From a virus, in IMG/VR virus record IMGVR_UViG_3300038549_000013, positions 1-54,252 of that record: DNA of 54,252 bases. One strand, written 5' to 3'. Below the pieces are notes generated by a model. The model was not told where the DNA came from. It did no database searches and saw only the letters and a program-made list of their open reading frames with translations. This document shows positions 1-54,252 of this stretch, piece by piece (the first letter of the stretch is position 1; each line of letters opens with the position of its first letter). Both the position numbers and the translations under genes were made by a program.

Positions 1-88
1 TCTTTATTTCCTGACTGACGTTTGCTGCTTCGCTGTAGTTGCCGTAAAGCGCCTGCTTGGCGTCAAGGGTCTGGTTGATGTCGGTCAT
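1..88 (-). CDS. DUF6378-like small phage protein, C-terminus cut by window edge
   Basis: The first 29 codons are visible on the minus strand, beginning at 88 and running off the left edge. The start MTDINQTLDAKQALYG followed by an acidic helix resembles short phage proteins grouped as DUF6378, which are typically annotated near nucleotide-metabolism or DNA-modification genes. Its ATG overlaps the stop of the DpdA-like gene (ATGA), so it is translationally coupled and the last visible gene of the leftward operon. Family assignment is from N-terminal pattern only. Confidence 0.55.
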   Translation of the reverse strand, partial: MTDINQTLDAKQALYGNYSEAANVSQEIK

Positions 89-828
89 CCTAGTAGGTCC
101 ATGTTTTGTTGAAATCCAGCGCCATCGCTATTCCACCTATGAGCAGCTGTGTGGTCTTCGATGTTCTCGATCATCACCACGGCGCGTGTGCGTTCTCGCC
201 TGGGCGTGTAAGAGCCGGTCCATCGCTGATCTCGGCCGCAGTTTCGGGCGACATTAGTGGAGTCGGCGGAGGCGAGAGGTAGCCTCGAAAATATCCCGGT
301 GTCTAGCATTCGCAGTCCATGAAGTTTGCACTTCGGCATGCCGTCAGCGTCGCACGCCACCGCCATGATCTCGGCCATGCGTGACCACCAGCGAGGCGTG
401 TTGGTGTCTGAGTACTGCCCGCTTGATCCAAGCGCGATGCGCGGGTATTCACTTACCAGTCGTTCGAGCCGCTCGAGGCTCTCGTGCATGTGGTACACGG
501 GCACAGAGACAGCCTTTGGCAGCGGCCAGCGCGCCAGATGCGCGTCGTTGTCTTCCTCGCTGCCATCGATGACGTCCGGGATCACGCACCAGTCGACTGC
601 CGGATGCTTGAGCCAATGCCGGCACCATGCAAGGTAGCCATCGAAGTCGTGCGCCTCTCCTGATTTCCACGCGCTGAAGGCGCCATTGTCCAGCACCACC
701 ATTTGGCAGACCTCGCAGGCTTCCTCAATCTGATCGGGCGCCTGAAAGCTAACCATGGCGTGCTTGCCCTTGTAGACTCGGCACATCACGTCCAGCGGAT
801 ACATCGGCAGGCCGTGGTATCTGATCAT
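85..828 (-). CDS. TGT/DpdA-like protein, possible 7-deazaguanine DNA-modification enzyme
   Basis: A 247-residue protein with the layout of phage proteins related to tRNA-guanine transglycosylase and DpdA, enzymes that exchange guanine for a 7-deazaguanine base. Visible blocks are LDNGAF (46-51, aligning with the catalytic DSGGF block of TGT), IPDVID (83-88), HMHES (113-117), LGSSGQ (133-138, like the TGT glycine block), HGLRML (170-175) and SADSTNVARN (187-196, where TGT has its nucleophile aspartate). It is shorter than bacterial TGT (about 375) and lacks an obvious zinc CxC site. ATGA overlaps join it to both neighbours. No preQ0 synthesis gene is in the window, so the base would have to come from the host. 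The fold is well supported; DNA as substrate is inferred from phage context. Confidence 0.7.
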   Translation of the reverse strand: MIRYHGLPMYPLDVMCRVYKGKHAMVSFQAPDQIEEACEVCQMVVLDNGAFSAWKSGEAHDFDGYLAWCRHWLKHPAVDWCVIPDVIDGSEEDNDAHLARWPLPKAVSVPVYHMHESLERLERLVSEYPRIALGSSGQYSDTNTPRWWSRMAEIMAVACDADGMPKCKLHGLRMLDTGIFSRLPLASADSTNVARNCGRDQRWTGSYTPRRERTRAVVMIENIEDHTAAHRWNSDGAGFQQNMDLLG

Positions 829-1064
829 GGCCGTATCGTTGTGATGTGGGTGCCGTGGTGGTGGGCTGTGATCGTTTGCCGCCCACCGAATCGCTCGAAC
901 AGCTTGTCGGCGATCTGCTCGTGATAGCCGATGTCAAAGTTCAGTATTTCCGACTGGAGCGACTCGACCATGATCGTGTCGTGTGACTCGATCGTGAGAT
1001 TGTAGGTCACCACGCGGCTGTTGTTCGGGCACTTCGCGGTGAATCGATGCGTATAGATGTTCAC
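825..1064 (-). CDS. conserved phage hypothetical protein
   Basis: A 79-residue protein with a conserved-looking ending, FGGRQTITAHHHGTHI, which I have the impression of seeing in other phage proteins. The GTG at 1064 is preferred because GGAG lies seven bases upstream and the codon overlaps the preceding stop (GTGA). The upstream in-frame ATG at 1082 lacks a ribosome site. The triple histidine could bind metal, but no catalytic motif is evident. Function unknown. Confidence 0.6.
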   Translation of the reverse strand: MNIYTHRFTAKCPNNSRVVTYNLTIESHDTIMVESLQSEILNFDIGYHEQIADKLFERFGGRQTITAHHHGTHITTIRP

Positions 1065-1258
1065 GGCTGCTCTCCCATCCACTCGTGATTCGGGTCGCGC
1101 TTCGAGGCATCTCCATTCCAGAAATGACCGAAATTTTGGACGGCGTGATTGATATCTGAAAGAGCAGCGTCGCGTTGGCTCCGTCTAAACGAAAAAAGAC
1201 CATTCTTGGATCGATGATAGATCCAACCAAGCAATTGCTCTGGCGTCAGATCGCTCAT
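1061..1258 (-). CDS. small hypothetical protein
   Basis: Sixty-five residues, starting MSDLTPEQLLGW, with ATGA coupling upstream and GTGA coupling downstream. It is hydrophilic with several aromatic residues and has no recognisable motif. It is accepted as a gene mainly because both boundaries show the operon's typical overlaps. Confidence 0.5.
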   Translation of the reverse strand: MSDLTPEQLLGWIYHRSKNGLFSFRRSQRDAALSDINHAVQNFGHFWNGDASKRDPNHEWMGEQP

Positions 1259-1371
1259 GGCACCCCCGCGGGCGCTGCGCCCAATGCCGGGTAGTGGTCA
1301 GCGCTCGTCCCGAGCAGGCGCTCCAGCTGCAGCACCTCGCATTCCTTGAGGTGTGCCTGAGTCCTGAGCAT
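1255..1371 (-). CDS. small ORF, possibly the second half of a frameshifted gene
   Basis: A 38-residue frame starting MLRTQAHLKECEVLQ, with natural helical composition, ending in an ATGA overlap with the next gene. It overlaps the tail of the ORF at 1298-1453 in a different frame. That ORF has the convincing start and this one the convincing end, so the two may be one protein broken by an indel, joined by programmed frameshifting, or two overlapping genes. Confidence 0.4.
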   Translation of the reverse strand: MLRTQAHLKECEVLQLERLLGTSADHYPALGAAPAGVP

Positions 1372-1453
1372 GCTCGTTGCATTCGATCCCGCGAACTGAC
1401 TCAAGTCGAGTCTCCATCGCCGACAAATTCTGCCAGTAAAGGGTTTTAGCCAT
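1298..1453 (-). CDS. small ORF coupled to the coiled-coil gene
   Basis: Fifty-one codons starting MAKTLYWQNLSAMETRL. The ATG sits inside the last codons of the upstream gene behind GGAGAACGGCA, a good ribosome site. The second half (after about residue 26) becomes less protein-like while the +1 frame becomes more so, suggesting that the functional product changes frame near 1371. Confidence 0.4.
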   Translation of the reverse strand: MAKTLYWQNLSAMETRLESVRGIECNEHAQDSGTPQGMRGAAAGAPARDER

Positions 1454-2507
1454 TGCCGTTCTCCTGCTTGCATGCTGGGCAATCTTCGCCTCGACCGTCG
1501 AAGCCATGCGTGCTGTAAATGTGCTCCAGCTTCTGCTCCGCCTGAGGCTGGTCTGCAGAGCTTTCCTTTTCGACCTGATCCCGCAGCAGCAGAGCGTATA
1601 TTGCGACCATCGCTTGCATTGTCTCAGGTCGCAGTCGGATAGGCGTCTTGTGCTCGCTGGTGACGAAACTCCACCAGTAATCGCCCTCGTGGAAAGATCC
1701 GTTAACCTCTGTGCCGTTCTCCAGCGTGATGGTGGTGCACTTCATTTCGATGATCTGATTCGGCTCATCGGCCTGCGGCTGGGCGAGGGCGGCGCGGGCG
1801 TAGTCGAGTGACATACGCCCCACCGATTCCCAGCTCAGCGGCTTTCGCGGGCCAGTAGAGCCGAGAGAATCCCATCCGGCCGACATGTCCAGTATCCACT
1901 GCAGATGCTCGCGCAACTTCCGCTCGCGCTCCTCAGCAGCCTTTGTTTTGAAGATGTACTCGTTGAGCTGGTCTTCTGCCTGACTGTGCATCATCTGGTA
2001 GCGCTCCATCCGCTCCCTCATCCCCCGCATATCCGCCAGCATCGCATCGCGGGCCGAGGCGTCGCTGGCGGCGTTTTGGGCGAGGGTGTCATAAGCGGAG
2101 AGCAGGTCTCGACGGATGTCGTACGTGTATTGCCATGTCGGCATCTCCTGCACAGGGCTGGCGGCGAGGTGCTCCAGTCGGATCTGCTCGACCCGCTCAT
2201 TCCGCTCCACCGCCACCGGCTTGCGCAACTCGGCGAGTTGTGAATGCAGGTCCGCTATCTGCAGAGCCATCGACTGCTCGCGATTGATGTAGGCAGCGAT
2301 GTTGAAGTCCTGGGTGGACAGCTTGCCGCGCAGCTCGGCGATGGTGGCATCGCGCTCACTAATTGCCCGCAGAAGAGTCGACACTGCGTCGCACGCCTCC
2401 AGATAAGCGGCGCGCTCGTGGGTGAACTCGTTAGCATTGCCGGCGAACCTGGATTCGGCTCGGCGCTTGATCGCCTGCAGCTGCTCGTCGGTGACTGGTG
2501 TGGTCAT
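1446..2507 (-). CDS. coiled-coil phage protein with C-terminal Cys pair
   Basis: A 353-residue acidic protein. Residues about 45-200 are rich in heptad-like Leu/Ala/Glu patterns (ERDATIAELRGKL, QIADLHSQLAEL), predicting coiled coil. A more globular part near 240-310 carries several Trp and Thr, and CPAC is near the end. Large variable coiled-coil proteins of the Ead/Ea22 type occupy similar early operons in lambdoid phages, but no specific family can be claimed. The start has GGAGATTGAG upstream. Confidence 0.6.
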   Translation of the reverse strand: MTTPVTDEQLQAIKRRAESRFAGNANEFTHERAAYLEACDAVSTLLRAISERDATIAELRGKLSTQDFNIAAYINREQSMALQIADLHSQLAELRKPVAVERNERVEQIRLEHLAASPVQEMPTWQYTYDIRRDLLSAYDTLAQNAASDASARDAMLADMRGMRERMERYQMMHSQAEDQLNEYIFKTKAAEERERKLREHLQWILDMSAGWDSLGSTGPRKPLSWESVGRMSLDYARAALAQPQADEPNQIIEMKCTTITLENGTEVNGSFHEGDYWWSFVTSEHKTPIRLRPETMQAMVAIYALLLRDQVEKESSADQPQAEQKLEHIYSTHGFDGRGEDCPACKQENGNG

Positions 2508-2508
2508 C

Positions 2509-2775
2509 TCAATCTCCGTTCAATGCCTTGTGAGTTTCTTTGGCGGTCAGCCCGATTGCCATGCAGCCGTGCAGGGTGGCGCTGAAGTAGTCTTTCCTGT
2601 GCTCCACGGCGAACCCACGAGCGACCAGTCTTTGCATAGATGCGTAGTGGTCGCAGCCAGGATTGCTGTTGAAGTGGTTGCGGTAGCACCAATGCTTGCG
2701 TGCCTTATCGCTGCGCACTCCCAGCATGTGGCGCAGGTTTTCGAGATCCTCAATCAAATGCTCGGCCTCGCTCAT
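2509..2775 (-). CDS. conserved phage hypothetical protein
   Basis: An 88-residue protein starting MSEAEHLIEDLENL, with a central NHFNSNPGCDHYASM segment and a hydrophobic LHGCMAIGLT patch. The stop is one base from the next start. Such H/C-containing small proteins are common in phage early operons. No enzymatic motif is recognised and function is unknown. Confidence 0.55.
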   Translation of the reverse strand: MSEAEHLIEDLENLRHMLGVRSDKARKHWCYRNHFNSNPGCDHYASMQRLVARGFAVEHRKDYFSATLHGCMAIGLTAKETHKALNGD

Positions 2776-2782
2776 CTTTGCC

Positions 2783-3073
2783 TCACTCAGCCGCGGCGCG
2801 CAGCGTTGGGAATTCGTTTTGCACGTGGTCAGCCGCCCTCAGCGAGCACTCGGCATCGTTGCACGCGAGGTGACGGGCGGGCGTGCAGATTTCGCGACAC
2901 CTCGGGCACAGCGGCTGGGCATAGTTACCTTCGCCGAGAAACTCAGTCACACCCTGTCGCGCGTCGAGTGCACGCAAGAAAGGCGCGACGCTGCCGTGAC
3001 CGTCCCAGCCGTAGAACAGTGCGCGCTCAGCGTCGGCGCGGGCCAGCTGGCAGATTCTGCATTCGCATGCCAT
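2783..3073 (-). CDS. zinc-knuckle small protein
   Basis: Ninety-six residues containing CECRIC at the N-terminus and CPRCREIC in the middle, two Cys clusters suited to bind one zinc. The start at 3073 is chosen because its ATG overlaps the stop of the upstream gene; the longer in-frame extension would run into that gene. It is one of several Cys-pair proteins in this operon. A nucleic-acid or protein-binding role is inference only. Confidence 0.55.
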   Translation of the reverse strand: MACECRICQLARADAERALFYGWDGHGSVAPFLRALDARQGVTEFLGEGNYAQPLCPRCREICTPARHLACNDAECSLRAADHVQNEFPTLRAAAE

Positions 3074-3411
3074 CAGCCGCCCTCCGCCTTGCGAATCAGA
3101 TCCCAGATAGGCTTGCAGGTGCTGCACGGTACAGAGTGATCCCACGCGGGGTCGCCGTTCCTATCGTTTCCAACGATCTCCGCACTGCCGCCGCACGCCT
3201 CGCACTTACTGCCGTACTCGCGGACCATCTTTAGAAGTTCCGGCACACACTCGACGGCGCGAGCGATGGCGTGGCCTCGATCGTCCGAGCCGTTCTGGAT
3301 CTGAGCAAGGCAGACCTGTCCGTCCATGGCCATGACTTCCCAGTGGCCCGAGTCATCCTCGACCCAGATGTAGCACCATGTGTCGTACAGGTATCTCAGG
3401 GGGTCGCTCAT
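3073..3411 (-). CDS. phage Cys-rich protein, paralog of its upstream neighbour
   Basis: One hundred and twelve residues. The stretch VPELLKMVREYGSKCEACGG followed by CSTC matches the plan of the next gene (APEMLALLRRYASECQVCRG, then CKAC): a helix, a CxxC, about 25 residues, then a second CxxC. The two are probably a tandem duplication that has diverged at the N-terminus. ATGA overlaps occur on both sides. Confidence 0.6.
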   Translation of the reverse strand: MSDPLRYLYDTWCYIWVEDDSGHWEVMAMDGQVCLAQIQNGSDDRGHAIARAVECVPELLKMVREYGSKCEACGGSAEIVGNDRNGDPAWDHSVPCSTCKPIWDLIRKAEGG

Positions 3412-3743
3412 GCCTCACCCGTTGCCTTTGCGATTGTTTCTCGAACATCGGCGCATGCTTTACAAGGCTTGTCTGTGTCAGGAATGCGGCCCTCTCCATC
3501 CCAGATCCAGCTGAGTCCAGAGCCGCGACACACTTGGCACTCGCTGGCATACCGCCGCAGCAAAGCGAGCATTTCGGGAGCGGCGCAAATCAGCGCGGCG
3601 TTCGCCTCCTTTTCGCCTGCGGCGTCCATCGAGAAGCACTCGGCCAGGGCGTACGGTTTGCTGTCATCGCCGTCTACAACGATGCACGTCCGCCATGCCC
3701 AGCCGTTGTAGACATACCAGTTTCCTTCGGTGTGCTTCGCCAT
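3408..3743 (-). CDS. phage Cys-rich protein with HTEGNW N-terminus
   Basis: One hundred and eleven residues. The N-terminus MAKHTEGNWYVYN and the segment EANAALICAAPEML are typical of a widespread small phage protein family (HTPG.W ... NA.LI.AAPE.L) of unknown function. C-terminal CQVC and CKAC form a zinc site. It is paralogous in its second half to the downstream gene. Confidence 0.6.
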   Translation of the reverse strand: MAKHTEGNWYVYNGWAWRTCIVVDGDDSKPYALAECFSMDAAGEKEANAALICAAPEMLALLRRYASECQVCRGSGLSWIWDGEGRIPDTDKPCKACADVRETIAKATGEA

Positions 3744-3965
3744 CTACGCCACATCTCCCATCCGCTCAAAAGCCACATCCGCCTGCACCAACTCGAGCAG
3801 CGCCCAGAAGGCGGTCAGGTCGCGGTAAAGCCTGTTGTCGTGCAGCTCGCCCTGCCAAATGTGCAGCATCGGGTCGCCGTACTCGCGCACCGCTCGCTCG
3901 AACGCCTCCATGTCCTCGGCATCGATGCGCTCGATGTAGGAGGCGGAGAAGGGGAGTGGAGTCAT
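3744..3965 (-). CDS. small hypothetical protein
   Basis: Seventy-three residues, acidic and rich in aromatic residues, with no motif recognised. Its TAG stop abuts the next start directly, and its ATG overlaps the stop of the C5-methyltransferase gene, so the gene is well framed by the operon. Confidence 0.55.
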   Translation of the reverse strand: MTPLPFSASYIERIDAEDMEAFERAVREYGDPMLHIWQGELHDNRLYRDLTAFWALLELVQADVAFERMGDVA

Positions 3966-4786
3966 GCTGCGAACTCGCGCGGGTAGAACGTCCGCCCGAT
4001 GAATTCAGAAAGCTCGATCGGTATCTTGGCAATCATGGCGCTGGCGAATTTGCGCTTGCTGCTGTTGTGACTGCCGAGGCGCATCGGCGATGAAGAGCCC
4101 GCACCGAACCAGTCCCCACCGCACTTCGTGCCTTCGTCGATATTTTCACCTCGGAACCAGCTGCCACCGGCGTTCTTGATAGCCGAATCTCGAAAACATC
4201 CAGACGCGCCACTACTCTTGTAGTCCGGCTGGCCGTACTTGCTCCAGTCGAGTCCGCCGACTTTCACGCCGCGCTTGCGCGGAATCGGCAACAGCGCAGG
4301 CACATCCCCCCAAAGGTAGAAACTGCCGTAGCGCCCGCGAGCACGGCCTACCCAGGGCTGCGCGCCCTTGACGTTCTCGACCACCATCGGGATGTGCCGG
4401 CCAGCCGCGGCACATGCCTCGCGCTGGATGCGGAAGCAAGCATCGAACAGTGCCGTGAGCTCGGCCGTGGTACGCGAGCCATCGTAGCCGTCCGGGAAAT
4501 CACATTGCCCGCGCAGCGCTCCAGCAATCTGCTTCGCACGCTGCCACGGCATCGCCATGTAGCTGAACTCCGTGCACGGCGGACTCGCCACAATCAGATC
4601 CGCCGAGGCGAACTGCTTGCCGTGAAGAGTGAGAACGTTCTGCAGCACCAGCTGCGCGGGATAGCGGTGCTGGCCGTAGACGTGTTGCTCGATGTCAAAG
4701 CCGATGACTTTCCAGCCAGTGGCGAGCAGACCATCGGTCCAACCTCCCAGGCCCGAGAACAAATCTATGGCGAGCGGCTTGCTCAC
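3962..4786 (-). CDS. phage C5-cytosine DNA methyltransferase
   Basis: A 274-residue Dcm-type enzyme that would transfer a methyl group from SAM to cytosine C5. Motif I is DLFSGLGGW (8-16), the catalytic loop is SPPCTEFS with C71, and ENV of motif VI is at 137-139. The family is usually 300-400 residues. Here the target-recognition part is short and the usual QxRxR motif VIII is not obvious, although IPRKRG (about 187-192) may replace it. Motifs IX/X are probably represented by the C-terminal helix ending in FIGRTFYP. No restriction nuclease lies beside it, so it is an orphan enzyme, plausibly protecting phage DNA from host restriction. Confidence 0.88.
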   Translation of the reverse strand: MSKPLAIDLFSGLGGWTDGLLATGWKVIGFDIEQHVYGQHRYPAQLVLQNVLTLHGKQFASADLIVASPPCTEFSYMAMPWQRAKQIAGALRGQCDFPDGYDGSRTTAELTALFDACFRIQREACAAAGRHIPMVVENVKGAQPWVGRARGRYGSFYLWGDVPALLPIPRKRGVKVGGLDWSKYGQPDYKSSGASGCFRDSAIKNAGGSWFRGENIDEGTKCGGDWFGAGSSSPMRLGSHNSSKRKFASAMIAKIPIELSEFIGRTFYPREFAA

Positions 4787-5160
4787 TTCGCCCCCGCCTG
4801 CGCGCCAGGAGCTGGCTCAAGGGCTTCATATGTGCGGTCGTAGCCGTTGCTCTCTCGCCAAGACAAGATAGCCTGGTCGAGAGTTGGGTGACGATCAACA
4901 CTGGAGCCTTGGCGTGTGCGTCGCTGCCACATAGCAATGCCAACTCGACCAGGACCGCTCCGGATTATCTTGACTCGGACACACAAGTCGTGGGCTAGAA
5001 AGACCAAACGTGTCAGGCATTCAGAGTCGAATGTGGCCAACCCCGTATAGGTAGCCACCTTCCATCCGCCCCCGAATGGCTTGATGTCCGGGCAGTGGTG
5101 CGCGCCGCGAAAGAAGCGGTGAAAGAAGCGCTCGGCTTCCTCTTTTGTCGTCTGTCTCAT
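4783..5160 (-). CDS. conserved phage hypothetical protein
   Basis: One hundred and twenty-five residues. The blocks IKPFGGGW, ATFDSECLTRLVFLAHD and RHPTLDQAI give the impression of a conserved phage protein of unknown role. It ends EPAPGAQAGAK, a string almost repeated in the gene at 6371-6595. ATGA couples it to the methyltransferase. Confidence 0.6.
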   Translation of the reverse strand: MRQTTKEEAERFFHRFFRGAHHCPDIKPFGGGWKVATYTGLATFDSECLTRLVFLAHDLCVRVKIIRSGPGRVGIAMWQRRTRQGSSVDRHPTLDQAILSWRESNGYDRTYEALEPAPGAQAGAK

Positions 5161-5402
5161 GCCGTTACTCCTCTCCGCTCAACCTTCACACGCACAGCCT
5201 CGATGGCCGTGTTGCACGCCTGCCTGTACAGCCGACTCGCATCCGCCAGCAGGCGCGGGCTCTTGCCATTGAGAGCACGGGCGAGCTGATTGCGGCGCAC
5301 GAGCAGCTGGCGCTGTAGCGGCCATGGGGCTAGCGCGTAATGCTCGAGGCACATCACGGCGTTGGAAGGCATCGCGCGGGCGCAGATGGGGCAGGGGTTC
5401 AC
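5157..5402 (-). CDS. small protein with N-terminal Cys motif
   Basis: Eighty-one residues starting from GTG at 5402 (GTGA overlap). The N-terminus CPICARAM followed by MCLEH could form a zinc knuckle (C, C, C, H). The rest is a basic helical stretch (RRNQLARALNG). Possible nucleic-acid binder; function unknown. Confidence 0.55.
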   Translation of the reverse strand: MNPCPICARAMPSNAVMCLEHYALAPWPLQRQLLVRRNQLARALNGKSPRLLADASRLYRQACNTAIEAVRVKVERRGVTA

Positions 5403-5674
5403 AGCACGCCCCTGTAGAGCCGCCTCTGGTCAATGCCGAGGGCCTTGGCAATCTCGGCCAGCGTATGGATGTGTACACGCTGCCTGCCTCCATGCTCGAC
5501 GTTGGTCAGCCACGTTCGAGTCATCTTCAGTTTCTTGGCGAAGTCCTCTTGCGTAATCCCGGCCTTCTCGCGCTCGGCCTTGATGTTGGCGCCGATCGCT
5601 GCGTAGATAGGCTCGACGTAGATCACACGCCAGACCGTCTTGGTTTGCTTGATCCGCGTTGGCTTTGGTTTCAT
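5399..5674 (-). CDS. XRE-type helix-turn-helix regulator
   Basis: Ninety-one residues. A canonical Cro/CI-type HTH covers about 27-85: IGANIKAEREKAGITQEDFA (helices 1-2), KKLKMTRTWLTNVEHG (turn and recognition helix) and LAEIAKALGI. It has no peptidase or dimerisation domain, so it is a small DNA-binding repressor or anti-repressor. It lies deep in the leftward operon rather than beside a switch, which makes it an internal or secondary regulator. Confidence 0.8.
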   Translation of the reverse strand: MKPKPTRIKQTKTVWRVIYVEPIYAAIGANIKAEREKAGITQEDFAKKLKMTRTWLTNVEHGGRQRVHIHTLAEIAKALGIDQRRLYRGVL

Positions 5675-6039
5675 TGCTTGGCCCGCCCGAACTGACGCAT
5701 TGCCATCTCGTGTGCGCGATATGCGTCGTCTTGGTTTTCAAAGCCGACCGTGAGGGTGTAGCCGCTCAGGTGATTTTTGGTGTAGGCGAAAGACGCTACC
5801 GGATTCGGCGCTGGCTTTTGCGGCCTTATCCAGTGCGTACACAGCCCCTTCGCCCACGCCAGCGTGTACAGAAAGCACAGCGCGAAGAAGCCCCACTGCT
5901 CGGCGCTCCATGCCGCGTAATACCAAAATGGCTGTCCAGCCAGACCAAACAGGCACGCGTACCGCTGCAGCTTGGGACCGCTCTGAGAGAGCGCGATAGC
6001 AGTGACGCCGGTCATGGCGATGGCGATTTGGTCGATCAT
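5671..6039 (-). CDS. small phage membrane protein
   Basis: One hundred and twenty-two residues. The start at 6039 (MIDQIAIAMTGV) overlaps the upstream stop and places a hydrophobic helix first. Two further hydrophobic stretches follow (RYACLFGLAGQPFWYY and WGFFALCFLYTLAWA), giving two or three membrane spans, then a soluble tail (about 85-122). This arrangement is frequent in tailed phages of proteobacteria; its role is unknown. Confidence 0.65.
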   Translation of the reverse strand: MIDQIAIAMTGVTAIALSQSGPKLQRYACLFGLAGQPFWYYAAWSAEQWGFFALCFLYTLAWAKGLCTHWIRPQKPAPNPVASFAYTKNHLSGYTLTVGFENQDDAYRAHEMAMRQFGRAKQ

Positions 6040-6374
6040 GGCGCGTGCCTCCCGTGCCCGCTGCAACGCGAGCACTGCGACACTGAGATGCGTCCAATCG
6101 GACCGAAGTGCTGCACGTCTGAACCAGTGCCATTGCAGACACGGCAAGTGACCTTGGACCGCTCTTTTTCCAGTTCCTTTTTCAGCCGCTCAGCTTCTGT
6201 GGGGCCACGATATGGGCCGGCTGCTGCAGGTCCGCCGAAATAGTCGCCAGCGGTCTCAGCGCAGTCGCAGACATCGAGCGCCAGCGCGTCGACTTGTGCC
6301 GCGGTGACCTCAATGCCGTGCTCGGCGCATTGCTCGGCCAGCATCTCCTTCCAGAACTGCAGACGCTCTCTCAT
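6036..6374 (-). CDS. DnaJ-type zinc-knuckle protein
   Basis: One hundred and twelve residues from the ATG at 6374 (ATGA overlap). After a helical N-terminal half, the C-terminus has CRVCNGTG and CSRCSGHG, two CxxCxGxG repeats as in the DnaJ cysteine-rich domain, binding one zinc. No J-domain is present. Such proteins are scattered through phage early operons without known function. Confidence 0.6.
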   Translation of the reverse strand: MRERLQFWKEMLAEQCAEHGIEVTAAQVDALALDVCDCAETAGDYFGGPAAAGPYRGPTEAERLKKELEKERSKVTCRVCNGTGSDVQHFGPIGRISVSQCSRCSGHGRHAP

Positions 6375-6595
6375 GCAGCCTCCCGCAGCAGTTCGCTGAC
6401 GTTGCACTGATGCACCAAGAAGCTAATGGCCCACACCCAGGTCCCCGTCCCCGCAGCCTTCGCCGCCTGCGCGCCAGGGGCGGGCTCAGCAGAGGGCAGC
6501 TCCATCGCGTCCAGCGGACTGATGCGCCAAAGTTGCTCGTAGTCGATCCGGTTGGCCAGGGCCAGGATGCATTCGGGTTTGTTCTTGCCGCTCAT
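6371..6595 (-). CDS. small hypothetical protein
   Basis: Seventy-four residues. The middle AEPAPGAQAAKAAG is a flexible linker like that of the 4783-5160 product, and the C-terminus is hydrophobic (TWVWAISFLVHQC), possibly membrane-associated. ATGA overlaps occur on both sides. No family recognised. Confidence 0.5.
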   Translation of the reverse strand: MSGKNKPECILALANRIDYEQLWRISPLDAMELPSAEPAPGAQAAKAAGTGTWVWAISFLVHQCNVSELLREAA

Positions 6596-6765
6596 AGCGC
6601 TCTACCCCATGCCACCCACAGCAGCGCATACTCGATGTGCTTCGGTATCGGCTTGCCTGCTATGTAGTACCGCATCTGCCGAGGGCTGATCTCTATCAGC
6701 CGAGCGGCGCCGCACTGGGTCAGTCCTGCTTCTTCCAGCAGGCGCCGGAGTTGCTTGGGGGTCAT
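6592..6765 (-). CDS. small helix-turn-helix protein
   Basis: Fifty-seven residues from the ATG at 6765, which overlaps the stop of the upstream gene; a longer form from 6801 is possible. MTPKQLRRLLEEAGLTQCGA and ARLIEISPRQMRYYIAGK form a compact HTH of the kind found in small phage Cro-like proteins. The final hydrophobic YALLWVAWGRAL probably packs the domain. DNA binding is likely; target unknown. Confidence 0.65.
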   Translation of the reverse strand: MTPKQLRRLLEEAGLTQCGAARLIEISPRQMRYYIAGKPIPKHIEYALLWVAWGRAL

Positions 6766-7109
6766 CCGAAGAGCGCCTTTGAAAGTTGCTGGACGTTCCA
6801 TGAGCTACCCAGGCGCTCTGCTGCTATCTTCGCCAAAGCATCGGCGCCGACTTTGAATGCGGCTTCGATGCCGGCCACGACTTGCAAGATCACCTCGGCC
6901 CTGCGGGCCACGAGCTGTTGGCGCACCTCCGGAAGTACTTCCTTCTCGATCCACTCGCCAACCTCCTTGGCCACGGCTTCCTTCACCTTCCAGCCGATCT
7001 CGCCTTGGATGGAATTCACGGCGCCGGCCACGATATTTTGGACGATCTGTCCACGCTGCTCGGATAGAGCGCGGGCTATCTCTGAATCGAAGTCAACCTG
7101 TTCGGTCAT
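6762..7109 (-). CDS. amphipathic helical phage protein, first gene of a transcription unit
   Basis: One hundred and fifteen residues, nearly all helical (EVGEWIEKEVLPEVRQQLVA), with no Cys or catalytic motif. It has a clear AAGGAT ribosome site and is preceded by the promoter and operator at 7146-7175, so it opens a sub-operon that can be expressed separately from the recombination genes upstream. Function unknown. Confidence 0.6.
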   Translation of the reverse strand: MTEQVDFDSEIARALSEQRGQIVQNIVAGAVNSIQGEIGWKVKEAVAKEVGEWIEKEVLPEVRQQLVARRAEVILQVVAGIEAAFKVGADALAKIAAERLGSSWNVQQLSKALFG

Positions 7110-7145
7110 GGTAATGATCCTTCTGTGATGCCGTTAGGTATGCGC

Positions 7146-7175
7146 ACTGTATGCTCAGTGTGCCTAGGCAGTCAA
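7146..7175 (-). promoter_or_regulatory. sigma70-type promoter with palindromic operator
   Basis: Read on the minus strand: -35 TTGACT (7175-7170), an 18-base spacer, then -10 TACAGT (7151-7146). CACTG...CAGTG, a 5-base inverted repeat with a 6-base gap, overlaps the -10 and is a likely operator. The 90 bases between the genes at 7109 and 7199 hold nothing else. It would drive the 7109-to-left genes. Confidence 0.55.
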
Positions 7176-7198
7176 GTCCTAGCAGACGGGCAAGGCTA

Positions 7199-7357
7199 TC
7201 AGCCTTCCTCCAGCATTATCTTGCGCACTGCCAACTCTAGAATCTGCTCATTGGTGAGCGGCTTCTCGCCACTCTTGTGCTTTTCCCATGCATCGCGAAT
7301 CTCGCGAAGCTCATGGGAGCGCAAGTAACGTGACTCGCCTTCGTGCTGCTGACACAT
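7199..7357 (-). CDS. small hypothetical protein
   Basis: Fifty-two residues from the ATG at 7357, two bases past the upstream stop and nine bases after GAGG. An in-frame ATG at 7372 inside the upstream gene is the alternative. Charged and helical (RSHELREIRDAWEKHKSG, EQILELAVRKIML). Its stop is followed by the promoter region at 7146-7175. Confidence 0.5.
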   Translation of the reverse strand: MCQQHEGESRYLRSHELREIRDAWEKHKSGEKPLTNEQILELAVRKIMLEEG

Positions 7358-7358
7358 T

Positions 7359-7559
7359 TCAGCTACCCTCATGTGCGGTCTCCGCAGCCTTCGCCGCACT
7401 GCGGTGCCGCATCTCGCGTAGCATCTGCTCGCCGACGCACCGAGCTGCATGCTGGTGCATCAGCTCAGCCGCATTGGCGGCATCCGCCTCAGTCGAGAAC
7501 GGCAGCGATTCGTAGCCCTCGATCCGCCATTGGCCGTTGTAGTCGCGGTGGATGTTCAT
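7359..7559 (-). CDS. small hypothetical protein
   Basis: Sixty-six residues starting MNIHRDYNGQWRIEGYESL, a short beta-hairpin-like start followed by a long Ala/Glu-rich helix. ATGA overlap with the Ref-like gene. No family recognised. Confidence 0.5.
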   Translation of the reverse strand: MNIHRDYNGQWRIEGYESLPFSTEADAANAAELMHQHAARCVGEQMLREMRHRSAAKAAETAHEGS

Positions 7560-7897
7560 GTGAACCTCTTCTCTATTTCGGTTAGGAGATCGTCAACCTC
7601 AGCCAGCAGCTCGCGCTCAGTGCCGAAGCGCTCAATGAATGCCTTCTTGTCCAGTCGCAGCGATGGACCGAACTGCTTGGTGGCCTCAGACGGTCTCATG
7701 CCATTGGGCGGCTCGCCGCGGTGAAACCAAGCGGACAGCGGAATCGTGGCTTTGTTTCCGCCAGAGTGCTTACGGTAGCTACTGCCGACGATGTGGTGCA
7801 TCTCCGGGGCAACCCAGCCCAGGCCGAGCTTCCTGGAGCAGATACAGCCGATACGGCGCAAGCGGTCGAAGCGCTGCTGGTCGGTTTTACTAGTCAC
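7556..7897 (-). CDS. Ref-family RecA-dependent nuclease-like protein
   Basis: One hundred and thirteen residues matching the plan of phage P1 Ref: GCICSRKLGLGWVAPEMHHI (Cys followed by HH, the HNH-like metal site), IPLSAWFHRGEP (third helix His) and the C-terminal KAFIERFGTERELLAEV. P1 Ref cuts DNA at RecA-made displacement loops. It sits directly downstream of NinB and SSB, consistent with a role in recombination. It is shorter than P1 Ref, which has a disordered extension. Confidence 0.7.
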   Translation of the reverse strand: MTSKTDQQRFDRLRRIGCICSRKLGLGWVAPEMHHIVGSSYRKHSGGNKATIPLSAWFHRGEPPNGMRPSEATKQFGPSLRLDKKAFIERFGTERELLAEVDDLLTEIEKRFT

Positions 7898-8298
7898 GCG
7901 GCCACCTCTCCGGGCATCTCCAAGTAAACGCCTTCATTCGCCATATACCGCACGATGAATTCCACGAAGTCAGAGAACTCCTGCTTGTTGAGCTTCGAGC
8001 TGCGCCGCAGGGCAGTGCGCTTCTTTACGCTGCCGAGCGTGAGCACCTTCGAGCCGAAGTGGAGCTGCAAAAATAGCTCGTGCAAGTCGTCTTTGTCCCA
8101 GCCGGCCATCATCTCCCCGCCGCGCTTGATGATCTCGCCGTAGATGGACCATAGGAGTGCATTTTGATCCAGCGTGCGCCGCTTCTTATGCGGCTTCACG
8201 GCGATCTCAGTCGCGCCATCACGTACCATCGCCTGGATGACGGCGAAGGCTCGCGTCATGTCGCCGCCCTTGCTGATGATGATGCGCTGCTCGTTCAC
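7894..8298 (-). CDS. ninB: NinB (Orf) recombination mediator
   Basis: One hundred and thirty-four residues, start GTG at 8298. The signature KKRRTLDQNALLWSIYGEI corresponds to the RS.DQN..LWA..GD block of lambda NinB/Orf, and the EFSDFVEFIVRYMANEGVY region matches the C-terminal helix. Orf replaces host RecFOR by binding SSB-coated single-stranded DNA and helping load the recombinase. Its position between ssb and ref fits that job. Confidence 0.8.
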   Translation of the reverse strand: MNEQRIIISKGGDMTRAFAVIQAMVRDGATEIAVKPHKKRRTLDQNALLWSIYGEIIKRGGEMMAGWDKDDLHELFLQLHFGSKVLTLGSVKKRTALRRSSKLNKQEFSDFVEFIVRYMANEGVYLEMPGEVAA

Positions 8299-8301
8299 AG
8301 G

Positions 8302-8808
8302 TCAGACCGTGTAGCCGAGGAAGTTGGAAGCAGCGCACAGCGCGCCGAGCACGCAGGCGATCAGCCAGACGAAGGGGATGTTGTCATCAAACCCGCCATC
8401 ATCCGCTGGCGCTTGCCGCTGCGGCTCATCCTTGCTGCGACTCTCGGTCGCCGGCCGCGACTCGACATCGCGCTTGCCGCCGAGCATCTGCATCTGGCTG
8501 GCGATGATCTCGGTGCTGTACCGATCCTTGCCCTCTTTGTCCTGCCACTTGCGCGTGCGCATGGCGCCCTGGATGAAGACTTGAGAGCCTTTGCGCAGGT
8601 ACTCGGCGCAGATCTCTCCAAGCTTGTCGAAGGCGACGATGTTGACCCACTCGGTCTGTTCCTTGCGGTCGCCGGTCTGCTTGTCCTTCCATGAGGAGCC
8701 GACGGCGATGCTGAAGTTGACCACGGCCTTGCCGCTGGGCATGTGCCGCGTTTCCGGGTCACGGCCCAAGCGGCCGATAAAACTACATTGATTCAAGTCG
8801 TTGCTCAT
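8302..8808 (-). CDS. ssb: single-stranded DNA-binding protein with extra hydrophobic tail
   Basis: One hundred and sixty-eight residues. The OB fold covers about 1-108 (NQCSFIGRLGRDPETR, GDRKEQTEWVNIVAF, GSQVFIQGAMRTRKWQDKEG), with a Gln/Pro/Asp linker, then DDNIPF, the tip by which SSB recruits repair proteins. Normally the protein ends there. Here 22 residues follow, of which VWLIACVLGALCAASNFLGY is strongly hydrophobic and could span a membrane. The frame is open through this part and the stop lies just before the ninB start. The tail would bury the tip unless it is cleaved or has a new role. Confidence 0.92.
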   Translation of the reverse strand: MSNDLNQCSFIGRLGRDPETRHMPSGKAVVNFSIAVGSSWKDKQTGDRKEQTEWVNIVAFDKLGEICAEYLRKGSQVFIQGAMRTRKWQDKEGKDRYSTEIIASQMQMLGGKRDVESRPATESRSKDEPQRQAPADDGGFDDNIPFVWLIACVLGALCAASNFLGYTV

Positions 8809-9419
8809 CCAGAAATCCTCTCTACAAGGGCTTTCAACTGCCCGTTGAACTTTTCGACCTCGGCAGCGAGCCGAGCGATGTAATCCTGGTCACGCTCCAC
8901 GCGCTTGCAGAATGGCGGCAGTCCCCTGCTGTACGATACGAAATCGACCCACAGCCGGCCGGTGATCCACATCTGACCTTGGATCTGCGCTGCGTGCTCG
9001 GTCGGGACGCGATTGTTCTCGAGCAACTCAATCTGCAGGTCTCCGGTGCGGGTCTTGATCTCAAGGCAGCCGTCCGAGACCACTAGGGAGTCCGGCGAGG
9101 CCCCCGCGTCTACGTCAGCCCGGTAGCAAAAGCCAACCTGCTGCGGCTCGACATCGCGGCTGAATGCGTACCAGCTGCGCGCCTCGGACTCCATGAGCTT
9201 GCCGCGCTCCATGTAGCCATTGCTGTAGCTCTCGGCTCGCTCACCGGTGATGCGCTCGGCGGCCAGTCGGCGCATGAGCTTCGCGCGGGTGACCGATGGC
9301 GAACCCTTGGTTTTGCCCTCGGCCAGCACCGTCGAAAAGTCGCTCGCAGACACGATACCGAGTCGGCATGCGTACCATTCATCCGAGCCCTGTGGGCAAT
9401 CGAAAATCTTCAGGCTCAT
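8805..9419 (-). CDS. YqaJ/lambda-type 5'-3' exonuclease
   Basis: Two hundred and four residues. The N-terminal QGSDEWYACRLGIVSASDFS is the classic YqaJ opening, EARSWYAF holds the conserved Glu, and ASPDSLV plus CLEIKTRT give the D...ExK nuclease centre. AAQIQGQMWITGRLWVDFV is the typical C-terminal block. It would resect double-strand ends to give 3' overhangs for the annealing protein encoded by the next gene upstream (Erf). ATGA overlap with ssb. Confidence 0.9.
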   Translation of the reverse strand: MSLKIFDCPQGSDEWYACRLGIVSASDFSTVLAEGKTKGSPSVTRAKLMRRLAAERITGERAESYSNGYMERGKLMESEARSWYAFSRDVEPQQVGFCYRADVDAGASPDSLVVSDGCLEIKTRTGDLQIELLENNRVPTEHAAQIQGQMWITGRLWVDFVSYSRGLPPFCKRVERDQDYIARLAAEVEKFNGQLKALVERISG

Positions 9420-10039
9420 TTCTTTGCTCGCTTGCTCTCAAGCGCGGCCTTGGCCATTGCGAACTTGGATGCCGGGATATCGGCCAAGCGATCGACCTTC
9501 ATGTATGCCAGGAACTTCGGTCGATCTGCTTTCACCTCCTCTGCCAAATCCATCAGCTCAGTGACCTGATCCTCGCTGATGCCAGCTGCAACCTCATGAG
9601 TCGTTGCGTCGGCATCGTTGTCGCCTTCGGTCGGAATGCAGAAAGCCTCCATGCAGGCATACTTGTACGCCGCTGACATGGCCTTGTTGGATGCCTTGTC
9701 GCCGCTATCCATGGCCTCGCCTACCACTTGCACAGTGTGCTTTGATCCGTCGAGGGCCGACACAAAGTCGAACTCGACGTCTAGCACCACATAGAACAGC
9801 ACGCCGCCGCTTTTGGTCTCGCGCTCCGTAACCACCCGAGACTTCACCCTCGGCAGAATCAGTAGCTTTGATTCCGCCAGAAATGGCGCCAAGGCGTTGT
9901 ACACATCATCGATGCCGCGAAATTTGTAACCCTGCTGAGTGTTCTTGTTGTTCTTGCCGATGCCAACCTTTGCAAGCTTGGCCATGACCTCAGCGATTGC
10001 CGAGTATACCTGCGGTACGTTTTGAATTACTGCACTCAA
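9416..10039 (-). CDS. erf: Erf-family single-strand annealing protein
   Basis: Two hundred and seven residues. The start is a TTG at 10039 with AGGAG eight bases upstream; the longer ATG frame at 10099 has no ribosome site. The Erf core is visible: VYSAIAEVMAKLAKVGIGKN, YKFRGIDDVYNALAP, GEAMDSGDKASNKAMSAAYK and an acidic stretch after FCIPTEGDND. Erf forms rings and anneals complementary strands, acting with the YqaJ exonuclease downstream; in P22 it circularises the genome. Fused C-terminal helices (about 150-207) probably bind a partner. Confidence 0.92.
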   Translation of the reverse strand: MSAVIQNVPQVYSAIAEVMAKLAKVGIGKNNKNTQQGYKFRGIDDVYNALAPFLAESKLLILPRVKSRVVTERETKSGGVLFYVVLDVEFDFVSALDGSKHTVQVVGEAMDSGDKASNKAMSAAYKYACMEAFCIPTEGDNDADATTHEVAAGISEDQVTELMDLAEEVKADRPKFLAYMKVDRLADIPASKFAMAKAALESKRAKK

Positions 10040-10050
10040 GTGAAATTCTC

Positions 10051-10092
10051 CTAGTTCTGCGTGGTCGGTGTGATGTCGGTTACGGTGCTCAT
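10051..10092 (-). CDS. 13-codon leader ORF before erf
   Basis: ATG at 10092 overlaps the stop of the upstream gene (ATGA) and the frame reads MSTVTDITPTTQN, ending in TAG. The stop codon is part of the AGGAG ribosome site of erf, so ribosomes finishing this peptide would be delivered to the weak TTG start. It is probably a coupling device rather than a functional peptide. Confidence 0.4.
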   Translation of the reverse strand: MSTVTDITPTTQN

Positions 10093-10427
10093 CGCGCACC
10101 TCGCTTCAGCCACTCGCCAAAAGTCATCCCGCTGTCGGCATCAAGAAACTCGTCGTAGCGCTTCTGTGAGCGCGTACGCTTTGGTGGGGCAGGGCTGTTC
10201 GTGTCGACGTACTCCCGTCCTCGGTCGGTCACCGCGAAGCAGTAATCGCCGCCGTACATTGCGCTGCTGCCAAAGTTGACCATCAGTCCCTCGGTGGTCA
10301 TCTCAGTCAGCAAAGACCACACGTCCGAGTCTCTGCCCGCGACGTAGTGGCTGCGGTACTGCTGTCCACGTCCGTACTGGTCGACGCCAAGCGCGTGCTG
10401 CAGGATTGAGAGGCGTGTTTCGCTCAT
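10089..10427 (-). CDS. conserved phage hypothetical protein
   Basis: One hundred and twelve residues with the conserved-looking blocks LQHALGVDQYGRGQQYRSHY, FAVTDRGREYV and the C-terminal RYDEFLDADSGMTFGEWLK. I have the impression that proteins of this plan are widespread in phages of proteobacteria; none has a known function. The middle may be a small winged-helix-like fold. ATGA overlap upstream. Confidence 0.65.
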   Translation of the reverse strand: MSETRLSILQHALGVDQYGRGQQYRSHYVAGRDSDVWSLLTEMTTEGLMVNFGSSAMYGGDYCFAVTDRGREYVDTNSPAPPKRTRSQKRYDEFLDADSGMTFGEWLKRGAR

Positions 10428-10720
10428 TGCTGTGTCACCTCAATTCCCGCCCTCACCACGCCATCCACCGGCAGCTTCTGCACCGCCGTGGCCAGGCACC
10501 GCGTCACCTCGAATTTCCCCCGCTGCATCGTCAGCATCTCCGCTAGCGCAGGCCCGTGGTCGGCGAGCGCAACGGCCCATGCCTGCTTGCAGAGCGCCGT
10601 CTCATCGGTGACGTACACCTCGAGCAGCACGAGGTAGTGCGGAGCGATGTCGCTGGTCGCGGCTGGTGTTGCTTGGAGGGCGAGTACTAGTCCGATGGAT
10701 AGGGTTGCCAAGCGGGTCAT
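10424..10720 (-). CDS. small exported protein
   Basis: Ninety-eight residues with an N-terminal signal-like segment (TRLATLSIGLVLALQATPAA, a candidate cleavage after TPAAT) and two Cys residues in the mature part that could form a disulphide. This predicts a periplasmic product. It starts a run of three genes with membrane or export segments (10424-11210), possibly acting on the host envelope. Confidence 0.55.
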   Translation of the reverse strand: MTRLATLSIGLVLALQATPAATSDIAPHYLVLLEVYVTDETALCKQAWAVALADHGPALAEMLTMQRGKFEVTRCLATAVQKLPVDGVVRAGIEVTQQ

Positions 10721-10986
10721 TGCTGAATACCTCGCATTGCAATCTCCAGCCGTGCGCTCGATGCCTGCATGGAAATGACCGCCCGAGCAAGTTCTGCACG
10801 TAGATGCTGATGCTCCTCCTCGTCCTGCTTGCGATCACGGCTCGGTTTAATTGTCGCGCGCCTGAATAGTACGACCTTGCCTGAGCGCTCGCAGTCGATC
10901 TGGGCTGGTGTCTTTCCCTGATGCTGTCGCGGCGTCGTCAGCACCAGCAGTGCCGCGAATGCGGTGATGAGAGTTGCGGCGATCAT
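10717..10986 (-). CDS. membrane-anchored coiled-coil protein
   Basis: Eighty-nine residues from the ATG at 10986 (ATGA overlap). The N-terminal helix MIAATLITAFAALLVLTT is a membrane anchor, followed by a basic segment and a charged helix (KQDEEEHQHLRAELARAV). The layout is Rz-like (inner-membrane anchor plus coil), but it sits in the early operon, not a lysis cassette, so a spanin role is doubtful. Confidence 0.5.
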   Translation of the reverse strand: MIAATLITAFAALLVLTTPRQHQGKTPAQIDCERSGKVVLFRRATIKPSRDRKQDEEEHQHLRAELARAVISMQASSARLEIAMRGIQQ

Positions 10987-11210
10987 GGCTGCACCAGGCT
11001 GATCACGGCCATCGCCAGCCCCAGCACGCCGCACATCGCCTTGGCGACCAGCAACTCACCTTGAGCCGTGTTGAGCCTCGGCAGACGCGGCCAGCAGCGC
11101 AGTCGCTCGCGGTCCCAGTCGGCGGTGAGCTCGCACTTTTCTGGCGCCGTCAGCCGGATGAGCCGGCGGCGGGCGGTCCGGAAGCGTTGGCTGATGATCA
11201 GGGCGGTCAT
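10983..11210 (-). CDS. small membrane protein
   Basis: Seventy-five residues. ATG at 11210 overlaps the stop of the clamp-like gene. A basic N-terminal half (QRFRTARRRLIRL) is followed by one hydrophobic helix at the C-terminus (AMCGVLGLAMAVISLV), so it is tail-anchored. No family recognised. Confidence 0.5.
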   Translation of the reverse strand: MTALIISQRFRTARRRLIRLTAPEKCELTADWDRERLRCWPRLPRLNTAQGELLVAKAMCGVLGLAMAVISLVQP

Positions 11211-11833
11211 TGCGTCATCCAATCGGCAATAGCTGGCAACTCGTGATCCAGCCGCATCGGCATGAGGGCGACGATCATGTCGTAGCCGCGAATCAGCAGC
11301 GCTGCATTAGCATCCTTCTGATACAGCCGCACCGGCTCCCGGACTTTCTTTCCAGACTCCGAAAATAGCGCCAGTGCGCGGCTCAGATACTCGGGGTTGA
11401 ACTCCGCGAGGATTCCCGGCGTTGATTCGTCGGTTGGAATCACCTTCTGCCAATCTGGGTAGGTGTCATCGATAAATGCCGGGCCAGCTTGTATCCAAGC
11501 TGCATCTGGCACGTGACTTGTTATCAGCAGCTCAGCATGAGATTCCTTCGAGCGGATTCTCAGATACCCAGCATCGAACCGCTCATGGCGGATCGCCTCG
11601 CACAGGTAGTCATTGACCTGCAGAATGAACGGCTCTTTGACGTCTGAGTCAATGCTGCGGGTCACAGCGATCATGTGGCCGTTGGTTGCGATGAGCCTGC
11701 ACCCATCTTCAGTCGGCTCGACTTTGATGCCTGACAGGTAATAGCGCGCATCGTTGATTGCGCGGAAGGGGATAATCCGCCGCAGATCCTGACATGAAAT
11801 CAGGGCGTAGTTCTTCTCTGTTACTTGGTTCAC
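11207..11833 (-). CDS. short DNA polymerase III beta-clamp-like protein
   Basis: Two hundred and eight residues starting from GTG at 11833 (GGAG seven bases upstream, GTGA overlap). RYYLSGIKVEPTEDGCRLIA and TNGHMIAV match the start of a clamp domain, YPDWQKVIPT matches the strand before the next domain, and the end IVALMPMRL resembles the C-terminal MPMRL of bacterial DnaN. Bacterial beta has three domains in about 366 residues; this has room for about two. It could be a phage processivity ring with more subunits or a decoy that binds clamp partners. Confidence 0.65.
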   Translation of the reverse strand: MNQVTEKNYALISCQDLRRIIPFRAINDARYYLSGIKVEPTEDGCRLIATNGHMIAVTRSIDSDVKEPFILQVNDYLCEAIRHERFDAGYLRIRSKESHAELLITSHVPDAAWIQAGPAFIDDTYPDWQKVIPTDESTPGILAEFNPEYLSRALALFSESGKKVREPVRLYQKDANAALLIRGYDMIVALMPMRLDHELPAIADWMTQ

Positions 11834-12018
11834 TGTTGGACTCCAAACAACGGCCAGCGCCTCGCGTTGGCCAAAATGCACGCGGGCTCGCCGCGTAGGA
11901 TGTATTGCCGGCCGCGCACGATGCGCACTTCCACGGGCAGCGAGTCGCGCTCACGGGCGGCGGCATACGGTGTGCGCGGGGCGTCGATCAGGGCGCGTAG
12001 ATACCTTGGTCGTTTCAT
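11830..12018 (-). CDS. small basic hypothetical protein
   Basis: Sixty-two residues, Arg-rich (RPRYLRALIDAPRTPYAAAR). GTGA overlap with the clamp-like gene and ATGA overlap with its upstream neighbour. The high basic charge suggests nucleic-acid contact; nothing else can be said. Confidence 0.5.
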   Translation of the reverse strand: MKRPRYLRALIDAPRTPYAAARERDSLPVEVRIVRGRQYILRGEPACILANARRWPLFGVQQ

Positions 12019-12431
12019 GGCTGCACCGGGGCGTCGCAGGCGGGTATGTGTTCCTCGATGAAGTCGGCGATTTCTGTGAAATTCAATTCAAGGTGATCGT
12101 TTAGATAGGCAAGGGCTCGTTGGATGCTGTTGATATGCTCTGGGCAATCATTCGCGTCCTCACCTTCATTCCATGGTCCCAGGAACGACTCGAACTCCCC
12201 TGAAAGAACCGATATAGCGGCGCAATCCATATCTTCCCTGTCCCGGCCAAGGACCGCATGGCACGCCACGCCCAGGCAACAGAACTCGTACTCGTCAAAT
12301 CGCTCGATGCAGAGACAGCCGGTTCCCTGCTCGTACTCGCCACTCCTTAGCGCAGCCAGCCACTTGTCCTTCTGCGCCTGCGTCATGGTGATGCCGGCGA
12401 GCCATTCGGGTTTGATTGTTGGGATGTTCAC
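12015..12431 (-). CDS. phage hypothetical protein
   Basis: One hundred and thirty-eight residues from GTG at 12431. The phrase KDKWLAALRSGEYEQGTGCL followed by CCLGVAC resembles phage and bacterial proteins of unknown role that begin by stating a Lys-Trp-Leu-x-Ala-Leu-Arg-Ser-Gly block. The C-terminal half is acidic (DDREDMD-type composition), helical and suited to a DNA-mimic or protein-binding role, which is inference. Confidence 0.6.
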   Translation of the reverse strand: MNIPTIKPEWLAGITMTQAQKDKWLAALRSGEYEQGTGCLCIERFDEYEFCCLGVACHAVLGRDREDMDCAAISVLSGEFESFLGPWNEGEDANDCPEHINSIQRALAYLNDHLELNFTEIADFIEEHIPACDAPVQP

Positions 12432-12541
12432 AGTGTTGCTCCAAAGTACTGCCGCACCGAGTGCTGCAGAGACCATCCGAGGTAGGTGATACAGATGCCG
12501 GCCAGCACGAAGTACCAGCCGATGTTGCGGAGCGTGGTCAT
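12428..12541 (-). CDS. 37-residue single-span membrane protein
   Basis: ATG at 12541 overlaps the stop of the upstream gene and the stop overlaps the next GTG start, so both boundaries follow the operon rule. After MTTLRNIG a hydrophobic segment (WYFVLAGICITYLGWSL) forms one membrane span, then a short polar tail. Its size resembles small phage membrane effectors. Confidence 0.5.
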   Translation of the reverse strand: MTTLRNIGWYFVLAGICITYLGWSLQHSVRQYFGATL

Positions 12542-12762
12542 GCCCGCGCCCTCGCAACGATGCGAGCAAACTCAGCATCCCGTCTGCGCTCCTCGGTCAG
12601 CGGCAGAGGCCGGCCATCGGCCCACCGCAGCGCCAGCTCGGCGTCAATCGCGCGCAGCTGGTCCGACTGGTTATGCTCGTAGCTGCTGTCGTTCCCGCGG
12701 CTCACCAGCGTGTCGTGCATCAGGCGCAGGGTGGCGAGAGTGATGTGTTCGAGGGCGCTCAT
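12538..12762 (-). CDS. small hypothetical protein
   Basis: Seventy-four residues, mostly helical and charged (LTEERRRDAEFARIVARARA at the end). ATGA overlaps on both sides. The pattern HITLATLRLMHDTLVSRG near the start could be a helix pair. No family recognised. Confidence 0.5.
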   Translation of the reverse strand: MSALEHITLATLRLMHDTLVSRGNDSSYEHNQSDQLRAIDAELALRWADGRPLPLTEERRRDAEFARIVARARA

Positions 12763-13577
12763 GGCTTAGGCGCCTCAACCCTCACAGCGATCATCCGGCG
12801 CACCAGATCCAGAGCGCTCGCCTGCAGCTGATCAACTGTTGGCTTTAGCGCGTCCCCACAGGCGTGCCCACAGGCGGCCCGAGCGGCGGCCCCAGCGGCG
12901 GCCCAAGCGGCGGCCCCAGCGGCGGCCCCAGCGGCGGCCCAAGCGGCGTCCCCAGCGGCGGCCCAAGCGGCGGCCCCATAGGCGTGCCCACAGGCGGCCC
13001 GAGCGGCGTCACCAGCGGCGGCCCGAGCGGCCTCCCCAGAGGCGGCCCCAGCGGCGGCCCAAGCGGCGGCCCCAGCGGCGGCCCGAGCGGCGGCCCCAGC
13101 GGCGGCCCGAGCGGCGGCCCCAGCGGCGGCACAAGCGGCGCGAACCTTCTGCCCTGCAGCGGTTGCGCCAGCAAGGTCTGCAATCTCCTCCATCGAGCGC
13201 AACTCGAGCGCGTGCGGCTTGAGCGACTCGACTCGATCGAGAAATGCAGGCGTGTGCACGCGGATTAACCAGTCGAGCGCCATGTACGAGCGGCGATCCT
13301 CAACTGCATGGGTTGATTTCGTGCCGATCAGTTCGGGGATCAGCGGCTTCAAGAGGCGGTCACGCTCCGCATCACTCGGCAGCCCGTCGTTCCAGGAGCG
13401 CAGGAATGCGGCGATCACTGGGCAGGAGCACTCCGGCTGATCAGAGAGCGGCAGGCCGGCGACGTACGCGACAGCCTCCATCACACATGCCTCGCCAGCG
13501 GTTATTTTTTCGGGCTCGTGGCTTCCGCTGCGCAGAGACCAAGCGGTTATCTCAGCCAGTCTTGTTTGAATTGCCAT
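12759..13577 (-). CDS. alanine-rich tandem-repeat phage protein
   Basis: Two hundred and seventy-two residues from ATG at 13577 (GGAG five bases upstream). Residues 1-145 form a normal globular domain (SCPVIAAFLRSWNDGLPSDA, LLKPLIPELIGTK, YMALDWLIRVHTPAFLDRV). Residues about 146-242 are a repeat of four-residue units such as AAAG, AARA and AAAW, with two copies of AACGHA. A short normal tail follows. Phage proteins with such Ala-Ala-x-Ala arrays are widespread and of unknown function. The array should form a long, flat Ala-faced helix bundle or rod. Confidence 0.75.
   Translation of the reverse strand: MAIQTRLAEITAWSLRSGSHEPEKITAGEACVMEAVAYVAGLPLSDQPECSCPVIAAFLRSWNDGLPSDAERDRLLKPLIPELIGTKSTHAVEDRRSYMALDWLIRVHTPAFLDRVESLKPHALELRSMEEIADLAGATAAGQKVRAACAAAGAAARAAAGAAARAAAGAAAWAAAGAASGEAARAAAGDAARAACGHAYGAAAWAAAGDAAWAAAGAAAGAAAWAAAGAAARAACGHACGDALKPTVDQLQASALDLVRRMIAVRVEAPKP
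12854..13140. repeat. 12-bp tandem repeat array coding the Ala-rich region
   Basis: About 24 degenerate copies of the 12-base unit CCAGCGGCGGCC (plus strand). A larger segment including AGGCGTGCCCACAGGCGG recurs after about 120 bases, so the array also has a higher-order duplication. The extreme G+C keeps several frames open, but only the minus-strand frame joins normal protein on both sides. Such arrays can change copy number by slippage. Confidence 0.85.
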
Positions 13578-13593
13578 GTTCACTCCGTTAGTT

Positions 13594-14004
13594 TTAGCGA
13601 TATCCCATCGAGTCAGCCCGTGCGACCTCGGGGGAGTCCTCGACACAGCCCCAGTCGCTGAGCATCTCTTCCAGCTCGCTCCGCGCCTCCCAGGCATCGG
13701 CACCCAGGCCAACACGATTGGGCTGCTCACCATCGGCGCGCCAGCAGGCGATCTCTTGGCTGCACCATTGGTATTTGATTGTGATGACCTGCCCGCGCAC
13801 GGTGATGTGCGTCAGGCGCCATTCGAGTTCGGCCTGGATCTCGGACAGCTCGTCCTCGGTGGCGACCGCTGCAGACCCCGTGAGCGCCTCCAGGGCGGTC
13901 TCACGGGTGCGCAGCCATTCGGTGTCGGCAGAGCGGATGGCGTCGGCGCGGACTGCGGCGATGGGCGATAGGTCGGCGGCGCGTTGTTGGATGACGGCGC
14001 TCAC
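13594..14004 (-). CDS. phage hypothetical protein
   Basis: One hundred and thirty-six residues from GTG at 14004 (GTGA overlap). A helical N-terminal half with many Ala/Glu is followed by a beta-rich part (WRLTHITVRGQVITIKYQW) and an acidic C-terminus. No family recognised. The stop is 17 bases from the Ala-repeat gene. Confidence 0.55.
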   Translation of the reverse strand: MSAVIQQRAADLSPIAAVRADAIRSADTEWLRTRETALEALTGSAAVATEDELSEIQAELEWRLTHITVRGQVITIKYQWCSQEIACWRADGEQPNRVGLGADAWEARSELEEMLSDWGCVEDSPEVARADSMGYR

Positions 14005-14339
14005 GCGGCACCGCTGACGGCAGTCGCCGCGTCGATTGCAGCCAGCACGGCCCCGAGGGCAACGCTCGCTTGGGGCTCAGACTGCGCGGCGCGGCGAAGC
14101 TCTCGCTCGGCAGTTCGAAGAGCATCGATCATCTGAGGGGCTGCGGCGATGAGCGTGAAAATCTGAGGGTGATCCCAGCCGCCGACTATCGTGTCGAACT
14201 TTCCGGGCCCCCTCACGCGGCAGTAGCGAACCCCCGGCTCTAAGGCCGGCTCGATGTCCGGGTCGATCTCAAGGCGCCAAGGGAATCGATGACTGAGGTC
14301 GGGCTTATTGGTCGGCTGGCCTTCGTTGCTCTGGTCCAT
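14001..14339 (-). CDS. first gene of the leftward operon, phage hypothetical
   Basis: One hundred and twelve residues from ATG at 14339 (GTGGAG six bases upstream); a longer form from 14387 lacks a ribosome site. HPQIFTLIAAAPQMIDALRT is the AAPE-type motif also seen in the gene at 3408, so the two may be distant relatives. It is the promoter-proximal gene of the leftward operon, facing the HTH gene at 14448. Confidence 0.55.
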   Translation of the reverse strand: MDQSNEGQPTNKPDLSHRFPWRLEIDPDIEPALEPGVRYCRVRGPGKFDTIVGGWDHPQIFTLIAAAPQMIDALRTAERELRRAAQSEPQASVALGAVLAAIDAATAVSGAA

Positions 14340-14411
14340 CTTGCGCTCCACTGGTGCTGTCGGGTCGATGGGCACATCATGCAGCAACGCGGATCAGCCG
14401 TCAACGCCTAA

Positions 14412-14440
14412 TTGCGTACCCACGTCACATGTGCAATGAT
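14412..14440 (+). promoter_or_regulatory. promoter for the rightward early operon
   Basis: TTGCGT (14412-14417), a 17-base spacer and AATGAT (14435-14440) make a sigma70-like promoter. The spacer holds the palindrome CACATGTG (14426-14433), a plausible operator. The ATG of the HTH gene lies eight bases after the -10, where transcription should begin, predicting a leaderless mRNA as at lambda cI. The leftward operon must start within the same 109-base divergent gap; I do not see its promoter clearly. Confidence 0.45.
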
Positions 14441-14447
14441 CGGCAAC

Positions 14448-14642
14448 ATGGAGAACCCAATACAGATTCTACGCGCACTCGTTGACCTCTGCGGCAGCAA
14501 TGTCAACGCAGCTCGGCACCTCGGCGTTTCCCCTGCATATGTGAGCGACGTGCTCACCGGTCGACGCGAGCCCGGAAAGGGCATCCTAGAGCCTATGGGA
14601 CTAGAGCGCGTCGTGACCTACCGCAAGAAGCGGGCGCGATGA
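14448..14642 (+). CDS. small HTH regulator at the divergent switch
   Basis: Sixty-four residues from ATG at 14448. MENPIQILRALVDLCGSNVN and AARHLGVSPAYVSDVLTGRR form a Cro/CI-type HTH, and EPMGLERVVTYRKKRAR is the usual short phage ending (GLE+VVTYR). There is no clear ribosome site, in keeping with a leaderless message from the promoter just upstream; upstream in-frame TTG (14412) and ATG (14436) codons are alternatives. Likely controls the divergent promoters. Confidence 0.75.
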   Translation: MENPIQILRALVDLCGSNVNAARHLGVSPAYVSDVLTGRREPGKGILEPMGLERVVTYRKKRAR

Positions 14643-14878
14643 GCGCTCACGGCGTAGTCTGGCAGTGCTCCTGCGGCGCCTACACCCCGATGGGCAGGCT
14701 GCTGTGTGAGAGCTGCGGCAAGGTTTTCGCTGGGCCGCTGCCGGACTACCACCGGCCGCCGGCGCCGCTCCACTCATCCAAGTTTCACTCCTGCCGTGTC
14801 TGTGGCCGCGACTACTGGTCGGCCAAGGACGCGCAGTTCTGCTGCTTCCTGTCGCGGCATCGCGAGGCGCGGCAGTGA
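14639..14878 (+). CDS. zinc-ribbon small protein
   Basis: Seventy-nine residues with CSCG, CESCG and CRVCGRDY, then FCC: at least two zinc sites in the arrangement of zinc ribbons. ATGA overlap with the HTH gene. Basic C-terminus (SRHREARQ). Probably binds nucleic acid or a protein; no enzyme motif. Confidence 0.6.
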   Translation: MSAHGVVWQCSCGAYTPMGRLLCESCGKVFAGPLPDYHRPPAPLHSSKFHSCRVCGRDYWSAKDAQFCCFLSRHREARQ

Positions 14879-15144
14879 GCGTCCGTCGGCGTCGCATCAG
14901 AGAGCGGTTGCATCGTGATGCGCGTCTGCAACGAGGCATGGCGGACTTCCTGTCAGCGCTGAGCATCCTGGAGCGCATCGAGGAATGCAGCGCTTGCGGT
15001 GGGGCCGGTGTCTTTGATGAGCCAGCGTCGGCCAGTCCGCGCACATTCACCTGCCTTAGCTGCAATGGATCTGGCGAGCATCTCGTAACAGACCAGCCCG
15101 CGGGACCAGAACACATCGTTGAGATGCTGGAGTCATCCAGATGA
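14875..15144 (+). CDS. zinc-knuckle small protein
   Basis: Eighty-nine residues from GTG at 14875 (GTGA overlap). A strongly basic N-terminus (SVRRRRIRERLHRDARLQRG) precedes a DnaJ-like CSACGGAG and CLSCNGSG pair. It resembles in plan the 6036-6374 product on the other strand, so this fold occurs in both early operons. Confidence 0.55.
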   Translation: MSVRRRRIRERLHRDARLQRGMADFLSALSILERIEECSACGGAGVFDEPASASPRTFTCLSCNGSGEHLVTDQPAGPEHIVEMLESSR

Positions 15145-15422
15145 CCTCCATCGGCCAACACCTGCGTGCCTCTCGCGAACGAGCCGGGCTTTCCTTGCGC
15201 GACCTTGCCCGCATCAGTGGCGTATCAGCGGCGTCCATCTCTCGCCTGGAAACGGGATGGGAAAACGTGACGCTCGACGTGATGCGCGCGCTGACGGACG
15301 CGCTACGCCTAGACATCGAACTCTGGTTTCGCAGCGACGTCGGCACCGCAGGCGCTGTCAACGTGATCATCTGGCACGACACCAGCGAGGACTTCGTAGT
15401 GTCGGGGAGGCGAGCAGCGTGA
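15141..15422 (+). CDS. XRE-type repressor-like HTH protein
   Basis: Ninety-three residues. A clean HTH is seen at about 3-60: IGQHLRASRERAGLSLRDLA, RISGVSAASISRLETGWENV, TLDVMRALTDAL. A short beta-like tail (about 60-93, NVIIWHDTSEDFVV) may dimerise. The size is closer to antitoxin-like or small transcription regulators than to lambda CI. ATGA and GTGA overlaps show it is inside the rightward operon and probably autoregulatory. Confidence 0.8.
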   Translation: MTSIGQHLRASRERAGLSLRDLARISGVSAASISRLETGWENVTLDVMRALTDALRLDIELWFRSDVGTAGAVNVIIWHDTSEDFVVSGRRAA

Positions 15423-15646
15423 TCCTCTCCACCCACCTGCGCAGCCTCGCCGCCACCGCCGTGATTTTCTCGGCGCTCCCGCTATGCCTACCGCACCTCG
15501 GCTGGATGATCCTGTGGCTGCTGGCGTGCTGCCCGTATCTCGTGCTCGTGATGATCGGCTGCATTGACATCGAGCACGCGCAGAAGACGCAGTTGTCGCA
15601 CGAGGAATCCCCGGCGCACGAGTGGCCCGCAGAGGACTTCCAGTGA
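15419..15646 (+). CDS. two-span membrane protein
   Basis: Seventy-five residues from GTG at 15419, overlapping the HTH gene's stop. Two hydrophobic segments (LAATAVIFSALPLCLPHL and WMILWLLACCPYLVLVMIGC) followed by an acidic cytoplasmic-type tail. No family recognised. Confidence 0.55.
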   Translation: MILSTHLRSLAATAVIFSALPLCLPHLGWMILWLLACCPYLVLVMIGCIDIEHAQKTQLSHEESPAHEWPAEDFQ

Positions 15647-15744
15647 TCCTCGCCATCCAGCTTTTCATCATCATCGCCGCACCGCTGATTGTGGTGGGCG
15701 TCTACCTCGCGCGCGTCAGGACGGCGCCGCCTCACCAGGAGTAG
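15643..15744 (+). CDS. 33-residue membrane protein
   Basis: GTG at 15643 overlaps the preceding stop. The product is one hydrophobic helix (ILAIQLFIIIAAPLIVVGVY) with a short Arg/Pro tail. Its TAG stop follows the AGGAG ribosome site of the sigma-factor gene. It was found by reading the gap before that gene. Confidence 0.5.
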   Translation: MILAIQLFIIIAAPLIVVGVYLARVRTAPPHQE

Positions 15745-15751
15745 AGACTCA

Positions 15752-16264
15752 ATGCGAACAGCAACACACCAGAAATGTTCCGGTTCCGATCTCGATCGAC
15801 TGATCGCCAAGCTGGGCAGCCATCGTCCCTTCCTGGTCGCCTTCGCCAAGCGTCTCGGGGCATCGCACGCCGATGCCCAGGACTGTGCCCAGGTGGCGCT
15901 GACGAAAGGGTGGCTGCACCTCGATCAGTTCGAGGGAAATGACTACGACGTCGCGCTGCGTAAGTGGCTCGGCACCATCCTGAAGAATCAATTCTTCAGC
16001 GCCATCCGGCGCGACCGGGTGGCCGCGAAGTATCTCAAATCCATGTTGGCGGAACCCACGTGCGAGTGCCGCGGCGAGGCCTCCTATGAATTCGATCGGG
16101 TGATGCGCGCCGCATCGTCGCTGCCACCGTGCCAGCGTGATGTCGTGTCGGACCTGCTCGATGGCCTCGACTACCAGCAGAGCGCTGAGCATCGAGGCAT
16201 ACCGATCGGCACGGTCAAGTCGCGATTGTTTCGCGCGCGCGAGGCATTGCAGGTGGTCGCATGA
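15752..16264 (+). CDS. ECF-type RNA polymerase sigma factor
   Basis: One hundred and seventy residues with the two-domain layout of extracytoplasmic-function sigma factors. Region 2 lies at about 25-92 (FAKRLGASHADAQDCAQVAL then ALRKWLGTILKNQFFSAIRR, the -10 recognition helix) and region 4 at about 113-168 (LPPCQRDVVSDLLDGLDYQQ, then GIPIGTVKSRLFRAREAL, the -35 HTH). Region 1.1 and region 3 are missing, as expected for the class. No anti-sigma gene is obvious nearby, though the two small membrane proteins just upstream could play that part (inference). It could redirect host RNA polymerase to phage promoters. Confidence 0.85.
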   Translation: MRTATHQKCSGSDLDRLIAKLGSHRPFLVAFAKRLGASHADAQDCAQVALTKGWLHLDQFEGNDYDVALRKWLGTILKNQFFSAIRRDRVAAKYLKSMLAEPTCECRGEASYEFDRVMRAASSLPPCQRDVVSDLLDGLDYQQSAEHRGIPIGTVKSRLFRAREALQVVA

Positions 16265-17649
16265 GCTACGAGCAATTCATCGCTGAAAAACTCCAGCGGG
16301 CGGTAGCGGCTGGACTACGCGATATCCCGCCACTTCCCGGCTCGCTACTCCCACTGCAGTCGGCGTTGGTGCCCTGGGCGCTCAAGCGCGGACGGTGTGC
16401 GATCTTCGCAGACACCGGGCTTGGAAAGTCGCGGATGGAGATCGCATGGGCGGATGCGCTGCATTCAGCACTCGGCATCGACATCTTGATGCTGACCCCG
16501 CTGGCCGTTGCCCGGCAGATGGTTGCAGAGGCGGCTCAGATCGGAGTGCAGATCACTCACTGCCGGACCGATTTTGATGTGCGCCCAGGACTCAATGTCA
16601 CCAACTACGAGCGCATGCACTTGTTCGACCCGGCGATGTTCGGCGGGGTCATCCTGGACGAATCGAGCTGCATCAAGCACCACGATAGCAAGACACTGCA
16701 GCGACTGCTCGAGGCATTCGCCAGCACTCCTTACAAGCTCTGCGCGAGCGCCACTCCGGCGCCGAATGACTGGACCGAGCTCGGTACACACGCGGAGTTC
16801 CTGGGCGTCTGCAAGCGCTCCGAGATGCTTTCCGAGTTCTTCGTGCACGACGGCGGCGAGACGCAGGTATGGCGGCTCAAGGGCCATGCTCGGCAAGCAT
16901 TCTGGCGCTGGGTTGCGTCATGGGCCGCAATGGTTCGGAAGCCTTCCGACCTGGGCCTGGATGACGCCGCCTACCAGCTGCCGCCACTGCGGATGCATGA
17001 GCACATCGTGGACTCTGGCAGCGAGACGGCTGGGATGCTCTTCAAGATGGATGCGCAGACGCTCATGGAGCGTCGCAACGCACGCAGAGCAACCATCGAG
17101 CAGCGAGTCGCAAAGTGCATCGAAATTGTGGAGTCGGAGCCCGACGAGCCTTGGGTGATTTGGGGAGACCTGAATGCCGAGACCGACGCGCTGGCCAGTA
17201 GAATCAGCAATACAATCCAGGTTGCCGGCGCTGATGACATCGACACCAAAGAAGACAGGTTGCTCGGCTTCTCGTCGGGCAAGTATCGCAGACTGGTCTC
17301 AAAGAGCTCGATAGCAGGATGGGGCTGCAACTGGCAGCACTGTGCCCGCATGGCATTCGTCGGCGTCACGGATAGCTACGAGTCGGTCTACCAGTCGATC
17401 CGGCGTTGCTACCGCTTTGGCCAGAAGCGCCCGGTCGACGTGCATGTCATCGCGAGCGATATCGAGGGCGCAGTGCTCGCAAACTTGCGACGCAAAGAAG
17501 CAGACGCTAACGAGATGGCGGCGTCACTCGCAGCCGAGACCCGCAGCGCAGTGATGGCCGAAGTTTTCGGATCTGTATCAACCACCAACGATTACAACGC
17601 CACTATGCCGATGCGGCAGCCGTCGTGGCTAAGGACAAAAGCACAATGA
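16261..17649 (+). CDS. SNF2-like phage helicase
   Basis: A 462-residue superfamily 2 ATPase. Walker A is DTGLGKS (51-57), the DEAH-box variant is DESS (133-136), motif III is SATPAPND (163-170), and motif VI lies in QSIRRCYRFGQKRPVDVHV near residue 380, as in SNF2/SWI proteins with the RxGQ signature. It overlaps the methyltransferase gene by ATGA. This helicase-methylase pair is common in phages of proteobacteria and may act together on DNA during replication or anti-restriction. It is coupled upstream to the sigma factor by ATGA. Confidence 0.85.
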   Translation: MSYEQFIAEKLQRAVAAGLRDIPPLPGSLLPLQSALVPWALKRGRCAIFADTGLGKSRMEIAWADALHSALGIDILMLTPLAVARQMVAEAAQIGVQITHCRTDFDVRPGLNVTNYERMHLFDPAMFGGVILDESSCIKHHDSKTLQRLLEAFASTPYKLCASATPAPNDWTELGTHAEFLGVCKRSEMLSEFFVHDGGETQVWRLKGHARQAFWRWVASWAAMVRKPSDLGLDDAAYQLPPLRMHEHIVDSGSETAGMLFKMDAQTLMERRNARRATIEQRVAKCIEIVESEPDEPWVIWGDLNAETDALASRISNTIQVAGADDIDTKEDRLLGFSSGKYRRLVSKSSIAGWGCNWQHCARMAFVGVTDSYESVYQSIRRCYRFGQKRPVDVHVIASDIEGAVLANLRRKEADANEMAASLAAETRSAVMAEVFGSVSTTNDYNATMPMRQPSWLRTKAQ

Positions 17650-18515
17650 ACTGCATCGACCAGGACATCGGACCGAGCTGGGCCCTATACAACGGTGATT
17701 GCGTGGAAGTGCTGCGAGGCGTGCCAGACAGCAGTGTCGACTACAGCATATTTTCACCGCCCTTTGAGTCGCTTTACACTTACAGCAACTCACCGCGTGA
17801 CATGGGAAACTGCTCATCTAGCGAACAGTTTTTCGAGCACTTCGGTTTCCTGCTCACACAACTGCTACGAGTCATGCGCCCGTGTCGAGACATCAGCGTG
17901 CACTGCATGCTGCTGCCAACCAGCAAGGCAAGGGATGGCGTCATCGGACTGCGGGACTTTCGAGGCGAGATCATCCGTGCATTTGAAGCGCATGGATTCA
18001 TTCACCATTCCGAAGTCGTGATCTGGAAAGACCCCGTGACCGCTATGCAGCGGACAAAGGCGCTCGGGTTGCTCCACAAGACCGTGCGCGAGAACGCTAG
18101 CATGGCGCGGCAGGGCATCCCTGATTATTTGGTGACATTCCGATCACCGGGTGAGATCGGGCGCCGCGTGACTCACACTGCAGAGGACTATCCAGTGAGT
18201 TACTGGCAGAAGATCGCCAGTCCAGTTTGGATGGACATCGATCCGAACGACACGCTGCAGTACCGCTCGGCGCGAGAGCACGATGATGAGCGCCATATAT
18301 GCCCACTCCAGCTAGAAGTGATTCGACGTGGCATCCATCTTTGGACTAATCCCGAGGACGTAGTGCTCTCGCCTTACGCCGGGATCGGCAGCGAAGGCCA
18401 CGTCGCTAATCAACTCGGCCGCAAGTTCGTCGGGGTAGAACTCAAGCAGAGCTACTACGAGCAGGCCAAGCGTAACCTTCGTGCCAGCGTCGATCAGCAG
18501 GATATGTTCGCATGA
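17646..18515 (+). CDS. beta-class DNA methyltransferase (N4-cytosine or N6-adenine)
   Basis: A 289-residue SAM-dependent enzyme from ATG at 17646 (AAGGA upstream, ATGA overlap). The order is permuted: catalytic motif IV FSPPF (36-40) comes first, and the SAM motif VLSPYAGIGSEG comes near 245-258, followed by KFVGVELKQSYYEQA. SPPF, rather than DPPY, is the form common among N4-cytosine enzymes, so C-N4 methylation is more likely, but the base cannot be decided from sequence. There is no partner nuclease; it works with the adjacent SNF2-like helicase by context. Confidence 0.85.
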   Translation: MNCIDQDIGPSWALYNGDCVEVLRGVPDSSVDYSIFSPPFESLYTYSNSPRDMGNCSSSEQFFEHFGFLLTQLLRVMRPCRDISVHCMLLPTSKARDGVIGLRDFRGEIIRAFEAHGFIHHSEVVIWKDPVTAMQRTKALGLLHKTVRENASMARQGIPDYLVTFRSPGEIGRRVTHTAEDYPVSYWQKIASPVWMDIDPNDTLQYRSAREHDDERHICPLQLEVIRRGIHLWTNPEDVVLSPYAGIGSEGHVANQLGRKFVGVELKQSYYEQAKRNLRASVDQQDMFA

Positions 18516-18562
18516 GCGCGCAGCAATCCCCGATGGAATCGCTCGAACGGGGTGGGGCATGA
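18512..18562 (+). CDS. 16-codon linking ORF
   Basis: ATG overlaps the methyltransferase stop and the TGA overlaps the ATG of the HNH gene, so this tiny frame bridges the two by double ATGA coupling. The peptide MSAQQSPMESLERGGA has no motif. It probably keeps ribosomes on the message rather than making a useful product. Confidence 0.35.
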   Translation: MSAQQSPMESLERGGA

Positions 18563-18930
18563 GCAATCGCCACGGCTACAACATCAAAGCACTGCGCCTC
18601 CAATGCTGGAAGCGCCAACGCGGGCATTGCTATTTCTGCGACGCCGTGACGTGGCTTCCAGTCGATGGTAAGCCCTCGGACGCTCTCATGGCTACGCTGG
18701 AGCACCTGATCGACCTGGACCTTGGCGGCAGCTGGCACGGCTCAAACCTCGCGTGCAGCTGTTACGGATGCAACAACAAGAGGGCCGCTGAGAAGCATGC
18801 GGCTCGAAACGGGCAGCGCGACCTCATTGCGCGCTACTCAAAGCCGCGCCGCAGAGTTCGCGCGGATGATTCCTGCAACTGCGGCGACACTGGCTGCGAC
18901 GGCATGCAGTGCCAGCGGGTGCTAGCATGA
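18559..18930 (+). CDS. HNH-fold nuclease-like zinc protein
   Basis: One hundred and twenty-three residues from ATG at 18559. CYFC (24-27), TLEHLIDLDLGG (46-57, in place of the HNH catalytic His line), then ACSCYGCNNKRA (65-76) reproduce the Cys-bracketed HNH motif of phage endonucleases (C..C ... EH ... N ... C..CN). The C-terminal CNCGDTGCDGMQC adds another Cys cluster. It may cut DNA during replication or packaging. A free-standing homing nuclease is less likely, since it is in operon register with neighbours. Confidence 0.7.
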   Translation: MSNRHGYNIKALRLQCWKRQRGHCYFCDAVTWLPVDGKPSDALMATLEHLIDLDLGGSWHGSNLACSCYGCNNKRAAEKHAARNGQRDLIARYSKPRRRVRADDSCNCGDTGCDGMQCQRVLA

Positions 18931-19229
18931 AGAAAGTCTACATCTCCGGCCCCATCAGCGGCATTCCAAACGGCAACGTGGGTGCTTTCATTGATGCCTA
19001 CAACGCGCTCAAGGTAGCTGGTTACGATCCGGTCAACCCCTACAACAACGGCTTGCCAGGTCACGCCACATGGCACGAGCACATGCGTGCCGACATCCGC
19101 ATGCTGCTCGACTGCGACGGCGTGGCGCTGCTTCCCGGCTGGTACAACAGCAAGGGCGCGCAGATCGAGCGCCAGCTTGCGTATAGCCTCGACATGGACG
19201 TGCGGGACCTGCAGGAGTGGCTCTCATGA
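18927..19229 (+). CDS. DUF4406, nucleoside deoxyribosyltransferase-like protein
   Basis: One hundred residues. KKVYISGPISGIPNGNVGAF and WHEHMRADIRMLLDCDGVAL, then GWYNSKGAQIERQLA are the three conserved blocks of DUF4406, a small Rossmann-like family related to nucleoside 2-deoxyribosyltransferases. The Glu in AQIE is where that enzyme family has its nucleophile. A role in nucleotide salvage or base release is inferred; it lies beside two DNA-modification genes. Confidence 0.8.
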   Translation: MKKVYISGPISGIPNGNVGAFIDAYNALKVAGYDPVNPYNNGLPGHATWHEHMRADIRMLLDCDGVALLPGWYNSKGAQIERQLAYSLDMDVRDLQEWLS

Positions 19230-19534
19230 GTTCATTCCCCATTGGTGAAACTCCGAAAGGCTGGCAGCGCGGCAGCAAGATTCGCATCGCCATCCAGCCG
19301 TCCGGAACGGGCCAATACTGGGCCCTCGCAGAGGACATGAACTCGGCCGAGGGCTTTCGGCGGATGATGTCCATGCCTACCTCGTCTGACGATATCGCCT
19401 ACATCACATTCGACTGCCAGCAGCAGATGGCCGACTGGATTCACTGGTGGACTTTCGGCAAGCAGCGCACGTCCACCGGCCCGAGCAAAGCAATCATCGG
19501 TTTCAGCGACTTTGAACTGGACGGCAGCACATGA
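19226..19534 (+). CDS. phage hypothetical protein
   Basis: One hundred and two residues from ATG at 19226 (ATGA overlap). Tryptophan-rich (MADWIHWWTFGKQRTST) with a beta-type N-terminus; no motif recognised. ATGA overlap with the next gene. Confidence 0.55.
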   Translation: MSSFPIGETPKGWQRGSKIRIAIQPSGTGQYWALAEDMNSAEGFRRMMSMPTSSDDIAYITFDCQQQMADWIHWWTFGKQRTSTGPSKAIIGFSDFELDGST

Positions 19535-19803
19535 CCCCCACCCAATTCGAAACCCTGCGCTGGCTACGAGACGTGGGCGGCGTGGCCGTGGCCTTCGGGG
19601 AAAAGATCGTCTCGCCGAAATACCTGGAGCGCGAGACGCGGCGCAGGAAGTCCAAGGACTACACGGCCGGCGCACATCTTGGCGACCACGAATACACCAA
19701 GCCCGCTGTCTCAGCCCTCCACCTCGTCCAGCGCGGCTGTATCGAGGCCAGAGGCGGGCAGCTGCACATCACAGAGCGCGGGCGCGCGGAGCTGAAGCCG
19801 TGA
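19531..19803 (+). CDS. winged-helix-like small protein
   Basis: Ninety residues. TQFETLRWLRDVGGVAV, then ALHLVQRGCIEARGGQLHIT and ERGRAELKP has the helix, recognition-like helix and beta-wing sequence pattern of winged-helix DNA-binding proteins. That is a fold impression, not a family match. It is coupled by ATGA and GTGA overlaps. Confidence 0.5.
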   Translation: MTPTQFETLRWLRDVGGVAVAFGEKIVSPKYLERETRRRKSKDYTAGAHLGDHEYTKPAVSALHLVQRGCIEARGGQLHITERGRAELKP

Positions 19804-19991
19804 ACATTCCGACGAGCAAAGCCGACAGAGACTGCCTGCGCAAGCGCGGCTATTGGACCGAATCAGCCGCTAAGCAGGTCATCGATCAGGCCAAGTTCAC
19901 AGACAGCCCTTTGAAGCCCGTGCGAGCCTACAAGTGCACCCACTGCCCGCGCTGGCACCTGTCTAGCCGGCCTGATAGGTACGCGAAATGA
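19800..19991 (+). CDS. small zinc-finger-like protein
   Basis: Sixty-three residues from GTG at 19800. RAYKCTHCPRWHLSSRP matches a small phage/bacterial family with Y+C..C..WHL(T/S)S+P, where the Cys pair and the His can hold zinc. Nucleic-acid binding is likely but unproven. Confidence 0.6.
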   Translation: MNIPTSKADRDCLRKRGYWTESAAKQVIDQAKFTDSPLKPVRAYKCTHCPRWHLSSRPDRYAK

Positions 19992-20053
19992 GCGAACTAC
20001 AGGACGCTGAAAAAAGCATCACCCGCTGTTGCCATACCTTGAAAACTCTGTAG
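19988..20053 (+). CDS. 21-codon ORF at operon end
   Basis: ATG overlaps the preceding stop. The peptide (MSELQDAEKSITRCCHTLKT plus one residue) has no known motif. The candidate promoter for the replication genes lies inside its last third, so it may be only a remnant of translational coupling. Confidence 0.3.
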   Translation: MSELQDAEKSITRCCHTLKTL

Positions 20054-20056
20054 GAT
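20029..20056 (+). promoter_or_regulatory. candidate promoter for replication genes
   Basis: TTGCCA (20029-20034), 16-base spacer, TAGGAT (20051-20056). Five of six and four of six positions agree with sigma70 consensus. It would start a message near 20063, giving a leader of about 109 bases before the TTG start at 20172. Confidence 0.35.
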
Positions 20057-20171
20057 ATATTGCCGGCTAGGAATTGGCTGATCCCCAGTCCCGAAAAGCT
20101 GTTCTTGTCTGCCTCATCGTCTTTACGGCAGCCGGCATCCTCCCTAAGACCGAGGCGACGATGAGGATCAT
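20057..20171 (+). promoter_or_regulatory. structured leader before the replication genes
   Basis: The longest gap in the rightward operon. CCTCATCGTC (20112-20121) is exactly complementary to GACGATGAGG (20157-20166), whose last bases include the ribosome site of the gene at 20172. In the 35-base loop, AGCCGGC (20130-20136) is complementary to GCCGGCT (20062-20068), which would close a pseudoknot. Folding would hide the ribosome site. Seen in sequence; regulation is inference. Confidence 0.4.
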
Positions 20172-20384
20172 TTGAACAACACCCAAGTCTCGCCCGAAGT
20201 TCCCGCCACGGTCTCATTCGTAGACCCGGAACTTCAGACCGCAATCACCTACACCACCGTCGAGCTCGCCTACGTCCGGCAGCTGCTCGCCCACCGCGGC
20301 GGCAAGTGCCCGAGTCTCGTCACTGACGAGCTCGAAGTGCTCGCGCGGCTGGCGGATCTCAAGATGCAGGCGGGGCGCCCTTGA
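20172..20384 (+). CDS. small hypothetical protein under leader control
   Basis: Seventy residues from TTG at 20172 with GAGGA just upstream, inside the leader hairpin. Mostly helical (ELAYVRQLLAHRGGK, ELEVLARLADLKMQA). A TTGA overlap couples it to the DUF1376 replication gene, so its translation probably gates that gene. Confidence 0.55.
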   Translation: MNNTQVSPEVPATVSFVDPELQTAITYTTVELAYVRQLLAHRGGKCPSLVTDELEVLARLADLKMQAGRP

Positions 20385-20863
20385 GCAAACAGCCTTACAT
20401 GCCGTTCTTCTTCGGTGACTTCCTTGCCGCGACTGCTACATGGGATGGCGAGCAACAATCGCTATACATTTTGCTGCTCGCATACCAATGGTCAAGTGGC
20501 CCTCTGCCTTCAGATCCAGCGCGCATCGCCAAGATGTGCCGCTACGAGCGCAAGCGCTTCGACACGCTCTGGCAGACCGTATCAGAGAAGTTCGCCTTGA
20601 CCGCCAAAGGCTGGGTAAACGATCGGCTTGAGCAGCATCGCGAGCGCGCCAAAGAGATATCAAAAAAGCGTGCGACCGCCGGAGCAAAAGGCGGCTCTGC
20701 ATCCAAACAAAAGCAGGTATCTGCTTCAGCAAAGGTGGTCAGTTTGCCCAAGCAAAACGGAAGCAATTGCTTAGCAAGTGCTTCGGGTTTGTATAGCCAT
20801 CCAATCCAAACCAATCCAGAAGAAGAGGAAGAGGTAAGAGGGTTACCAAGGAGGGAGGTATGA
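20381..20863 (+). CDS. DUF1376 replication-associated protein
   Basis: One hundred and sixty residues from TTG at 20381. PYMPFFFGDFLAATATWDGE, QSLYILLLAYQWSSGPLPSD and RIAKMCRYERKRFDTLW are the hallmarks of DUF1376, a winged-helix domain found in phage replication proteins. The basic KKRATAGAKGG segment that usually follows the domain is present, then a low-complexity tail ending EEEEE. It likely binds the replication origin or loads the helicase encoded downstream. Confidence 0.85.
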   Translation: MSKQPYMPFFFGDFLAATATWDGEQQSLYILLLAYQWSSGPLPSDPARIAKMCRYERKRFDTLWQTVSEKFALTAKGWVNDRLEQHRERAKEISKKRATAGAKGGSASKQKQVSASAKVVSLPKQNGSNCLASASGLYSHPIQTNPEEEEEVRGLPRREV

Positions 20864-22536
20864 AGGAACCACAGACGGTAGGTAGTACCACCGAGGTGGG
20901 TATGTACCCCCTTCTTGGTAACCCTCCGGAAGGCTCGCGGCCGGCCGAAAATTTTCTCGACGAATTGCCAGACATCGCCAGCATCCTGCGCGACTACCAG
21001 CGGCAGCTTGTTGCCGAAGGATCGAGGGCCATGCGTCGGCACCGCAGGCTGTGCTGGCAGGCCCCGACCGGTTCCGGCAAGACCGTGATCATCGGCGCCG
21101 TTGTCGCTGCGGCGATTCTGGCTGACCTTCGAGTACTCATCCTGGCTACCCGTACCCGCCTGGTCCGGCAGCTCCACGAGCGCTTGGACGCCTACCGCAT
21201 CGAGCACGGCATCCTGGCTGCATCAATGCCCGGCTACGTGAACTGGTCCAAGCCAGCCCAGATTGCGAGCGTAGACACGCTGTATCGGCGTGGCATTGCC
21301 GACCGCAAGATGCCCATGCCGATCGCTGATCTGGTGATCTTCGACGAGGCACACCTGGCACTCGGCATGAGCCGGCAGAAGATACTCAACGCCTACCCGC
21401 ATGCATGGATCTTTGGTTTCACCGCGACGCCGGCCAAGACCAGCGGCGCCTCGCTGCGCGATCAGTTCGACGAGCTGATCCTTGGTCCCTCGGTCAGCGA
21501 CCTGATTGCCTCTGGCAACCTCGTGCGGCCGCGCGTGTTCAACCGCCCGGTCGTCACCGCCAAGGAGCTCAAGGCGGTTCGCAAGGATTCGAAGTCGGGC
21601 GACTACGCGAACGGCGAGCTCTCTGCGGTGATGTCTCGCCCGAAGCTGGTCGGCGATGTGGTCCAGAACTGGCTGCGCATCGCCAACGGAAAGCGGACCC
21701 TCGTGTTCGCTTGCGACAAGAGCCACGGTAAGGGACTGGTGGACGAGTTCTTGCGCGCAGGGGTGCCATGCGAGCAGCTGACCGACAACGACGACGAGGA
21801 GACGCGAGAGGAGGTCATAGCGCGGCTTCAGCACGGCGTCACGCAGGTGGTCGTGAACTGTTTCTTGCTGAGCTACGGCATCGACATCCCGGCGGTCGAG
21901 TGCGTTGTGTTGGCGCGCCCCACGAGGAGCGTGGTGCTGTATCTGCAGGCGATCGGCCGCGGCATGCGGCCAAGCCCTGGCAAGGACGTGTGCTTGCTGA
22001 TCGACCATGGCCGGGTGGTGGAGAGCTTGGGCCCGCCGGCGTACGACCGAGAGTGGTCGCTCGACGACCAGAACGCCAACAAGAAACAGGCCGACCAGTT
22101 CCAGCGTGAACGCAAGTCGGTGACAGAGAAGAACCGCGACTGCCAGGACTGCGGCTGTTCCTGGCTGGTCAGCGAGGAGGGGAACAACTGCCCACATTGC
22201 GGATGGCAGCACAAGCCCAAGGCGAAGGTCATCGAGGTCCAGCAGGCCGAACTCATTGCCGGCGTAGAGGACACGGCAGATTTCGGTGCCATCGATCGAT
22301 TTCACGCGGAGGCGTGTTGGTGGTACCGCGAGCGATGGCCAGACCGTTGGCAGGCCAAGCAGAACTCAGGCCGTTTCTGGGCATGGGTGCAATGCCGCAC
22401 CAAGTTCAAGCGTCCGGATGACGAACGGATTCCTTCGCGGTACTGGCGGCATGACCCGAGAGAAACCACGCCAGAGGTTCGAGGCTGGCTCTTGGCCCAG
22501 CAGATTCGCTGGAGCAAGCGGAGGCAGGCAGCATGA
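20860..22536 (+). CDS. DEAH-box replicative/repair helicase
   Basis: A 558-residue superfamily 2 helicase of the SSL2/RadD-like type. APTGSGKT (68-75), DEAH (162-165), FGFTATPAKT (about 185-194) and QAIGRGMRPSPGK (about 365-377) are motifs I, II, III and VI. A four-Cys zinc site (CQDC, CPHC, about 423-442) follows, with a Trp-rich C-terminus. The order DUF1376, helicase, primase suggests that it unwinds DNA at the phage origin. ATGA overlaps on both sides. Confidence 0.88.
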   Translation: MKEPQTVGSTTEVGMYPLLGNPPEGSRPAENFLDELPDIASILRDYQRQLVAEGSRAMRRHRRLCWQAPTGSGKTVIIGAVVAAAILADLRVLILATRTRLVRQLHERLDAYRIEHGILAASMPGYVNWSKPAQIASVDTLYRRGIADRKMPMPIADLVIFDEAHLALGMSRQKILNAYPHAWIFGFTATPAKTSGASLRDQFDELILGPSVSDLIASGNLVRPRVFNRPVVTAKELKAVRKDSKSGDYANGELSAVMSRPKLVGDVVQNWLRIANGKRTLVFACDKSHGKGLVDEFLRAGVPCEQLTDNDDEETREEVIARLQHGVTQVVVNCFLLSYGIDIPAVECVVLARPTRSVVLYLQAIGRGMRPSPGKDVCLLIDHGRVVESLGPPAYDREWSLDDQNANKKQADQFQRERKSVTEKNRDCQDCGCSWLVSEEGNNCPHCGWQHKPKAKVIEVQQAELIAGVEDTADFGAIDRFHAEACWWYRERWPDRWQAKQNSGRFWAWVQCRTKFKRPDDERIPSRYWRHDPRETTPEVRGWLLAQQIRWSKRRQAA

Positions 22537-23495
22537 TGCCGCGCATCGATGTCGAGATGATTCATCAGCGCCTCGGCGCGACCGGATGGGTGAATGCGCT
22601 AGAGCGCGCCGGCATCGACTCCGCGTTCCTGCGTAAGAAGCACGGCCCATGCCCTGTATGCGGCGGCAAGGATCGGTTCAAGTTTGACAATCGAAAGGGT
22701 CGCGGAGATTGGTTCTGCAACCAGTGCCGGCAGGGTGACGGAATCACGCTGCTCATGAAGGCCAAGGGCATGGATTTTCTTGCAGCCTGCAAGCTGGTGA
22801 TGGAGATCACCGGCATTGAGCAACAGGATGCGCCGACAGTTCCGGTCGGTCGCGTGTCGCACGCTGGAGCTCCAGTGGCGTATCCGACATCGAGAGTCAA
22901 GACGCTGCTCGAGCAGAGCTGCGCGATTCAGGATTGCGAGCCGGCACGCAGATACCTGCAATCTCGGGGACTGTGGCCGCTGCCTCCAATGCACAAACTG
23001 CGAGCGCATCCGTCGGTGGATTACTGGGAGGAAGGCGAGCGCGTTGGACAGCACCCGGCTCTTTTGGCCGCAGTCCGAGACATAGGCGGCCAAGTCGTGA
23101 CTGCTCACGTGACGTATTTGCAGCAGCATGGCGCAAAGCTCGCTTCCTACGAGCCACGAAAGATTCTCTCTGGCATGCAAGGAAGGGCCGGATGCGCGGT
23201 GCGCCTGATGCGCATTGGTGGCGAGACACTCGGTATTGCGGAAGGCATCGAGACCGCATTCTCTGCCGCCATCATCCACGGCACGCCGGTATGGGCTGCG
23301 CTGAATACCTCGCTGTTGCAGAAGTTCGAGCCGCCAGCTGGCGTCAAGCGCGTGGTGATATTCGCAGACCGAGACATACCTGGAATGGACGCAGCCGCGA
23401 AGCTGATGCAGAGGCTGCAGGGTCGTGTGCAGTTCGAAATGCAGATGCCATCCTGCAAAGACTGGAACGATGCGCTGATGGAACGGATGGAGTGA
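22533..23495 (+). CDS. P4-alpha-type DNA primase (zinc-binding plus Toprim)
   Basis: Three hundred and twenty residues. The N-terminal zinc site CPVCGGKDRF ... WFCNQC (C40, C43, C62, C65) is that of phage P4 alpha-like primases. The Toprim fold appears as LGIAEGIETAFSA (about 230-242, Glu) and VVIFADRDIPGMDAA (about 274-288, DxD). The helicase half of P4 alpha is absent; the separate DEAH helicase upstream may take its place. It ends with KDWNDALM, the usual D-W-N-D primase ending. Confidence 0.9.
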   Translation: MMPRIDVEMIHQRLGATGWVNALERAGIDSAFLRKKHGPCPVCGGKDRFKFDNRKGRGDWFCNQCRQGDGITLLMKAKGMDFLAACKLVMEITGIEQQDAPTVPVGRVSHAGAPVAYPTSRVKTLLEQSCAIQDCEPARRYLQSRGLWPLPPMHKLRAHPSVDYWEEGERVGQHPALLAAVRDIGGQVVTAHVTYLQQHGAKLASYEPRKILSGMQGRAGCAVRLMRIGGETLGIAEGIETAFSAAIIHGTPVWAALNTSLLQKFEPPAGVKRVVIFADRDIPGMDAAAKLMQRLQGRVQFEMQMPSCKDWNDALMERME

Positions 23496-23743
23496 GCAGC
23501 GCACCTCCAAAAAACTGGCGCGAGATTCGCTCAGCCGACGGCGAACTGCTGTATCTAGATCGGCTCTGCGGCCGGTTTTGGATTCGCTTTGAACTCGGCG
23601 AGTGGTGGGCGTACTACGACGCTGAGGCTCGTGGATTTGGATTTGGTGTCGACATCGGCAAGTGCCCATCGATGTCGCAAGCGCTGCACCTCTGCCGCGA
23701 GCACATGATCGAGACGGGCATGGATTTTTTCGTACCAACGTAG
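23492..23743 (+). CDS. phage hypothetical protein
   Basis: Eighty-three residues from GTG at 23492 (GTGA overlap with the primase). Aromatic and acidic (FWIRFELGEWWAYYDAEARG), predicted beta-rich with a C-terminal helix. No motif recognised. Confidence 0.55.
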   Translation: MSSAPPKNWREIRSADGELLYLDRLCGRFWIRFELGEWWAYYDAEARGFGFGVDIGKCPSMSQALHLCREHMIETGMDFFVPT

Positions 23744-23752
23744 GAGATGACG

Positions 23753-24076
23753 ATGACAAGTTACAACGCACAGATTCGAACCAGCCAGTATGTCAGCCAG
23801 CCGCAGGATGTGCCTGCAGCGCCGCATGGCGGCCTGGTTTCCATCACCGCCGAGATCGTTTCCGGCCGCGCCGGCCGAGTGCACGCAATCGCCGACCGCG
23901 TGAGCGCACTCGCGAACCGCATCTACGGTCATCGTCCGCAACCGGTAAGCGCTGACGGCGGGACCAAAGACGTTGGCAGGCAAGCCGATGCCGACCGTCT
24001 GCATCAGTCCATCGAGTTCCTCGACGCCGGTCTGGCGCGCCTCGAAGACGAACTGCAGCGCGTCGAGCAGCTCTGA
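23753..24076 (+). CDS. phage hypothetical protein
   Basis: One hundred and seven residues. The second of two in-frame ATG codons (23747, 23753) is preferred because GGAG is six bases before it. N-terminal Ser/Gln/Pro-rich region, then helices (LHQSIEFLDAGLARLEDELQ). It is the last gene before the hairpin at 24100. Confidence 0.5.
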   Translation: MTSYNAQIRTSQYVSQPQDVPAAPHGGLVSITAEIVSGRAGRVHAIADRVSALANRIYGHRPQPVSADGGTKDVGRQADADRLHQSIEFLDAGLARLEDELQRVEQL

Positions 24077-24099
24077 GAATCATTCGCTGAGAGTCAGTC

Positions 24100-24128
24100 G
24101 CGCCAGCCAGAATTTTCTGCGCTGGCGC
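24100..24128 (+). terminator. strong hairpin, terminator-like without U-tract
   Basis: GCGCCAGC (24100-24107) pairs with GCTGGCGC (24121-24128) and the inside continues as CAGAA-TT-TTCTG with one unpaired C, giving about 13 pairs. Only TGTTT follows, so termination may be partial. It separates the replication genes from the nuclease genes. Confidence 0.5.
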
Positions 24129-24131
24129 TGT

Positions 24132-24159
24132 TTGACGCATAAGTCGATGGTAATATCTA
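24132..24159 (+). promoter_or_regulatory. promoter for the DHH/exonuclease genes
   Basis: TTGACG (24132-24137), 16-base spacer, TATCTA (24154-24159). It begins four bases after the hairpin, so these genes can be transcribed on their own. The message would start only a few bases before the GAGG ribosome site of the ATG at 24175. Confidence 0.5.
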
Positions 24160-24174
24160 TCACGAGGTGATTTG

Positions 24175-25131
24175 ATGCAAAGACCGCTCTGTGTGTTCCA
24201 TGGCTCATGTGCTGACGGATTCGGCGCCGCATGGGTCGTGCGCAAGTTCTTCAACGGCGAGTGCGACTTCCATCCCGGCGTCTATCAAGACCCGCCGCCC
24301 GATGTGAACGGGCGCATCGTCATCCTGGTGGACTTCAGCTACAAGCGCGACGTGCTGCTGGAGTTGGCCAAGAACGCATGGGGCGTGCTGCTCATCGACC
24401 ACCACAAGAGCGCTGCGGAAGACCTGAAAGCGGACGACAACTACATCGTCGACTTCGGCGGCTACTCTGGCCGGAAGGACTGGCGCCGGTTCCTCGAATG
24501 CTCACAGATGGACCGCTGGGAGAATGCGCAGTACGCGCGCGTCTACTCGGTGTTCGACATGCAGCGGAGTGGTGCTGGCATGGCCTGGGATTTCTTTTTC
24601 CCTGACGACCATCGCCCGGCGCTCATCGATCGCATCGAAGACCGCGACCTGTGGCGTTTCTCGATGCCTGACACGCGCGCCGTTCAGGCTGCCGTGTTCT
24701 CGTACCCGTACGACTTCGGGGTATGGGATGCGCTCGCCAATGCCGACATGGCTAAGCTGCGCACAGAGGGCGAGGCCATCGAACGCAAGCACCACAAGGA
24801 CATTGCCGAGCTGGTCAAGTCCCTCCGCCGCGAGATGATCATCGGTGGCCACTGGGTGCCGGTCGCGAACCTGCCGTACACCTTGACGAGCGATGCCGGC
24901 CATCTGATGTGCCAACCCTATCAGTCGCTGAACCTTCAGGGCGAGATCGTCACGCCGCCTTTCGCGGGGTGTTACTGGGATACTCCAAGCGGCCGCGTGT
25001 TCTCTCTGCGCTCGGTCGATGGTGGCGCCGACGTATCTGAGATCGCCAAGCAATACGGCGGTGGCGGTCACAAGAATGCGTCAGGGTTCCGTGTCCCGCT
25101 CGCTGAGCTCGCCGAGAGGGGTCTGCTGTGA
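24175..25131 (+). CDS. DHH-family phosphoesterase
   Basis: Three hundred and eighteen residues from ATG at 24175. HGSCADGFGAAWVV (9-22), VDFSY (52-56), LIDHHKSA (73-80) and the C-terminal YGGGGHKNASGF (about 294-305, DHHA1) are the motifs of the DHH superfamily, metal-dependent enzymes that cleave short RNA oligonucleotides, pAp or cyclic dinucleotides, or act as RecJ. Without the RecJ OB domain it looks like a nano-RNase or cyclic-dinucleotide phosphodiesterase. The latter would counter CBASS-type defence, which is inference only. Confidence 0.85.
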   Translation: MQRPLCVFHGSCADGFGAAWVVRKFFNGECDFHPGVYQDPPPDVNGRIVILVDFSYKRDVLLELAKNAWGVLLIDHHKSAAEDLKADDNYIVDFGGYSGRKDWRRFLECSQMDRWENAQYARVYSVFDMQRSGAGMAWDFFFPDDHRPALIDRIEDRDLWRFSMPDTRAVQAAVFSYPYDFGVWDALANADMAKLRTEGEAIERKHHKDIAELVKSLRREMIIGGHWVPVANLPYTLTSDAGHLMCQPYQSLNLQGEIVTPPFAGCYWDTPSGRVFSLRSVDGGADVSEIAKQYGGGGHKNASGFRVPLAELAERGLL

Positions 25132-25199
25132 CCAAGCTCCAAACCTCCCACGGCTCCGAGACCGCCAACGAGCGCCGTGCCAGCGGAGGTGCGGAAGTG

Positions 25200-25667
25200 A
25201 TGCGTGCTTGGATCGACTGCGAATGGACCGATTACAAGGGGCGGCTGATTTCGATGGCCTTGGTCGCCGAGAATGGCGCCGAGTGGTATCAGGAGATGGC
25301 GTTCGAGATCGCGTCGTGCGACCCATGGGTGTTGGCCAATGTGGTGCCGCATCTGTCGCGCTCACGCCCGTTGCGGGCTACCGACTTTGGCAATGAGCTC
25401 GGCTCATTTCTTCGGAGTCTGGGCGGCCGGGTGGAGATCATCGCCGACTGGCCAGAGGATATAGCACGGTTCTGTGATGCGCTCATCATTGGTCCGGGAG
25501 TTCGCGTAGCCACATACGACCTACGCTTTTCTCTCATCGATGCGAATGGCGCTCAGTCGGCAGTCCCGCACCATGCCCTGCATGACGCGCGAGCGATTCG
25601 TGATTGGCATTTGCTAGCGGAGGTGGGCCGCGGGCGTGGGGACTGCTTTCCGGAGAGTCGCAAGTGA
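25200..25667 (+). CDS. DEDD-type 3'-5' exonuclease-like protein
   Basis: One hundred and fifty-five residues from ATG at 25200 (GGAGGT nine bases upstream). A GTG at 25128, overlapping the DHH stop, would add 24 disordered residues. RAWIDCEWTDYKG puts D6 and E8 at the first DEDD site, ADWPED (82-87) gives a later Asp, and HHALHDARAI (124-133) the His/Asp pair. The overall plan is like Rv2179c/DUF5051 3'-5' exoribonucleases. It pairs with the DHH enzyme upstream, perhaps in RNA turnover. Confidence 0.75.
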   Translation: MRAWIDCEWTDYKGRLISMALVAENGAEWYQEMAFEIASCDPWVLANVVPHLSRSRPLRATDFGNELGSFLRSLGGRVEIIADWPEDIARFCDALIIGPGVRVATYDLRFSLIDANGAQSAVPHHALHDARAIRDWHLLAEVGRGRGDCFPESRK

Positions 25668-25828
25668 AGGGCGTCACGAATCGAAAGGCCAAGCCCGACT
25701 CCCCAGCCCTGGCACTACTGCGCGCCCTGCTAGCCGACTACGATGCAGCCAGGAACAGCGTGGACCGACTCTGGTCGCTCGAGCGCCGGATTGAGCAGAT
25801 TCGCAGGACGGTGGAGGCTGTGCAGTGA
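25664..25828 (+). CDS. small helical protein
   Basis: Fifty-four residues from GTG at 25664 (GTGA overlap). After a basic N-terminus it is one long heptad-patterned helix (ALLADYDAARNSVDRLWSLE). Probably a dimeric coil; function unknown. Confidence 0.5.
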   Translation: MKGVTNRKAKPDSPALALLRALLADYDAARNSVDRLWSLERRIEQIRRTVEAVQ

Positions 25829-26112
25829 GCATCCCACGCTACGCCGCTCGGGTCGACGCCACGCAGGCCGAGATCGTGGAGGCCATCCGAAAGGCTGGGT
25901 GGAACGTGGTCCAGCTCAAGCATCCCGTTGACTTGCTCTGCGACAAGAACGGCGTCATCAAATTGCTCGAGTGCAAGACACCGAAGGGCAAGCGCTCGCC
26001 AAAGCTCAAGCTGCGCAAGGACCAGCAGGCCCAGGCCGAGTTCTGCCGTCGGACCATGACACCCTACGTAACGACGGCAGAAGAGGCGCTGAGAGCCTTG
26101 GGCGAGATCTAG
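25825..26112 (+). CDS. VRR-NUC-type nuclease
   Basis: Ninety-five residues from GTG at 25825. AEIVEAIRKAGWNV, PVDLLC (D36) and IKLLECKTPKG (E49, K51) make the PD-(D/E)xK centre, and LRKDQQAQAEFCRRT is the conserved C-terminal helix of the VRR-NUC/phage Holliday-resolvase-like family. A junction-resolving role in replication or recombination is likely. It is the last gene of the rightward early operon and its stop overlaps a convergent gene. Confidence 0.75.
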   Translation: MSIPRYAARVDATQAEIVEAIRKAGWNVVQLKHPVDLLCDKNGVIKLLECKTPKGKRSPKLKLRKDQQAQAEFCRRTMTPYVTTAEEALRALGEI

Positions 26113-26279
26113 GGCGAGTACCAGTTCGCCGACTGCGCCCGGCGAGCCTCGCGGCGAATCCGCAGCTCCGAGAGCCGCAGCCGCACCTCGGCCCAGATGA
26201 GCAGGCCGAGGGCTGAGACGCCCCCGGCCACGAACAGCAGAACGACGAACCCGGCCAGCATCGTGAGGTTCTCGATCAT
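26109..26279 (-). CDS. 56-residue tail of the leftward cassette, membrane protein
   Basis: ATG at 26279 overlaps the upstream stop (ATGA). MIENLTMLAGFVVLLFVAGG, followed by a second hydrophobic part (VSALGLLIWAEV), forms a long membrane helix; the remainder is Arg-rich. Its TAG stop shares the CTAG at 26109-26112 with the convergent nuclease gene. It was found by reading the gap by eye. Confidence 0.55.
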   Translation of the reverse strand: MIENLTMLAGFVVLLFVAGGVSALGLLIWAEVRLRLSELRIRREARRAQSANWYSP

Positions 26280-26614
26280 GGCACTTCCTCGACCCCGAAG
26301 TGCGCGAACATCTCGCGCGGCGGGATGAAGCGGTACGTCTTGCCGTCCTTGGTGAATGGCTCGGGCGGCGCGCGATTGAGCATCTCGACCGCCTGCTCAT
26401 GGGAGCGCTGCAGCGAGACGAGAGCATGGTAGGCCAGCAGCACGAAGGTGTCAGAGTCGTTCAGCCCTCGCACTTGCGCGGCTTCCATGACGGCGTGGAT
26501 CGTGGTGCAGTCGTATCGCGCATCCTTGATTGCCCTGCGCATCTCGGCGATTGTGGTTGGCCGAGATCCGTCGGCCCGAAGTCCAACGGATGGCATTGCG
26601 TCGATAAGTCTCAT
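26276..26614 (-). CDS. phage hypothetical protein
   Basis: One hundred and twelve residues from ATG at 26614 (AAGGAG before it; ATGA overlap). MRRAIKDARYDCTTIHAVME and DTFVLLAYHALVSLQRSHEQ are helical; the end (KTYRFIPPREMFAHFGVEEV) is more compact. No family recognised. Confidence 0.55.
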   Translation of the reverse strand: MRLIDAMPSVGLRADGSRPTTIAEMRRAIKDARYDCTTIHAVMEAAQVRGLNDSDTFVLLAYHALVSLQRSHEQAVEMLNRAPPEPFTKDGKTYRFIPPREMFAHFGVEEVP

Positions 26615-26832
26615 GGCTGTCTCCTTGCGCGGCCCGCGGGCCGCTGTTGGTGAACTACCCACCGCATGGCCAGCACAGCCACGTGGGGCACCGGGTGGCG
26701 CTCATCGCCACTGAGCCAGTACTCGACTGTCCGCTGCGACACGCGCAGAGCTGCGGCCGCCTGGGACTGGCTCATGCCGGCCTGCCCGATGAGGGTCCGC
26801 AGGTCCTGACGGAGTTGGGGTTGGTCGCTCAT
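26611..26832 (-). CDS. small HTH regulator
   Basis: Seventy-three residues. LRTLIGQAGMSQSQAAAALR and VSQRTVEYWLSGDERHPVPH form a clear HTH, and a basic tail (RPAGRARRQP) follows. It is the natural candidate to bind the shared ATTGCGG operator at 27106-27130 and 28594-28608, since all three lie in one cassette; binding is inference. Confidence 0.75.
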   Translation of the reverse strand: MSDQPQLRQDLRTLIGQAGMSQSQAAAALRVSQRTVEYWLSGDERHPVPHVAVLAMRWVVHQQRPAGRARRQP

Positions 26833-27053
26833 GCCTGCACCTGCTCATTCAGTACGCCGAACTTTCGCTCGCTGGCGTTGAAAAATGCGGGCAGACCAGC
26901 AGCCTTGCAGCGGCTCACCCAGCTAGCCATGACGCCAGCGCTTTGATACTGGTCGCAGACCAGCCACTTGCCTTCGGTCGTGAACTCGCGCACGTCGGCA
27001 AGATTTGCCTTGCCGACGATCTGTCCGATCTGTGCAAGGGTGAAAGTGGCCAT
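26829..27053 (-). CDS. first gene of the HTH cassette, hypothetical
   Basis: Seventy-four residues from ATG at 27053 with GGAGAGCAGC upstream. MATFTLAQIGQIVGKANLAD, KWLVCDQYQSAGVMASWV and SRCKAAGLPAFFNASERK: a small alpha/beta-looking protein with three Cys. ATGA overlap with the HTH gene. Unknown function. Confidence 0.55.
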   Translation of the reverse strand: MATFTLAQIGQIVGKANLADVREFTTEGKWLVCDQYQSAGVMASWVSRCKAAGLPAFFNASERKFGVLNEQVQA

Positions 27054-27100
27054 GCTGCTCTCCAGGTTTCTGGCCGCAGGACATCTGCGGCATGGGTGGT

Positions 27101-27130
27101 ACAGTACCGCAATCCGTTCGGGACCGCAAT
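27101..27130 (-). promoter_or_regulatory. promoter with direct-repeat operator
   Basis: Minus strand: -35 TTGCGG (27129-27124), 17-base spacer, -10 TACTGT (27106-27101). The octamer ATTGCGGT occurs twice, 17 bases apart, one copy over the -35 and the other abutting the -10. It would start the cassette 27053 to 26109. The region from here to 27252 otherwise holds only a weak ORF. Confidence 0.6.
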
Positions 27131-27147
27131 AGTTTCGGCGTGAGTAT

Positions 27148-27255
27148 TTACCGAGGCGCGTCATCCTCGGCCACCACCTGCGCGTAACTCATGGCCCTGT
27201 GGCGCTCTGAGAGCCTCCTGCAGTGCATCGACAGCGAGTGGATGGCTCGGGTCAG
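27148..27255 (-). CDS. possible 35-codon ORF with CTG start
   Basis: A frame reading LTRAIHSLSMHCRRLSERHR and ending EDDAPR looks protein-like. A CTG codon would overlap the upstream stop (CTGA); the first ATG is at 27228 without a ribosome site. Listed because the space is otherwise empty; weak. Confidence 0.25.
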   Translation of the reverse strand: MTRAIHSLSMHCRRLSERHRAMSYAQVVAEDDAPR

Positions 27256-27632
27256 GCGCAGCTGGTCTCGCGCCGTGGAGCCCTACGAATCACGCCATCC
27301 CACGGGTCCGGCCACTGAGCGCGAGCCAGGTGAGCCGGCAGGTGACTGGCAATCTCGCCGTAAGGGTCATGGGCACAGACTGGGCCCTGCAACGGGCCAG
27401 CCAGATACCAGCAGCCGTCCTCGCCCCAACCGCATCGCACGCCGCGGATCTGCGCGGCTGCGACGAATGCGGCGACTTTCGGCGCGTAGTCGTCTGTAAT
27501 CTTGGCCGCTGCATTCGCGGCCTCAGCGATTAGGACGGCGCCGTCAGGGCACCAAGGCGAGACCGGCAGCTCAACCCCAGTCGCAGCCTCGATCTGAAGC
27601 TGCACCAACCGTAGTGTCTCCTCGGGGCCCAT
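27252..27632 (-). CDS. phage hypothetical protein
   Basis: One hundred and twenty-six residues. EAATGVELPVSPWCPDGAVL, VRCGWGEDGCWYLAGPLQGP and HDPYGEIASHLPAHLAR give a compact, Trp/Cys-containing protein. It starts one base inside the upstream stop (TAATG). No known domain. Confidence 0.55.
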   Translation of the reverse strand: MGPEETLRLVQLQIEAATGVELPVSPWCPDGAVLIAEAANAAAKITDDYAPKVAAFVAAAQIRGVRCGWGEDGCWYLAGPLQGPVCAHDPYGEIASHLPAHLARAQWPDPWDGVIRRAPRRETSCA

Positions 27633-27880
27633 TATCGACTCCTCCGATGTGGTCGTGCGTTATCTGCGCGGGTTCCGCCCCGTGCCTCATTGGCAGCACG
27701 TGCTCGTGCTGGAGCGATCTGCTCCAACTTGATTCTGGACCGAAACTGCTTTGCTCTGGCGTCAACCTCGTTGCCAAACTGGGCTGCCTTTTTGGCAACG
27801 CATGGCTCGCATCGACAGCTCAGCCGATGCTGCAGTCTTTCACAGGCTGGGCAGTGGCAATTTTCTTTGTGCCTCATCAT
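27632..27880 (-). CDS. zinc-knuckle basic protein
   Basis: Eighty-two residues from ATG at 27880 (ATGA overlap). CHCPAC and CRCEPC near the N-terminus form a four-to-six-Cys zinc site; the remainder is very basic and helical (KQFRSRIKLEQIAPARARAA). Looks like a nucleic-acid binder. Confidence 0.55.
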   Translation of the reverse strand: MMRHKENCHCPACERLQHRLSCRCEPCVAKKAAQFGNEVDARAKQFRSRIKLEQIAPARARAANEARGGTRADNARPHRRSR

Positions 27881-28545
27881 GCCGGTACCAGTTCGCCATG
27901 TGCGGCGGTATGCGCGACCATGGCATCGTCATAGGCGATGCCATCGATCACAATCATGCCCGCCTCATCGGCGAGTTGCTCCAGGCTCAGGGGGCCCTGC
28001 CTGAGCTCGTGACGGCATTTGCCGCCAATGTCGGCAAGGTTTCCGCCACTGACCTCGTAAGTCGTGCCGTCGAGCGCCACAGCCATGGTGCGCGCGTCCA
28101 TGCAATGACGCCCCTCGGTGAGCTTCTCGGTGACGATCCATCCCTGAGCGGCCGCGTAGGTCGCTTGCGAGTCCAGGAGGGCAGCGGTGTGCTGCTGCTC
28201 CATGCTGACCTTGGCGGCGCCGGCAGCCGCCACCATCTTAGAGACCAGCTTGCGCTGCTCCTCGAGGCACGAGCCTACAATCTCCCAGAACGAGAATTTA
28301 CCGGCTGACCCGATCTTTCGGGTCACAACAGCGCGGCCTTCGCGGGCCGCTGCCTCAATCTCAGCCAGCGCCCAGGCTGGCTGGGCCTTGGCCGGCACGT
28401 GGTGGCGATGGCCATCCACAGTAAGGATGTTAGGCCGATGATCGCCGACGAAAAGATCCGTCGGCTGACCGAGCGTAGGCTCGCCGTCGGCCGGAATGAA
28501 TCGTGCGGGCTGCTCGCGCCGCTCGTTGTTGTCCCAGTGTGCCAT
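27877..28545 (-). CDS. phage hypothetical protein, first gene after the operator-controlled promoter
   Basis: Two hundred and twenty-two residues with GGAGGAG upstream. The middle VVTRKIGSAGKFSFWEIVGS and CLEEQRKLVSKMVAAAGAAK are helical; the C-terminal third has repeated Gly/Ala/Asp beta turns. I find no domain of known function. It is the head of the leftward cassette and lies under the palindromic operator, so it may be a lysogeny- or superinfection-related product (inference from position). Confidence 0.6.
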   Translation of the reverse strand: MAHWDNNERREQPARFIPADGEPTLGQPTDLFVGDHRPNILTVDGHRHHVPAKAQPAWALAEIEAAAREGRAVVTRKIGSAGKFSFWEIVGSCLEEQRKLVSKMVAAAGAAKVSMEQQHTAALLDSQATYAAAQGWIVTEKLTEGRHCMDARTMAVALDGTTYEVSGGNLADIGGKCRHELRQGPLSLEQLADEAGMIVIDGIAYDDAMVAHTAAHGELVPA

Positions 28546-28587
28546 CGAGGTTGCTCCTCCGGCTGCGTGGTTGCTGCCGATGGGTGC

Positions 28588-28616
28588 AATCTACCGCAAT
28601 CATTGCGGCTAGGCAA
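28588..28616 (-). promoter_or_regulatory. promoter with palindromic operator
   Basis: Minus strand: -35 TTGCCT (28616-28611), 17-base spacer, -10 TAGATT (28593-28588). The spacer contains CCGCAAT-G-ATTGCGG, a perfect 7-base inverted repeat (28594-28608), whose half-site is the same as the repeat at the 27101 promoter. A protein bound there would block polymerase. Drives the gene at 28545. Confidence 0.6.
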
Positions 28617-28970
28617 GCGGTGCCGTGTACGTAGTTTCCGAGGGATGAGTTTTTTCAGGCAAAAGCATTCACTGATCCTTAGGGAACCCCCACTGTCCGG
28701 GGTCCGGCTGCCGCTGTGGATCAGGGCATGGTGCTTGGTTCAGGTGGACTTGGCAGCGCAATTCGCAGATCCGTTCGCCTCCATGGCACTCGGACGGTCC
28801 CCACCGGCGGGAAGCTCCCGCGGGCTTTGTTCCACTAACCTGCTTTCAGCCTGTAGGCTCCTGCGCCCTCAAGCTCGGTCGGATCAGGCCCGACGCTGCC
28901 AATACACTCGGTTTGTATCGCTCGCGTATGCGTTTGGAGCGCCCGACTGACGGGAACAGCAGATCAGAGT

Positions 28971-29000
28971 GGAACTTGGGCAGGGGCTGGGGCATCATAT
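28971..29000 (+). promoter_or_regulatory. possible ECF-sigma promoter
   Basis: GGAACTT (28971-28977), 17 bases, TCATAT (28995-29000). GGAACTT is the -35 element typical of ECF sigma factors, and the phage encodes one at 15752. A transcript would run about 95 bases to the terminator at 29099, like the lambda late promoter. Single occurrence; tentative. Confidence 0.25.
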
Positions 29001-29098
29001 GCACCGGGACCATGTCGCGGTCTCACCGTGGCTCGGACTGCTGTTACAGACGGCCACTGCCGCAGGAGCTTTCGTCGGCTCACTGCGGTGTTGAAATC

Positions 29099-29137
29099 AT
29101 ACCCGCTAGTTGCGCAAGTGGCTAGCGGGTATTTTTT
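29099..29137 (+). terminator. rho-independent terminator
   Basis: ATACCCGCTAG (29099-29109) pairs perfectly with CTAGCGGGTAT (29122-29132) across a 12-base loop, and six T residues end the stem. There is no T run on the other strand, so it works rightwards only. It stands between the leader region and the late operon. Confidence 0.92.
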
Positions 29138-29157
29138 CGCCCACGTCAAGGGCAATC

Positions 29158-29166
29158 TGCTACTAT
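29158..29166 (+). promoter_or_regulatory. extended -10 promoter of the late operon
   Basis: TGCTACTAT has the TGn extension plus TACTAT hexamer (29161-29166). No -35 match lies at the usual distance, so the extension or an activator would be needed. Transcription would begin near 29173, just before the leader peptide. Confidence 0.4.
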
Positions 29167-29173
29167 TTGCAGC

Positions 29174-29200
29174 ATGAATCGAAGTGCTGAGAATCCCTGA
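29174..29200 (+). CDS. eight-codon leader ORF
   Basis: ATG at 29174 reads MNRSAENP and stops in TGATG, overlapping the ATG of the next gene by one base. No ribosome site is seen in front of it; it may be leaderless from the promoter at 29161. It probably couples translation of the HTH gene. Confidence 0.3.
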   Translation: MNRSAENP

Positions 29201-29565
29201 TGGCTGGCCGCAACTACACGTCGCATCGTCCAAAAGCGCATGCCATCCACGACGAATTCCAAGACCGCTGGATATTCATCGAGCCGGTTGTGATGGGCAG
29301 TCGCGAGCAGGAGTTCATGCGCCGTTTCGCCGCCGGCCGCAGCATGCAACAGATAGCCCATGAGATGGGCGTGTCGGAGCGCACTGCCAGCAGCTTTTCG
29401 ACAGACCTGCAGTTCAAATTTCAGGTGACAGGGGTGCGCAAGCTGTTCCTGATCGCCATTCAGCTCTACCCAAGAGCTGCCACTATCGGAGGGCGCGCCA
29501 GATACAGCACCCGGGAGCCGTCTACAGTAAATGCGCCCGGAACTGCCCCGAGGCGCGCTCTCTGA
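29200..29565 (+). CDS. LuxR/GerE-type HTH protein
   Basis: One hundred and twenty-one residues. SREQEFMRRFAAGRSMQQIA followed by HEMGVSERTASSFSTDLQFK (about 35-75) is a LuxR-type four-helix HTH, and VRKLFLIAIQL matches the last helix. There is no response-regulator receiver domain, so it acts as a stand-alone DNA binder. As first gene of the late operon it could adjust late transcription. The last 30 residues look less natural and may be unstructured. Confidence 0.65.
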   Translation: MAGRNYTSHRPKAHAIHDEFQDRWIFIEPVVMGSREQEFMRRFAAGRSMQQIAHEMGVSERTASSFSTDLQFKFQVTGVRKLFLIAIQLYPRAATIGGRARYSTREPSTVNAPGTAPRRAL

Positions 29566-29587
29566 CCCTTCCACCAGAGATCCGAGC

Positions 29588-30016
29588 ATGAAGAAAATCG
29601 CAGGCGAATCGGAAATCAATCTCTATGGCTGGATTCTATTGGCCATTGTGTTTTTGCTGGGCATTGGAATTGGCGTAGCTGCTTCGGCTCAAGATGCGCA
29701 GTCGTTGGCTCCTGTGGATCCTGCCTTGAGCCCCCGCCAAACCTCACGGCTCACCATCGAGTGGGCCGAGGTGTCGGACATCAAGAAGCTCGAGGACAAG
29801 GCCATTGAGATCCTGCGCCGCACTGGCGCCGTCACTGGCGAGCGCATGACGCTCCAAGAGGCGCGTGCGTACGTGAGGCTAGGCGAGGATGGCCAGCCAA
29901 ATGCGAACGGCTGGACGAACATCGCAGTTTGCCTGGAGTTGGTTGCGACTGACCGCTTGCGAGGGATCGTGCAGGCCAAGGTCGAGCGGGTGCAAATCGA
30001 GCGGGTGACGCCATGA
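29588..30016 (+). CDS. membrane-anchored phage protein
   Basis: One hundred and forty-two residues from ATG at 29588. INLYGWILLAIVFLLGIGIG (residues 10-29) is a membrane helix, ASAQDAQ could be a signal-cleavage region, and the rest is a soluble domain with heptad-like stretch (KKLEDKAIEILRRTGAV). Likely faces the periplasm. Unknown role. Confidence 0.55.
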   Translation: MKKIAGESEINLYGWILLAIVFLLGIGIGVAASAQDAQSLAPVDPALSPRQTSRLTIEWAEVSDIKKLEDKAIEILRRTGAVTGERMTLQEARAYVRLGEDGQPNANGWTNIAVCLELVATDRLRGIVQAKVERVQIERVTP

Positions 30017-30537
30017 GCTCGCCCGTGCTCGTACGGACGGATATCCAGCGCCGGGCGCTGGAGGATCTTGTCTCAGGGCAGACCGTGGCCCAGATCGCAT
30101 TTAGGCGCGGCTGCACCTCGGAGGTCGTCTACGCGCAGCTGACCAGAGTGAAGCGAGCCAACAAGCTCGGCACCATTGACGACCTGCAGGCTGCCGCTCG
30201 CGCCCGTGGAGTTGCGTTTGCCGAGGGCAAGTACAGAGGCGGCAACACCAGCAAGCGTCCTCCTGCGGATGTCCTGGAGCGCTACGCCGGCATGCTCGAG
30301 CGCCGTGAGATCAGCCGCGCGCAGGTGGCCAGGGAGTTTGGCGTCTCGCTGTCGACGCTGAGGCGCTGGCTTCCGACGGCGGGCAATGATGAGCCTGCAG
30401 TCATCAAAAAGCCCGATATCCGCGAGTCGTTGGCCAAGCCTCTACCGCTCATCGACCGGGAGGCGCGCAGCCGGGAAAGGCGACATCGCGAGCTAGCCAA
30501 GCGCGCGGCGCTCCGGGCAGAGATGGCGGGCAACTGA
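30013..30537 (+). CDS. protein with two HTH modules
   Basis: One hundred and seventy-four residues. First module: DIQRRALEDLVSGQTVAQIA (about 10-29) then FRRGCTSEVVYAQLTRVKR. Second: EISRAQVAREFGVSLSTLRR near 98-117. The C-terminus is a basic helix. Two HTHs plus the nearby terminase genes fit a DNA-binding structural or regulatory protein; it might recognise the packaging region. ATGA overlap upstream. Confidence 0.6.
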   Translation: MSSPVLVRTDIQRRALEDLVSGQTVAQIAFRRGCTSEVVYAQLTRVKRANKLGTIDDLQAAARARGVAFAEGKYRGGNTSKRPPADVLERYAGMLERREISRAQVAREFGVSLSTLRRWLPTAGNDEPAVIKKPDIRESLAKPLPLIDREARSRERRHRELAKRAALRAEMAGN

Positions 30538-30540
30538 TCC

Positions 30541-30822
30541 ATGGCCAGACCTAGAGTCATCAGCGACGACATGCGCGCTCGGATACTGGCGGTGATCGAG
30601 CTGCGCAGCAAGCTACCGAGTGACCAAGAGCTAGCGGCGGAGGCCGGCGTGACGCGATCGGCAATCCGCCAGTTTGTGCTGTGGCATCGCGGACAGACGA
30701 CGGTCCAGAAAAGGCGGGCAAAAAGATCAGAGTTAATAGCATCTTGTGCAGTTTCAGGCGCTGAAAGTGCATGTATGATCGGGTGTCATGACCGATCTGA
30801 CGAGACAATTGCAGGGCCGTGA
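30541..30822 (+). CDS. small HTH protein
   Basis: Ninety-three residues. MRARILAVIELRSKLPSDQE and LAAEAGVTRSAIRQFVLWHR make an HTH like that of the 35583 product. The final third overlaps the start of the next gene in another frame and its composition is odd, so translation may really end earlier in related phages. Confidence 0.5.
   Translation: MARPRVISDDMRARILAVIELRSKLPSDQELAAEAGVTRSAIRQFVLWHRGQTTVQKRRAKRSELIASCAVSGAESACMIGCHDRSDETIAGP
30752..30779 (+). promoter_or_regulatory. weak promoter with dyad
   Basis: TTTCAG-GCG-CTGAAA (30752-30766) is a 6-base inverted repeat, and TATGAT (30774-30779) is a good -10 hexamer. TTTCAG can serve as a poor -35 with a 16-base spacer. The ATG at 30788 is only eight bases further, so the message would be nearly leaderless. 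Confidence 0.3.
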
Positions 30823-31021
30823 GATTGCAGATTTATCCTGCAACGGGACCACGCTGCTGATTCGGACCAAGTGCGGAACTGACATCACCGTACGCTGGGT
30901 CGATCACAACGGCGTCGCCATCAAGGGCAAGCCGATCATAGCCAGCAAGGGCTTTCGGCTGAATTGCCGGGACTTCAGCGGTCTGGTCTACGGTCCAGTG
31001 ACCAGCGGTATCAGGAGATGA
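30788..31021 (+). CDS. phage hypothetical protein
   Basis: Seventy-seven residues: LTRQLQGREIADLSCNGTTL, LIRTKCGTDITVRWVDHNGV, IIASKGFRLNCRDFSGLVYG. A beta-rich small protein. It overlaps the previous frame by 35 bases and sits under its own weak promoter. No family known. Confidence 0.5.
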   Translation: MTDLTRQLQGREIADLSCNGTTLLIRTKCGTDITVRWVDHNGVAIKGKPIIASKGFRLNCRDFSGLVYGPVTSGIRR

Positions 31022-31022
31022 C

Positions 31023-31448
31023 GTGGCGAGCTATCAGAAGCACCAGGACTTCGTAGAGCAGGTACTCAAGGGCGTTCACAATTTCAGCAGTCACACGCTG
31101 AAGATGTCCTTGCATAACACCGCTCCGACCGTAACCAACACGGTCTTCGCCAACCTGACTGAGATCAGTGCTGGCAATGGCTATTCAGCGGGCGGCGCCA
31201 CGCTGGACAGCGTGACCCTGAGCGAAACATCAGGCACTGCGAAGGTCGTGATTGCCGACGAGGTAATCACGGCATCAGGCGGCAGCATCGGCCCCTTCAG
31301 ATACCCTGATTTCTACAACGACACTCCAACTTCGCCAGCTGACCCGCTGATCTGTTTCTTCGACTACGGGTCGTCGATCACTCTTGCGGACACCGAAACT
31401 TTCACGGCCGACCTGTCAGATTCAAATGGCCTTTTCCAGCTTGTTTGA
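31023..31448 (+). CDS. phage structural-type hypothetical protein
   Basis: One hundred and forty-one residues from GTG at 31023. SYQKHQDFVEQVLKGVHNFS opens a plan familiar from podo- and siphophages (K..FVE...KGVHN), followed by HTLKMSLHNTAPTVTNTVFA and beta-rich Thr/Gly/Ala sequence. Probably a minor virion component; role unknown. Confidence 0.65.
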   Translation: MASYQKHQDFVEQVLKGVHNFSSHTLKMSLHNTAPTVTNTVFANLTEISAGNGYSAGGATLDSVTLSETSGTAKVVIADEVITASGGSIGPFRYPDFYNDTPTSPADPLICFFDYGSSITLADTETFTADLSDSNGLFQLV

Positions 31449-31500
31449 AAATTTGTGAGCAACCGGAACAGTCAAGGCATCTAGTGAGCAGGTTTCAGAA

Positions 31501-31785
31501 ATGAGCGATCCGACAGCATTGATCCGAAAGACCGCCGGGGACACCTCGGCCCTCGACGCCGTGCGCAATCGCTACGCCGACCTCTGCAAGCTGCGAGACG
31601 CGGCGAATGCCAAGGCCGGCGACCTGCAGGCAAAGCTCGATGCGGCCAACCTGCGGGCTGAGACGGCGCGACGCGAGGCCAACGAGTACGCAGCGCAGAT
31701 CCAGAACATCCGCGGCGGCGGTGAGAACTGGCTCGCGCTCAAGAAGGAGATCGGCCAGCTCGCGCGAATGCTGGGCGGTCTGTGA
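31501..31785 (+). CDS. coiled-coil phage protein
   Basis: Ninety-four residues. Long heptads from about 18 to 70 (LCKLRDAANAKAGDLQAKLD, AANLRAETARREANEYAAQI) form a coiled coil; the end (GENWLALKKEIGQLARML) is helical. Located just before putative head-fibre genes. The 52 bases in front of it hold no clear signal. Confidence 0.55.
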   Translation: MSDPTALIRKTAGDTSALDAVRNRYADLCKLRDAANAKAGDLQAKLDAANLRAETARREANEYAAQIQNIRGGGENWLALKKEIGQLARMLGGL

Positions 31786-31789
31786 TCGC

Positions 31790-32440
31790 ATGCCGCGAGC
31801 CCTTCGCATTGGCCATGCCCTGACGAGCTACGACACGTCGTTTCCGGCGACAGAGAATCCCCTGTCTCAGTCGAGTCGGTGGCGCGTAGGCGGCGTGACT
31901 GGCTTCTACCGCAATCCTCGCACCACATCGGGCCGGTGCTTTGCCGCATCGTTCGTGACGCCCGACGAGTACGACGACTGCCTTGCGCATTTGCAGGGGC
32001 ATGCAATCTCCGCCAACCACTACGTCGAGGGCACCATCTACCGCGAGAGCGGATACGACACGCCGGGTGCCACGCATGAGGTGGGGCTATACCTGCGCAT
32101 GACGATCGGCGAGGAGTTCGTATCCGGCTACGAGTTCCTGTTCGAGGCTCAGGGATCGTTTCAGGTCGTACGGTGGGAGGGTACGCACCACACCATCGAC
32201 AACTTTTTCACCGGCATCGATGTCAGCGGGAGCAGCCCCGGCGCGCTCTCGCATGGCGATGTGGTTCGGGTGGAGGTGGTTGACGACGAATTCGCGGCAC
32301 TGCTCAACGGCGTGGAGTTCGCGAGCTTCACGGACGACACCTTCTCCACTGGCAGCCCTGGGCTTGGCTTCTTTGTTCGCGAGGGCAGCACGACGCCCGC
32401 GAATTACTGCTTCTCGCGTTGGCGAGCAGGAGCTGCATAG
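31790..32440 (+). CDS. lectin-fold-like phage structural protein
   Basis: Two hundred and sixteen residues. The beta-sandwich pattern with phrases EFVSGYEFLFEAQGSFQVVR, GDVVRVEVVDDEFAALLNGV and TFSTGSPGLGFFVREG resembles concanavalin-type jelly rolls (alternating strands and a G-x-P-G-x-G-F end), used by phages for surface binding. A decoration or fibre role is inferred from fold and place. Confidence 0.55.
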   Translation: MPRALRIGHALTSYDTSFPATENPLSQSSRWRVGGVTGFYRNPRTTSGRCFAASFVTPDEYDDCLAHLQGHAISANHYVEGTIYRESGYDTPGATHEVGLYLRMTIGEEFVSGYEFLFEAQGSFQVVRWEGTHHTIDNFFTGIDVSGSSPGALSHGDVVRVEVVDDEFAALLNGVEFASFTDDTFSTGSPGLGFFVREGSTTPANYCFSRWRAGAA

Positions 32441-33004
32441 ATGCGCGTCTACGTCATGCCGATGATTGGCACGGGCGGCTACCAGAATCCCAAGCGGCCG
32501 AAGTACTCGACCGCCATGGGCGCGTACAGCTTTTCGCAGTACACGCCCGACATGGTGTGCACGGTCGCATGCGACCCGAGCGTAGGGCAGCAGACTGCGA
32601 TCGCGCTGGATGCCCAAGTGATCAACTACCCATCCAACCTGGACAGCCTTGTGGTGCTCGGCGCTCTGCTGGGATTCTCGAACGCGCACGAGTCCTACAA
32701 CATCCCCTGTAACTGGCTGGTGATCGGGATGAGCTATCGCGTGGTGGCGCGGCGCGTGTTCACGACCATGGCCCTTGCTCACCGGATGTTTGCCAATGGT
32801 GAGCAGTTGAGGTCCATCGACCTCGAGGACCCAATCAGCGACTACCAAACGGATGCCCTTGCGGCCTTCTACCAATCCATCGATGACCTTGGATTGAGCG
32901 CCGCGGGGATCTCAAACGATGACACCCTGCGCGTGGCTATCGGTAAGGTCGTAGAGCAGGCCGACGAGACCGAGTTCGACTTTGGGGCCATCGGCACCGT
33001 ATGA
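32441..33004 (+). CDS. phage protein, first of a tandem paralog pair
   Basis: One hundred and eighty-seven residues starting MRVYVMPMIGTGGYQNPKRP and KYSTAMGAYS. Start, length and internal order match the next gene (VRAYLMPTITQAEGRYTAKR, GKYV), so the two arose by duplication. Such proteins occur among virion genes of several phages; function unknown. Confidence 0.6.
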   Translation: MRVYVMPMIGTGGYQNPKRPKYSTAMGAYSFSQYTPDMVCTVACDPSVGQQTAIALDAQVINYPSNLDSLVVLGALLGFSNAHESYNIPCNWLVIGMSYRVVARRVFTTMALAHRMFANGEQLRSIDLEDPISDYQTDALAAFYQSIDDLGLSAAGISNDDTLRVAIGKVVEQADETEFDFGAIGTV

Positions 33005-33570
33005 CCGTGCGCGCGTACCTCATGCCCACGATCACGCAGGCCGAGGGCCGGTACACAGCCAAGCGCGGCAAATACGTGCGGCTGCTGTCCAACAGCGCTG
33101 TCATCCACTACGGCCCCGAGCCGTACTGCATCGTCATCTCGGACGTGGATGCCACACAGCATACCAACGTGATGGCAAACGCTGATGTCCGGGCACTCCC
33201 GGCAAACCTGGACGGGACCATAACCAATGGCACGCGCACAACGATCGTGAACGCGCTGGAGGCGGCGAACATCCCTGCGCAATGGGTCTCCAACGGGATG
33301 ACGTTCCGCGTGTTCCTGCGCTGCCTCGTTGGAGTATTTCGCATCCTGCAGGGAGTGCACGGGCGCAAGTTTCGACTGCTGCAAGCTGCGCTGAATGACC
33401 CGCTGAGCTCGCTACCGGCCAACGTCCGCCAAGCGCTGCAAGAGATCGCGCAGTCGATGAGCCTTGACACGACAGGGATCACGGCCAGCACCACATTGCG
33501 CGCAGCGCTGACGGCGCTAGGTAATCAGTTTGCTGACCGTCCAGTGCATTACTCTGGGGTGTCGCTGTAG
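33001..33570 (+). CDS. phage protein, second of a tandem paralog pair
   Basis: One hundred and eighty-nine residues. Shared with the upstream gene: the AYLMPTI opening, the K+G/PKY motif near 20-30, NLD.....G in the middle, and a helical end. It ATGA-overlaps the first copy. The C-terminal part (ALQEIAQSMSLDTTGITAST) is helical. Confidence 0.6.
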   Translation: MTVRAYLMPTITQAEGRYTAKRGKYVRLLSNSAVIHYGPEPYCIVISDVDATQHTNVMANADVRALPANLDGTITNGTRTTIVNALEAANIPAQWVSNGMTFRVFLRCLVGVFRILQGVHGRKFRLLQAALNDPLSSLPANVRQALQEIAQSMSLDTTGITASTTLRAALTALGNQFADRPVHYSGVSL

Positions 33571-34682
33571 TGGCCAGCGACAACTTCAACCGAGCCAACG
33601 AGAGCCCCATTGCCTCGCCATGGGGAGCGTGGGGCAGCTTTGGGACTTGCAGGCTGGTATCCAACGCATTGCGCAACTCTGCCGGCTCAGACTCTGAGAG
33701 CGGCACGCTGTACGGCTCGAGCAGCGCCCAGTCCTCGCAGCTCGACTATGTGAGCGGCACCACTGACGGCGGGCCGGCGCTCCACTGCGGCACTGGGCCA
33801 GATGGCTATCTTGTCACCGCATACAACGCCGTCGAGGTGTTCATTTTCCGCGTGGACGACGGCGGCTACACCGAACTCGGCCATGCCACCGGCGTGTACA
33901 CGGCCGGACAGGCCAATCGCATTCGCCGAAGCGGCGGCGACCTGATCTACAGCAAGAACGGCTCGGACCTTTTCTCGGTCAGCGACAGCACCTACACGGG
34001 CGGGAGTCCCGGCGCCTTTTCTTATGCTGGCGATCTCATTCAGGACAACTGGACAGATGGTGCATCCAGCGCCGCGTACACGCTGACAGCTGAGCAAGGA
34101 TCGTACGCACTCACGGGGCAGGCTACTGGGCTGCGTGCAGCTCGTCGCATCACCGCCACACAGGGCAGCTATGCCCTCAATGGCCAAGCTGTGGCACTGC
34201 GCATGGGGCGCGCCTCACTCACCGCTGCACAGGGCTCGTATGCCCTCAACGGCCAGTCTGTGACGCTCACCGGCCCCGAGGTCAGCTACTCGCTCACCAT
34301 GGAGCAAGGCAGCTACGCCTACACCGGATCGGATGCGGCAGTGGACAGCGAGATCAACATTGAGTCCGGCAGCTACGCGCTCAATGGCAACGACGTTGCA
34401 CTGCGCGTCGGTCGAAAGACATCGATGGCTCAGGGCAGCTACAGCCTCAACGGCCAGGCGCTCGCCATTCGAGTCGCGCGCACCATGACCATGGGGCAGG
34501 GCAGCTATGCGCTGAGCGGCCAGAGCGTCCAGTTGACGCAGCATGACCCCACGCCCGTGATCACCATGGAGACTGGCTCCTACACGCTGGATGGCCGCCA
34601 GGTGGCGCTATTCGGTCCTGGCGGCAGCAATGCCTATATCACCTACAGACCTAACGATCCCTTTGGCTGGTGGAGACCATGA
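33570..34682 (+). CDS. repeat-containing surface/fibre-like protein
   Basis: Three hundred and seventy residues from GTG at 33570. Residues 1-165 form a lectin-like module (DNFNRANESPIASPWGAWGS at the front is typical of phage jelly rolls). From about 170 to 350 come seven or eight copies of a 22-26-residue unit with QGSYALNGQ.V.L at its core. These short beta repeats are probably a stalk. It ends in an aromatic PFGWWRP motif. Likely a head fibre or decoration. Confidence 0.65.
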   Translation: MASDNFNRANESPIASPWGAWGSFGTCRLVSNALRNSAGSDSESGTLYGSSSAQSSQLDYVSGTTDGGPALHCGTGPDGYLVTAYNAVEVFIFRVDDGGYTELGHATGVYTAGQANRIRRSGGDLIYSKNGSDLFSVSDSTYTGGSPGAFSYAGDLIQDNWTDGASSAAYTLTAEQGSYALTGQATGLRAARRITATQGSYALNGQAVALRMGRASLTAAQGSYALNGQSVTLTGPEVSYSLTMEQGSYAYTGSDAAVDSEINIESGSYALNGNDVALRVGRKTSMAQGSYSLNGQALAIRVARTMTMGQGSYALSGQSVQLTQHDPTPVITMETGSYTLDGRQVALFGPGGSNAYITYRPNDPFGWWRP

Positions 34683-35011
34683 GCGAAACATATTGCGCAA
34701 CCGGCTCGGCTGCTGCTGACAACGCCGTTGTGTTCACGGTGCCATTGGGCGCATGTGAGACTTTCGACACCTTCCAGATCGGCAGTACCGCTGGAGCAAT
34801 GGATGTGTTTGGGTCTGGAGACGGCACCACTTTCCTGAGTGACGCCATCGCGATGATCGACCTGAATTCGACAACGCCAGCAACTGCTGTAGTTGAAACC
34901 ACGGCAGGCAAGCATTTCGGTTTCCGTGGCAAGTACCGTGCGATTCGGGTGCTGCAGAAGGGCGTGACAGCAGTCGTTGGCGCTTACCTCAACGCCTATC
35001 AGGCGCCTTGA
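34679..35011 (+). CDS. small beta-rich phage protein
   Basis: One hundred and ten residues from ATG at 34679 (ATGA overlap). AVVFTVPLGACETFDTFQIG, GSGDGTTFLSDAIAMIDLNS and FGFRGKYRAIRVLQKGVTAV are strand-like. It probably works with the repeat protein before it. Unknown family. Confidence 0.55.
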   Translation: MSETYCATGSAAADNAVVFTVPLGACETFDTFQIGSTAGAMDVFGSGDGTTFLSDAIAMIDLNSTTPATAVVETTAGKHFGFRGKYRAIRVLQKGVTAVVGAYLNAYQAP

Positions 35012-35014
35012 TTC

Positions 35015-35461
35015 ATGCCAGCTGGACGACCAAGCGGCTTCGACCCGGCCATGTGCGCTGTGGCGAAACTACTCACAAAGAACGGCGCCACCGATCGCGA
35101 GGTGGCTGAGAGCCTTGGAGTTTCAGAGAGCACCGTCCACATCTGGAAGCGCGAGCATCCAGAATTCCTACAGTCCCTAAGGCTGGGTAAGGACGAGGCT
35201 GACGATCGTGTCGTCCAGAGCCTTTACCGTCGAGCTACAGGCTACAGCTTCGACAGCGAGAAGATCTTCCCGCCCAAGACCGGCAAGAAGCCAATCCGAG
35301 TCCCCTACGTCGAGCACATCCCTCCCGACGTGACAGCATGCATTTTCTGGCTCAAGAACCGCCGCCGCGAGGAGTGGCGCGATCGGCATGAACTGACATC
35401 GCCGGATGCGGTGTCTTTGCTGGACGTGCTCAAAGCGTTGGCAGAGAGGCTGCCGGTATGA
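35015..35461 (+). CDS. terS: terminase small subunit
   Basis: One hundred and forty-eight residues. GRPSGFDPAMCAVAKLLTKN, GATDREVAESLGVSESTVHI (HTH), WKREHPEFLQSLRLGKDEAD, then YVEHIPPDVTACIFWLKNRR and EEWRDRHE give the phage small-terminase plan. It recognises phage DNA at pac or cos and feeds it to the large subunit three genes on. The position immediately before terL agrees. Confidence 0.85.
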   Translation: MPAGRPSGFDPAMCAVAKLLTKNGATDREVAESLGVSESTVHIWKREHPEFLQSLRLGKDEADDRVVQSLYRRATGYSFDSEKIFPPKTGKKPIRVPYVEHIPPDVTACIFWLKNRRREEWRDRHELTSPDAVSLLDVLKALAERLPV

Positions 35462-35604
35462 GCATCGCTGCTTGGCCAACATCCGCCGTACAGAGCGCAG
35501 TGCAAGGCAGGCATAACTCTTTCATGAGCGGATCGATGTATGGCCGGCCCGTGTATCTCGCAATCGTCCAGGGGAGTCAGCGATGCCCGCCAAGCGCAAA
35601 GTAA
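35458..35604 (+). CDS. possible 48-codon ORF
   Basis: ATG overlaps the terS stop (ATGA) and the frame runs into the start of the next gene, overlapping it by 22 bases. The composition is Ser/Gly/Tyr-rich with no motif. Start context suits coupling, but the peptide is not convincing by itself. Confidence 0.35.
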   Translation: MSIAAWPTSAVQSAVQGRHNSFMSGSMYGRPVYLAIVQGSQRCPPSAK

Positions 35605-35933
35605 CCGATGGCCACGCCCAGCTGTTCGCGTTGGTGTTCTTTGCTCGCCAGCAGATCCCAACGGACAAGGAGCTCGCGAAGCTCTCGGGCTGTGCTCCTG
35701 AGACCGTGCGCAACTACATGCGCATGATGAGACAAATGTCTGTCGGTTCGCGTGCGGCGCCGGCAGGTACGATGTCGATCGATGGCTGCCTTGCCGAACT
35801 CAGTAATCACACCCGAGGTCCAGAAATGCCTGGACCGCTGGTACCCATTGGCCGCAGCAGGGCAGACGCTCGAGAGCGGGCTGCGCGGGCATCCGAGACA
35901 GGATGCGCTGGTCAGGGAGCAGCGGCGGTTTAA
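35583..35933 (+). CDS. HTH protein overlapping terL
   Basis: One hundred and sixteen residues from ATG at 35583 (GGGGAG six bases upstream). Residues 1-50 are an HTH (DGHAQLFALVFFARQQIPTD, KELAKLSGCAPETVRNYMRM). The remaining part overlaps the large-terminase frame by 152 bases and has shadow-like composition, so the ancestral gene may have ended sooner. It might regulate terminase translation or act with terS. Confidence 0.5.
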   Translation: MPAKRKVTDGHAQLFALVFFARQQIPTDKELAKLSGCAPETVRNYMRMMRQMSVGSRAAPAGTMSIDGCLAELSNHTRGPEMPGPLVPIGRSRADARERAARASETGCAGQGAAAV

Positions 35934-37584
35934 GGTCGTCCCTGCTGGGCGGCGTTGCCTAGAGGCGGGCACGCTGGTTGCGACTCCAAGCGGACCACTA
36001 CCTATCGAGCTGCTGCGCGTTGGTGATGCCGTCATCGGCTACCAGGACGGACGCAAGCAAACGACGGTGGTCACGGCAGTGTGGGACAACGGCCGGCAGA
36101 CTGTCTTCCCTATCTACGATGGTGAGTCAAAGGTCCTGGCGGCCACCGAGACGCACAAGCTATGGGCTTGCCACGAAGACGGCTCGTACTTCGAGCGCGT
36201 CCCAGTCAATCGCCTCGCGAATCATCTTGTGCTCAACGTCGATGGGTTTGCGACTCGCCTTACCGTTGGCGCAGTCCCCCATGTTGCGCAGACCTACGAC
36301 ATCACTGTAGGCAACGACAGCAACCTGTACTGCCTCGCCAACGGCATCGTCACAAGTAACAGCGGCAAGACTGAGCGAGCCAAGCGCTACATCGCGCGCG
36401 AAGCCTTGCGCACGCCAGGAATGTATTTCATCGGCGCCCCGACCCACGACCAGGTGAGGCGCATTTACTGGGCCGATATGAAGCTGCTGTGCTTCGCCGC
36501 GCTTCTTGGCCCGCGATCCATCAGCGAGGTAGATCTCACGATCAAGCTGCCCAACGGCTCGCTGATCTGCCTGATTGGATTCGACAAGCCCGAGCGATTC
36601 GAGGGCGTCCCATGGGATGGCGGCATCATTGACGAGGTGGCGGACCTCAAGACACGCGCGTGGCCTGAGAACATCGCGCCGGCCCTGGATACGGTGGATC
36701 CAAGCAAGCCGAATCGTCGCGCATGGGCGTGGCTGATTGGCGTGCCGGACGGTCTGAATCACTACTACGACCTTGCCGAGTACGCGCGTACCAGCGGTGA
36801 TGCGGACTGGGGCATCTATCACTGGAAGTCGAGCGAGATTCTGCCGGCCGATGTGATCGATGCCGCCAAGCGCCGCATGAGCGCGCGCCAGTTCCGTCAG
36901 GAATACGAGGCGGCATTTGAAGGCGCGAGCGGTCGTATTTACGAGGATTACGGCGACGGCAACCTGACCACCGAGGAATTACAGCGGCACGAGCCGATCG
37001 CATGGATGCACGACTTCAACTACACCCCGCTGTCGAGCGCCATCGGCGCGGTTCGCGGTGGCTCCCTGTATCTGATGGATGAGATCGTGCTGGAGTCTGC
37101 GGTAGCCCGGCAAGCGGCTGAGGAGTTCGCCGAGCGCTACAAGGACCACGAGAACAAGACCGTGACCGTGTATGGAGATCCGGCGGGCAAGGCTGGCGAG
37201 AAGCACGGGCAGGTCTCCAACTACACCGCCATCGAGGCGTATCTGCGAGAGCGCGGTTGGAGCGTGAGCCGCAAGGTCAAAGCTGCGGCGCCAGCCATTC
37301 GCGACCGGCAGAACGCGGTGCGCGCCAAGATCTGCAACGCCGTCGGCCATCGCAATCTCTTCTGCAATCCCAACCGCGCGAAATGGGCGCACAAGGGATT
37401 GAGCACGGTACAGGTCAAAGAGGGCTCGACGTTCCTGGAGGACGACAAGAGTCAGTACCAGCACATCACGACGGCGATCGGCTACTGCGTGGACTACGAG
37501 TGGCCGGTGTTGATCGACGCCAATATCAAGCCGCAGATCGTGGTGCCAGTGCCGAGCGTGAGCCACTTCGGGAGAAATCGATGA
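35782..37584 (+). CDS. terL: terminase large subunit precursor containing an intein
   Basis: Six hundred residues from ATG at 35782; 465 after splicing. N-extein 1-58 (ending VVPAGRR), intein 59-193, C-extein 194-600 beginning SGKTERAKR. Rejoined, AGRR+SGKT is the Walker A P-loop; GGIIDEVADL is Walker B. The RNase-H nuclease domain shows FNYTPLSSAIGAVRGG (first Asp nearby), VYGDPAGK and QYQHITTAIGYCVDYE. The enzyme pumps DNA into the prohead and cuts it. Since the intein splits the P-loop, unspliced protein should have no ATPase activity. Confidence 0.9.
   Translation: MAALPNSVITPEVQKCLDRWYPLAAAGQTLESGLRGHPRQDALVREQRRFKVVPAGRRCLEAGTLVATPSGPLPIELLRVGDAVIGYQDGRKQTTVVTAVWDNGRQTVFPIYDGESKVLAATETHKLWACHEDGSYFERVPVNRLANHLVLNVDGFATRLTVGAVPHVAQTYDITVGNDSNLYCLANGIVTSNSGKTERAKRYIAREALRTPGMYFIGAPTHDQVRRIYWADMKLLCFAALLGPRSISEVDLTIKLPNGSLICLIGFDKPERFEGVPWDGGIIDEVADLKTRAWPENIAPALDTVDPSKPNRRAWAWLIGVPDGLNHYYDLAEYARTSGDADWGIYHWKSSEILPADVIDAAKRRMSARQFRQEYEAAFEGASGRIYEDYGDGNLTTEELQRHEPIAWMHDFNYTPLSSAIGAVRGGSLYLMDEIVLESAVARQAAEEFAERYKDHENKTVTVYGDPAGKAGEKHGQVSNYTAIEAYLRERGWSVSRKVKAAAPAIRDRQNAVRAKICNAVGHRNLFCNPNRAKWAHKGLSTVQVKEGSTFLEDDKSQYQHITTAIGYCVDYEWPVLIDANIKPQIVVPVPSVSHFGRNR
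35956..36360 (+). other. mini-intein inside terL Walker A
   Basis: A 135-codon in-frame insertion. It starts with CLEAGTLVATPSG (block A, nucleophile Cys), has ATETHKLWA (block B, T-x-x-H), and ends YDITVGNDSNLYCLANG (block F) and IVTSN (block G), followed by Ser of the C-extein. There is no homing endonuclease domain. The residue before the terminal Asn is Ser instead of the usual His, which is seen in some working inteins but can slow splicing. Confidence 0.9.
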
Positions 37585-37751
37585 CCGCGAAAGAGAAGGC
37601 TGCAGCTGTCCTGACCCTCAAGGACGCTGACAAGATGACCGCGAAGGGGCGCCGGCAGATCGCCGCTTGGCTGCGTAAGCAAGCCGATGCGCTCCAGGCC
37701 GAGGGCAATAACTATGCGAGCCGGTTCCGAGCTCGCTACCTGTACCGGTGA
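37581..37751 (+). CDS. small phage protein
   Basis: Fifty-six residues from ATG at 37581 (ATGA overlap with terL). MTAKEKAAAVLTLKDADKMT then GRRQIAAWLRKQADALQAEG: a short amphipathic basic protein of the type that follows terminase genes in many phages. The role is unknown. Confidence 0.55.
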   Translation: MTAKEKAAAVLTLKDADKMTAKGRRQIAAWLRKQADALQAEGNNYASRFRARYLYR

Positions 37752-37755
37752 GTCC

Positions 37756-38013
37756 ATGCCACGAATGCTTCGCGTGAAAGAGCGCGCCGACGGCTGGTCC
37801 GACTGGATGATGCCGGTCATGGCCAAGTACCACATGGCCTGCTGTGACTGCGGGCTGGTGCACACCATGCAGTTTCGCGTGATGCGCGTAGCCAAGAAGT
37901 CCGGCAAGTTCAGCGAGGGCCCGGACGTGAGCAAGAATCACCGCGTGCTGTTCCGCGCCCAGCGCAACAATCGATCCACCGCGGCCGTGCGTCGCAAGAA
38001 GAAGGCAAAGTGA
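37756..38013 (+). CDS. Cys-containing phage protein
   Basis: Eighty-five residues from ATG at 37756. ERADGWSDWMMPVMAKYHMA, CCDCGLVHTMQFRVM contain a probable zinc-binding CCDC..H; the end is highly basic (RNNRSTAAVRRKKKAK). It looks like a conserved phage protein located between terminase and portal; DNA binding is likely. Confidence 0.6.
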   Translation: MPRMLRVKERADGWSDWMMPVMAKYHMACCDCGLVHTMQFRVMRVAKKSGKFSEGPDVSKNHRVLFRAQRNNRSTAAVRRKKKAK

Positions 38014-38297
38014 GCGACCGACGCAAACTAGGGAAGCCAGACATGCCGCTGTCGACCGACAAGCCCGAGAATGCGCCGGCGCCACGGCCGGTGGTAACAC
38101 AGACGCCAGTCGAGCGAGCGCATACGGCGCAATACCGCGTTGTCTCCGCCGTGGTTGCGCACATGCTGACCGCCCAGGTTGAGGCGCTACTCGCCGAAGG
38201 CTGGCAGCTCCAGGGTGGCGTGTGCACTGGGGAGTTCCATGATCCTGCTCGCGGCCAGCGTGTGCCAGGGCTGCACCAGGCATTGGTGAAGCTATGA
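38010..38297 (+). CDS. DUF1737-like protein
   Basis: Ninety-five residues from GTG at 38010. After a Pro-rich start, YRVVSAVVAHMLTAQVEALL, AEGWQLQGGV and GLHQALVKL match the small DUF1737-type fold (beta, helix, GW...GG, then ...QAL). Unknown function. ATGA and GTGA overlaps with neighbours. Confidence 0.6.
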   Translation: MSDRRKLGKPDMPLSTDKPENAPAPRPVVTQTPVERAHTAQYRVVSAVVAHMLTAQVEALLAEGWQLQGGVCTGEFHDPARGQRVPGLHQALVKL

Positions 38298-38797
38298 GTC
38301 CGAGGCAGTTTCTCGAACGAAACGTGATTGGCATGGGCGGGGTAGTCCCTGCAGGCTGGCAGTATGCTGGCATGTCATGTCGGTATGACATTACGATGCA
38401 TCGACACGTCATCGAGCTTGATGGAGACGTGATTTGCGAAGCACCAGGACACACCGGCATTTGGCAGTGGTGTTCCCATGGTCTAACGGATCATCAAAGC
38501 AAGGCGCTCGACTCTAACGAGCACCTGATTCCAGGACCTGTACAGAAGCCCGAAGGCTTCGACCTGCGCGAGAAGCGCGCATCGAAGAATGGCAGGGCGA
38601 GCGATTGGACGCCGGCCGATGCGGTCTACGAGGCAAGTCGCGCTATCAAAGACAAGGAAGTGAGCGAGCTGGTGGTGTACTGGTGGGAGAAGGATCCCGA
38701 GACCGGCGATCGATTCCTCAAGTTCTGCAACGCCACTAGCAGCCGGCCTGAGCACTCATACCTGCTGCAAAAAGCGCTGGCACAGGTCATCGGATGA
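38294..38797 (+). CDS. phage hypothetical protein
   Basis: One hundred and sixty-seven residues. The first half has Trp/His-rich turns (CEAPGHTGIWQWCSHGLTDH); the second is mixed (WTPADAVYEASRAIKDKEVS, ELVVYWWEKDPETGDRFLKF). ATGA overlap with the portal gene. No family identified. Confidence 0.55.
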   Translation: MSPRQFLERNVIGMGGVVPAGWQYAGMSCRYDITMHRHVIELDGDVICEAPGHTGIWQWCSHGLTDHQSKALDSNEHLIPGPVQKPEGFDLREKRASKNGRASDWTPADAVYEASRAIKDKEVSELVVYWWEKDPETGDRFLKFCNATSSRPEHSYLLQKALAQVIG

Positions 38798-40983
38798 GCA
38801 TCTACGACCGCATTACCGGCGCCGCGAAGGCTCTCTTCGGCAAAGAGAAGGAGAAGCCAGCGCCCGGCACGAAGGCCGCCAAATGGGCCGAGGTTCATGC
38901 TCGTGCGCTCCATGGATTTCGGTCCTCATGGAATGCCACGTGGGAACAGCGACGCCAGTCCTTGGAGGACCGCAAGTTCGGCACGATTGCGGGCGCACAG
39001 TGGTCGGGCCATGCGTTCGAGTTGCAGTTCGAGAACAAACCGCGGCTCGAAGTGAACAAGGTGCATCTCGCCGTGGTGCGCGTCATCAATGAGTACCGAA
39101 ACAACCGCATAGACGTGCTGTTCGCCCCGAAGACCGGCGAGAAGGCGGACAAGATCTCGGATACCTGCGCATCGCTCTACAGAGCCGATATGGAGGACTC
39201 GCTGGCCGAGGAGTCATTCGATACGGGCTTCGAGGAAGCGGCGCTCGGCGGGCTTGGTGCGTGGCGCCTGCGTGCCGTTTACGAGGACGACGAGGACGCA
39301 GACAACGACTGCCAGCGGATGACGCTGGAGCCGATCCAGGACGCCGACCAGCTGGTGTTTTGGGATGCCGACTGCCGCACGCAGGACAAGTCACGCTGCA
39401 AGCGCTGGTGGGTGCTGAATCCGATGACTCGCGATGCCTACCGCGAGGAGCATGACGACGATCCAGCGACATGGCCCAAGGAAAGCTGGAACACCGACGG
39501 CTTCGAGTGGACCACGCCCGATATCGTCTATGTCGCCGAGTACTACGAGCTCGAAGAGACTAAGGATACGGTCGAGATCTGGGAGCAACCGGCGACCGGT
39601 GAGCAGGTTCGCAAGATCAAGAGCAAGCTCGATAGTCAGGTGCTGGAAGAGGGCGAGATGAGCGCCCGCGAACAGCTGGAGGCCAGTGGCTATGTGCTGA
39701 TCGACGAGAAGCGCACGAAGCGACGTCGTATCCACAAATGGCTGATGTCTGGCAATGGTGTGCTGGAGGACTGCAAGTATCTCCCCGGCAAGATCCCGCC
39801 CGTCATCACGGTGTTCGGCAAGCACTGGGTGGTCGACAACCGCGAGCACTGGCAAGGCCATGTGCGACTCGCTAAGGATGCGCAGCGGCTCAAGAATGTG
39901 ATGCTTTCGAAGCTCGCGGAGATCGCCGGCAAGTCGAGCGTGCCGAAGCCGATCCTGCACCCCGAGGAAATCGCCGGCCACCAGAAGATGTGGTCCGAGG
40001 ACAACATCAAGGACTATCCGTATGCGCTGATCAATCCCCTGCGCGATGTTTCCGGTAATCCGCTGTTCGGCCGGCAGATCACGAACACACAGCCGCCCTC
40101 GATCCCGGAGGCGCTCGCGGCCCTCCTGCAGATCACTGAACAGGACCTCAAGGATATCCTGGGCAACCAGCAGGAAGGCGAGCAGCTGCAGCCCAACGTC
40201 AGCGGCAAGCTGATGGAGATGATCCAGGACAAGCTGGACATGCAGGCGTTCGTCTACATCGACAACATGAAGAAGTCGGTGCGCTGGACTGGGCAGGCGT
40301 GGCTGTCGGCCGCGAAAGAGATCTACGTTGAGGAAGGCCGCAAGATGAAGGGCGTCGACCGCAAGGGCGAGCCGATGCCGATCACGATCGGCCAAGAAAC
40401 GGTGACTAAAGATGGTGCACGTGTCGCTGAGAACGACATCACCGGCGCAGAGCTCGAAGCCCGAGTCGAAGTCGGTCCGACCACGGCAAGTCGTCGCAAG
40501 GCGATCGTGAATCGACTGATGACCATGATTCAGTTCGTGGACGATCCTGAGGACCGAAAGGTCATTCTCGCGATGGCGTTCGCGAACATGGAAGGCGAAG
40601 GGCTACAGGATGTGCGCCAGTACTTCCGCAAGCGCATGGTTCGGATGGGCATTGTCGAGCCGACCAAGGAAGAGGCTGCGGATCTTGCGAAAGAGCAGCA
40701 GTCACAGAAGCCTGATCCGAATGAAGTCTACCTGCTCGGCGAGGCTGAGCGGGCGCAGGCCGAAGCGATGGAGAAGCGCGCCAATGTCGTGCTCAAGGTT
40801 GAGCAGGCCAACAAGGCAAAGGCCGAGACCGCCGAGATTGTCAGCAACATCGACCAGCAGCAGCAGGACCAGGCGTTTGAGATCATCGACCGCGTGGCGC
40901 CGAAGTTGACCGCGGCAGCGGAGCAGCCGCCAGCTGTGAATGCTCCAGAGACTGCACCAGCAACAACGCTGAGAGACCAATAA
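38794..40983 (+). CDS. P22 gp1-type portal protein
   Basis: Seven hundred and twenty-nine residues, close to the P22 portal (725). Telling blocks are FELQFENKPRLEVNKVHLAV, RVINEYRNNRIDVLFAPKTG, DTGFEEAALGGLGAWRLRAV and YLPGKIPPVITVFGKHWVVD. The C-terminal 130 residues are helical and Gln/Ala-rich, as in the P22 barrel. Twelve copies form the DNA entry ring at one vertex and receive the gp4-type factor below. It follows terL by five small genes. Confidence 0.9.
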   Translation: MSIYDRITGAAKALFGKEKEKPAPGTKAAKWAEVHARALHGFRSSWNATWEQRRQSLEDRKFGTIAGAQWSGHAFELQFENKPRLEVNKVHLAVVRVINEYRNNRIDVLFAPKTGEKADKISDTCASLYRADMEDSLAEESFDTGFEEAALGGLGAWRLRAVYEDDEDADNDCQRMTLEPIQDADQLVFWDADCRTQDKSRCKRWWVLNPMTRDAYREEHDDDPATWPKESWNTDGFEWTTPDIVYVAEYYELEETKDTVEIWEQPATGEQVRKIKSKLDSQVLEEGEMSAREQLEASGYVLIDEKRTKRRRIHKWLMSGNGVLEDCKYLPGKIPPVITVFGKHWVVDNREHWQGHVRLAKDAQRLKNVMLSKLAEIAGKSSVPKPILHPEEIAGHQKMWSEDNIKDYPYALINPLRDVSGNPLFGRQITNTQPPSIPEALAALLQITEQDLKDILGNQQEGEQLQPNVSGKLMEMIQDKLDMQAFVYIDNMKKSVRWTGQAWLSAAKEIYVEEGRKMKGVDRKGEPMPITIGQETVTKDGARVAENDITGAELEARVEVGPTTASRRKAIVNRLMTMIQFVDDPEDRKVILAMAFANMEGEGLQDVRQYFRKRMVRMGIVEPTKEEAADLAKEQQSQKPDPNEVYLLGEAERAQAEAMEKRANVVLKVEQANKAKAETAEIVSNIDQQQQDQAFEIIDRVAPKLTAAAEQPPAVNAPETAPATTLRDQ

Positions 40984-41847
40984 ATGCCCACTGAGACCGA
41001 GACCCCTGAGACGGAAACCACGGAAGTAGTACCGGCCGAAGTTCAGGCCGAAGCCGAGCCTGCCACTCAACAGGAGGGAGAACCGGCAGACGCCGAAGCT
41101 TCAGAGCTTGTTGTGTCGTTGGGCGATGAGCCGAGCGAGCCTCCGCCCAAGGAGGAAAGCAGCGTCATTCGTACGCTGCGGCAGATCACCAAGAGTCAGG
41201 CCAAGGAACTGAAGGAATTGCGCCAGCGCGCGGCGCCGGCCGAGGATTCGCCCACGGCGAAGTTGCGAGCCGAGCCGACGATGGAAGCTCACGACTTCGA
41301 CGCTGATGCTTTCAAGGAGGACTGGCGCAAGTGGAACTCCGAGAAGGCTGCATTGGAACGCGCAGCTGAGGACAAGAAGCGATCGAAGCAGCAGGCGGAA
41401 GAGAGCGAGCGCGCGGCATGGAATGCCAAGCTCGAGGTTCACGCCAAGCGCAGGGCAGAGCTTCCCGTGAAGGACTACGATGCTGCCGAAGAGACAGTCT
41501 TTGACCTGTTGGACGAAACACAGCGCGGGATCGTCATCAACTATAGCGACAACTCAGCGTTGCTGGTATACGCTCTCGGTCGTAACCCTGCGAAGCTGTC
41601 CGATCTCGCGGCGTGCAAAGACCCAGGTGCGTTCATCAAAGCGATGACCAAACTGGAGAGCAATTTGAAGACGTCCAAACGCCGTCCTGAGACCAAGCCC
41701 GAGACGCGCATCGAAAGAGGTGCGGCCGGGGTTTCCACCAGCAGTGCATCGGAGCTCGAGAAGCTTCGTGCTGAGGCCGAAAAGACCGGGAATTACACCA
41801 AGGTCATGGCCTACAAAGCTCGGTTGAAGACTCAGGCGGCGAAGTAA
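40984..41847 (+). CDS. scaffolding protein
   Basis: Two hundred and eighty-seven residues. Acidic Thr/Glu/Pro-rich first 55 residues, a charged helical middle (KEDWRKWNSEKAALERAAED) and a basic C-terminal helix (YTKVMAYKARLKTQAAK), as in P22 gp8, whose C-terminal helix-turn-helix binds coat. Lies between portal and coat, as in P22. Lost from the mature particle by family knowledge. Confidence 0.75.
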   Translation: MPTETETPETETTEVVPAEVQAEAEPATQQEGEPADAEASELVVSLGDEPSEPPPKEESSVIRTLRQITKSQAKELKELRQRAAPAEDSPTAKLRAEPTMEAHDFDADAFKEDWRKWNSEKAALERAAEDKKRSKQQAEESERAAWNAKLEVHAKRRAELPVKDYDAAEETVFDLLDETQRGIVINYSDNSALLVYALGRNPAKLSDLAACKDPGAFIKAMTKLESNLKTSKRRPETKPETRIERGAAGVSTSSASELEKLRAEAEKTGNYTKVMAYKARLKTQAAK

Positions 41848-41848
41848 C

Positions 41849-41880
41849 GCTTCGCTCTCAGGCATCTCCCTGAGCGAAGC
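41849..41880 (+). terminator. hairpin between scaffold and coat genes
   Basis: GCTTCGCT-CAGG pairs with CCTGAGCGAAGC (12 pairs, two-base CT bulge on the left, six-base loop). No T-run follows, so it is more likely an mRNA stabiliser or processing site that sets the coat:scaffold ratio than a true terminator. The coat gene starts 28 bases on. Confidence 0.45.
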
Positions 41881-41908
41881 CCGAACAACTTCGCGCAGGG
41901 TCAAATAG

Positions 41909-43183
41909 ATGTCGAATGATTTCAGCAAAGAGGAACGCGTAGCCTTCGAGTCGATCCTCGAAGGGTTCCAAGATGCGCTCATCCTGAGTCGCATGGTCAC
42001 CAAGTACAACGTCGATCCTCAGATGAGTGAGCGATCCTCGGATGTGATCTGGCGCCCGATGCCTTACATCGCGCGGTCTTTCGCCGGCCGCGATCAGACG
42101 GCGAACTTCCAGAAGAACACCCAGCTGTCCGTGCCGAGCACAATCGGATTCGAGCGCAGTTCGCCGTGGACCATGAGCGCCACCGAGCTGCGTGATGCTA
42201 TCCAAGAGGGCAGCATTGGCAAGGCCGCATTCCAGAAACTGGCCTCCGACATCAACACGGCTGTGATGGATGTGGCGAGTGCCCAAGGCACGTGCGTCGT
42301 CACCAGCACGACCTCGGCTGTCGGGTTCAACGACATCGCACTTGCCGAGGCGGTCTTCAACGAGATCGGCGTGCAGACTCAGGATCGGCACATTGCCCTG
42401 TCCACGCGAGATTACAACGGCATGGCGAGCAATCTCGCGAACCGCGCGGACATCTCGGCCCAACTGTCTCAGGAGGCATGGCGCCGGTCCTACGTCGGCC
42501 AGGTGTGCTCCTTCGAGACATGGAAGCTCGACTACGCCAACCGCATCGCCGCCGCAGCCGGCGGTGGCTCGATCACGATCAGCACTCTGACTGCGAGCGC
42601 CAACAACTACGTTCCGCGCAGCACCCGTACGGCTGTCACCGGCGAGTCGACCAACGTCGACAACCGATTCCAGCAGGTCACGGTCTCGAGCACCACGAGC
42701 GTTGCCGCTGGTGACTGCTTCACCATCGCCACTTGCGAAGCCGTGCACCTGATCACCAAGCGCGCCACGGGTGTCCTCAAGACCTTCCGAGTGATCTCGG
42801 TCGACAGCTCCACTACGATGACCATCAGTCCGCCGATCATCAGCGGAGCCGGTGGCACCGATGCGGAACTGCAGTACCAGAACGTTTCCATCGGCACTCG
42901 CGCATCGAACTCGGCCATCGTCTTCATCAACTACGATGCGGCGGCCATCAACCCGTTCTGGCACAAGGATGCGATCGAGCTCCGGCCGAGCAGCTACGTG
43001 GTGCCAGAAAACAGCGGCGTCAGCGTGATGCGCTCGACCACCGACAACGGCATTGAGGTGGTGTGGACGAAGGCCTTCGACCAGAAGACTTTCGAGACCA
43101 ACTTCCGCGCTGACGTGCGGTTCGGCGTCACCAACAAGCAGCCGGAAATGACCGGCATCATGCTGTTCAGCCAGACCCCGTAA
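41909..43183 (+). CDS. P22 gp5-type major coat protein
   Basis: Four hundred and twenty-four residues (P22 gp5 is 430). Residues about 20-150 carry the HK97-fold N-arm and E-loop (WRPMPYIARSFAGRDQTANF), and about 220-345 is a beta-barrel-like insertion corresponding in position to the P22 I-domain (ATCEAVHLITKRATGVLKTF, TMTISPPIISGAGGTDAELQ). The end IVFINYDAAAINPFWHKDAIE ... FGVTNKQPEMTGIML is typical of the family; I judge this by pattern. Assembles the icosahedral shell with the scaffold. Confidence 0.85.
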   Translation: MSNDFSKEERVAFESILEGFQDALILSRMVTKYNVDPQMSERSSDVIWRPMPYIARSFAGRDQTANFQKNTQLSVPSTIGFERSSPWTMSATELRDAIQEGSIGKAAFQKLASDINTAVMDVASAQGTCVVTSTTSAVGFNDIALAEAVFNEIGVQTQDRHIALSTRDYNGMASNLANRADISAQLSQEAWRRSYVGQVCSFETWKLDYANRIAAAAGGGSITISTLTASANNYVPRSTRTAVTGESTNVDNRFQQVTVSSTTSVAAGDCFTIATCEAVHLITKRATGVLKTFRVISVDSSTTMTISPPIISGAGGTDAELQYQNVSIGTRASNSAIVFINYDAAAINPFWHKDAIELRPSSYVVPENSGVSVMRSTTDNGIEVVWTKAFDQKTFETNFRADVRFGVTNKQPEMTGIMLFSQTP

Positions 43184-43211
43184 TCCGGGCTTTCATTCAG
43201 AGGTTCAACAC

Positions 43212-43856
43212 ATGGCATCCGGATACGTATACCCGCTGGCTACCAAGACCATCTCGGTTGCGGCGTCGGCGAAGATCGGACTCAAATCACAGGGCAAGTT
43301 CCGCGTGTTCCAGCGCGCGGGCTACCCGAACGTGCCGCCCTCGCGCGTCTTGCTCGGAGAGTACAGCAACACCACTGTCATTCTTGGGACGTTCTCTACC
43401 TCGGTCGCGACCGACATCGACGTGGAGGCAGTCGAGGCCCAGGTTTTCTACGACACGGGCACGGCGCCGGACGTGAGGCAGCTTGATATCGAATACCAGC
43501 CGACTCCAAGCGCCAAGACCGTTGCTGTCACTCTCACCGCGGCAGAGTTGCTGACCAAGATCGTTACCGGTACCCACACCACCGGCTCCACGGCGGCCTA
43601 CACGCTGCCGACTGGTACGCTCATGGATGCGGCGGTCGACTTCGACGTGAACGATAGCTTCGACTGGACCCTGATCAATCTGTCGGCGGCGGCGGCCGAT
43701 ACGATCACCGTCACTGCCGGTACCGACCATACCGTGGTTGGCACGATGGTGTGTCAGTCGGCTCACTCCACGACAGGACTCATCCACGGCAATGCGCTGC
43801 AGTTGCGCACCCGTAAGACCGCGGCGAATACCTTCGTCACCTATCGGCTGGGCTGA
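43212..43856 (+). CDS. small capsid-associated structural protein
   Basis: Two hundred and fourteen residues directly behind the coat gene. The first 95 residues have an immunoglobulin-like feel (FRVFQRAGYPNVPPSRVLLG); the rest, TAAELLTKIVTGTHTTGSTA and SFDWTLINLSAAAADTITVT, repeats a beta module common among phage structural proteins. Position and fold suggest a decoration protein; inference. Confidence 0.6.
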   Translation: MASGYVYPLATKTISVAASAKIGLKSQGKFRVFQRAGYPNVPPSRVLLGEYSNTTVILGTFSTSVATDIDVEAVEAQVFYDTGTAPDVRQLDIEYQPTPSAKTVAVTLTAAELLTKIVTGTHTTGSTAAYTLPTGTLMDAAVDFDVNDSFDWTLINLSAAAADTITVTAGTDHTVVGTMVCQSAHSTTGLIHGNALQLRTRKTAANTFVTYRLG

Positions 43857-43861
43857 TCCTT

Positions 43862-43879
43862 GGGGCGCTTCGGCGCCCC
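43862..43879 (+). terminator. GC-rich UUCG hairpin
   Basis: GGGGCGC-TTCG-GCGCCCC: a perfect 7-pair stem with a C(UUCG)G tetraloop, among the most stable RNA hairpins. It is followed by CCTCTTATG rather than a T-run. It lies eight bases before the start of the gp4-like gene, which lacks a normal ribosome site. Confidence 0.6.
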
Positions 43880-43886
43880 GCCTCTT

Positions 43887-44372
43887 ATGGGCTGGACCAA
43901 GCGCCAATTTCTGGAAGCGGCCTACGAAGAGATAGGCCTCGCCGGGTACATCTTCGACCTGTCTCCAGAGCAGCTACAGACCGCGGTCCGGAAGATGGAT
44001 TCAATGGTCGCGTCATGGAATGCGCTCGGCATCAGAATTGGCTACCCGGTCGCCAGTAATCCCGCCTCGATCGACATCGATCAGGAGACAGGCGTACCTG
44101 ACTCTGCAAACGAAGCCATCTACTGCGGCCTCGCAATGCGCCTGGCGGGTGGCCTTGGTAAGCAAGTGACCGCACAGACCGCGGCGACGGCTCACAATGG
44201 CTATACGGCAATGCTCACGCGCGCTGTGCAGGCCATCCCGGTGCAGATGCCGCGCACGATGCCATCGGGCCAGGGCAATAACCGCTACCTTCAGGGGCGG
44301 GTTTTCGTGAATCCGCCATCTGAGTCGATCGATACCGGGCTCGATGGCCAAATCGATGACATCGAGGTTTGA
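43887..44372 (+). CDS. P22 gp4-type tail accessory (head-completion) protein
   Basis: One hundred and sixty-one residues (P22 gp4 is 166). MGWTKRQFLEAAYEEIGLAG, SPEQLQTAVRKMDSMVASWN, NEAIYCGLAMRLAGGLGKQV and AMLTRAVQAIPVQMPRTMPS match the family well. It plugs onto the portal after packaging and carries gp10 and the tailspike. In P22 gp4 also has muramidase activity; not claimed here. There is no ribosome site between the hairpin and the ATG, so translation may depend on coupling. Confidence 0.85.
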   Translation: MGWTKRQFLEAAYEEIGLAGYIFDLSPEQLQTAVRKMDSMVASWNALGIRIGYPVASNPASIDIDQETGVPDSANEAIYCGLAMRLAGGLGKQVTAQTAATAHNGYTAMLTRAVQAIPVQMPRTMPSGQGNNRYLQGRVFVNPPSESIDTGLDGQIDDIEV

Positions 44373-44852
44373 ATGGGCACGCCGATCAATCTACTCACGG
44401 CACTCGATGAGCTCGCCGCAGCCGATGCGCTGGTGGTCTACTCATCTTCCAATGGTGACGCACGCCGAGCCTCGCTGACGACGTTGCTGTCGTTCCTGGA
44501 GGATAACCAGAACTTGGCAGCGCGACCGTTTTACACCCAGTACAGCGCGCCAGCAGCTGGCAACACGGTGCAGGTTGCAGCATCCTTCAGCGATGCCGAC
44601 GGATCGGAAAACGTGCACCTTATTTTGACTCCGGCCGGCACTCTCGCGACGCTGACCATCAAGCTCCCGCTGTCGAGCGCCTGCGTGGACGCGCAGGAAA
44701 TCATCGTCAACTGCACGCAGATCGTGACCACGCTTTCGTGGGATGCGAATGGAGCCTCGGATATCGTTGGAGAGCCGGCCACGTTGGCGGCGAATGCGTT
44801 TCTGCGGTTGAAGTATGACGAACTGACTACGAACTGGTATCGCATCGGGTGA
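44373..44852 (+). CDS. phage structural hypothetical protein
   Basis: One hundred and fifty-nine residues, one base after the previous stop. PINLLTALDELAAADALVVY is helical; the rest (FSDADGSENVHLILTPAGTL, ATLTIKLPLSSACVDAQEII) is beta-rich and Asp/Thr-heavy. Sits between the gp4- and gp10-type genes, where some P22-like phages have an extra gene. Role unknown. Confidence 0.55.
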   Translation: MGTPINLLTALDELAAADALVVYSSSNGDARRASLTTLLSFLEDNQNLAARPFYTQYSAPAAGNTVQVAASFSDADGSENVHLILTPAGTLATLTIKLPLSSACVDAQEIIVNCTQIVTTLSWDANGASDIVGEPATLAANAFLRLKYDELTTNWYRIG

Positions 44853-44855
44853 CGC

Positions 44856-46271
44856 ATGCAAATCCCGGTGTTGAGCGGGATCGCGAGCGACTCTAACGCA
44901 GAGTTTCGCACTTCCTACCCTGTCAATCTGATTCCTGTTCCAAAGCAAAGCGGAATTTCTCAGGGGTATCTGCGTCCAGCTGACGGCATTGTTCACCACG
45001 GCACAGGTCCAGGAATCGATCGCGGCGGGATCAACTGGAACGGCATTTGCTACCGCGTGATGGGCAGTAAATTTGTCTCTGTTGCAGAGAATGGCACGGT
45101 GACCACCATTGGTAGCGTGGCCGGTGGCTCAGATAGGGCCAAGTTCGATTATTCGCCGGATCGTCTCGCAATAGTCTGCGGCGGCAGCGCCTATTACTAC
45201 AACGGCACGCTTACTCAGATTACAGATTCTGATCTTGGCGCAGTCCATGATGTGATATTCGTCGACGGCTATTTCATGTTCCCAAATAGCCAGTTCCTGA
45301 TTGTCACAGAGCTTGCGGACCCGACATCCATTGATCCGCTGAAGTATGGGTCTGCGGAAACCGATCCCGACGAGATTCAAGGGCTACTCAAGGTGCGCAA
45401 TGAGCCGTGGGCGATTGGCCGCTACACATGCGAGGTTTTCCAAAACATTGGCGGAGACAGCGAGTTTCCGTTTGCGAGAATCGAAGGCGCCATGATTTCG
45501 CGCGGTTCGATTGGTCGAAACTCTCACTGTAAGTTTGGCCCGACATCGATTGCGTTCCTTGGCTCCGGGCGCGGCGAGTCTCCATCTGTGTATCTCGCAG
45601 AGAACTCAATCTCGCAGCGCATTGCCACGCGCGAGATAGATACCATACTCCAGGGCTACACCGAGGCGCAGCTGACTCAGTCGATTCTAGAACAGCGTTT
45701 CGACAAGGGCCATCAGCATCTGTATGTGCACCTGCCGGATCGCACGCTGGTCTATGACGCTGCCGGTTCTGCTGCAGCCCAGGAGCCAGTATGGTTCGTG
45801 CTTGTTTCGACCCTTGGCGGATTCTCGCAGTACCGTGCCCGCAATCTGGTGTGGTGCTACGACCGCTGGTTGTGCGGCGATCCTTTGGAACTGAGGGTTG
45901 GATATCTCAGCAATGAACTATCGAGTCATTACGGGGACCACGTGCGATGGGAGTTCGCGACCATCATCATCTACAACGACGGCGCATCCGGGATCATGCA
46001 CGAGATTGAGCTCGTTGCGTTGACCGGCCGTGTTGCCTTCGGCCTCGATCCTTACATTCGGACCAGCTACAGCAAGGACGGGCTTACTTGGAGCCAGAAT
46101 AGAGCCATAAAAGTTGGCGCTCGAGGGGAGCGCGACAAGAGGTTGGTCTGGCGCCAGCAGGGCACGATTGGGCATTTTCGCTCGCAGCGATTCCAAGGTG
46201 ACAGCCAGTCATTTGCCAGCTTTGCAAGGCTTGAGGTGCAAGTCGAGCCGCTTGCCTACGCAACCTCCTAA
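44856..46271 (+). CDS. P22 gp10-type tail hub / packaged-DNA stabilisation protein
   Basis: Four hundred and seventy-one residues (P22 gp10: 472). MQIPVLSGIASDSNAEFRTS, PVNLIPVPKQSGISQGYLRP, YFMFPNSQFLIVTELADPTS, and RDKRLVWRQQGTIGHFRSQR are in line with the gp10 family. It forms a hexameric ring below gp4 and closes the head. It follows the family order portal, scaffold, coat, gp4, gp10. Confidence 0.88.
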   Translation: MQIPVLSGIASDSNAEFRTSYPVNLIPVPKQSGISQGYLRPADGIVHHGTGPGIDRGGINWNGICYRVMGSKFVSVAENGTVTTIGSVAGGSDRAKFDYSPDRLAIVCGGSAYYYNGTLTQITDSDLGAVHDVIFVDGYFMFPNSQFLIVTELADPTSIDPLKYGSAETDPDEIQGLLKVRNEPWAIGRYTCEVFQNIGGDSEFPFARIEGAMISRGSIGRNSHCKFGPTSIAFLGSGRGESPSVYLAENSISQRIATREIDTILQGYTEAQLTQSILEQRFDKGHQHLYVHLPDRTLVYDAAGSAAAQEPVWFVLVSTLGGFSQYRARNLVWCYDRWLCGDPLELRVGYLSNELSSHYGDHVRWEFATIIIYNDGASGIMHEIELVALTGRVAFGLDPYIRTSYSKDGLTWSQNRAIKVGARGERDKRLVWRQQGTIGHFRSQRFQGDSQSFASFARLEVQVEPLAYATS

Positions 46272-47266
46272 TGGTTGACGGACTGACACCAGATCCGAAG
46301 CCGCTCAGTCGTGAGCAGCTTTCCGTATTCCTCAAGAATCCTTTGGCGGTGCGCACATTCGAGAGAATGATGGCGCGCGTAGGCGTCGAAATGCCAGCAG
46401 AAATGCTGGCGTTTTTGCGGAAGGACACACTGACCGCGCGCGGCGACATGTTTGTTCGTGATGCGACTGATGTGACGCGCCTGCCGCTCGGATCGAATCT
46501 CAGGCTGCTGCGATCGAATGGTCTCGATGCAATATGGGAATCGATATCTCCGACAATCACTCTTGGCACAGATCTGAGTGGGAGCCTGACTCTCACTGAC
46601 TTGTCAGGCGGTGATCTGAACTCCACCATTGTTGCCAATGCAGTCAGCAACGAGAAGCTCGCCGACATGGCTGAGGGCACCATCAAGGGCAGGGCCGAAG
46701 GCACTGGAACTGGTGACCCGACTGACCTCACGCCATCCCAAGTTGTAGCGATTATTGACGGCGAGGCTATTACGGGCCTGAGATTTCTGCCTACTAGTTC
46801 CAGCGCAGGGACAAATTCACTGTATCTCTCGGCCGCGAATACTCCGGCTATCTCGAGCAATTCAACGCTAGCGATGTCCTGGGACAGTTCGCAGAACGCA
46901 CTCGGGAAGGCCGCCATACTCTCCGACAGCGCCACAGCAGGCGTGGGCTATGCGACTGGTGCCGGTGGGACGGTCACCCAGATCACGAGCCGTACGACTG
47001 GGGTGACTATCAATAAGGTGTCCGGAGCGATTACGCTAGTGTCCGCTGCAGGCACTGCGACATGGCAGTCCTTCACGGTCACGAATTCGGCGGTAGCGGC
47101 TACCGACGTTATCGTGGTCAACCAGAAGTCGGGCACCGACAAGAACATGATTCATGTGACCGCAGTTGGCGCCGGCAGCTTTGAAGTCACCTTCGCAACC
47201 ACCGGCGGGACCACTGTGGAGCAGCCGGTTTTCAGCTTCGCGGTCATTAAGGCTGTGGCGGCATGA
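46271..47266 (+). CDS. tail-tip structural protein at the gp26 position
   Basis: Three hundred and thirty-one residues, one base overlapping gp10. The N-terminal 60 are helical. The C-terminal 105 (VGYATGAGGTVTQITSRTTG, VTINKVSGAITLVSAAGTAT, FAVIKAVAA at the end) form a beta module I recognise from many phage tail or fibre proteins. It occupies the place of the P22 needle gp26 but lacks the long coiled coil, so it is not a simple homolog. Confidence 0.6.
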   Translation: MVDGLTPDPKPLSREQLSVFLKNPLAVRTFERMMARVGVEMPAEMLAFLRKDTLTARGDMFVRDATDVTRLPLGSNLRLLRSNGLDAIWESISPTITLGTDLSGSLTLTDLSGGDLNSTIVANAVSNEKLADMAEGTIKGRAEGTGTGDPTDLTPSQVVAIIDGEAITGLRFLPTSSSAGTNSLYLSAANTPAISSNSTLAMSWDSSQNALGKAAILSDSATAGVGYATGAGGTVTQITSRTTGVTINKVSGAITLVSAAGTATWQSFTVTNSAVAATDVIVVNQKSGTDKNMIHVTAVGAGSFEVTFATTGGTTVEQPVFSFAVIKAVAA

Positions 47267-47358
47267 TTTCGTTGGTGATAGTATGTGGGATAGCTGAGCG
47301 CCATACCATGGCACCCCTCGCATCCAGCGGCGATTCCAACCGGAGTCCGTCCGCTTGA
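47263..47358 (+). CDS. 31-codon ORF bridging two structural genes
   Basis: ATG overlaps the previous stop (ATGA) and the TGA overlaps the next TTG start (TTGA). The peptide begins MISLVIVCGIAERHTMAPLA, hydrophobic at first. It occupies the 88-base gap and was found by eye. A coupling role is the simplest reading. Confidence 0.4.
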   Translation: MISLVIVCGIAERHTMAPLASSGDSNRSPSA

Positions 47359-47789
47359 GCGAAATCCTCCAAGGTCGATCGCTATCACTGTCGCAAGACG
47401 GCAATGGCGTCGTGCTGTCTCCTCCGCCAAGCTTCCCGGGAATCGATTACAGCGCGATTGAGCTCGCCATGAGGGCCCATGAGCAGGCCGAGTGGGAGTC
47501 CACCCACGAGCTATCCGATGGCCTGTATCTGCGCCGCACGCGCATCCCGGCGGGCGTCATTGTGCTCGGCCGGAAACATCGTAAGCCCTGCGTGAACCTG
47601 CTCCTGGAGGGCAGTGTGATCCTGTTCGCCCCGAATGGCGCGTCCACCGTGCTGAATGCGCCGCGTTGCTTCACCGGCCCGGTCGGGTCTCAGAAACTGG
47701 CATTCACGCTCACCGATATCGTGTGCGCCAATGTGTTTTCGGTCGATGGCCAGACCATCGAAGAGATAGAAACCGAGGTATTCCATTGA
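47355..47789 (+). CDS. cupin-like phage protein
   Basis: One hundred and forty-four residues from TTG at 47355. YLRRTRIPAGVIVLGRKHRK, PCVNLLLEGSVILFAPNGAS look like the G(X)5HX...G core strands of cupins, although the second His pair is not evident, so catalysis is doubtful. It sits where P22 has gp14. A structural or assembly role is inferred. Confidence 0.5.
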   Translation: MSEILQGRSLSLSQDGNGVVLSPPPSFPGIDYSAIELAMRAHEQAEWESTHELSDGLYLRRTRIPAGVIVLGRKHRKPCVNLLLEGSVILFAPNGASTVLNAPRCFTGPVGSQKLAFTLTDIVCANVFSVDGQTIEEIETEVFH

Positions 47790-48424
47790 GCGGTGTAGCC
47801 ACAGCAGTCACCGCCGGTGTAGTGGGCGTTGCCGGAGCCGTTGCCCAGGATAGAGCGGCCTCGAAAGCAGCCAAGGCTCAGAAGAACGCGAGCAACGCCG
47901 CGATTGCCAACGAGCAGGATCAGTTCGCGGCGATCCGTGAGTTGCTAGCTCCGTACGTCCAGGCGGGAGACAAGGCTACGGAGTCACAGCTAGCCCTGCT
48001 GGGATTGCTCGGTGATGATCAGCAGCGCAAGGCGATCATGAATGTCCAACAGGGCTCGGAGTATTCGACGCTGATCAAGCAGGGTGAGGAAGCGATCCTG
48101 CAGAACGCCTCTGCAACTGGCGGGCTCCGCGGAGGTAACACACAGGCCGCGCTGAGCGAATTCCGCCCGCAATTGCTGAATCAACTGCTGAACGAGCGAT
48201 TTTCAAAGCTCGGTGATCTCGCGGGCCGCGGACAAGCGTCGGCAGCCGGGCAGGCATCACTCCAGCAGCAGTCAGCGGCTAACGTGAGCAACCTTATCGG
48301 ATCCATCGGACAGGCCGGCGCGGGGCGTGCGATAGCCCAGGGGAACGCCATTGCTGGCGGACTTGGTGCTGTCGGCGATTCGGTGGGAACTCTTGCGACT
48401 CTCAGGCTGCTGAAGAGTTTCTGA
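47786..48424 (+). CDS. gp7-type DNA ejection protein
   Basis: Two hundred and twelve residues from TTG at 47786 (TTGA overlap). A hydrophobic N-terminus (VATAVTAGVVGVAGAVAQDR) is followed by long Ala/Gln helices; QGEEAILQNASATGGLRGGN is a signature of phage DNA-transfer proteins. By P22 knowledge, gp7 leaves the head with the DNA and helps bridge the cell envelope. Neighbours in the order gp7, gp20, gp16 support it. Confidence 0.75.
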   Translation: MSGVATAVTAGVVGVAGAVAQDRAASKAAKAQKNASNAAIANEQDQFAAIRELLAPYVQAGDKATESQLALLGLLGDDQQRKAIMNVQQGSEYSTLIKQGEEAILQNASATGGLRGGNTQAALSEFRPQLLNQLLNERFSKLGDLAGRGQASAAGQASLQQQSAANVSNLIGSIGQAGAGRAIAQGNAIAGGLGAVGDSVGTLATLRLLKSF

Positions 48425-48425
48425 G

Positions 48426-49739
48426 ATGCCACAGCCATTCGACTACAGCCTCACCGTCCAAAACCCCGCAGCAAGCGTGACGCAGGGCATCCAGAAGGGT
48501 ATAGGACTAGCCCAGGGGCTAACGCAGGTCAAGCAGGCGCGCACGGAAGCAACGGCCGCCGCGCAGGCGAATGAGCGGAAGACGGCTTTCAATGCGGACC
48601 TCGCGAAGATCTCTGCGGCCCCGACTGCCGCCGGATACGCGTCCCTGGCGGCGAGATATCCCGAATTCGGCAAGGTCCTGAAGGAGGGCTATGACGTACT
48701 CGGCGCTGAGGAGCAAAAGCAAAACCTCGCAGACGCGTCCTCAGTGTATTCGGCGCTGGCTGCCGATGAGCCTGAATACGCCGAGGAGCTTCTGACGAAG
48801 CAGGCAGAGGCACTGCGCAATGGTGGTCGTGAGCAGGAAGCGAAAGCGCGGGAGGACTTGGCTAGGCTCGTCAAGCTGAGCCCCGATACAGCGAGAACCT
48901 CTGCTGGACTCTATCTATCAACCGTGATGGGTCCTGAGAAATTCGTCGAGGGCTTCAGCAAGCTCGAGAGCGATCGACGTTCGCGCGACCTGGAAGGCGC
49001 TACATTGACCGAGGCCGAAGCAAAGGCGGATAAGGCGGCGGTGGCCGCGAAGTTCGCTGAGTCGGAGGCGGCTTTAGAGCTGCAAAAGAAAGGATACGAC
49101 ATCGAGAAGATTAAGAATGACATTCAGGTGTCGCGCGCCAATGTTCGGATTGCAGCGATGAATGCTGAACTGGCCAAGGAGTTGAACGCGCAGCGTGCAG
49201 AACTTCTGCGCTCACGCATTGCCGACGCGCAAATCAAGCGCGACGCAGACGTGCGCGATCGCGTGGCCAATGCTGAGTCGGCACGTGGACAGATTGATAA
49301 CTTTCTGAACACTGCCGATAGAGCACTGGCTACCCCATTCAACGTCATCGAGAATGCAACCGGCTCTGTTGATTCGCGGCTTATCACCTTGCGCCAGTCC
49401 ACCGCTGACTTTGAGGAATTGATTGACACGCTGGGCTCTCAGGCATTTCTTGCTCAGGCGCCGAACCTCAAGGGCATGGGGGCACTCTCCAATGCTGAGG
49501 GCGAGAAGCTGCAAACGGCACTGCAAAACCTCAAGCTGCGTCAAAGCCCGGAGCGATTGGTCAACAACCTTCGGGAGGCGCAGCGTTTGTTGCTGAAAGC
49601 TAGGGACAACATCTCGACCCGTTATGGCGTCCCGGAGACTGTCCCAGACACTCCCGCAGCAGCGCCGAGCGACCAGGAGACGAATGCACTGCTCGATCAA
49701 TACCTGTTCGGCGGCGAGCCGATCGCGGGCGACGGGTGA
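48426..49739 (+). CDS. gp20-type DNA ejection protein
   Basis: Four hundred and thirty-seven residues (P22 gp20: 471). Ala/Gln/Glu-rich and helical throughout, with strong heptads at about 185-290 (AAVAAKFAESEAALELQKKG). PAASVTQGIQKGIGLAQGLT near the start recalls other virion ejection proteins. It forms part of the ejection apparatus by synteny rather than clear sequence motif. Confidence 0.65.
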   Translation: MPQPFDYSLTVQNPAASVTQGIQKGIGLAQGLTQVKQARTEATAAAQANERKTAFNADLAKISAAPTAAGYASLAARYPEFGKVLKEGYDVLGAEEQKQNLADASSVYSALAADEPEYAEELLTKQAEALRNGGREQEAKAREDLARLVKLSPDTARTSAGLYLSTVMGPEKFVEGFSKLESDRRSRDLEGATLTEAEAKADKAAVAAKFAESEAALELQKKGYDIEKIKNDIQVSRANVRIAAMNAELAKELNAQRAELLRSRIADAQIKRDADVRDRVANAESARGQIDNFLNTADRALATPFNVIENATGSVDSRLITLRQSTADFEELIDTLGSQAFLAQAPNLKGMGALSNAEGEKLQTALQNLKLRQSPERLVNNLREAQRLLLKARDNISTRYGVPETVPDTPAAAPSDQETNALLDQYLFGGEPIAGDG

Positions 49740-49742
49740 TCT

Positions 49743-51647
49743 GTGCCGAGCCGTCGCGAGCAAATCGCCATCGCATTAAAGCGCGCGCACCAAGCTGGTG
49801 ATTCAAACGCCGCACGCAAGCTGGCTGCGGCCTACAACCAGACCGATGGGGCGGCTCCAGAGTACTTGGGCGCCCTGCCCGGAGAAGCGACCGACCCGGG
49901 ATTGTTCGAAAAGTCGCTGCCGGAGCCAACACGGGCAATCGACGATCCGCTTGGCGCTGCAGTAGGCACGGTCGAGGCCGCAGGAACTCTCACGACGGGG
50001 GCCACCACTGGAGCGGCCGGCATGGTCGGGGGATTCCTCAAGGGGGTTGCTGAATCCATTCTGCGCGGCGACTTCGGAACGCAGCAGGCCGGCGAACTCA
50101 TTGCCAAAAGCGCTGAGAGCGGAGCACAGGCGCTGACCTATGAGCCGCGGACAGAGGCAGGCCAGCGACAGGTCGCGGCCGTGGGTGAGGCGCTGGAGCC
50201 GCTGACGCCACTGCTGGCCGTAACGCCAGTGGAAGGCGCAGCGGCTGCCGCTGGTATCGCAGCTGCAGCCAGTCCGGTGTCAGCAGGTGCGCGGGCAACG
50301 GCGAGCAAGGCGGCCCAGGGAGTGCGGCAAGCAATCGGCAAGACGGAGCCGAGTCCTGGCGCCGCAGGACCCAGAAGCGCTGGCGCAGCGGATGTTGGCG
50401 CTGCCACCGTGCGCGATCAGCTGGCTCGCGAACTGCCAGTTCCGATCAAGCTCACTCAGGGACAAAAAACACGTGAATTCGGACAGCTGCAATTCGAGCG
50501 TGAGACAGCCAAGAACGCCAAGGTCGGCGGGGCAATGCGCGAGAGGCTCGATGAGCAAAACGCGCAGCTCGTGCAGAACATCGACGCTTTCATCGAGGGA
50601 ACAGGCGGTGTTGCGCCGGATCTACGAAGCGTTGGCCTGAGCGTCGAAAAGGGTATTCGGGTCAAGGCGCTGCGGGACAAGCGTCGAATTCGGACGCTCT
50701 ACAAGGAGGCCGAAAAGGCAGGCGAGCTGGAAACCACGGTCCAGCTGGATGCGCTCGCGAAGTATCTCGATGACTCCCGTTCGCTCGACGGCACTGCGAA
50801 AAACCTTCCAGCAGTCCGCGCGGAAGCAAAGCGTCTTGGAATTCTCGCAGAAGGGCCAGACGGCAAGCTTACCGCGCAGCCTACTACGCTCGCTAATGGT
50901 GAATTGCTGCGAAAATTCATCAACAAGGCGACCGGCAACGACAAGACGGAGCAGCTACAGGCGGTGGAACTGAAGAAGGTCTATGACGCGGCCACCAAGG
51001 ACGCAGGCGGTGCCCTCTACAAGCGCGCACGGGATGCTTACTCGAAGTATCAGGACGATTTCGTAAATCAAGTCGCAGTCAAAAACATCCTAGGGACCAA
51101 GCGCGGGAGTTCGGATCGCGCCATCGCCTATGAGGACGTGCTCAATCGCACGGTCGTGTCTCCTTCCACCTCTCTAGATCAGCTGGAGGGTGTTTTCCGA
51201 CTCCTGAACAAGAGCGCGCCCGGAAAACAGGCGATCGCTGACTTGAAGGCAGGAACTTTGGAGTGGTTGAAGGGCGAGGCTACGAAGAATGTCGGCACCA
51301 CCAGCGCTGGCGACAAGGTATTCAGCGCAGCCGGCTTCAACAAGGCTATCACCCAGCTCGACAAGTCCGGGAAGCTTGATTTTGTCTTCGGCAAGAAGGG
51401 CGCCGAGCAGCTGCGCACCCTAAATGAGATCGCGCAGGATGTGCTGACCGTACCGGCTGGAGCCGTGAACACCAGCAACACGGCGAGCGCCTTAGCGTCC
51501 ATGGCAGATTTGGTTTTTGCCTCCGGGACTGGTATTCCGGCCCCGCTCGCCAGCGCCATTAAGCTGCTCCGAGGTCAGATCAAGGATGCCAAATTGAAAA
51601 AGCGACTGGATGAGTCACTGGGTAATAGCTCTGGTACCGATCAATGA
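49743..51647 (+). CDS. gp16-type DNA ejection protein
   Basis: Six hundred and thirty-four residues from GTG at 49743 (P22 gp16: 609). Residues 70-200 contain several hydrophobic Ala/Gly helices (TTGATTGAAGMVGGFLKGVA, LLAVTPVEGAAAAAGIAAAA), consistent with membrane insertion. The rest is charged helices. In P22, gp16 lets DNA cross the inner membrane. It is the last of the three ejection genes, ATGA-coupled to the tailspike. Confidence 0.7.
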   Translation: MPSRREQIAIALKRAHQAGDSNAARKLAAAYNQTDGAAPEYLGALPGEATDPGLFEKSLPEPTRAIDDPLGAAVGTVEAAGTLTTGATTGAAGMVGGFLKGVAESILRGDFGTQQAGELIAKSAESGAQALTYEPRTEAGQRQVAAVGEALEPLTPLLAVTPVEGAAAAAGIAAAASPVSAGARATASKAAQGVRQAIGKTEPSPGAAGPRSAGAADVGAATVRDQLARELPVPIKLTQGQKTREFGQLQFERETAKNAKVGGAMRERLDEQNAQLVQNIDAFIEGTGGVAPDLRSVGLSVEKGIRVKALRDKRRIRTLYKEAEKAGELETTVQLDALAKYLDDSRSLDGTAKNLPAVRAEAKRLGILAEGPDGKLTAQPTTLANGELLRKFINKATGNDKTEQLQAVELKKVYDAATKDAGGALYKRARDAYSKYQDDFVNQVAVKNILGTKRGSSDRAIAYEDVLNRTVVSPSTSLDQLEGVFRLLNKSAPGKQAIADLKAGTLEWLKGEATKNVGTTSAGDKVFSAAGFNKAITQLDKSGKLDFVFGKKGAEQLRTLNEIAQDVLTVPAGAVNTSNTASALASMADLVFASGTGIPAPLASAIKLLRGQIKDAKLKKRLDESLGNSSGTDQ

Positions 51648-53545
51648 CCAAGGTCACCGACCCGTACATCTTCCTGTCCGATCGGCGTGGCAATGCGCTC
51701 GAGTCAGGCCACGTCTACATTGGAGCGGCCGGTCAGAACCCGCAGTCCAATCCCATCCAGGCATATGCGGATGAGGATTTTCTCATACCCCTTGCGCAGC
51801 CGATTCGCACTCTGGCTGGATACCCAGTCAACGGCAACTCTCCGACGCAGGTCTTCGTCAACGCCGATGACTATTCCATGGTCGTGCGTGATAAGCGCGA
51901 CACGCTGGTCCTTTCGTCGCTGACCTCCGCTCCCGATGTGCTGACACGCAGCGAGCTCAGTGCAATCCTGTTTGAGCAGAGCCCGGCCGAAGCAGCCGTG
52001 GGCGCGGTGCCGACAAGCTTCGAGTACTACTACGGCGATTGTCGGCGGTTCGGCGTGTCCACTGCCGCCAGCGCCGCTGCCAACGCCGCCGCATTCAATG
52101 TTGCGCTCTCTGTTGGCGGTCGCGTCTATATCGACGCGCCGGGCACCTACGTCGTCAATGACAACATCTACGTGCCGAGCAACACGCATTTGTACATTGG
52201 TCCGGGCGTGACCATTCAGGGCGCTGCCAGTAAAGCCTGGATCTCGACCGGGATCATACTGATTGATGGCAGTGGCAATGTTAAAGTTGAGATAGCCGGC
52301 ATCATCGATGGAAATAAGGACAACAATCCTACGGGTCGTGCGTTTGGCGTCGAAGTCAGGTCGTCAACTGACGTAACAGTATGCGGCAGCGGCAGCATCA
52401 TTAACTGCCCGGCGCAAGACGCTACCGGCATCAACGGAGGCGATGGCGTCTACGTCGGCGGAGCGGGGAGCGCTCGCGTCACAGTCCGTGATCTGCTTCT
52501 AGACTCCAATGTGCGTCAAGGCATTTCTATAACACGATGCCTGGACTTCTCGCTGATCAATTTGCGTTGTCATAACCAGACTGGTAGCGATCCCGGCGCG
52601 GGAATCGACCTTGAGCCAGACTCTCCTGGCGTCATTAAGCGCGGACGAGTTATCGGCTGCTACTGCGAAGGCAATTATCGCGGAATGGATATTGTTGACT
52701 GCGAAGAAATCACAGTGCAAGGTCTTCAGATCGTGAACAGCCGATGGAATGGCATGCAGATCATACGCGGCACGGATATCCGCGTTGAAGCCAAGATCGT
52801 CGTTGGTAATCCAACTGTATCGCAGCTCGGGACGGTGCTTATCGAGGATTCAGAGGACTGCGTGCTGGACTTTGAGGTTGTTGGCTCTTTCGACGCGCAA
52901 GAGGCCAACTCTTGTATTCGATTTTCGCAAGGATGCCGGCGTATTCGCCTCAAGGCAAAGGTGAGGAATTGCAAGGGCAACGCTATTGGGATCGGCGGCT
53001 CAGGGATGGGCGAAGACAATACCGATATCTTCATCGAGGGGTGCCACCTCTACAATTGCGCCGACCCCGCGCAGAACGCACCGGTGATTTTCATCGACTC
53101 CAACAGTGGCGGCACCTTTTTCAGCAGACGGGTGACGATCCGCAACAACTACATTTATGACGACCGCACCGGCGGCAACGAGGCAACCGTCGGGATCCAG
53201 GTCTCGGGCAACGTGACCTCTGCTGTGTTGGCGGATTACCGCTTTGGCAGCAAGAGCAACACCATCATCGGCCCGACAGAAAAGTCCACTCGCGCGCACT
53301 GGGCTATCGTCAACTACGACCCGCCCAGTCTCGCGGATGGTGCAGGCGTCACCACCACGCTGACAGTTGACGGCGCGGTGATTGGCGATGGCGTCAATGG
53401 TTCCTTCGCGCGCGACCTGCAGGGCATCAGCACGACCTTTTACGTGAGCGCCACCGATACGGTGTCGATGCGCATGCAGAACGAATCGGGCGGCGTGCTG
53501 GACTTGGCCTCCAGCGCTTTCCAGGCTGAGTTGTTGAAGACCTGA
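51644..53545 (+). CDS. tailspike with P22-like head-binding domain and beta-helix
   Basis: Six hundred and thirty-three residues (P22 gp9: 667). Residues 1-95 follow the P22 head-binding domain (DPYIFLSDRRGNALESGHVY, PIQAYADEDFLIPLAQPIRT, TQVFVNADDYSMVVRDKRDT). Residues about 140-520 form a right-handed beta-helix: repeated turns such as GVEVRSSTDVTVCGSGSIIN and GMDIVDCEEITVQGLQIVNS. The C-terminal 90 residues are a beta module. The helix binds and possibly cleaves host O-antigen; the specificity cannot be read. It is the prime host-range determinant. Confidence 0.88.
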   Translation: MTKVTDPYIFLSDRRGNALESGHVYIGAAGQNPQSNPIQAYADEDFLIPLAQPIRTLAGYPVNGNSPTQVFVNADDYSMVVRDKRDTLVLSSLTSAPDVLTRSELSAILFEQSPAEAAVGAVPTSFEYYYGDCRRFGVSTAASAAANAAAFNVALSVGGRVYIDAPGTYVVNDNIYVPSNTHLYIGPGVTIQGAASKAWISTGIILIDGSGNVKVEIAGIIDGNKDNNPTGRAFGVEVRSSTDVTVCGSGSIINCPAQDATGINGGDGVYVGGAGSARVTVRDLLLDSNVRQGISITRCLDFSLINLRCHNQTGSDPGAGIDLEPDSPGVIKRGRVIGCYCEGNYRGMDIVDCEEITVQGLQIVNSRWNGMQIIRGTDIRVEAKIVVGNPTVSQLGTVLIEDSEDCVLDFEVVGSFDAQEANSCIRFSQGCRRIRLKAKVRNCKGNAIGIGGSGMGEDNTDIFIEGCHLYNCADPAQNAPVIFIDSNSGGTFFSRRVTIRNNYIYDDRTGGNEATVGIQVSGNVTSAVLADYRFGSKSNTIIGPTEKSTRAHWAIVNYDPPSLADGAGVTTTLTVDGAVIGDGVNGSFARDLQGISTTFYVSATDTVSMRMQNESGGVLDLASSAFQAELLKT

Positions 53546-53548
53546 GCC

Positions 53549-53968
53549 ATGAAAATATTTCGACTTGCAATCGTCGAGTGCACTCGCGCTACGGGCTGCC
53601 TAGAATTGCAGAAATTTGTCACCAACGAGGCTGGCAATCCTGAGTGGGTCCACTACTGCATCGTCGTCGATGCGGCGCAGGCCCTGGAGGTAGTGCGTGA
53701 GGTTGAGCCGAGCGCGGCGGCCCAGGCCGAGGCGGATCTCATTGGCAGTGAGGTGATTGGCTCGAAAGCCGAGCCGCTCGCGGATGCGCGCAGGGACCCA
53801 GCGGCCAAGGCATTGCGAGGCTGGCCGATGACGGAGGAAATTGCGATCCAGTCCTCGAAAGTTCGCGGGCTTGGTCGAGTGCCGCTCGGCTCTATATCTT
53901 CCGGGGAAAATCCCGCCGCCACGCCTCAGCGCACGCCACGCTTGGATGGCCGGCCAGCGTCCCAGTGA
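53549..53968 (+). CDS. phage hypothetical protein
   Basis: One hundred and thirty-nine residues right behind the tailspike. The first 50 (MKIFRLAIVECTRATGCLEL, EWVHYCIVVDAAQALEVVRE) are alpha/beta; the rest is low-complexity and polar. Possibly a tail-linked or regulatory factor; unknown. The 42 bases after it hold only the next start region. Confidence 0.5.
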   Translation: MKIFRLAIVECTRATGCLELQKFVTNEAGNPEWVHYCIVVDAAQALEVVREVEPSAAAQAEADLIGSEVIGSKAEPLADARRDPAAKALRGWPMTEEIAIQSSKVRGLGRVPLGSISSGENPAATPQRTPRLDGRPASQ

Positions 53969-54010
53969 GATCCCTCGCGCCTGAAGGAACAGCGAAGTGA
54001 GTCACAGATC

Positions 54011-54252
54011 ATGAGTAGTCCAGACAGTCGGCCCAGCGCCATCACCGAGGAGCAGCTCCAACGTATCATTGCTGCCATGCAGCGCCATGGCGCGAGCGTG
54101 AACGTGAGCGATCCTCGCGTGTCAGCCGTGCAAGCATGGATATTGGGGCTTGTGGGCACCGGACTGGTCGCTGCGGCAGCGTGGGGCGCCAAAAGCATCT
54201 CGGACCTGAGCACCACGATGACCATCGCCATTGCGCGCCAGGATCGACAGGA
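54011..54252 (+). CDS. membrane-anchored phage protein, cut by window edge
   Basis: The first 80 codons are visible. MSSPDSRPSAITEEQLQRII is helical, DPRVSAVQAWILGLVGTGLV and AAAAWGAK make a membrane span, then LSTTMTIAIARQDRQ begins a coil. Such an N-terminal amphipathic part plus one span occurs in phage holin- or spanin-like proteins, and lysis genes would be expected to follow the tail genes. No ribosome site is obvious. Confidence 0.5.
   Translation, partial: MSSPDSRPSAITEEQLQRIIAAMQRHGASVNVSDPRVSAVQAWILGLVGTGLVAAAAWGAKSISDLSTTMTIAIARQDRQ

Follow-up and report, generated by a model that had tools for sequence, protein, structure and literature searches.

The large terminase subunit (TerL) is essential in tailed phages. 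It is also the commonest intein host in mycobacteriophages, where two insertion sites in the P-loop, TerL1-a and TerL1-b, have been described (PMC5050341). TerL1-a inteins insert at GK/T (a slash marks the splice junction throughout) and TerL1-b inteins one residue away; both interrupt Walker A and have to be removed for the ATP site to form, and the penultimate His is lacking in some class 1 inteins of these phages (PMC5050341). In cyanophage Mic1, TerL is interrupted twice, with one intein lying in the ATPase domain and the other in the nuclease domain (PMC7156551). Splicing as a control of DNA packaging has been proposed for such TerL inteins, that of Mic1 included (PMC5050341, PMC7156551). 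The literature thus already contains TerL inteins within Walker A, inteins that have lost the penultimate His, and the proposal that packaging is gated by splicing.

The window analyzed here, a 54,252-nucleotide stretch of viral DNA (IMG/VR record IMGVR_UViG_3300038549_000013), carries a class 1 mini-intein of 135 residues within Walker A of its TerL, at GRR/SGKT. This site lies three residues upstream of TerL1-a, the intein belongs to neither TerL1-a nor TerL1-b, and the mycobacteriophage TerL family differs from that of the window. The TerL of mycobacteriophage Baka, for example, reads GKG...HN/S and holds a larger intein that lacks Cys1 and has what appears to be an endonuclease region, in contrast to the class 1 window intein, which has no endonuclease. 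The extein boundary residues of Mic1 TerL are Thr and Cys (PMC7156551), whereas the window has Ser. A 194-kb viral contig encodes a TerL (L097, 2572-5631) whose intein shares the GRR P-loop context, ends NGLVT-N, and is 34% identical to one of the inteins described below (L068), but it sits at the classic site, GRRTGK/T, three residues away, and has a penultimate His and an endonuclease region. In the open literature that we searched, coverage of which is incomplete, we found no description of an intein at GRR/SGKT. New here are four endonuclease-bearing lineages at exactly this site.

The interrupted TerL gene

The TerL reading frame (35752-37584, +) is open from a GTG at 35752 (610 aa). Its likely start is the ATG at 35782, from which we compute a precursor of 600 residues and a predicted spliced product of 465 (58 + 407), the lengths given in an earlier sequence-only reading of this DNA. 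The frame runs ...RFKVVPAGRR, then CLEAGTLVATPSGP...TETH...QTYDITVGNDSNLYCLANGIVTSN, then SGKTERAKR..., so that Walker A is interrupted as PAGRR/SGKT by a block that opens with Cys1 (codon 35956-35958), closes with Asn135 (codon 36358-36360), and is followed by Ser at +1, just as that reading had it. The features of the locus are as follows.

35015-35461, + strand: terminase small subunit, upstream of TerL (phrog_309, 6.3e-41)
35782-35955, + strand: TerL N-extein, 58 aa from the ATG, ending ..VVPAGRR
35944-35955, + strand: first half of Walker A (AGRR), invariant among aligned TerL proteins
35956-36360, + strand: class 1 mini-intein, 135 aa, no homing endonuclease (Hint_2, intein_Cterm, AlphaFold2, Foldseek)
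35956-35994, + strand: block A (CLEAGTLVATPSG) with the Cys1 nucleophile; Hint_2 matches residues 1-35; kept in the sibling inteins described below
36121-36162, + strand: block B (GESKVLAATETHKL), T64-E-T-H67; T64 and H67 are invariant across five inteins
36289-36336, + strand: block F (QTYDITVGNDSNLYCL), Asp115 at F:4; Ser122 replaces the block F His
36340-36363, + strand: block G plus the +1 residue (NGIVTSN/S), with Ser134 penultimate, Asn135, and Ser+1; NCBIfam intein_Cterm
36361-36372, + strand: second half of Walker A (SGKT), opening the C-extein; invariant among aligned TerL proteins
36361-37584, + strand: TerL C-extein, 407 aa (PHROG phrog_2, terminase large subunit, 8.4e-18)
38794-40983, + strand: portal protein, downstream of TerL (phrog_156, 3.3e-119)

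By tblastn, the C-extein shares ∼60% identity with TerL proteins from Stenotrophomonas, Xanthomonas, and Pseudomonas (Nipunavirus) phages, and the matches to phage TerL begin exactly where the 135-residue block stops. The exteins resemble those of Queuovirinae/Guernseyvirinae-type phages, not P22. Judged from their family names, the genes at 38794-53545 are P22-like in appearance (portal, scaffold, head-closure Hc3, DNA ejection, and tail-spike-like genes), and next to a siphovirus-type TerL they give the packaging module a mosaic look.

We note several further observations in the window. The N-extein (35782-35955) has ∼10 residues (AAAGQTLESG) that the aligned relatives, its sister L009 among them, do not have. 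An ORF of 116 aa (35583-35933, +) overlaps the start of TerL in a different frame; its start resembles a helix-turn-helix protein, and a PHROG match for it was not found. A free-standing HNH endonuclease gene (18481-18930, +; PHROG phrog_9545, 1.8e-9; Pfam HNH below cut-off) sits downstream of a DNA methyltransferase-like ORF (17625-18515) and could be a homing gene, though it is distant from TerL.

A class 1 mini-intein by sequence and fold

Taken alone, the 135-residue block matches Pfam Hint_2 (8.6e-7) and NCBIfam intein_Cterm (7.1e-5), both over the curated cut-offs. The Pfam search of the block returned nothing else except Herpes_ORF11 (2.2e-4), which is below its cut-off and which we took as a chance match. 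An AlphaFold2 model has a Hint fold with a pLDDT of 94.8; it was built from a 21-row alignment in which the siblings were split into N- and C-terminal parts and other Hint domains were added, and an earlier model from five rows (pLDDT 49.9) was set aside. Foldseek places the Prp8 intein first (E 2.9e-8, TMq 0.81), and also returns the Npu DnaE and gp41-1 inteins (TMq 0.78 each) as well as those of Ssp DnaE and Mtu RecA. A single-sequence search against solved structures puts DnaE inteins on top, weakly (0.03-0.3), and a profile search, with a profile that also holds other Hint domains, finds the Mtu RecA intein at 5e-13. The Npu DnaE intein has the same fold and a penultimate Ser (..ASN), but it is naturally split, resides in DnaE, and keeps the block F His where the window intein has Ser122.

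Cys1, T-x-x-H, Asp115 at F:4, Asn135, Ser+1, the Hint fold, and the in-frame insertion are together those of a class 1 intein. The usual class 1 penultimate His is absent (Ser134), which is not disqualifying because in ∼5% of functional inteins that position is taken by a different residue (PMC4031507). Only a splicing domain is present: the block is too short to house an endonuclease domain, and LAGLIDADG_3 was not found anywhere in the window record. The recognizable blocks A, B (TETH), F, and G, the missing homing endonuclease, and the Ser in place of the penultimate His had all been noticed from the sequence alone, and each is borne out here. For comparison, the smallest natural intein was put at 134 aa in a 2014 review (PMC4031507).

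Other identities for the block were considered and rejected. A class 3 intein is excluded by the presence of Cys1 and by Asp115, not Cys, at F:4. A bacterial intein-like (BIL) domain does not agree with flanks that are an invariant Walker A or with Ser at +1. An assembly chimera seems improbable: both exteins come from one TerL, and GC in the intein (0.60) is near that of the exteins (0.66/0.62).

Empty and occupied sites in relatives

Alignment with five intein-free TerL proteins from phage records shows the block to be inserted, exact to the residue, between R68 and S204 (GTG numbering). The clean 135-residue gap that the sequence-only reading had expected is therefore present, although the TerL proteins that reveal it are of the Queuovirinae/Guernseyvirinae type and not, as it had supposed, from P22-like phages. 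All five of these genes, together with 54 IMG/VR loci (fetched TerL relatives whose sequence covers the insertion site), read GRR/SGKT or GRR/SGKS with no insert, and for the nearest intein-free relative, L009, extein identity is 74%. In the alignment with the five phage-record proteins, AGRR and SGKT do not vary, in line with the earlier proposal that removal of the block restores a normal P-loop.

Scanning for the intein itself and for the C-terminal junction identified four more distinct uncultivated viral lineages with an intein at exactly GRR/SGKT: L068 (= L073, L092; 360 aa), L070 (= L096; 369 aa), L072 and L074, which are two contigs with identical intein sequence (= L093 and L094; 358 aa), and L075 (= L095; 365 aa). 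These siblings are 45-54% identical to one another and 47-52% identical to the window intein. They share with it Cys1, Ser+1, the penultimate Ser, and the pattern DITVxND[T/S]NLY..VTSN/S, and all end TSN/SGKT; the same site and homologous splicing blocks make the window intein a member of this lineage. Unlike its 135 residues without an endonuclease, the 358-369 residues of the siblings include an endonuclease region; read from the alignment, LG[DN]G and AGxxDTDGS motifs stand at the usual LAGLIDADG positions in all four. In L068 the Pfam matches to LAGLIDADG_1 (8.5e-4) and LAGLIDADG_3 (5.8e-3) are both below cut-off.

The window holds the one mini-intein found at this site. No copy of it at GRR/SGKT was found in annotated phages, and the plasmid search found none. 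A DNA pattern for the N-terminal junction gave mostly chance matches, with TerL inteins only at L070 and L073, and a scan of genome contigs gave 21 loci, mostly short block A matches. The two of these that were read through, L099 (3001-4176) and L101 (3001-4212), are Verrucomicrobia proteins with three tandem Hint domains each ending HNKG, and not TerL inteins. A ribonucleotide reductase-like ORF (L098:883-5499) appears to hold two inteins. The TerL proteins of Methanomassiliicoccales virus vir335 and Rhodobacteraceae phage LS06-2018-MD07 (L007 and L008) have inteins located in the nuclease portion, ahead of the conserved [CS]xDSLRY.

On a tree built from TerL exteins, five separate changes are required to account for the five genes that carry an intein. 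The window gene, L068, L070, and L074 each group, well supported, with intein-free relatives; the position of L075 is not settled by this tree. The exteins of L070 are 29-33% identical to the others, whereas its intein is 45-48% identical. This patchy distribution and the contrast within L070 are as repeated horizontal homing would give. The window mini-intein is most simply an endonuclease-deleted member of the lineage, and the insert looks like an immobilized descendant of a selfish element because its relatives retain the endonuclease. The intein tree (seven rows) resolves no branching, the position of the mini-intein included, so that endonuclease loss, and with it the presumed direction of change, is an argument from parsimony and not proof.

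Splicing, helper histidines, and packaging

From the intact splicing residues we infer that the intein splices. Cys1 would form the N-terminal thioester, Ser+1 would attack it, and cyclization of Asn135 would free the intein and join the exteins into a 465-residue TerL with PAGRRSGKT. The unspliced precursor would be unable to form the P-loop and, because Walker A is interrupted, should lack ATPase activity. Since the broken P-loop lies in an essential gene, TerL ATPase activity very probably needs splicing, as the sequence-only reading had argued. Splicing is probably constitutive, required for packaging, and to all appearances unregulated, and the insert would persist because only an exact deletion would leave a working TerL.

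The residues that usually assist splicing are unusual throughout the lineage. The penultimate Ser is fixed in all five lineages, endonuclease-bearing ones included, and the usual block F His is Thr or Ser in all five (Ser122 in the window). The four siblings keep a His in YVLH or YCLH, reading LHxGG or LHNCG where the window intein reads LAN; here it has Ala128 and is one residue shorter, and no His is left in block F or G. The L097 intein also reads LAN, despite its penultimate His. With the assisting His residues absent, the intein could splice slowly or be impaired in C-terminal cleavage. However, neither is needed in all inteins (PMC4031507), and in mycobacteriophage inteins the penultimate His is poorly conserved, with Gly, Lys, or Ser reported in some of class 1 (PMC5050341). 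The penultimate Ser alone does not imply slow splicing, because the Npu DnaE intein, which has it, splices with a half-life of one minute or less (PMC4031507) and because the siblings share it. Since all five lineages read VTSN/S, this Ser is a trait of the lineage and not decay or tuning in the window copy.

We weighed three other readings of the block. The open frame throughout would fit an ordinary structural domain of TerL, but the residue-exact gap in every aligned intein-free relative, the Hint fold with its catalytic residues kept, and the uninterrupted Walker A left by removal make this barely credible; the sequence-only reading had named homologues carrying the segment as a normal domain as the case against it, and neither the aligned intein-free relatives nor the 54 loci carry the segment. 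It is highly improbable, too, that the intein is dead for splicing or capable of cleavage only, in a phage that is defective or uses another terminase. The missing block F and G His residues and Ala128 at the position of the sibling His point that way. Against them stand Cys1, T-x-x-H, Asp F:4, Asn135, and Ser+1, all intact, exteins that are well conserved (74% to L009) in a gene that tailed phages cannot do without, and a review in which these His residues are dispensable in some inteins (PMC4031507).

The remaining reading is that of a domesticated regulatory intein, retained for packaging timing, in which conditional splicing (redox, ATP, DNA, or temperature) withholds active TerL until late in infection. 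The insertion point within the catalytic P-loop, loss of the endonuclease with the catalytic residues intact, the lack of an assisting His in blocks F or G, and the precedent of such control, put forward for inteins in TerL and in P-loops (PMC5050341, PMC7156551), all speak for it, yet we consider it unlikely. The 54 relatives with the same gene carry no intein, so splicing-based timing is not required in the gene family; the penultimate Ser is common to the endonuclease-bearing siblings and thus did not arise in this copy to serve regulation; the stretch leading up to the splice site (FKVVPAGRR) includes no Cys able to pair with Cys1 in a simple redox trap; and homing into the gene's most conserved DNA accounts for the choice of site. 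On the same grounds, the earlier suggestion of a packaging gate set by splicing rate or redox state is not supported for this phage and is an unproven hypothesis. We likewise regard as unlikely a histidine-poor mini-intein acting as a timed switch, in which slow or conditional Asn cyclization would delay TerL ATPase and set the onset of packaging; if this were true, the ATPase would not appear until late, or unless the cell were in a particular state.

We therefore favor, with considerable confidence, a Walker A class 1 mini-intein that derives from a mobile, GRR/SGKT-specific lineage of LAGLIDADG inteins, has lost its endonuclease, and probably splices constitutively. The find leaves general knowledge of inteins or packaging unchanged. 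What it contributes is a natural mini-intein of compact size (135 aa), at a P-loop position distinct from both P-loop sites of mycobacteriophage TerL. With empty, mobile, and immobilized stages at one site, the GRR/SGKT set is tractable for studying the loss of intein mobility and useful for asking whether the loss of helper histidines alters splicing.
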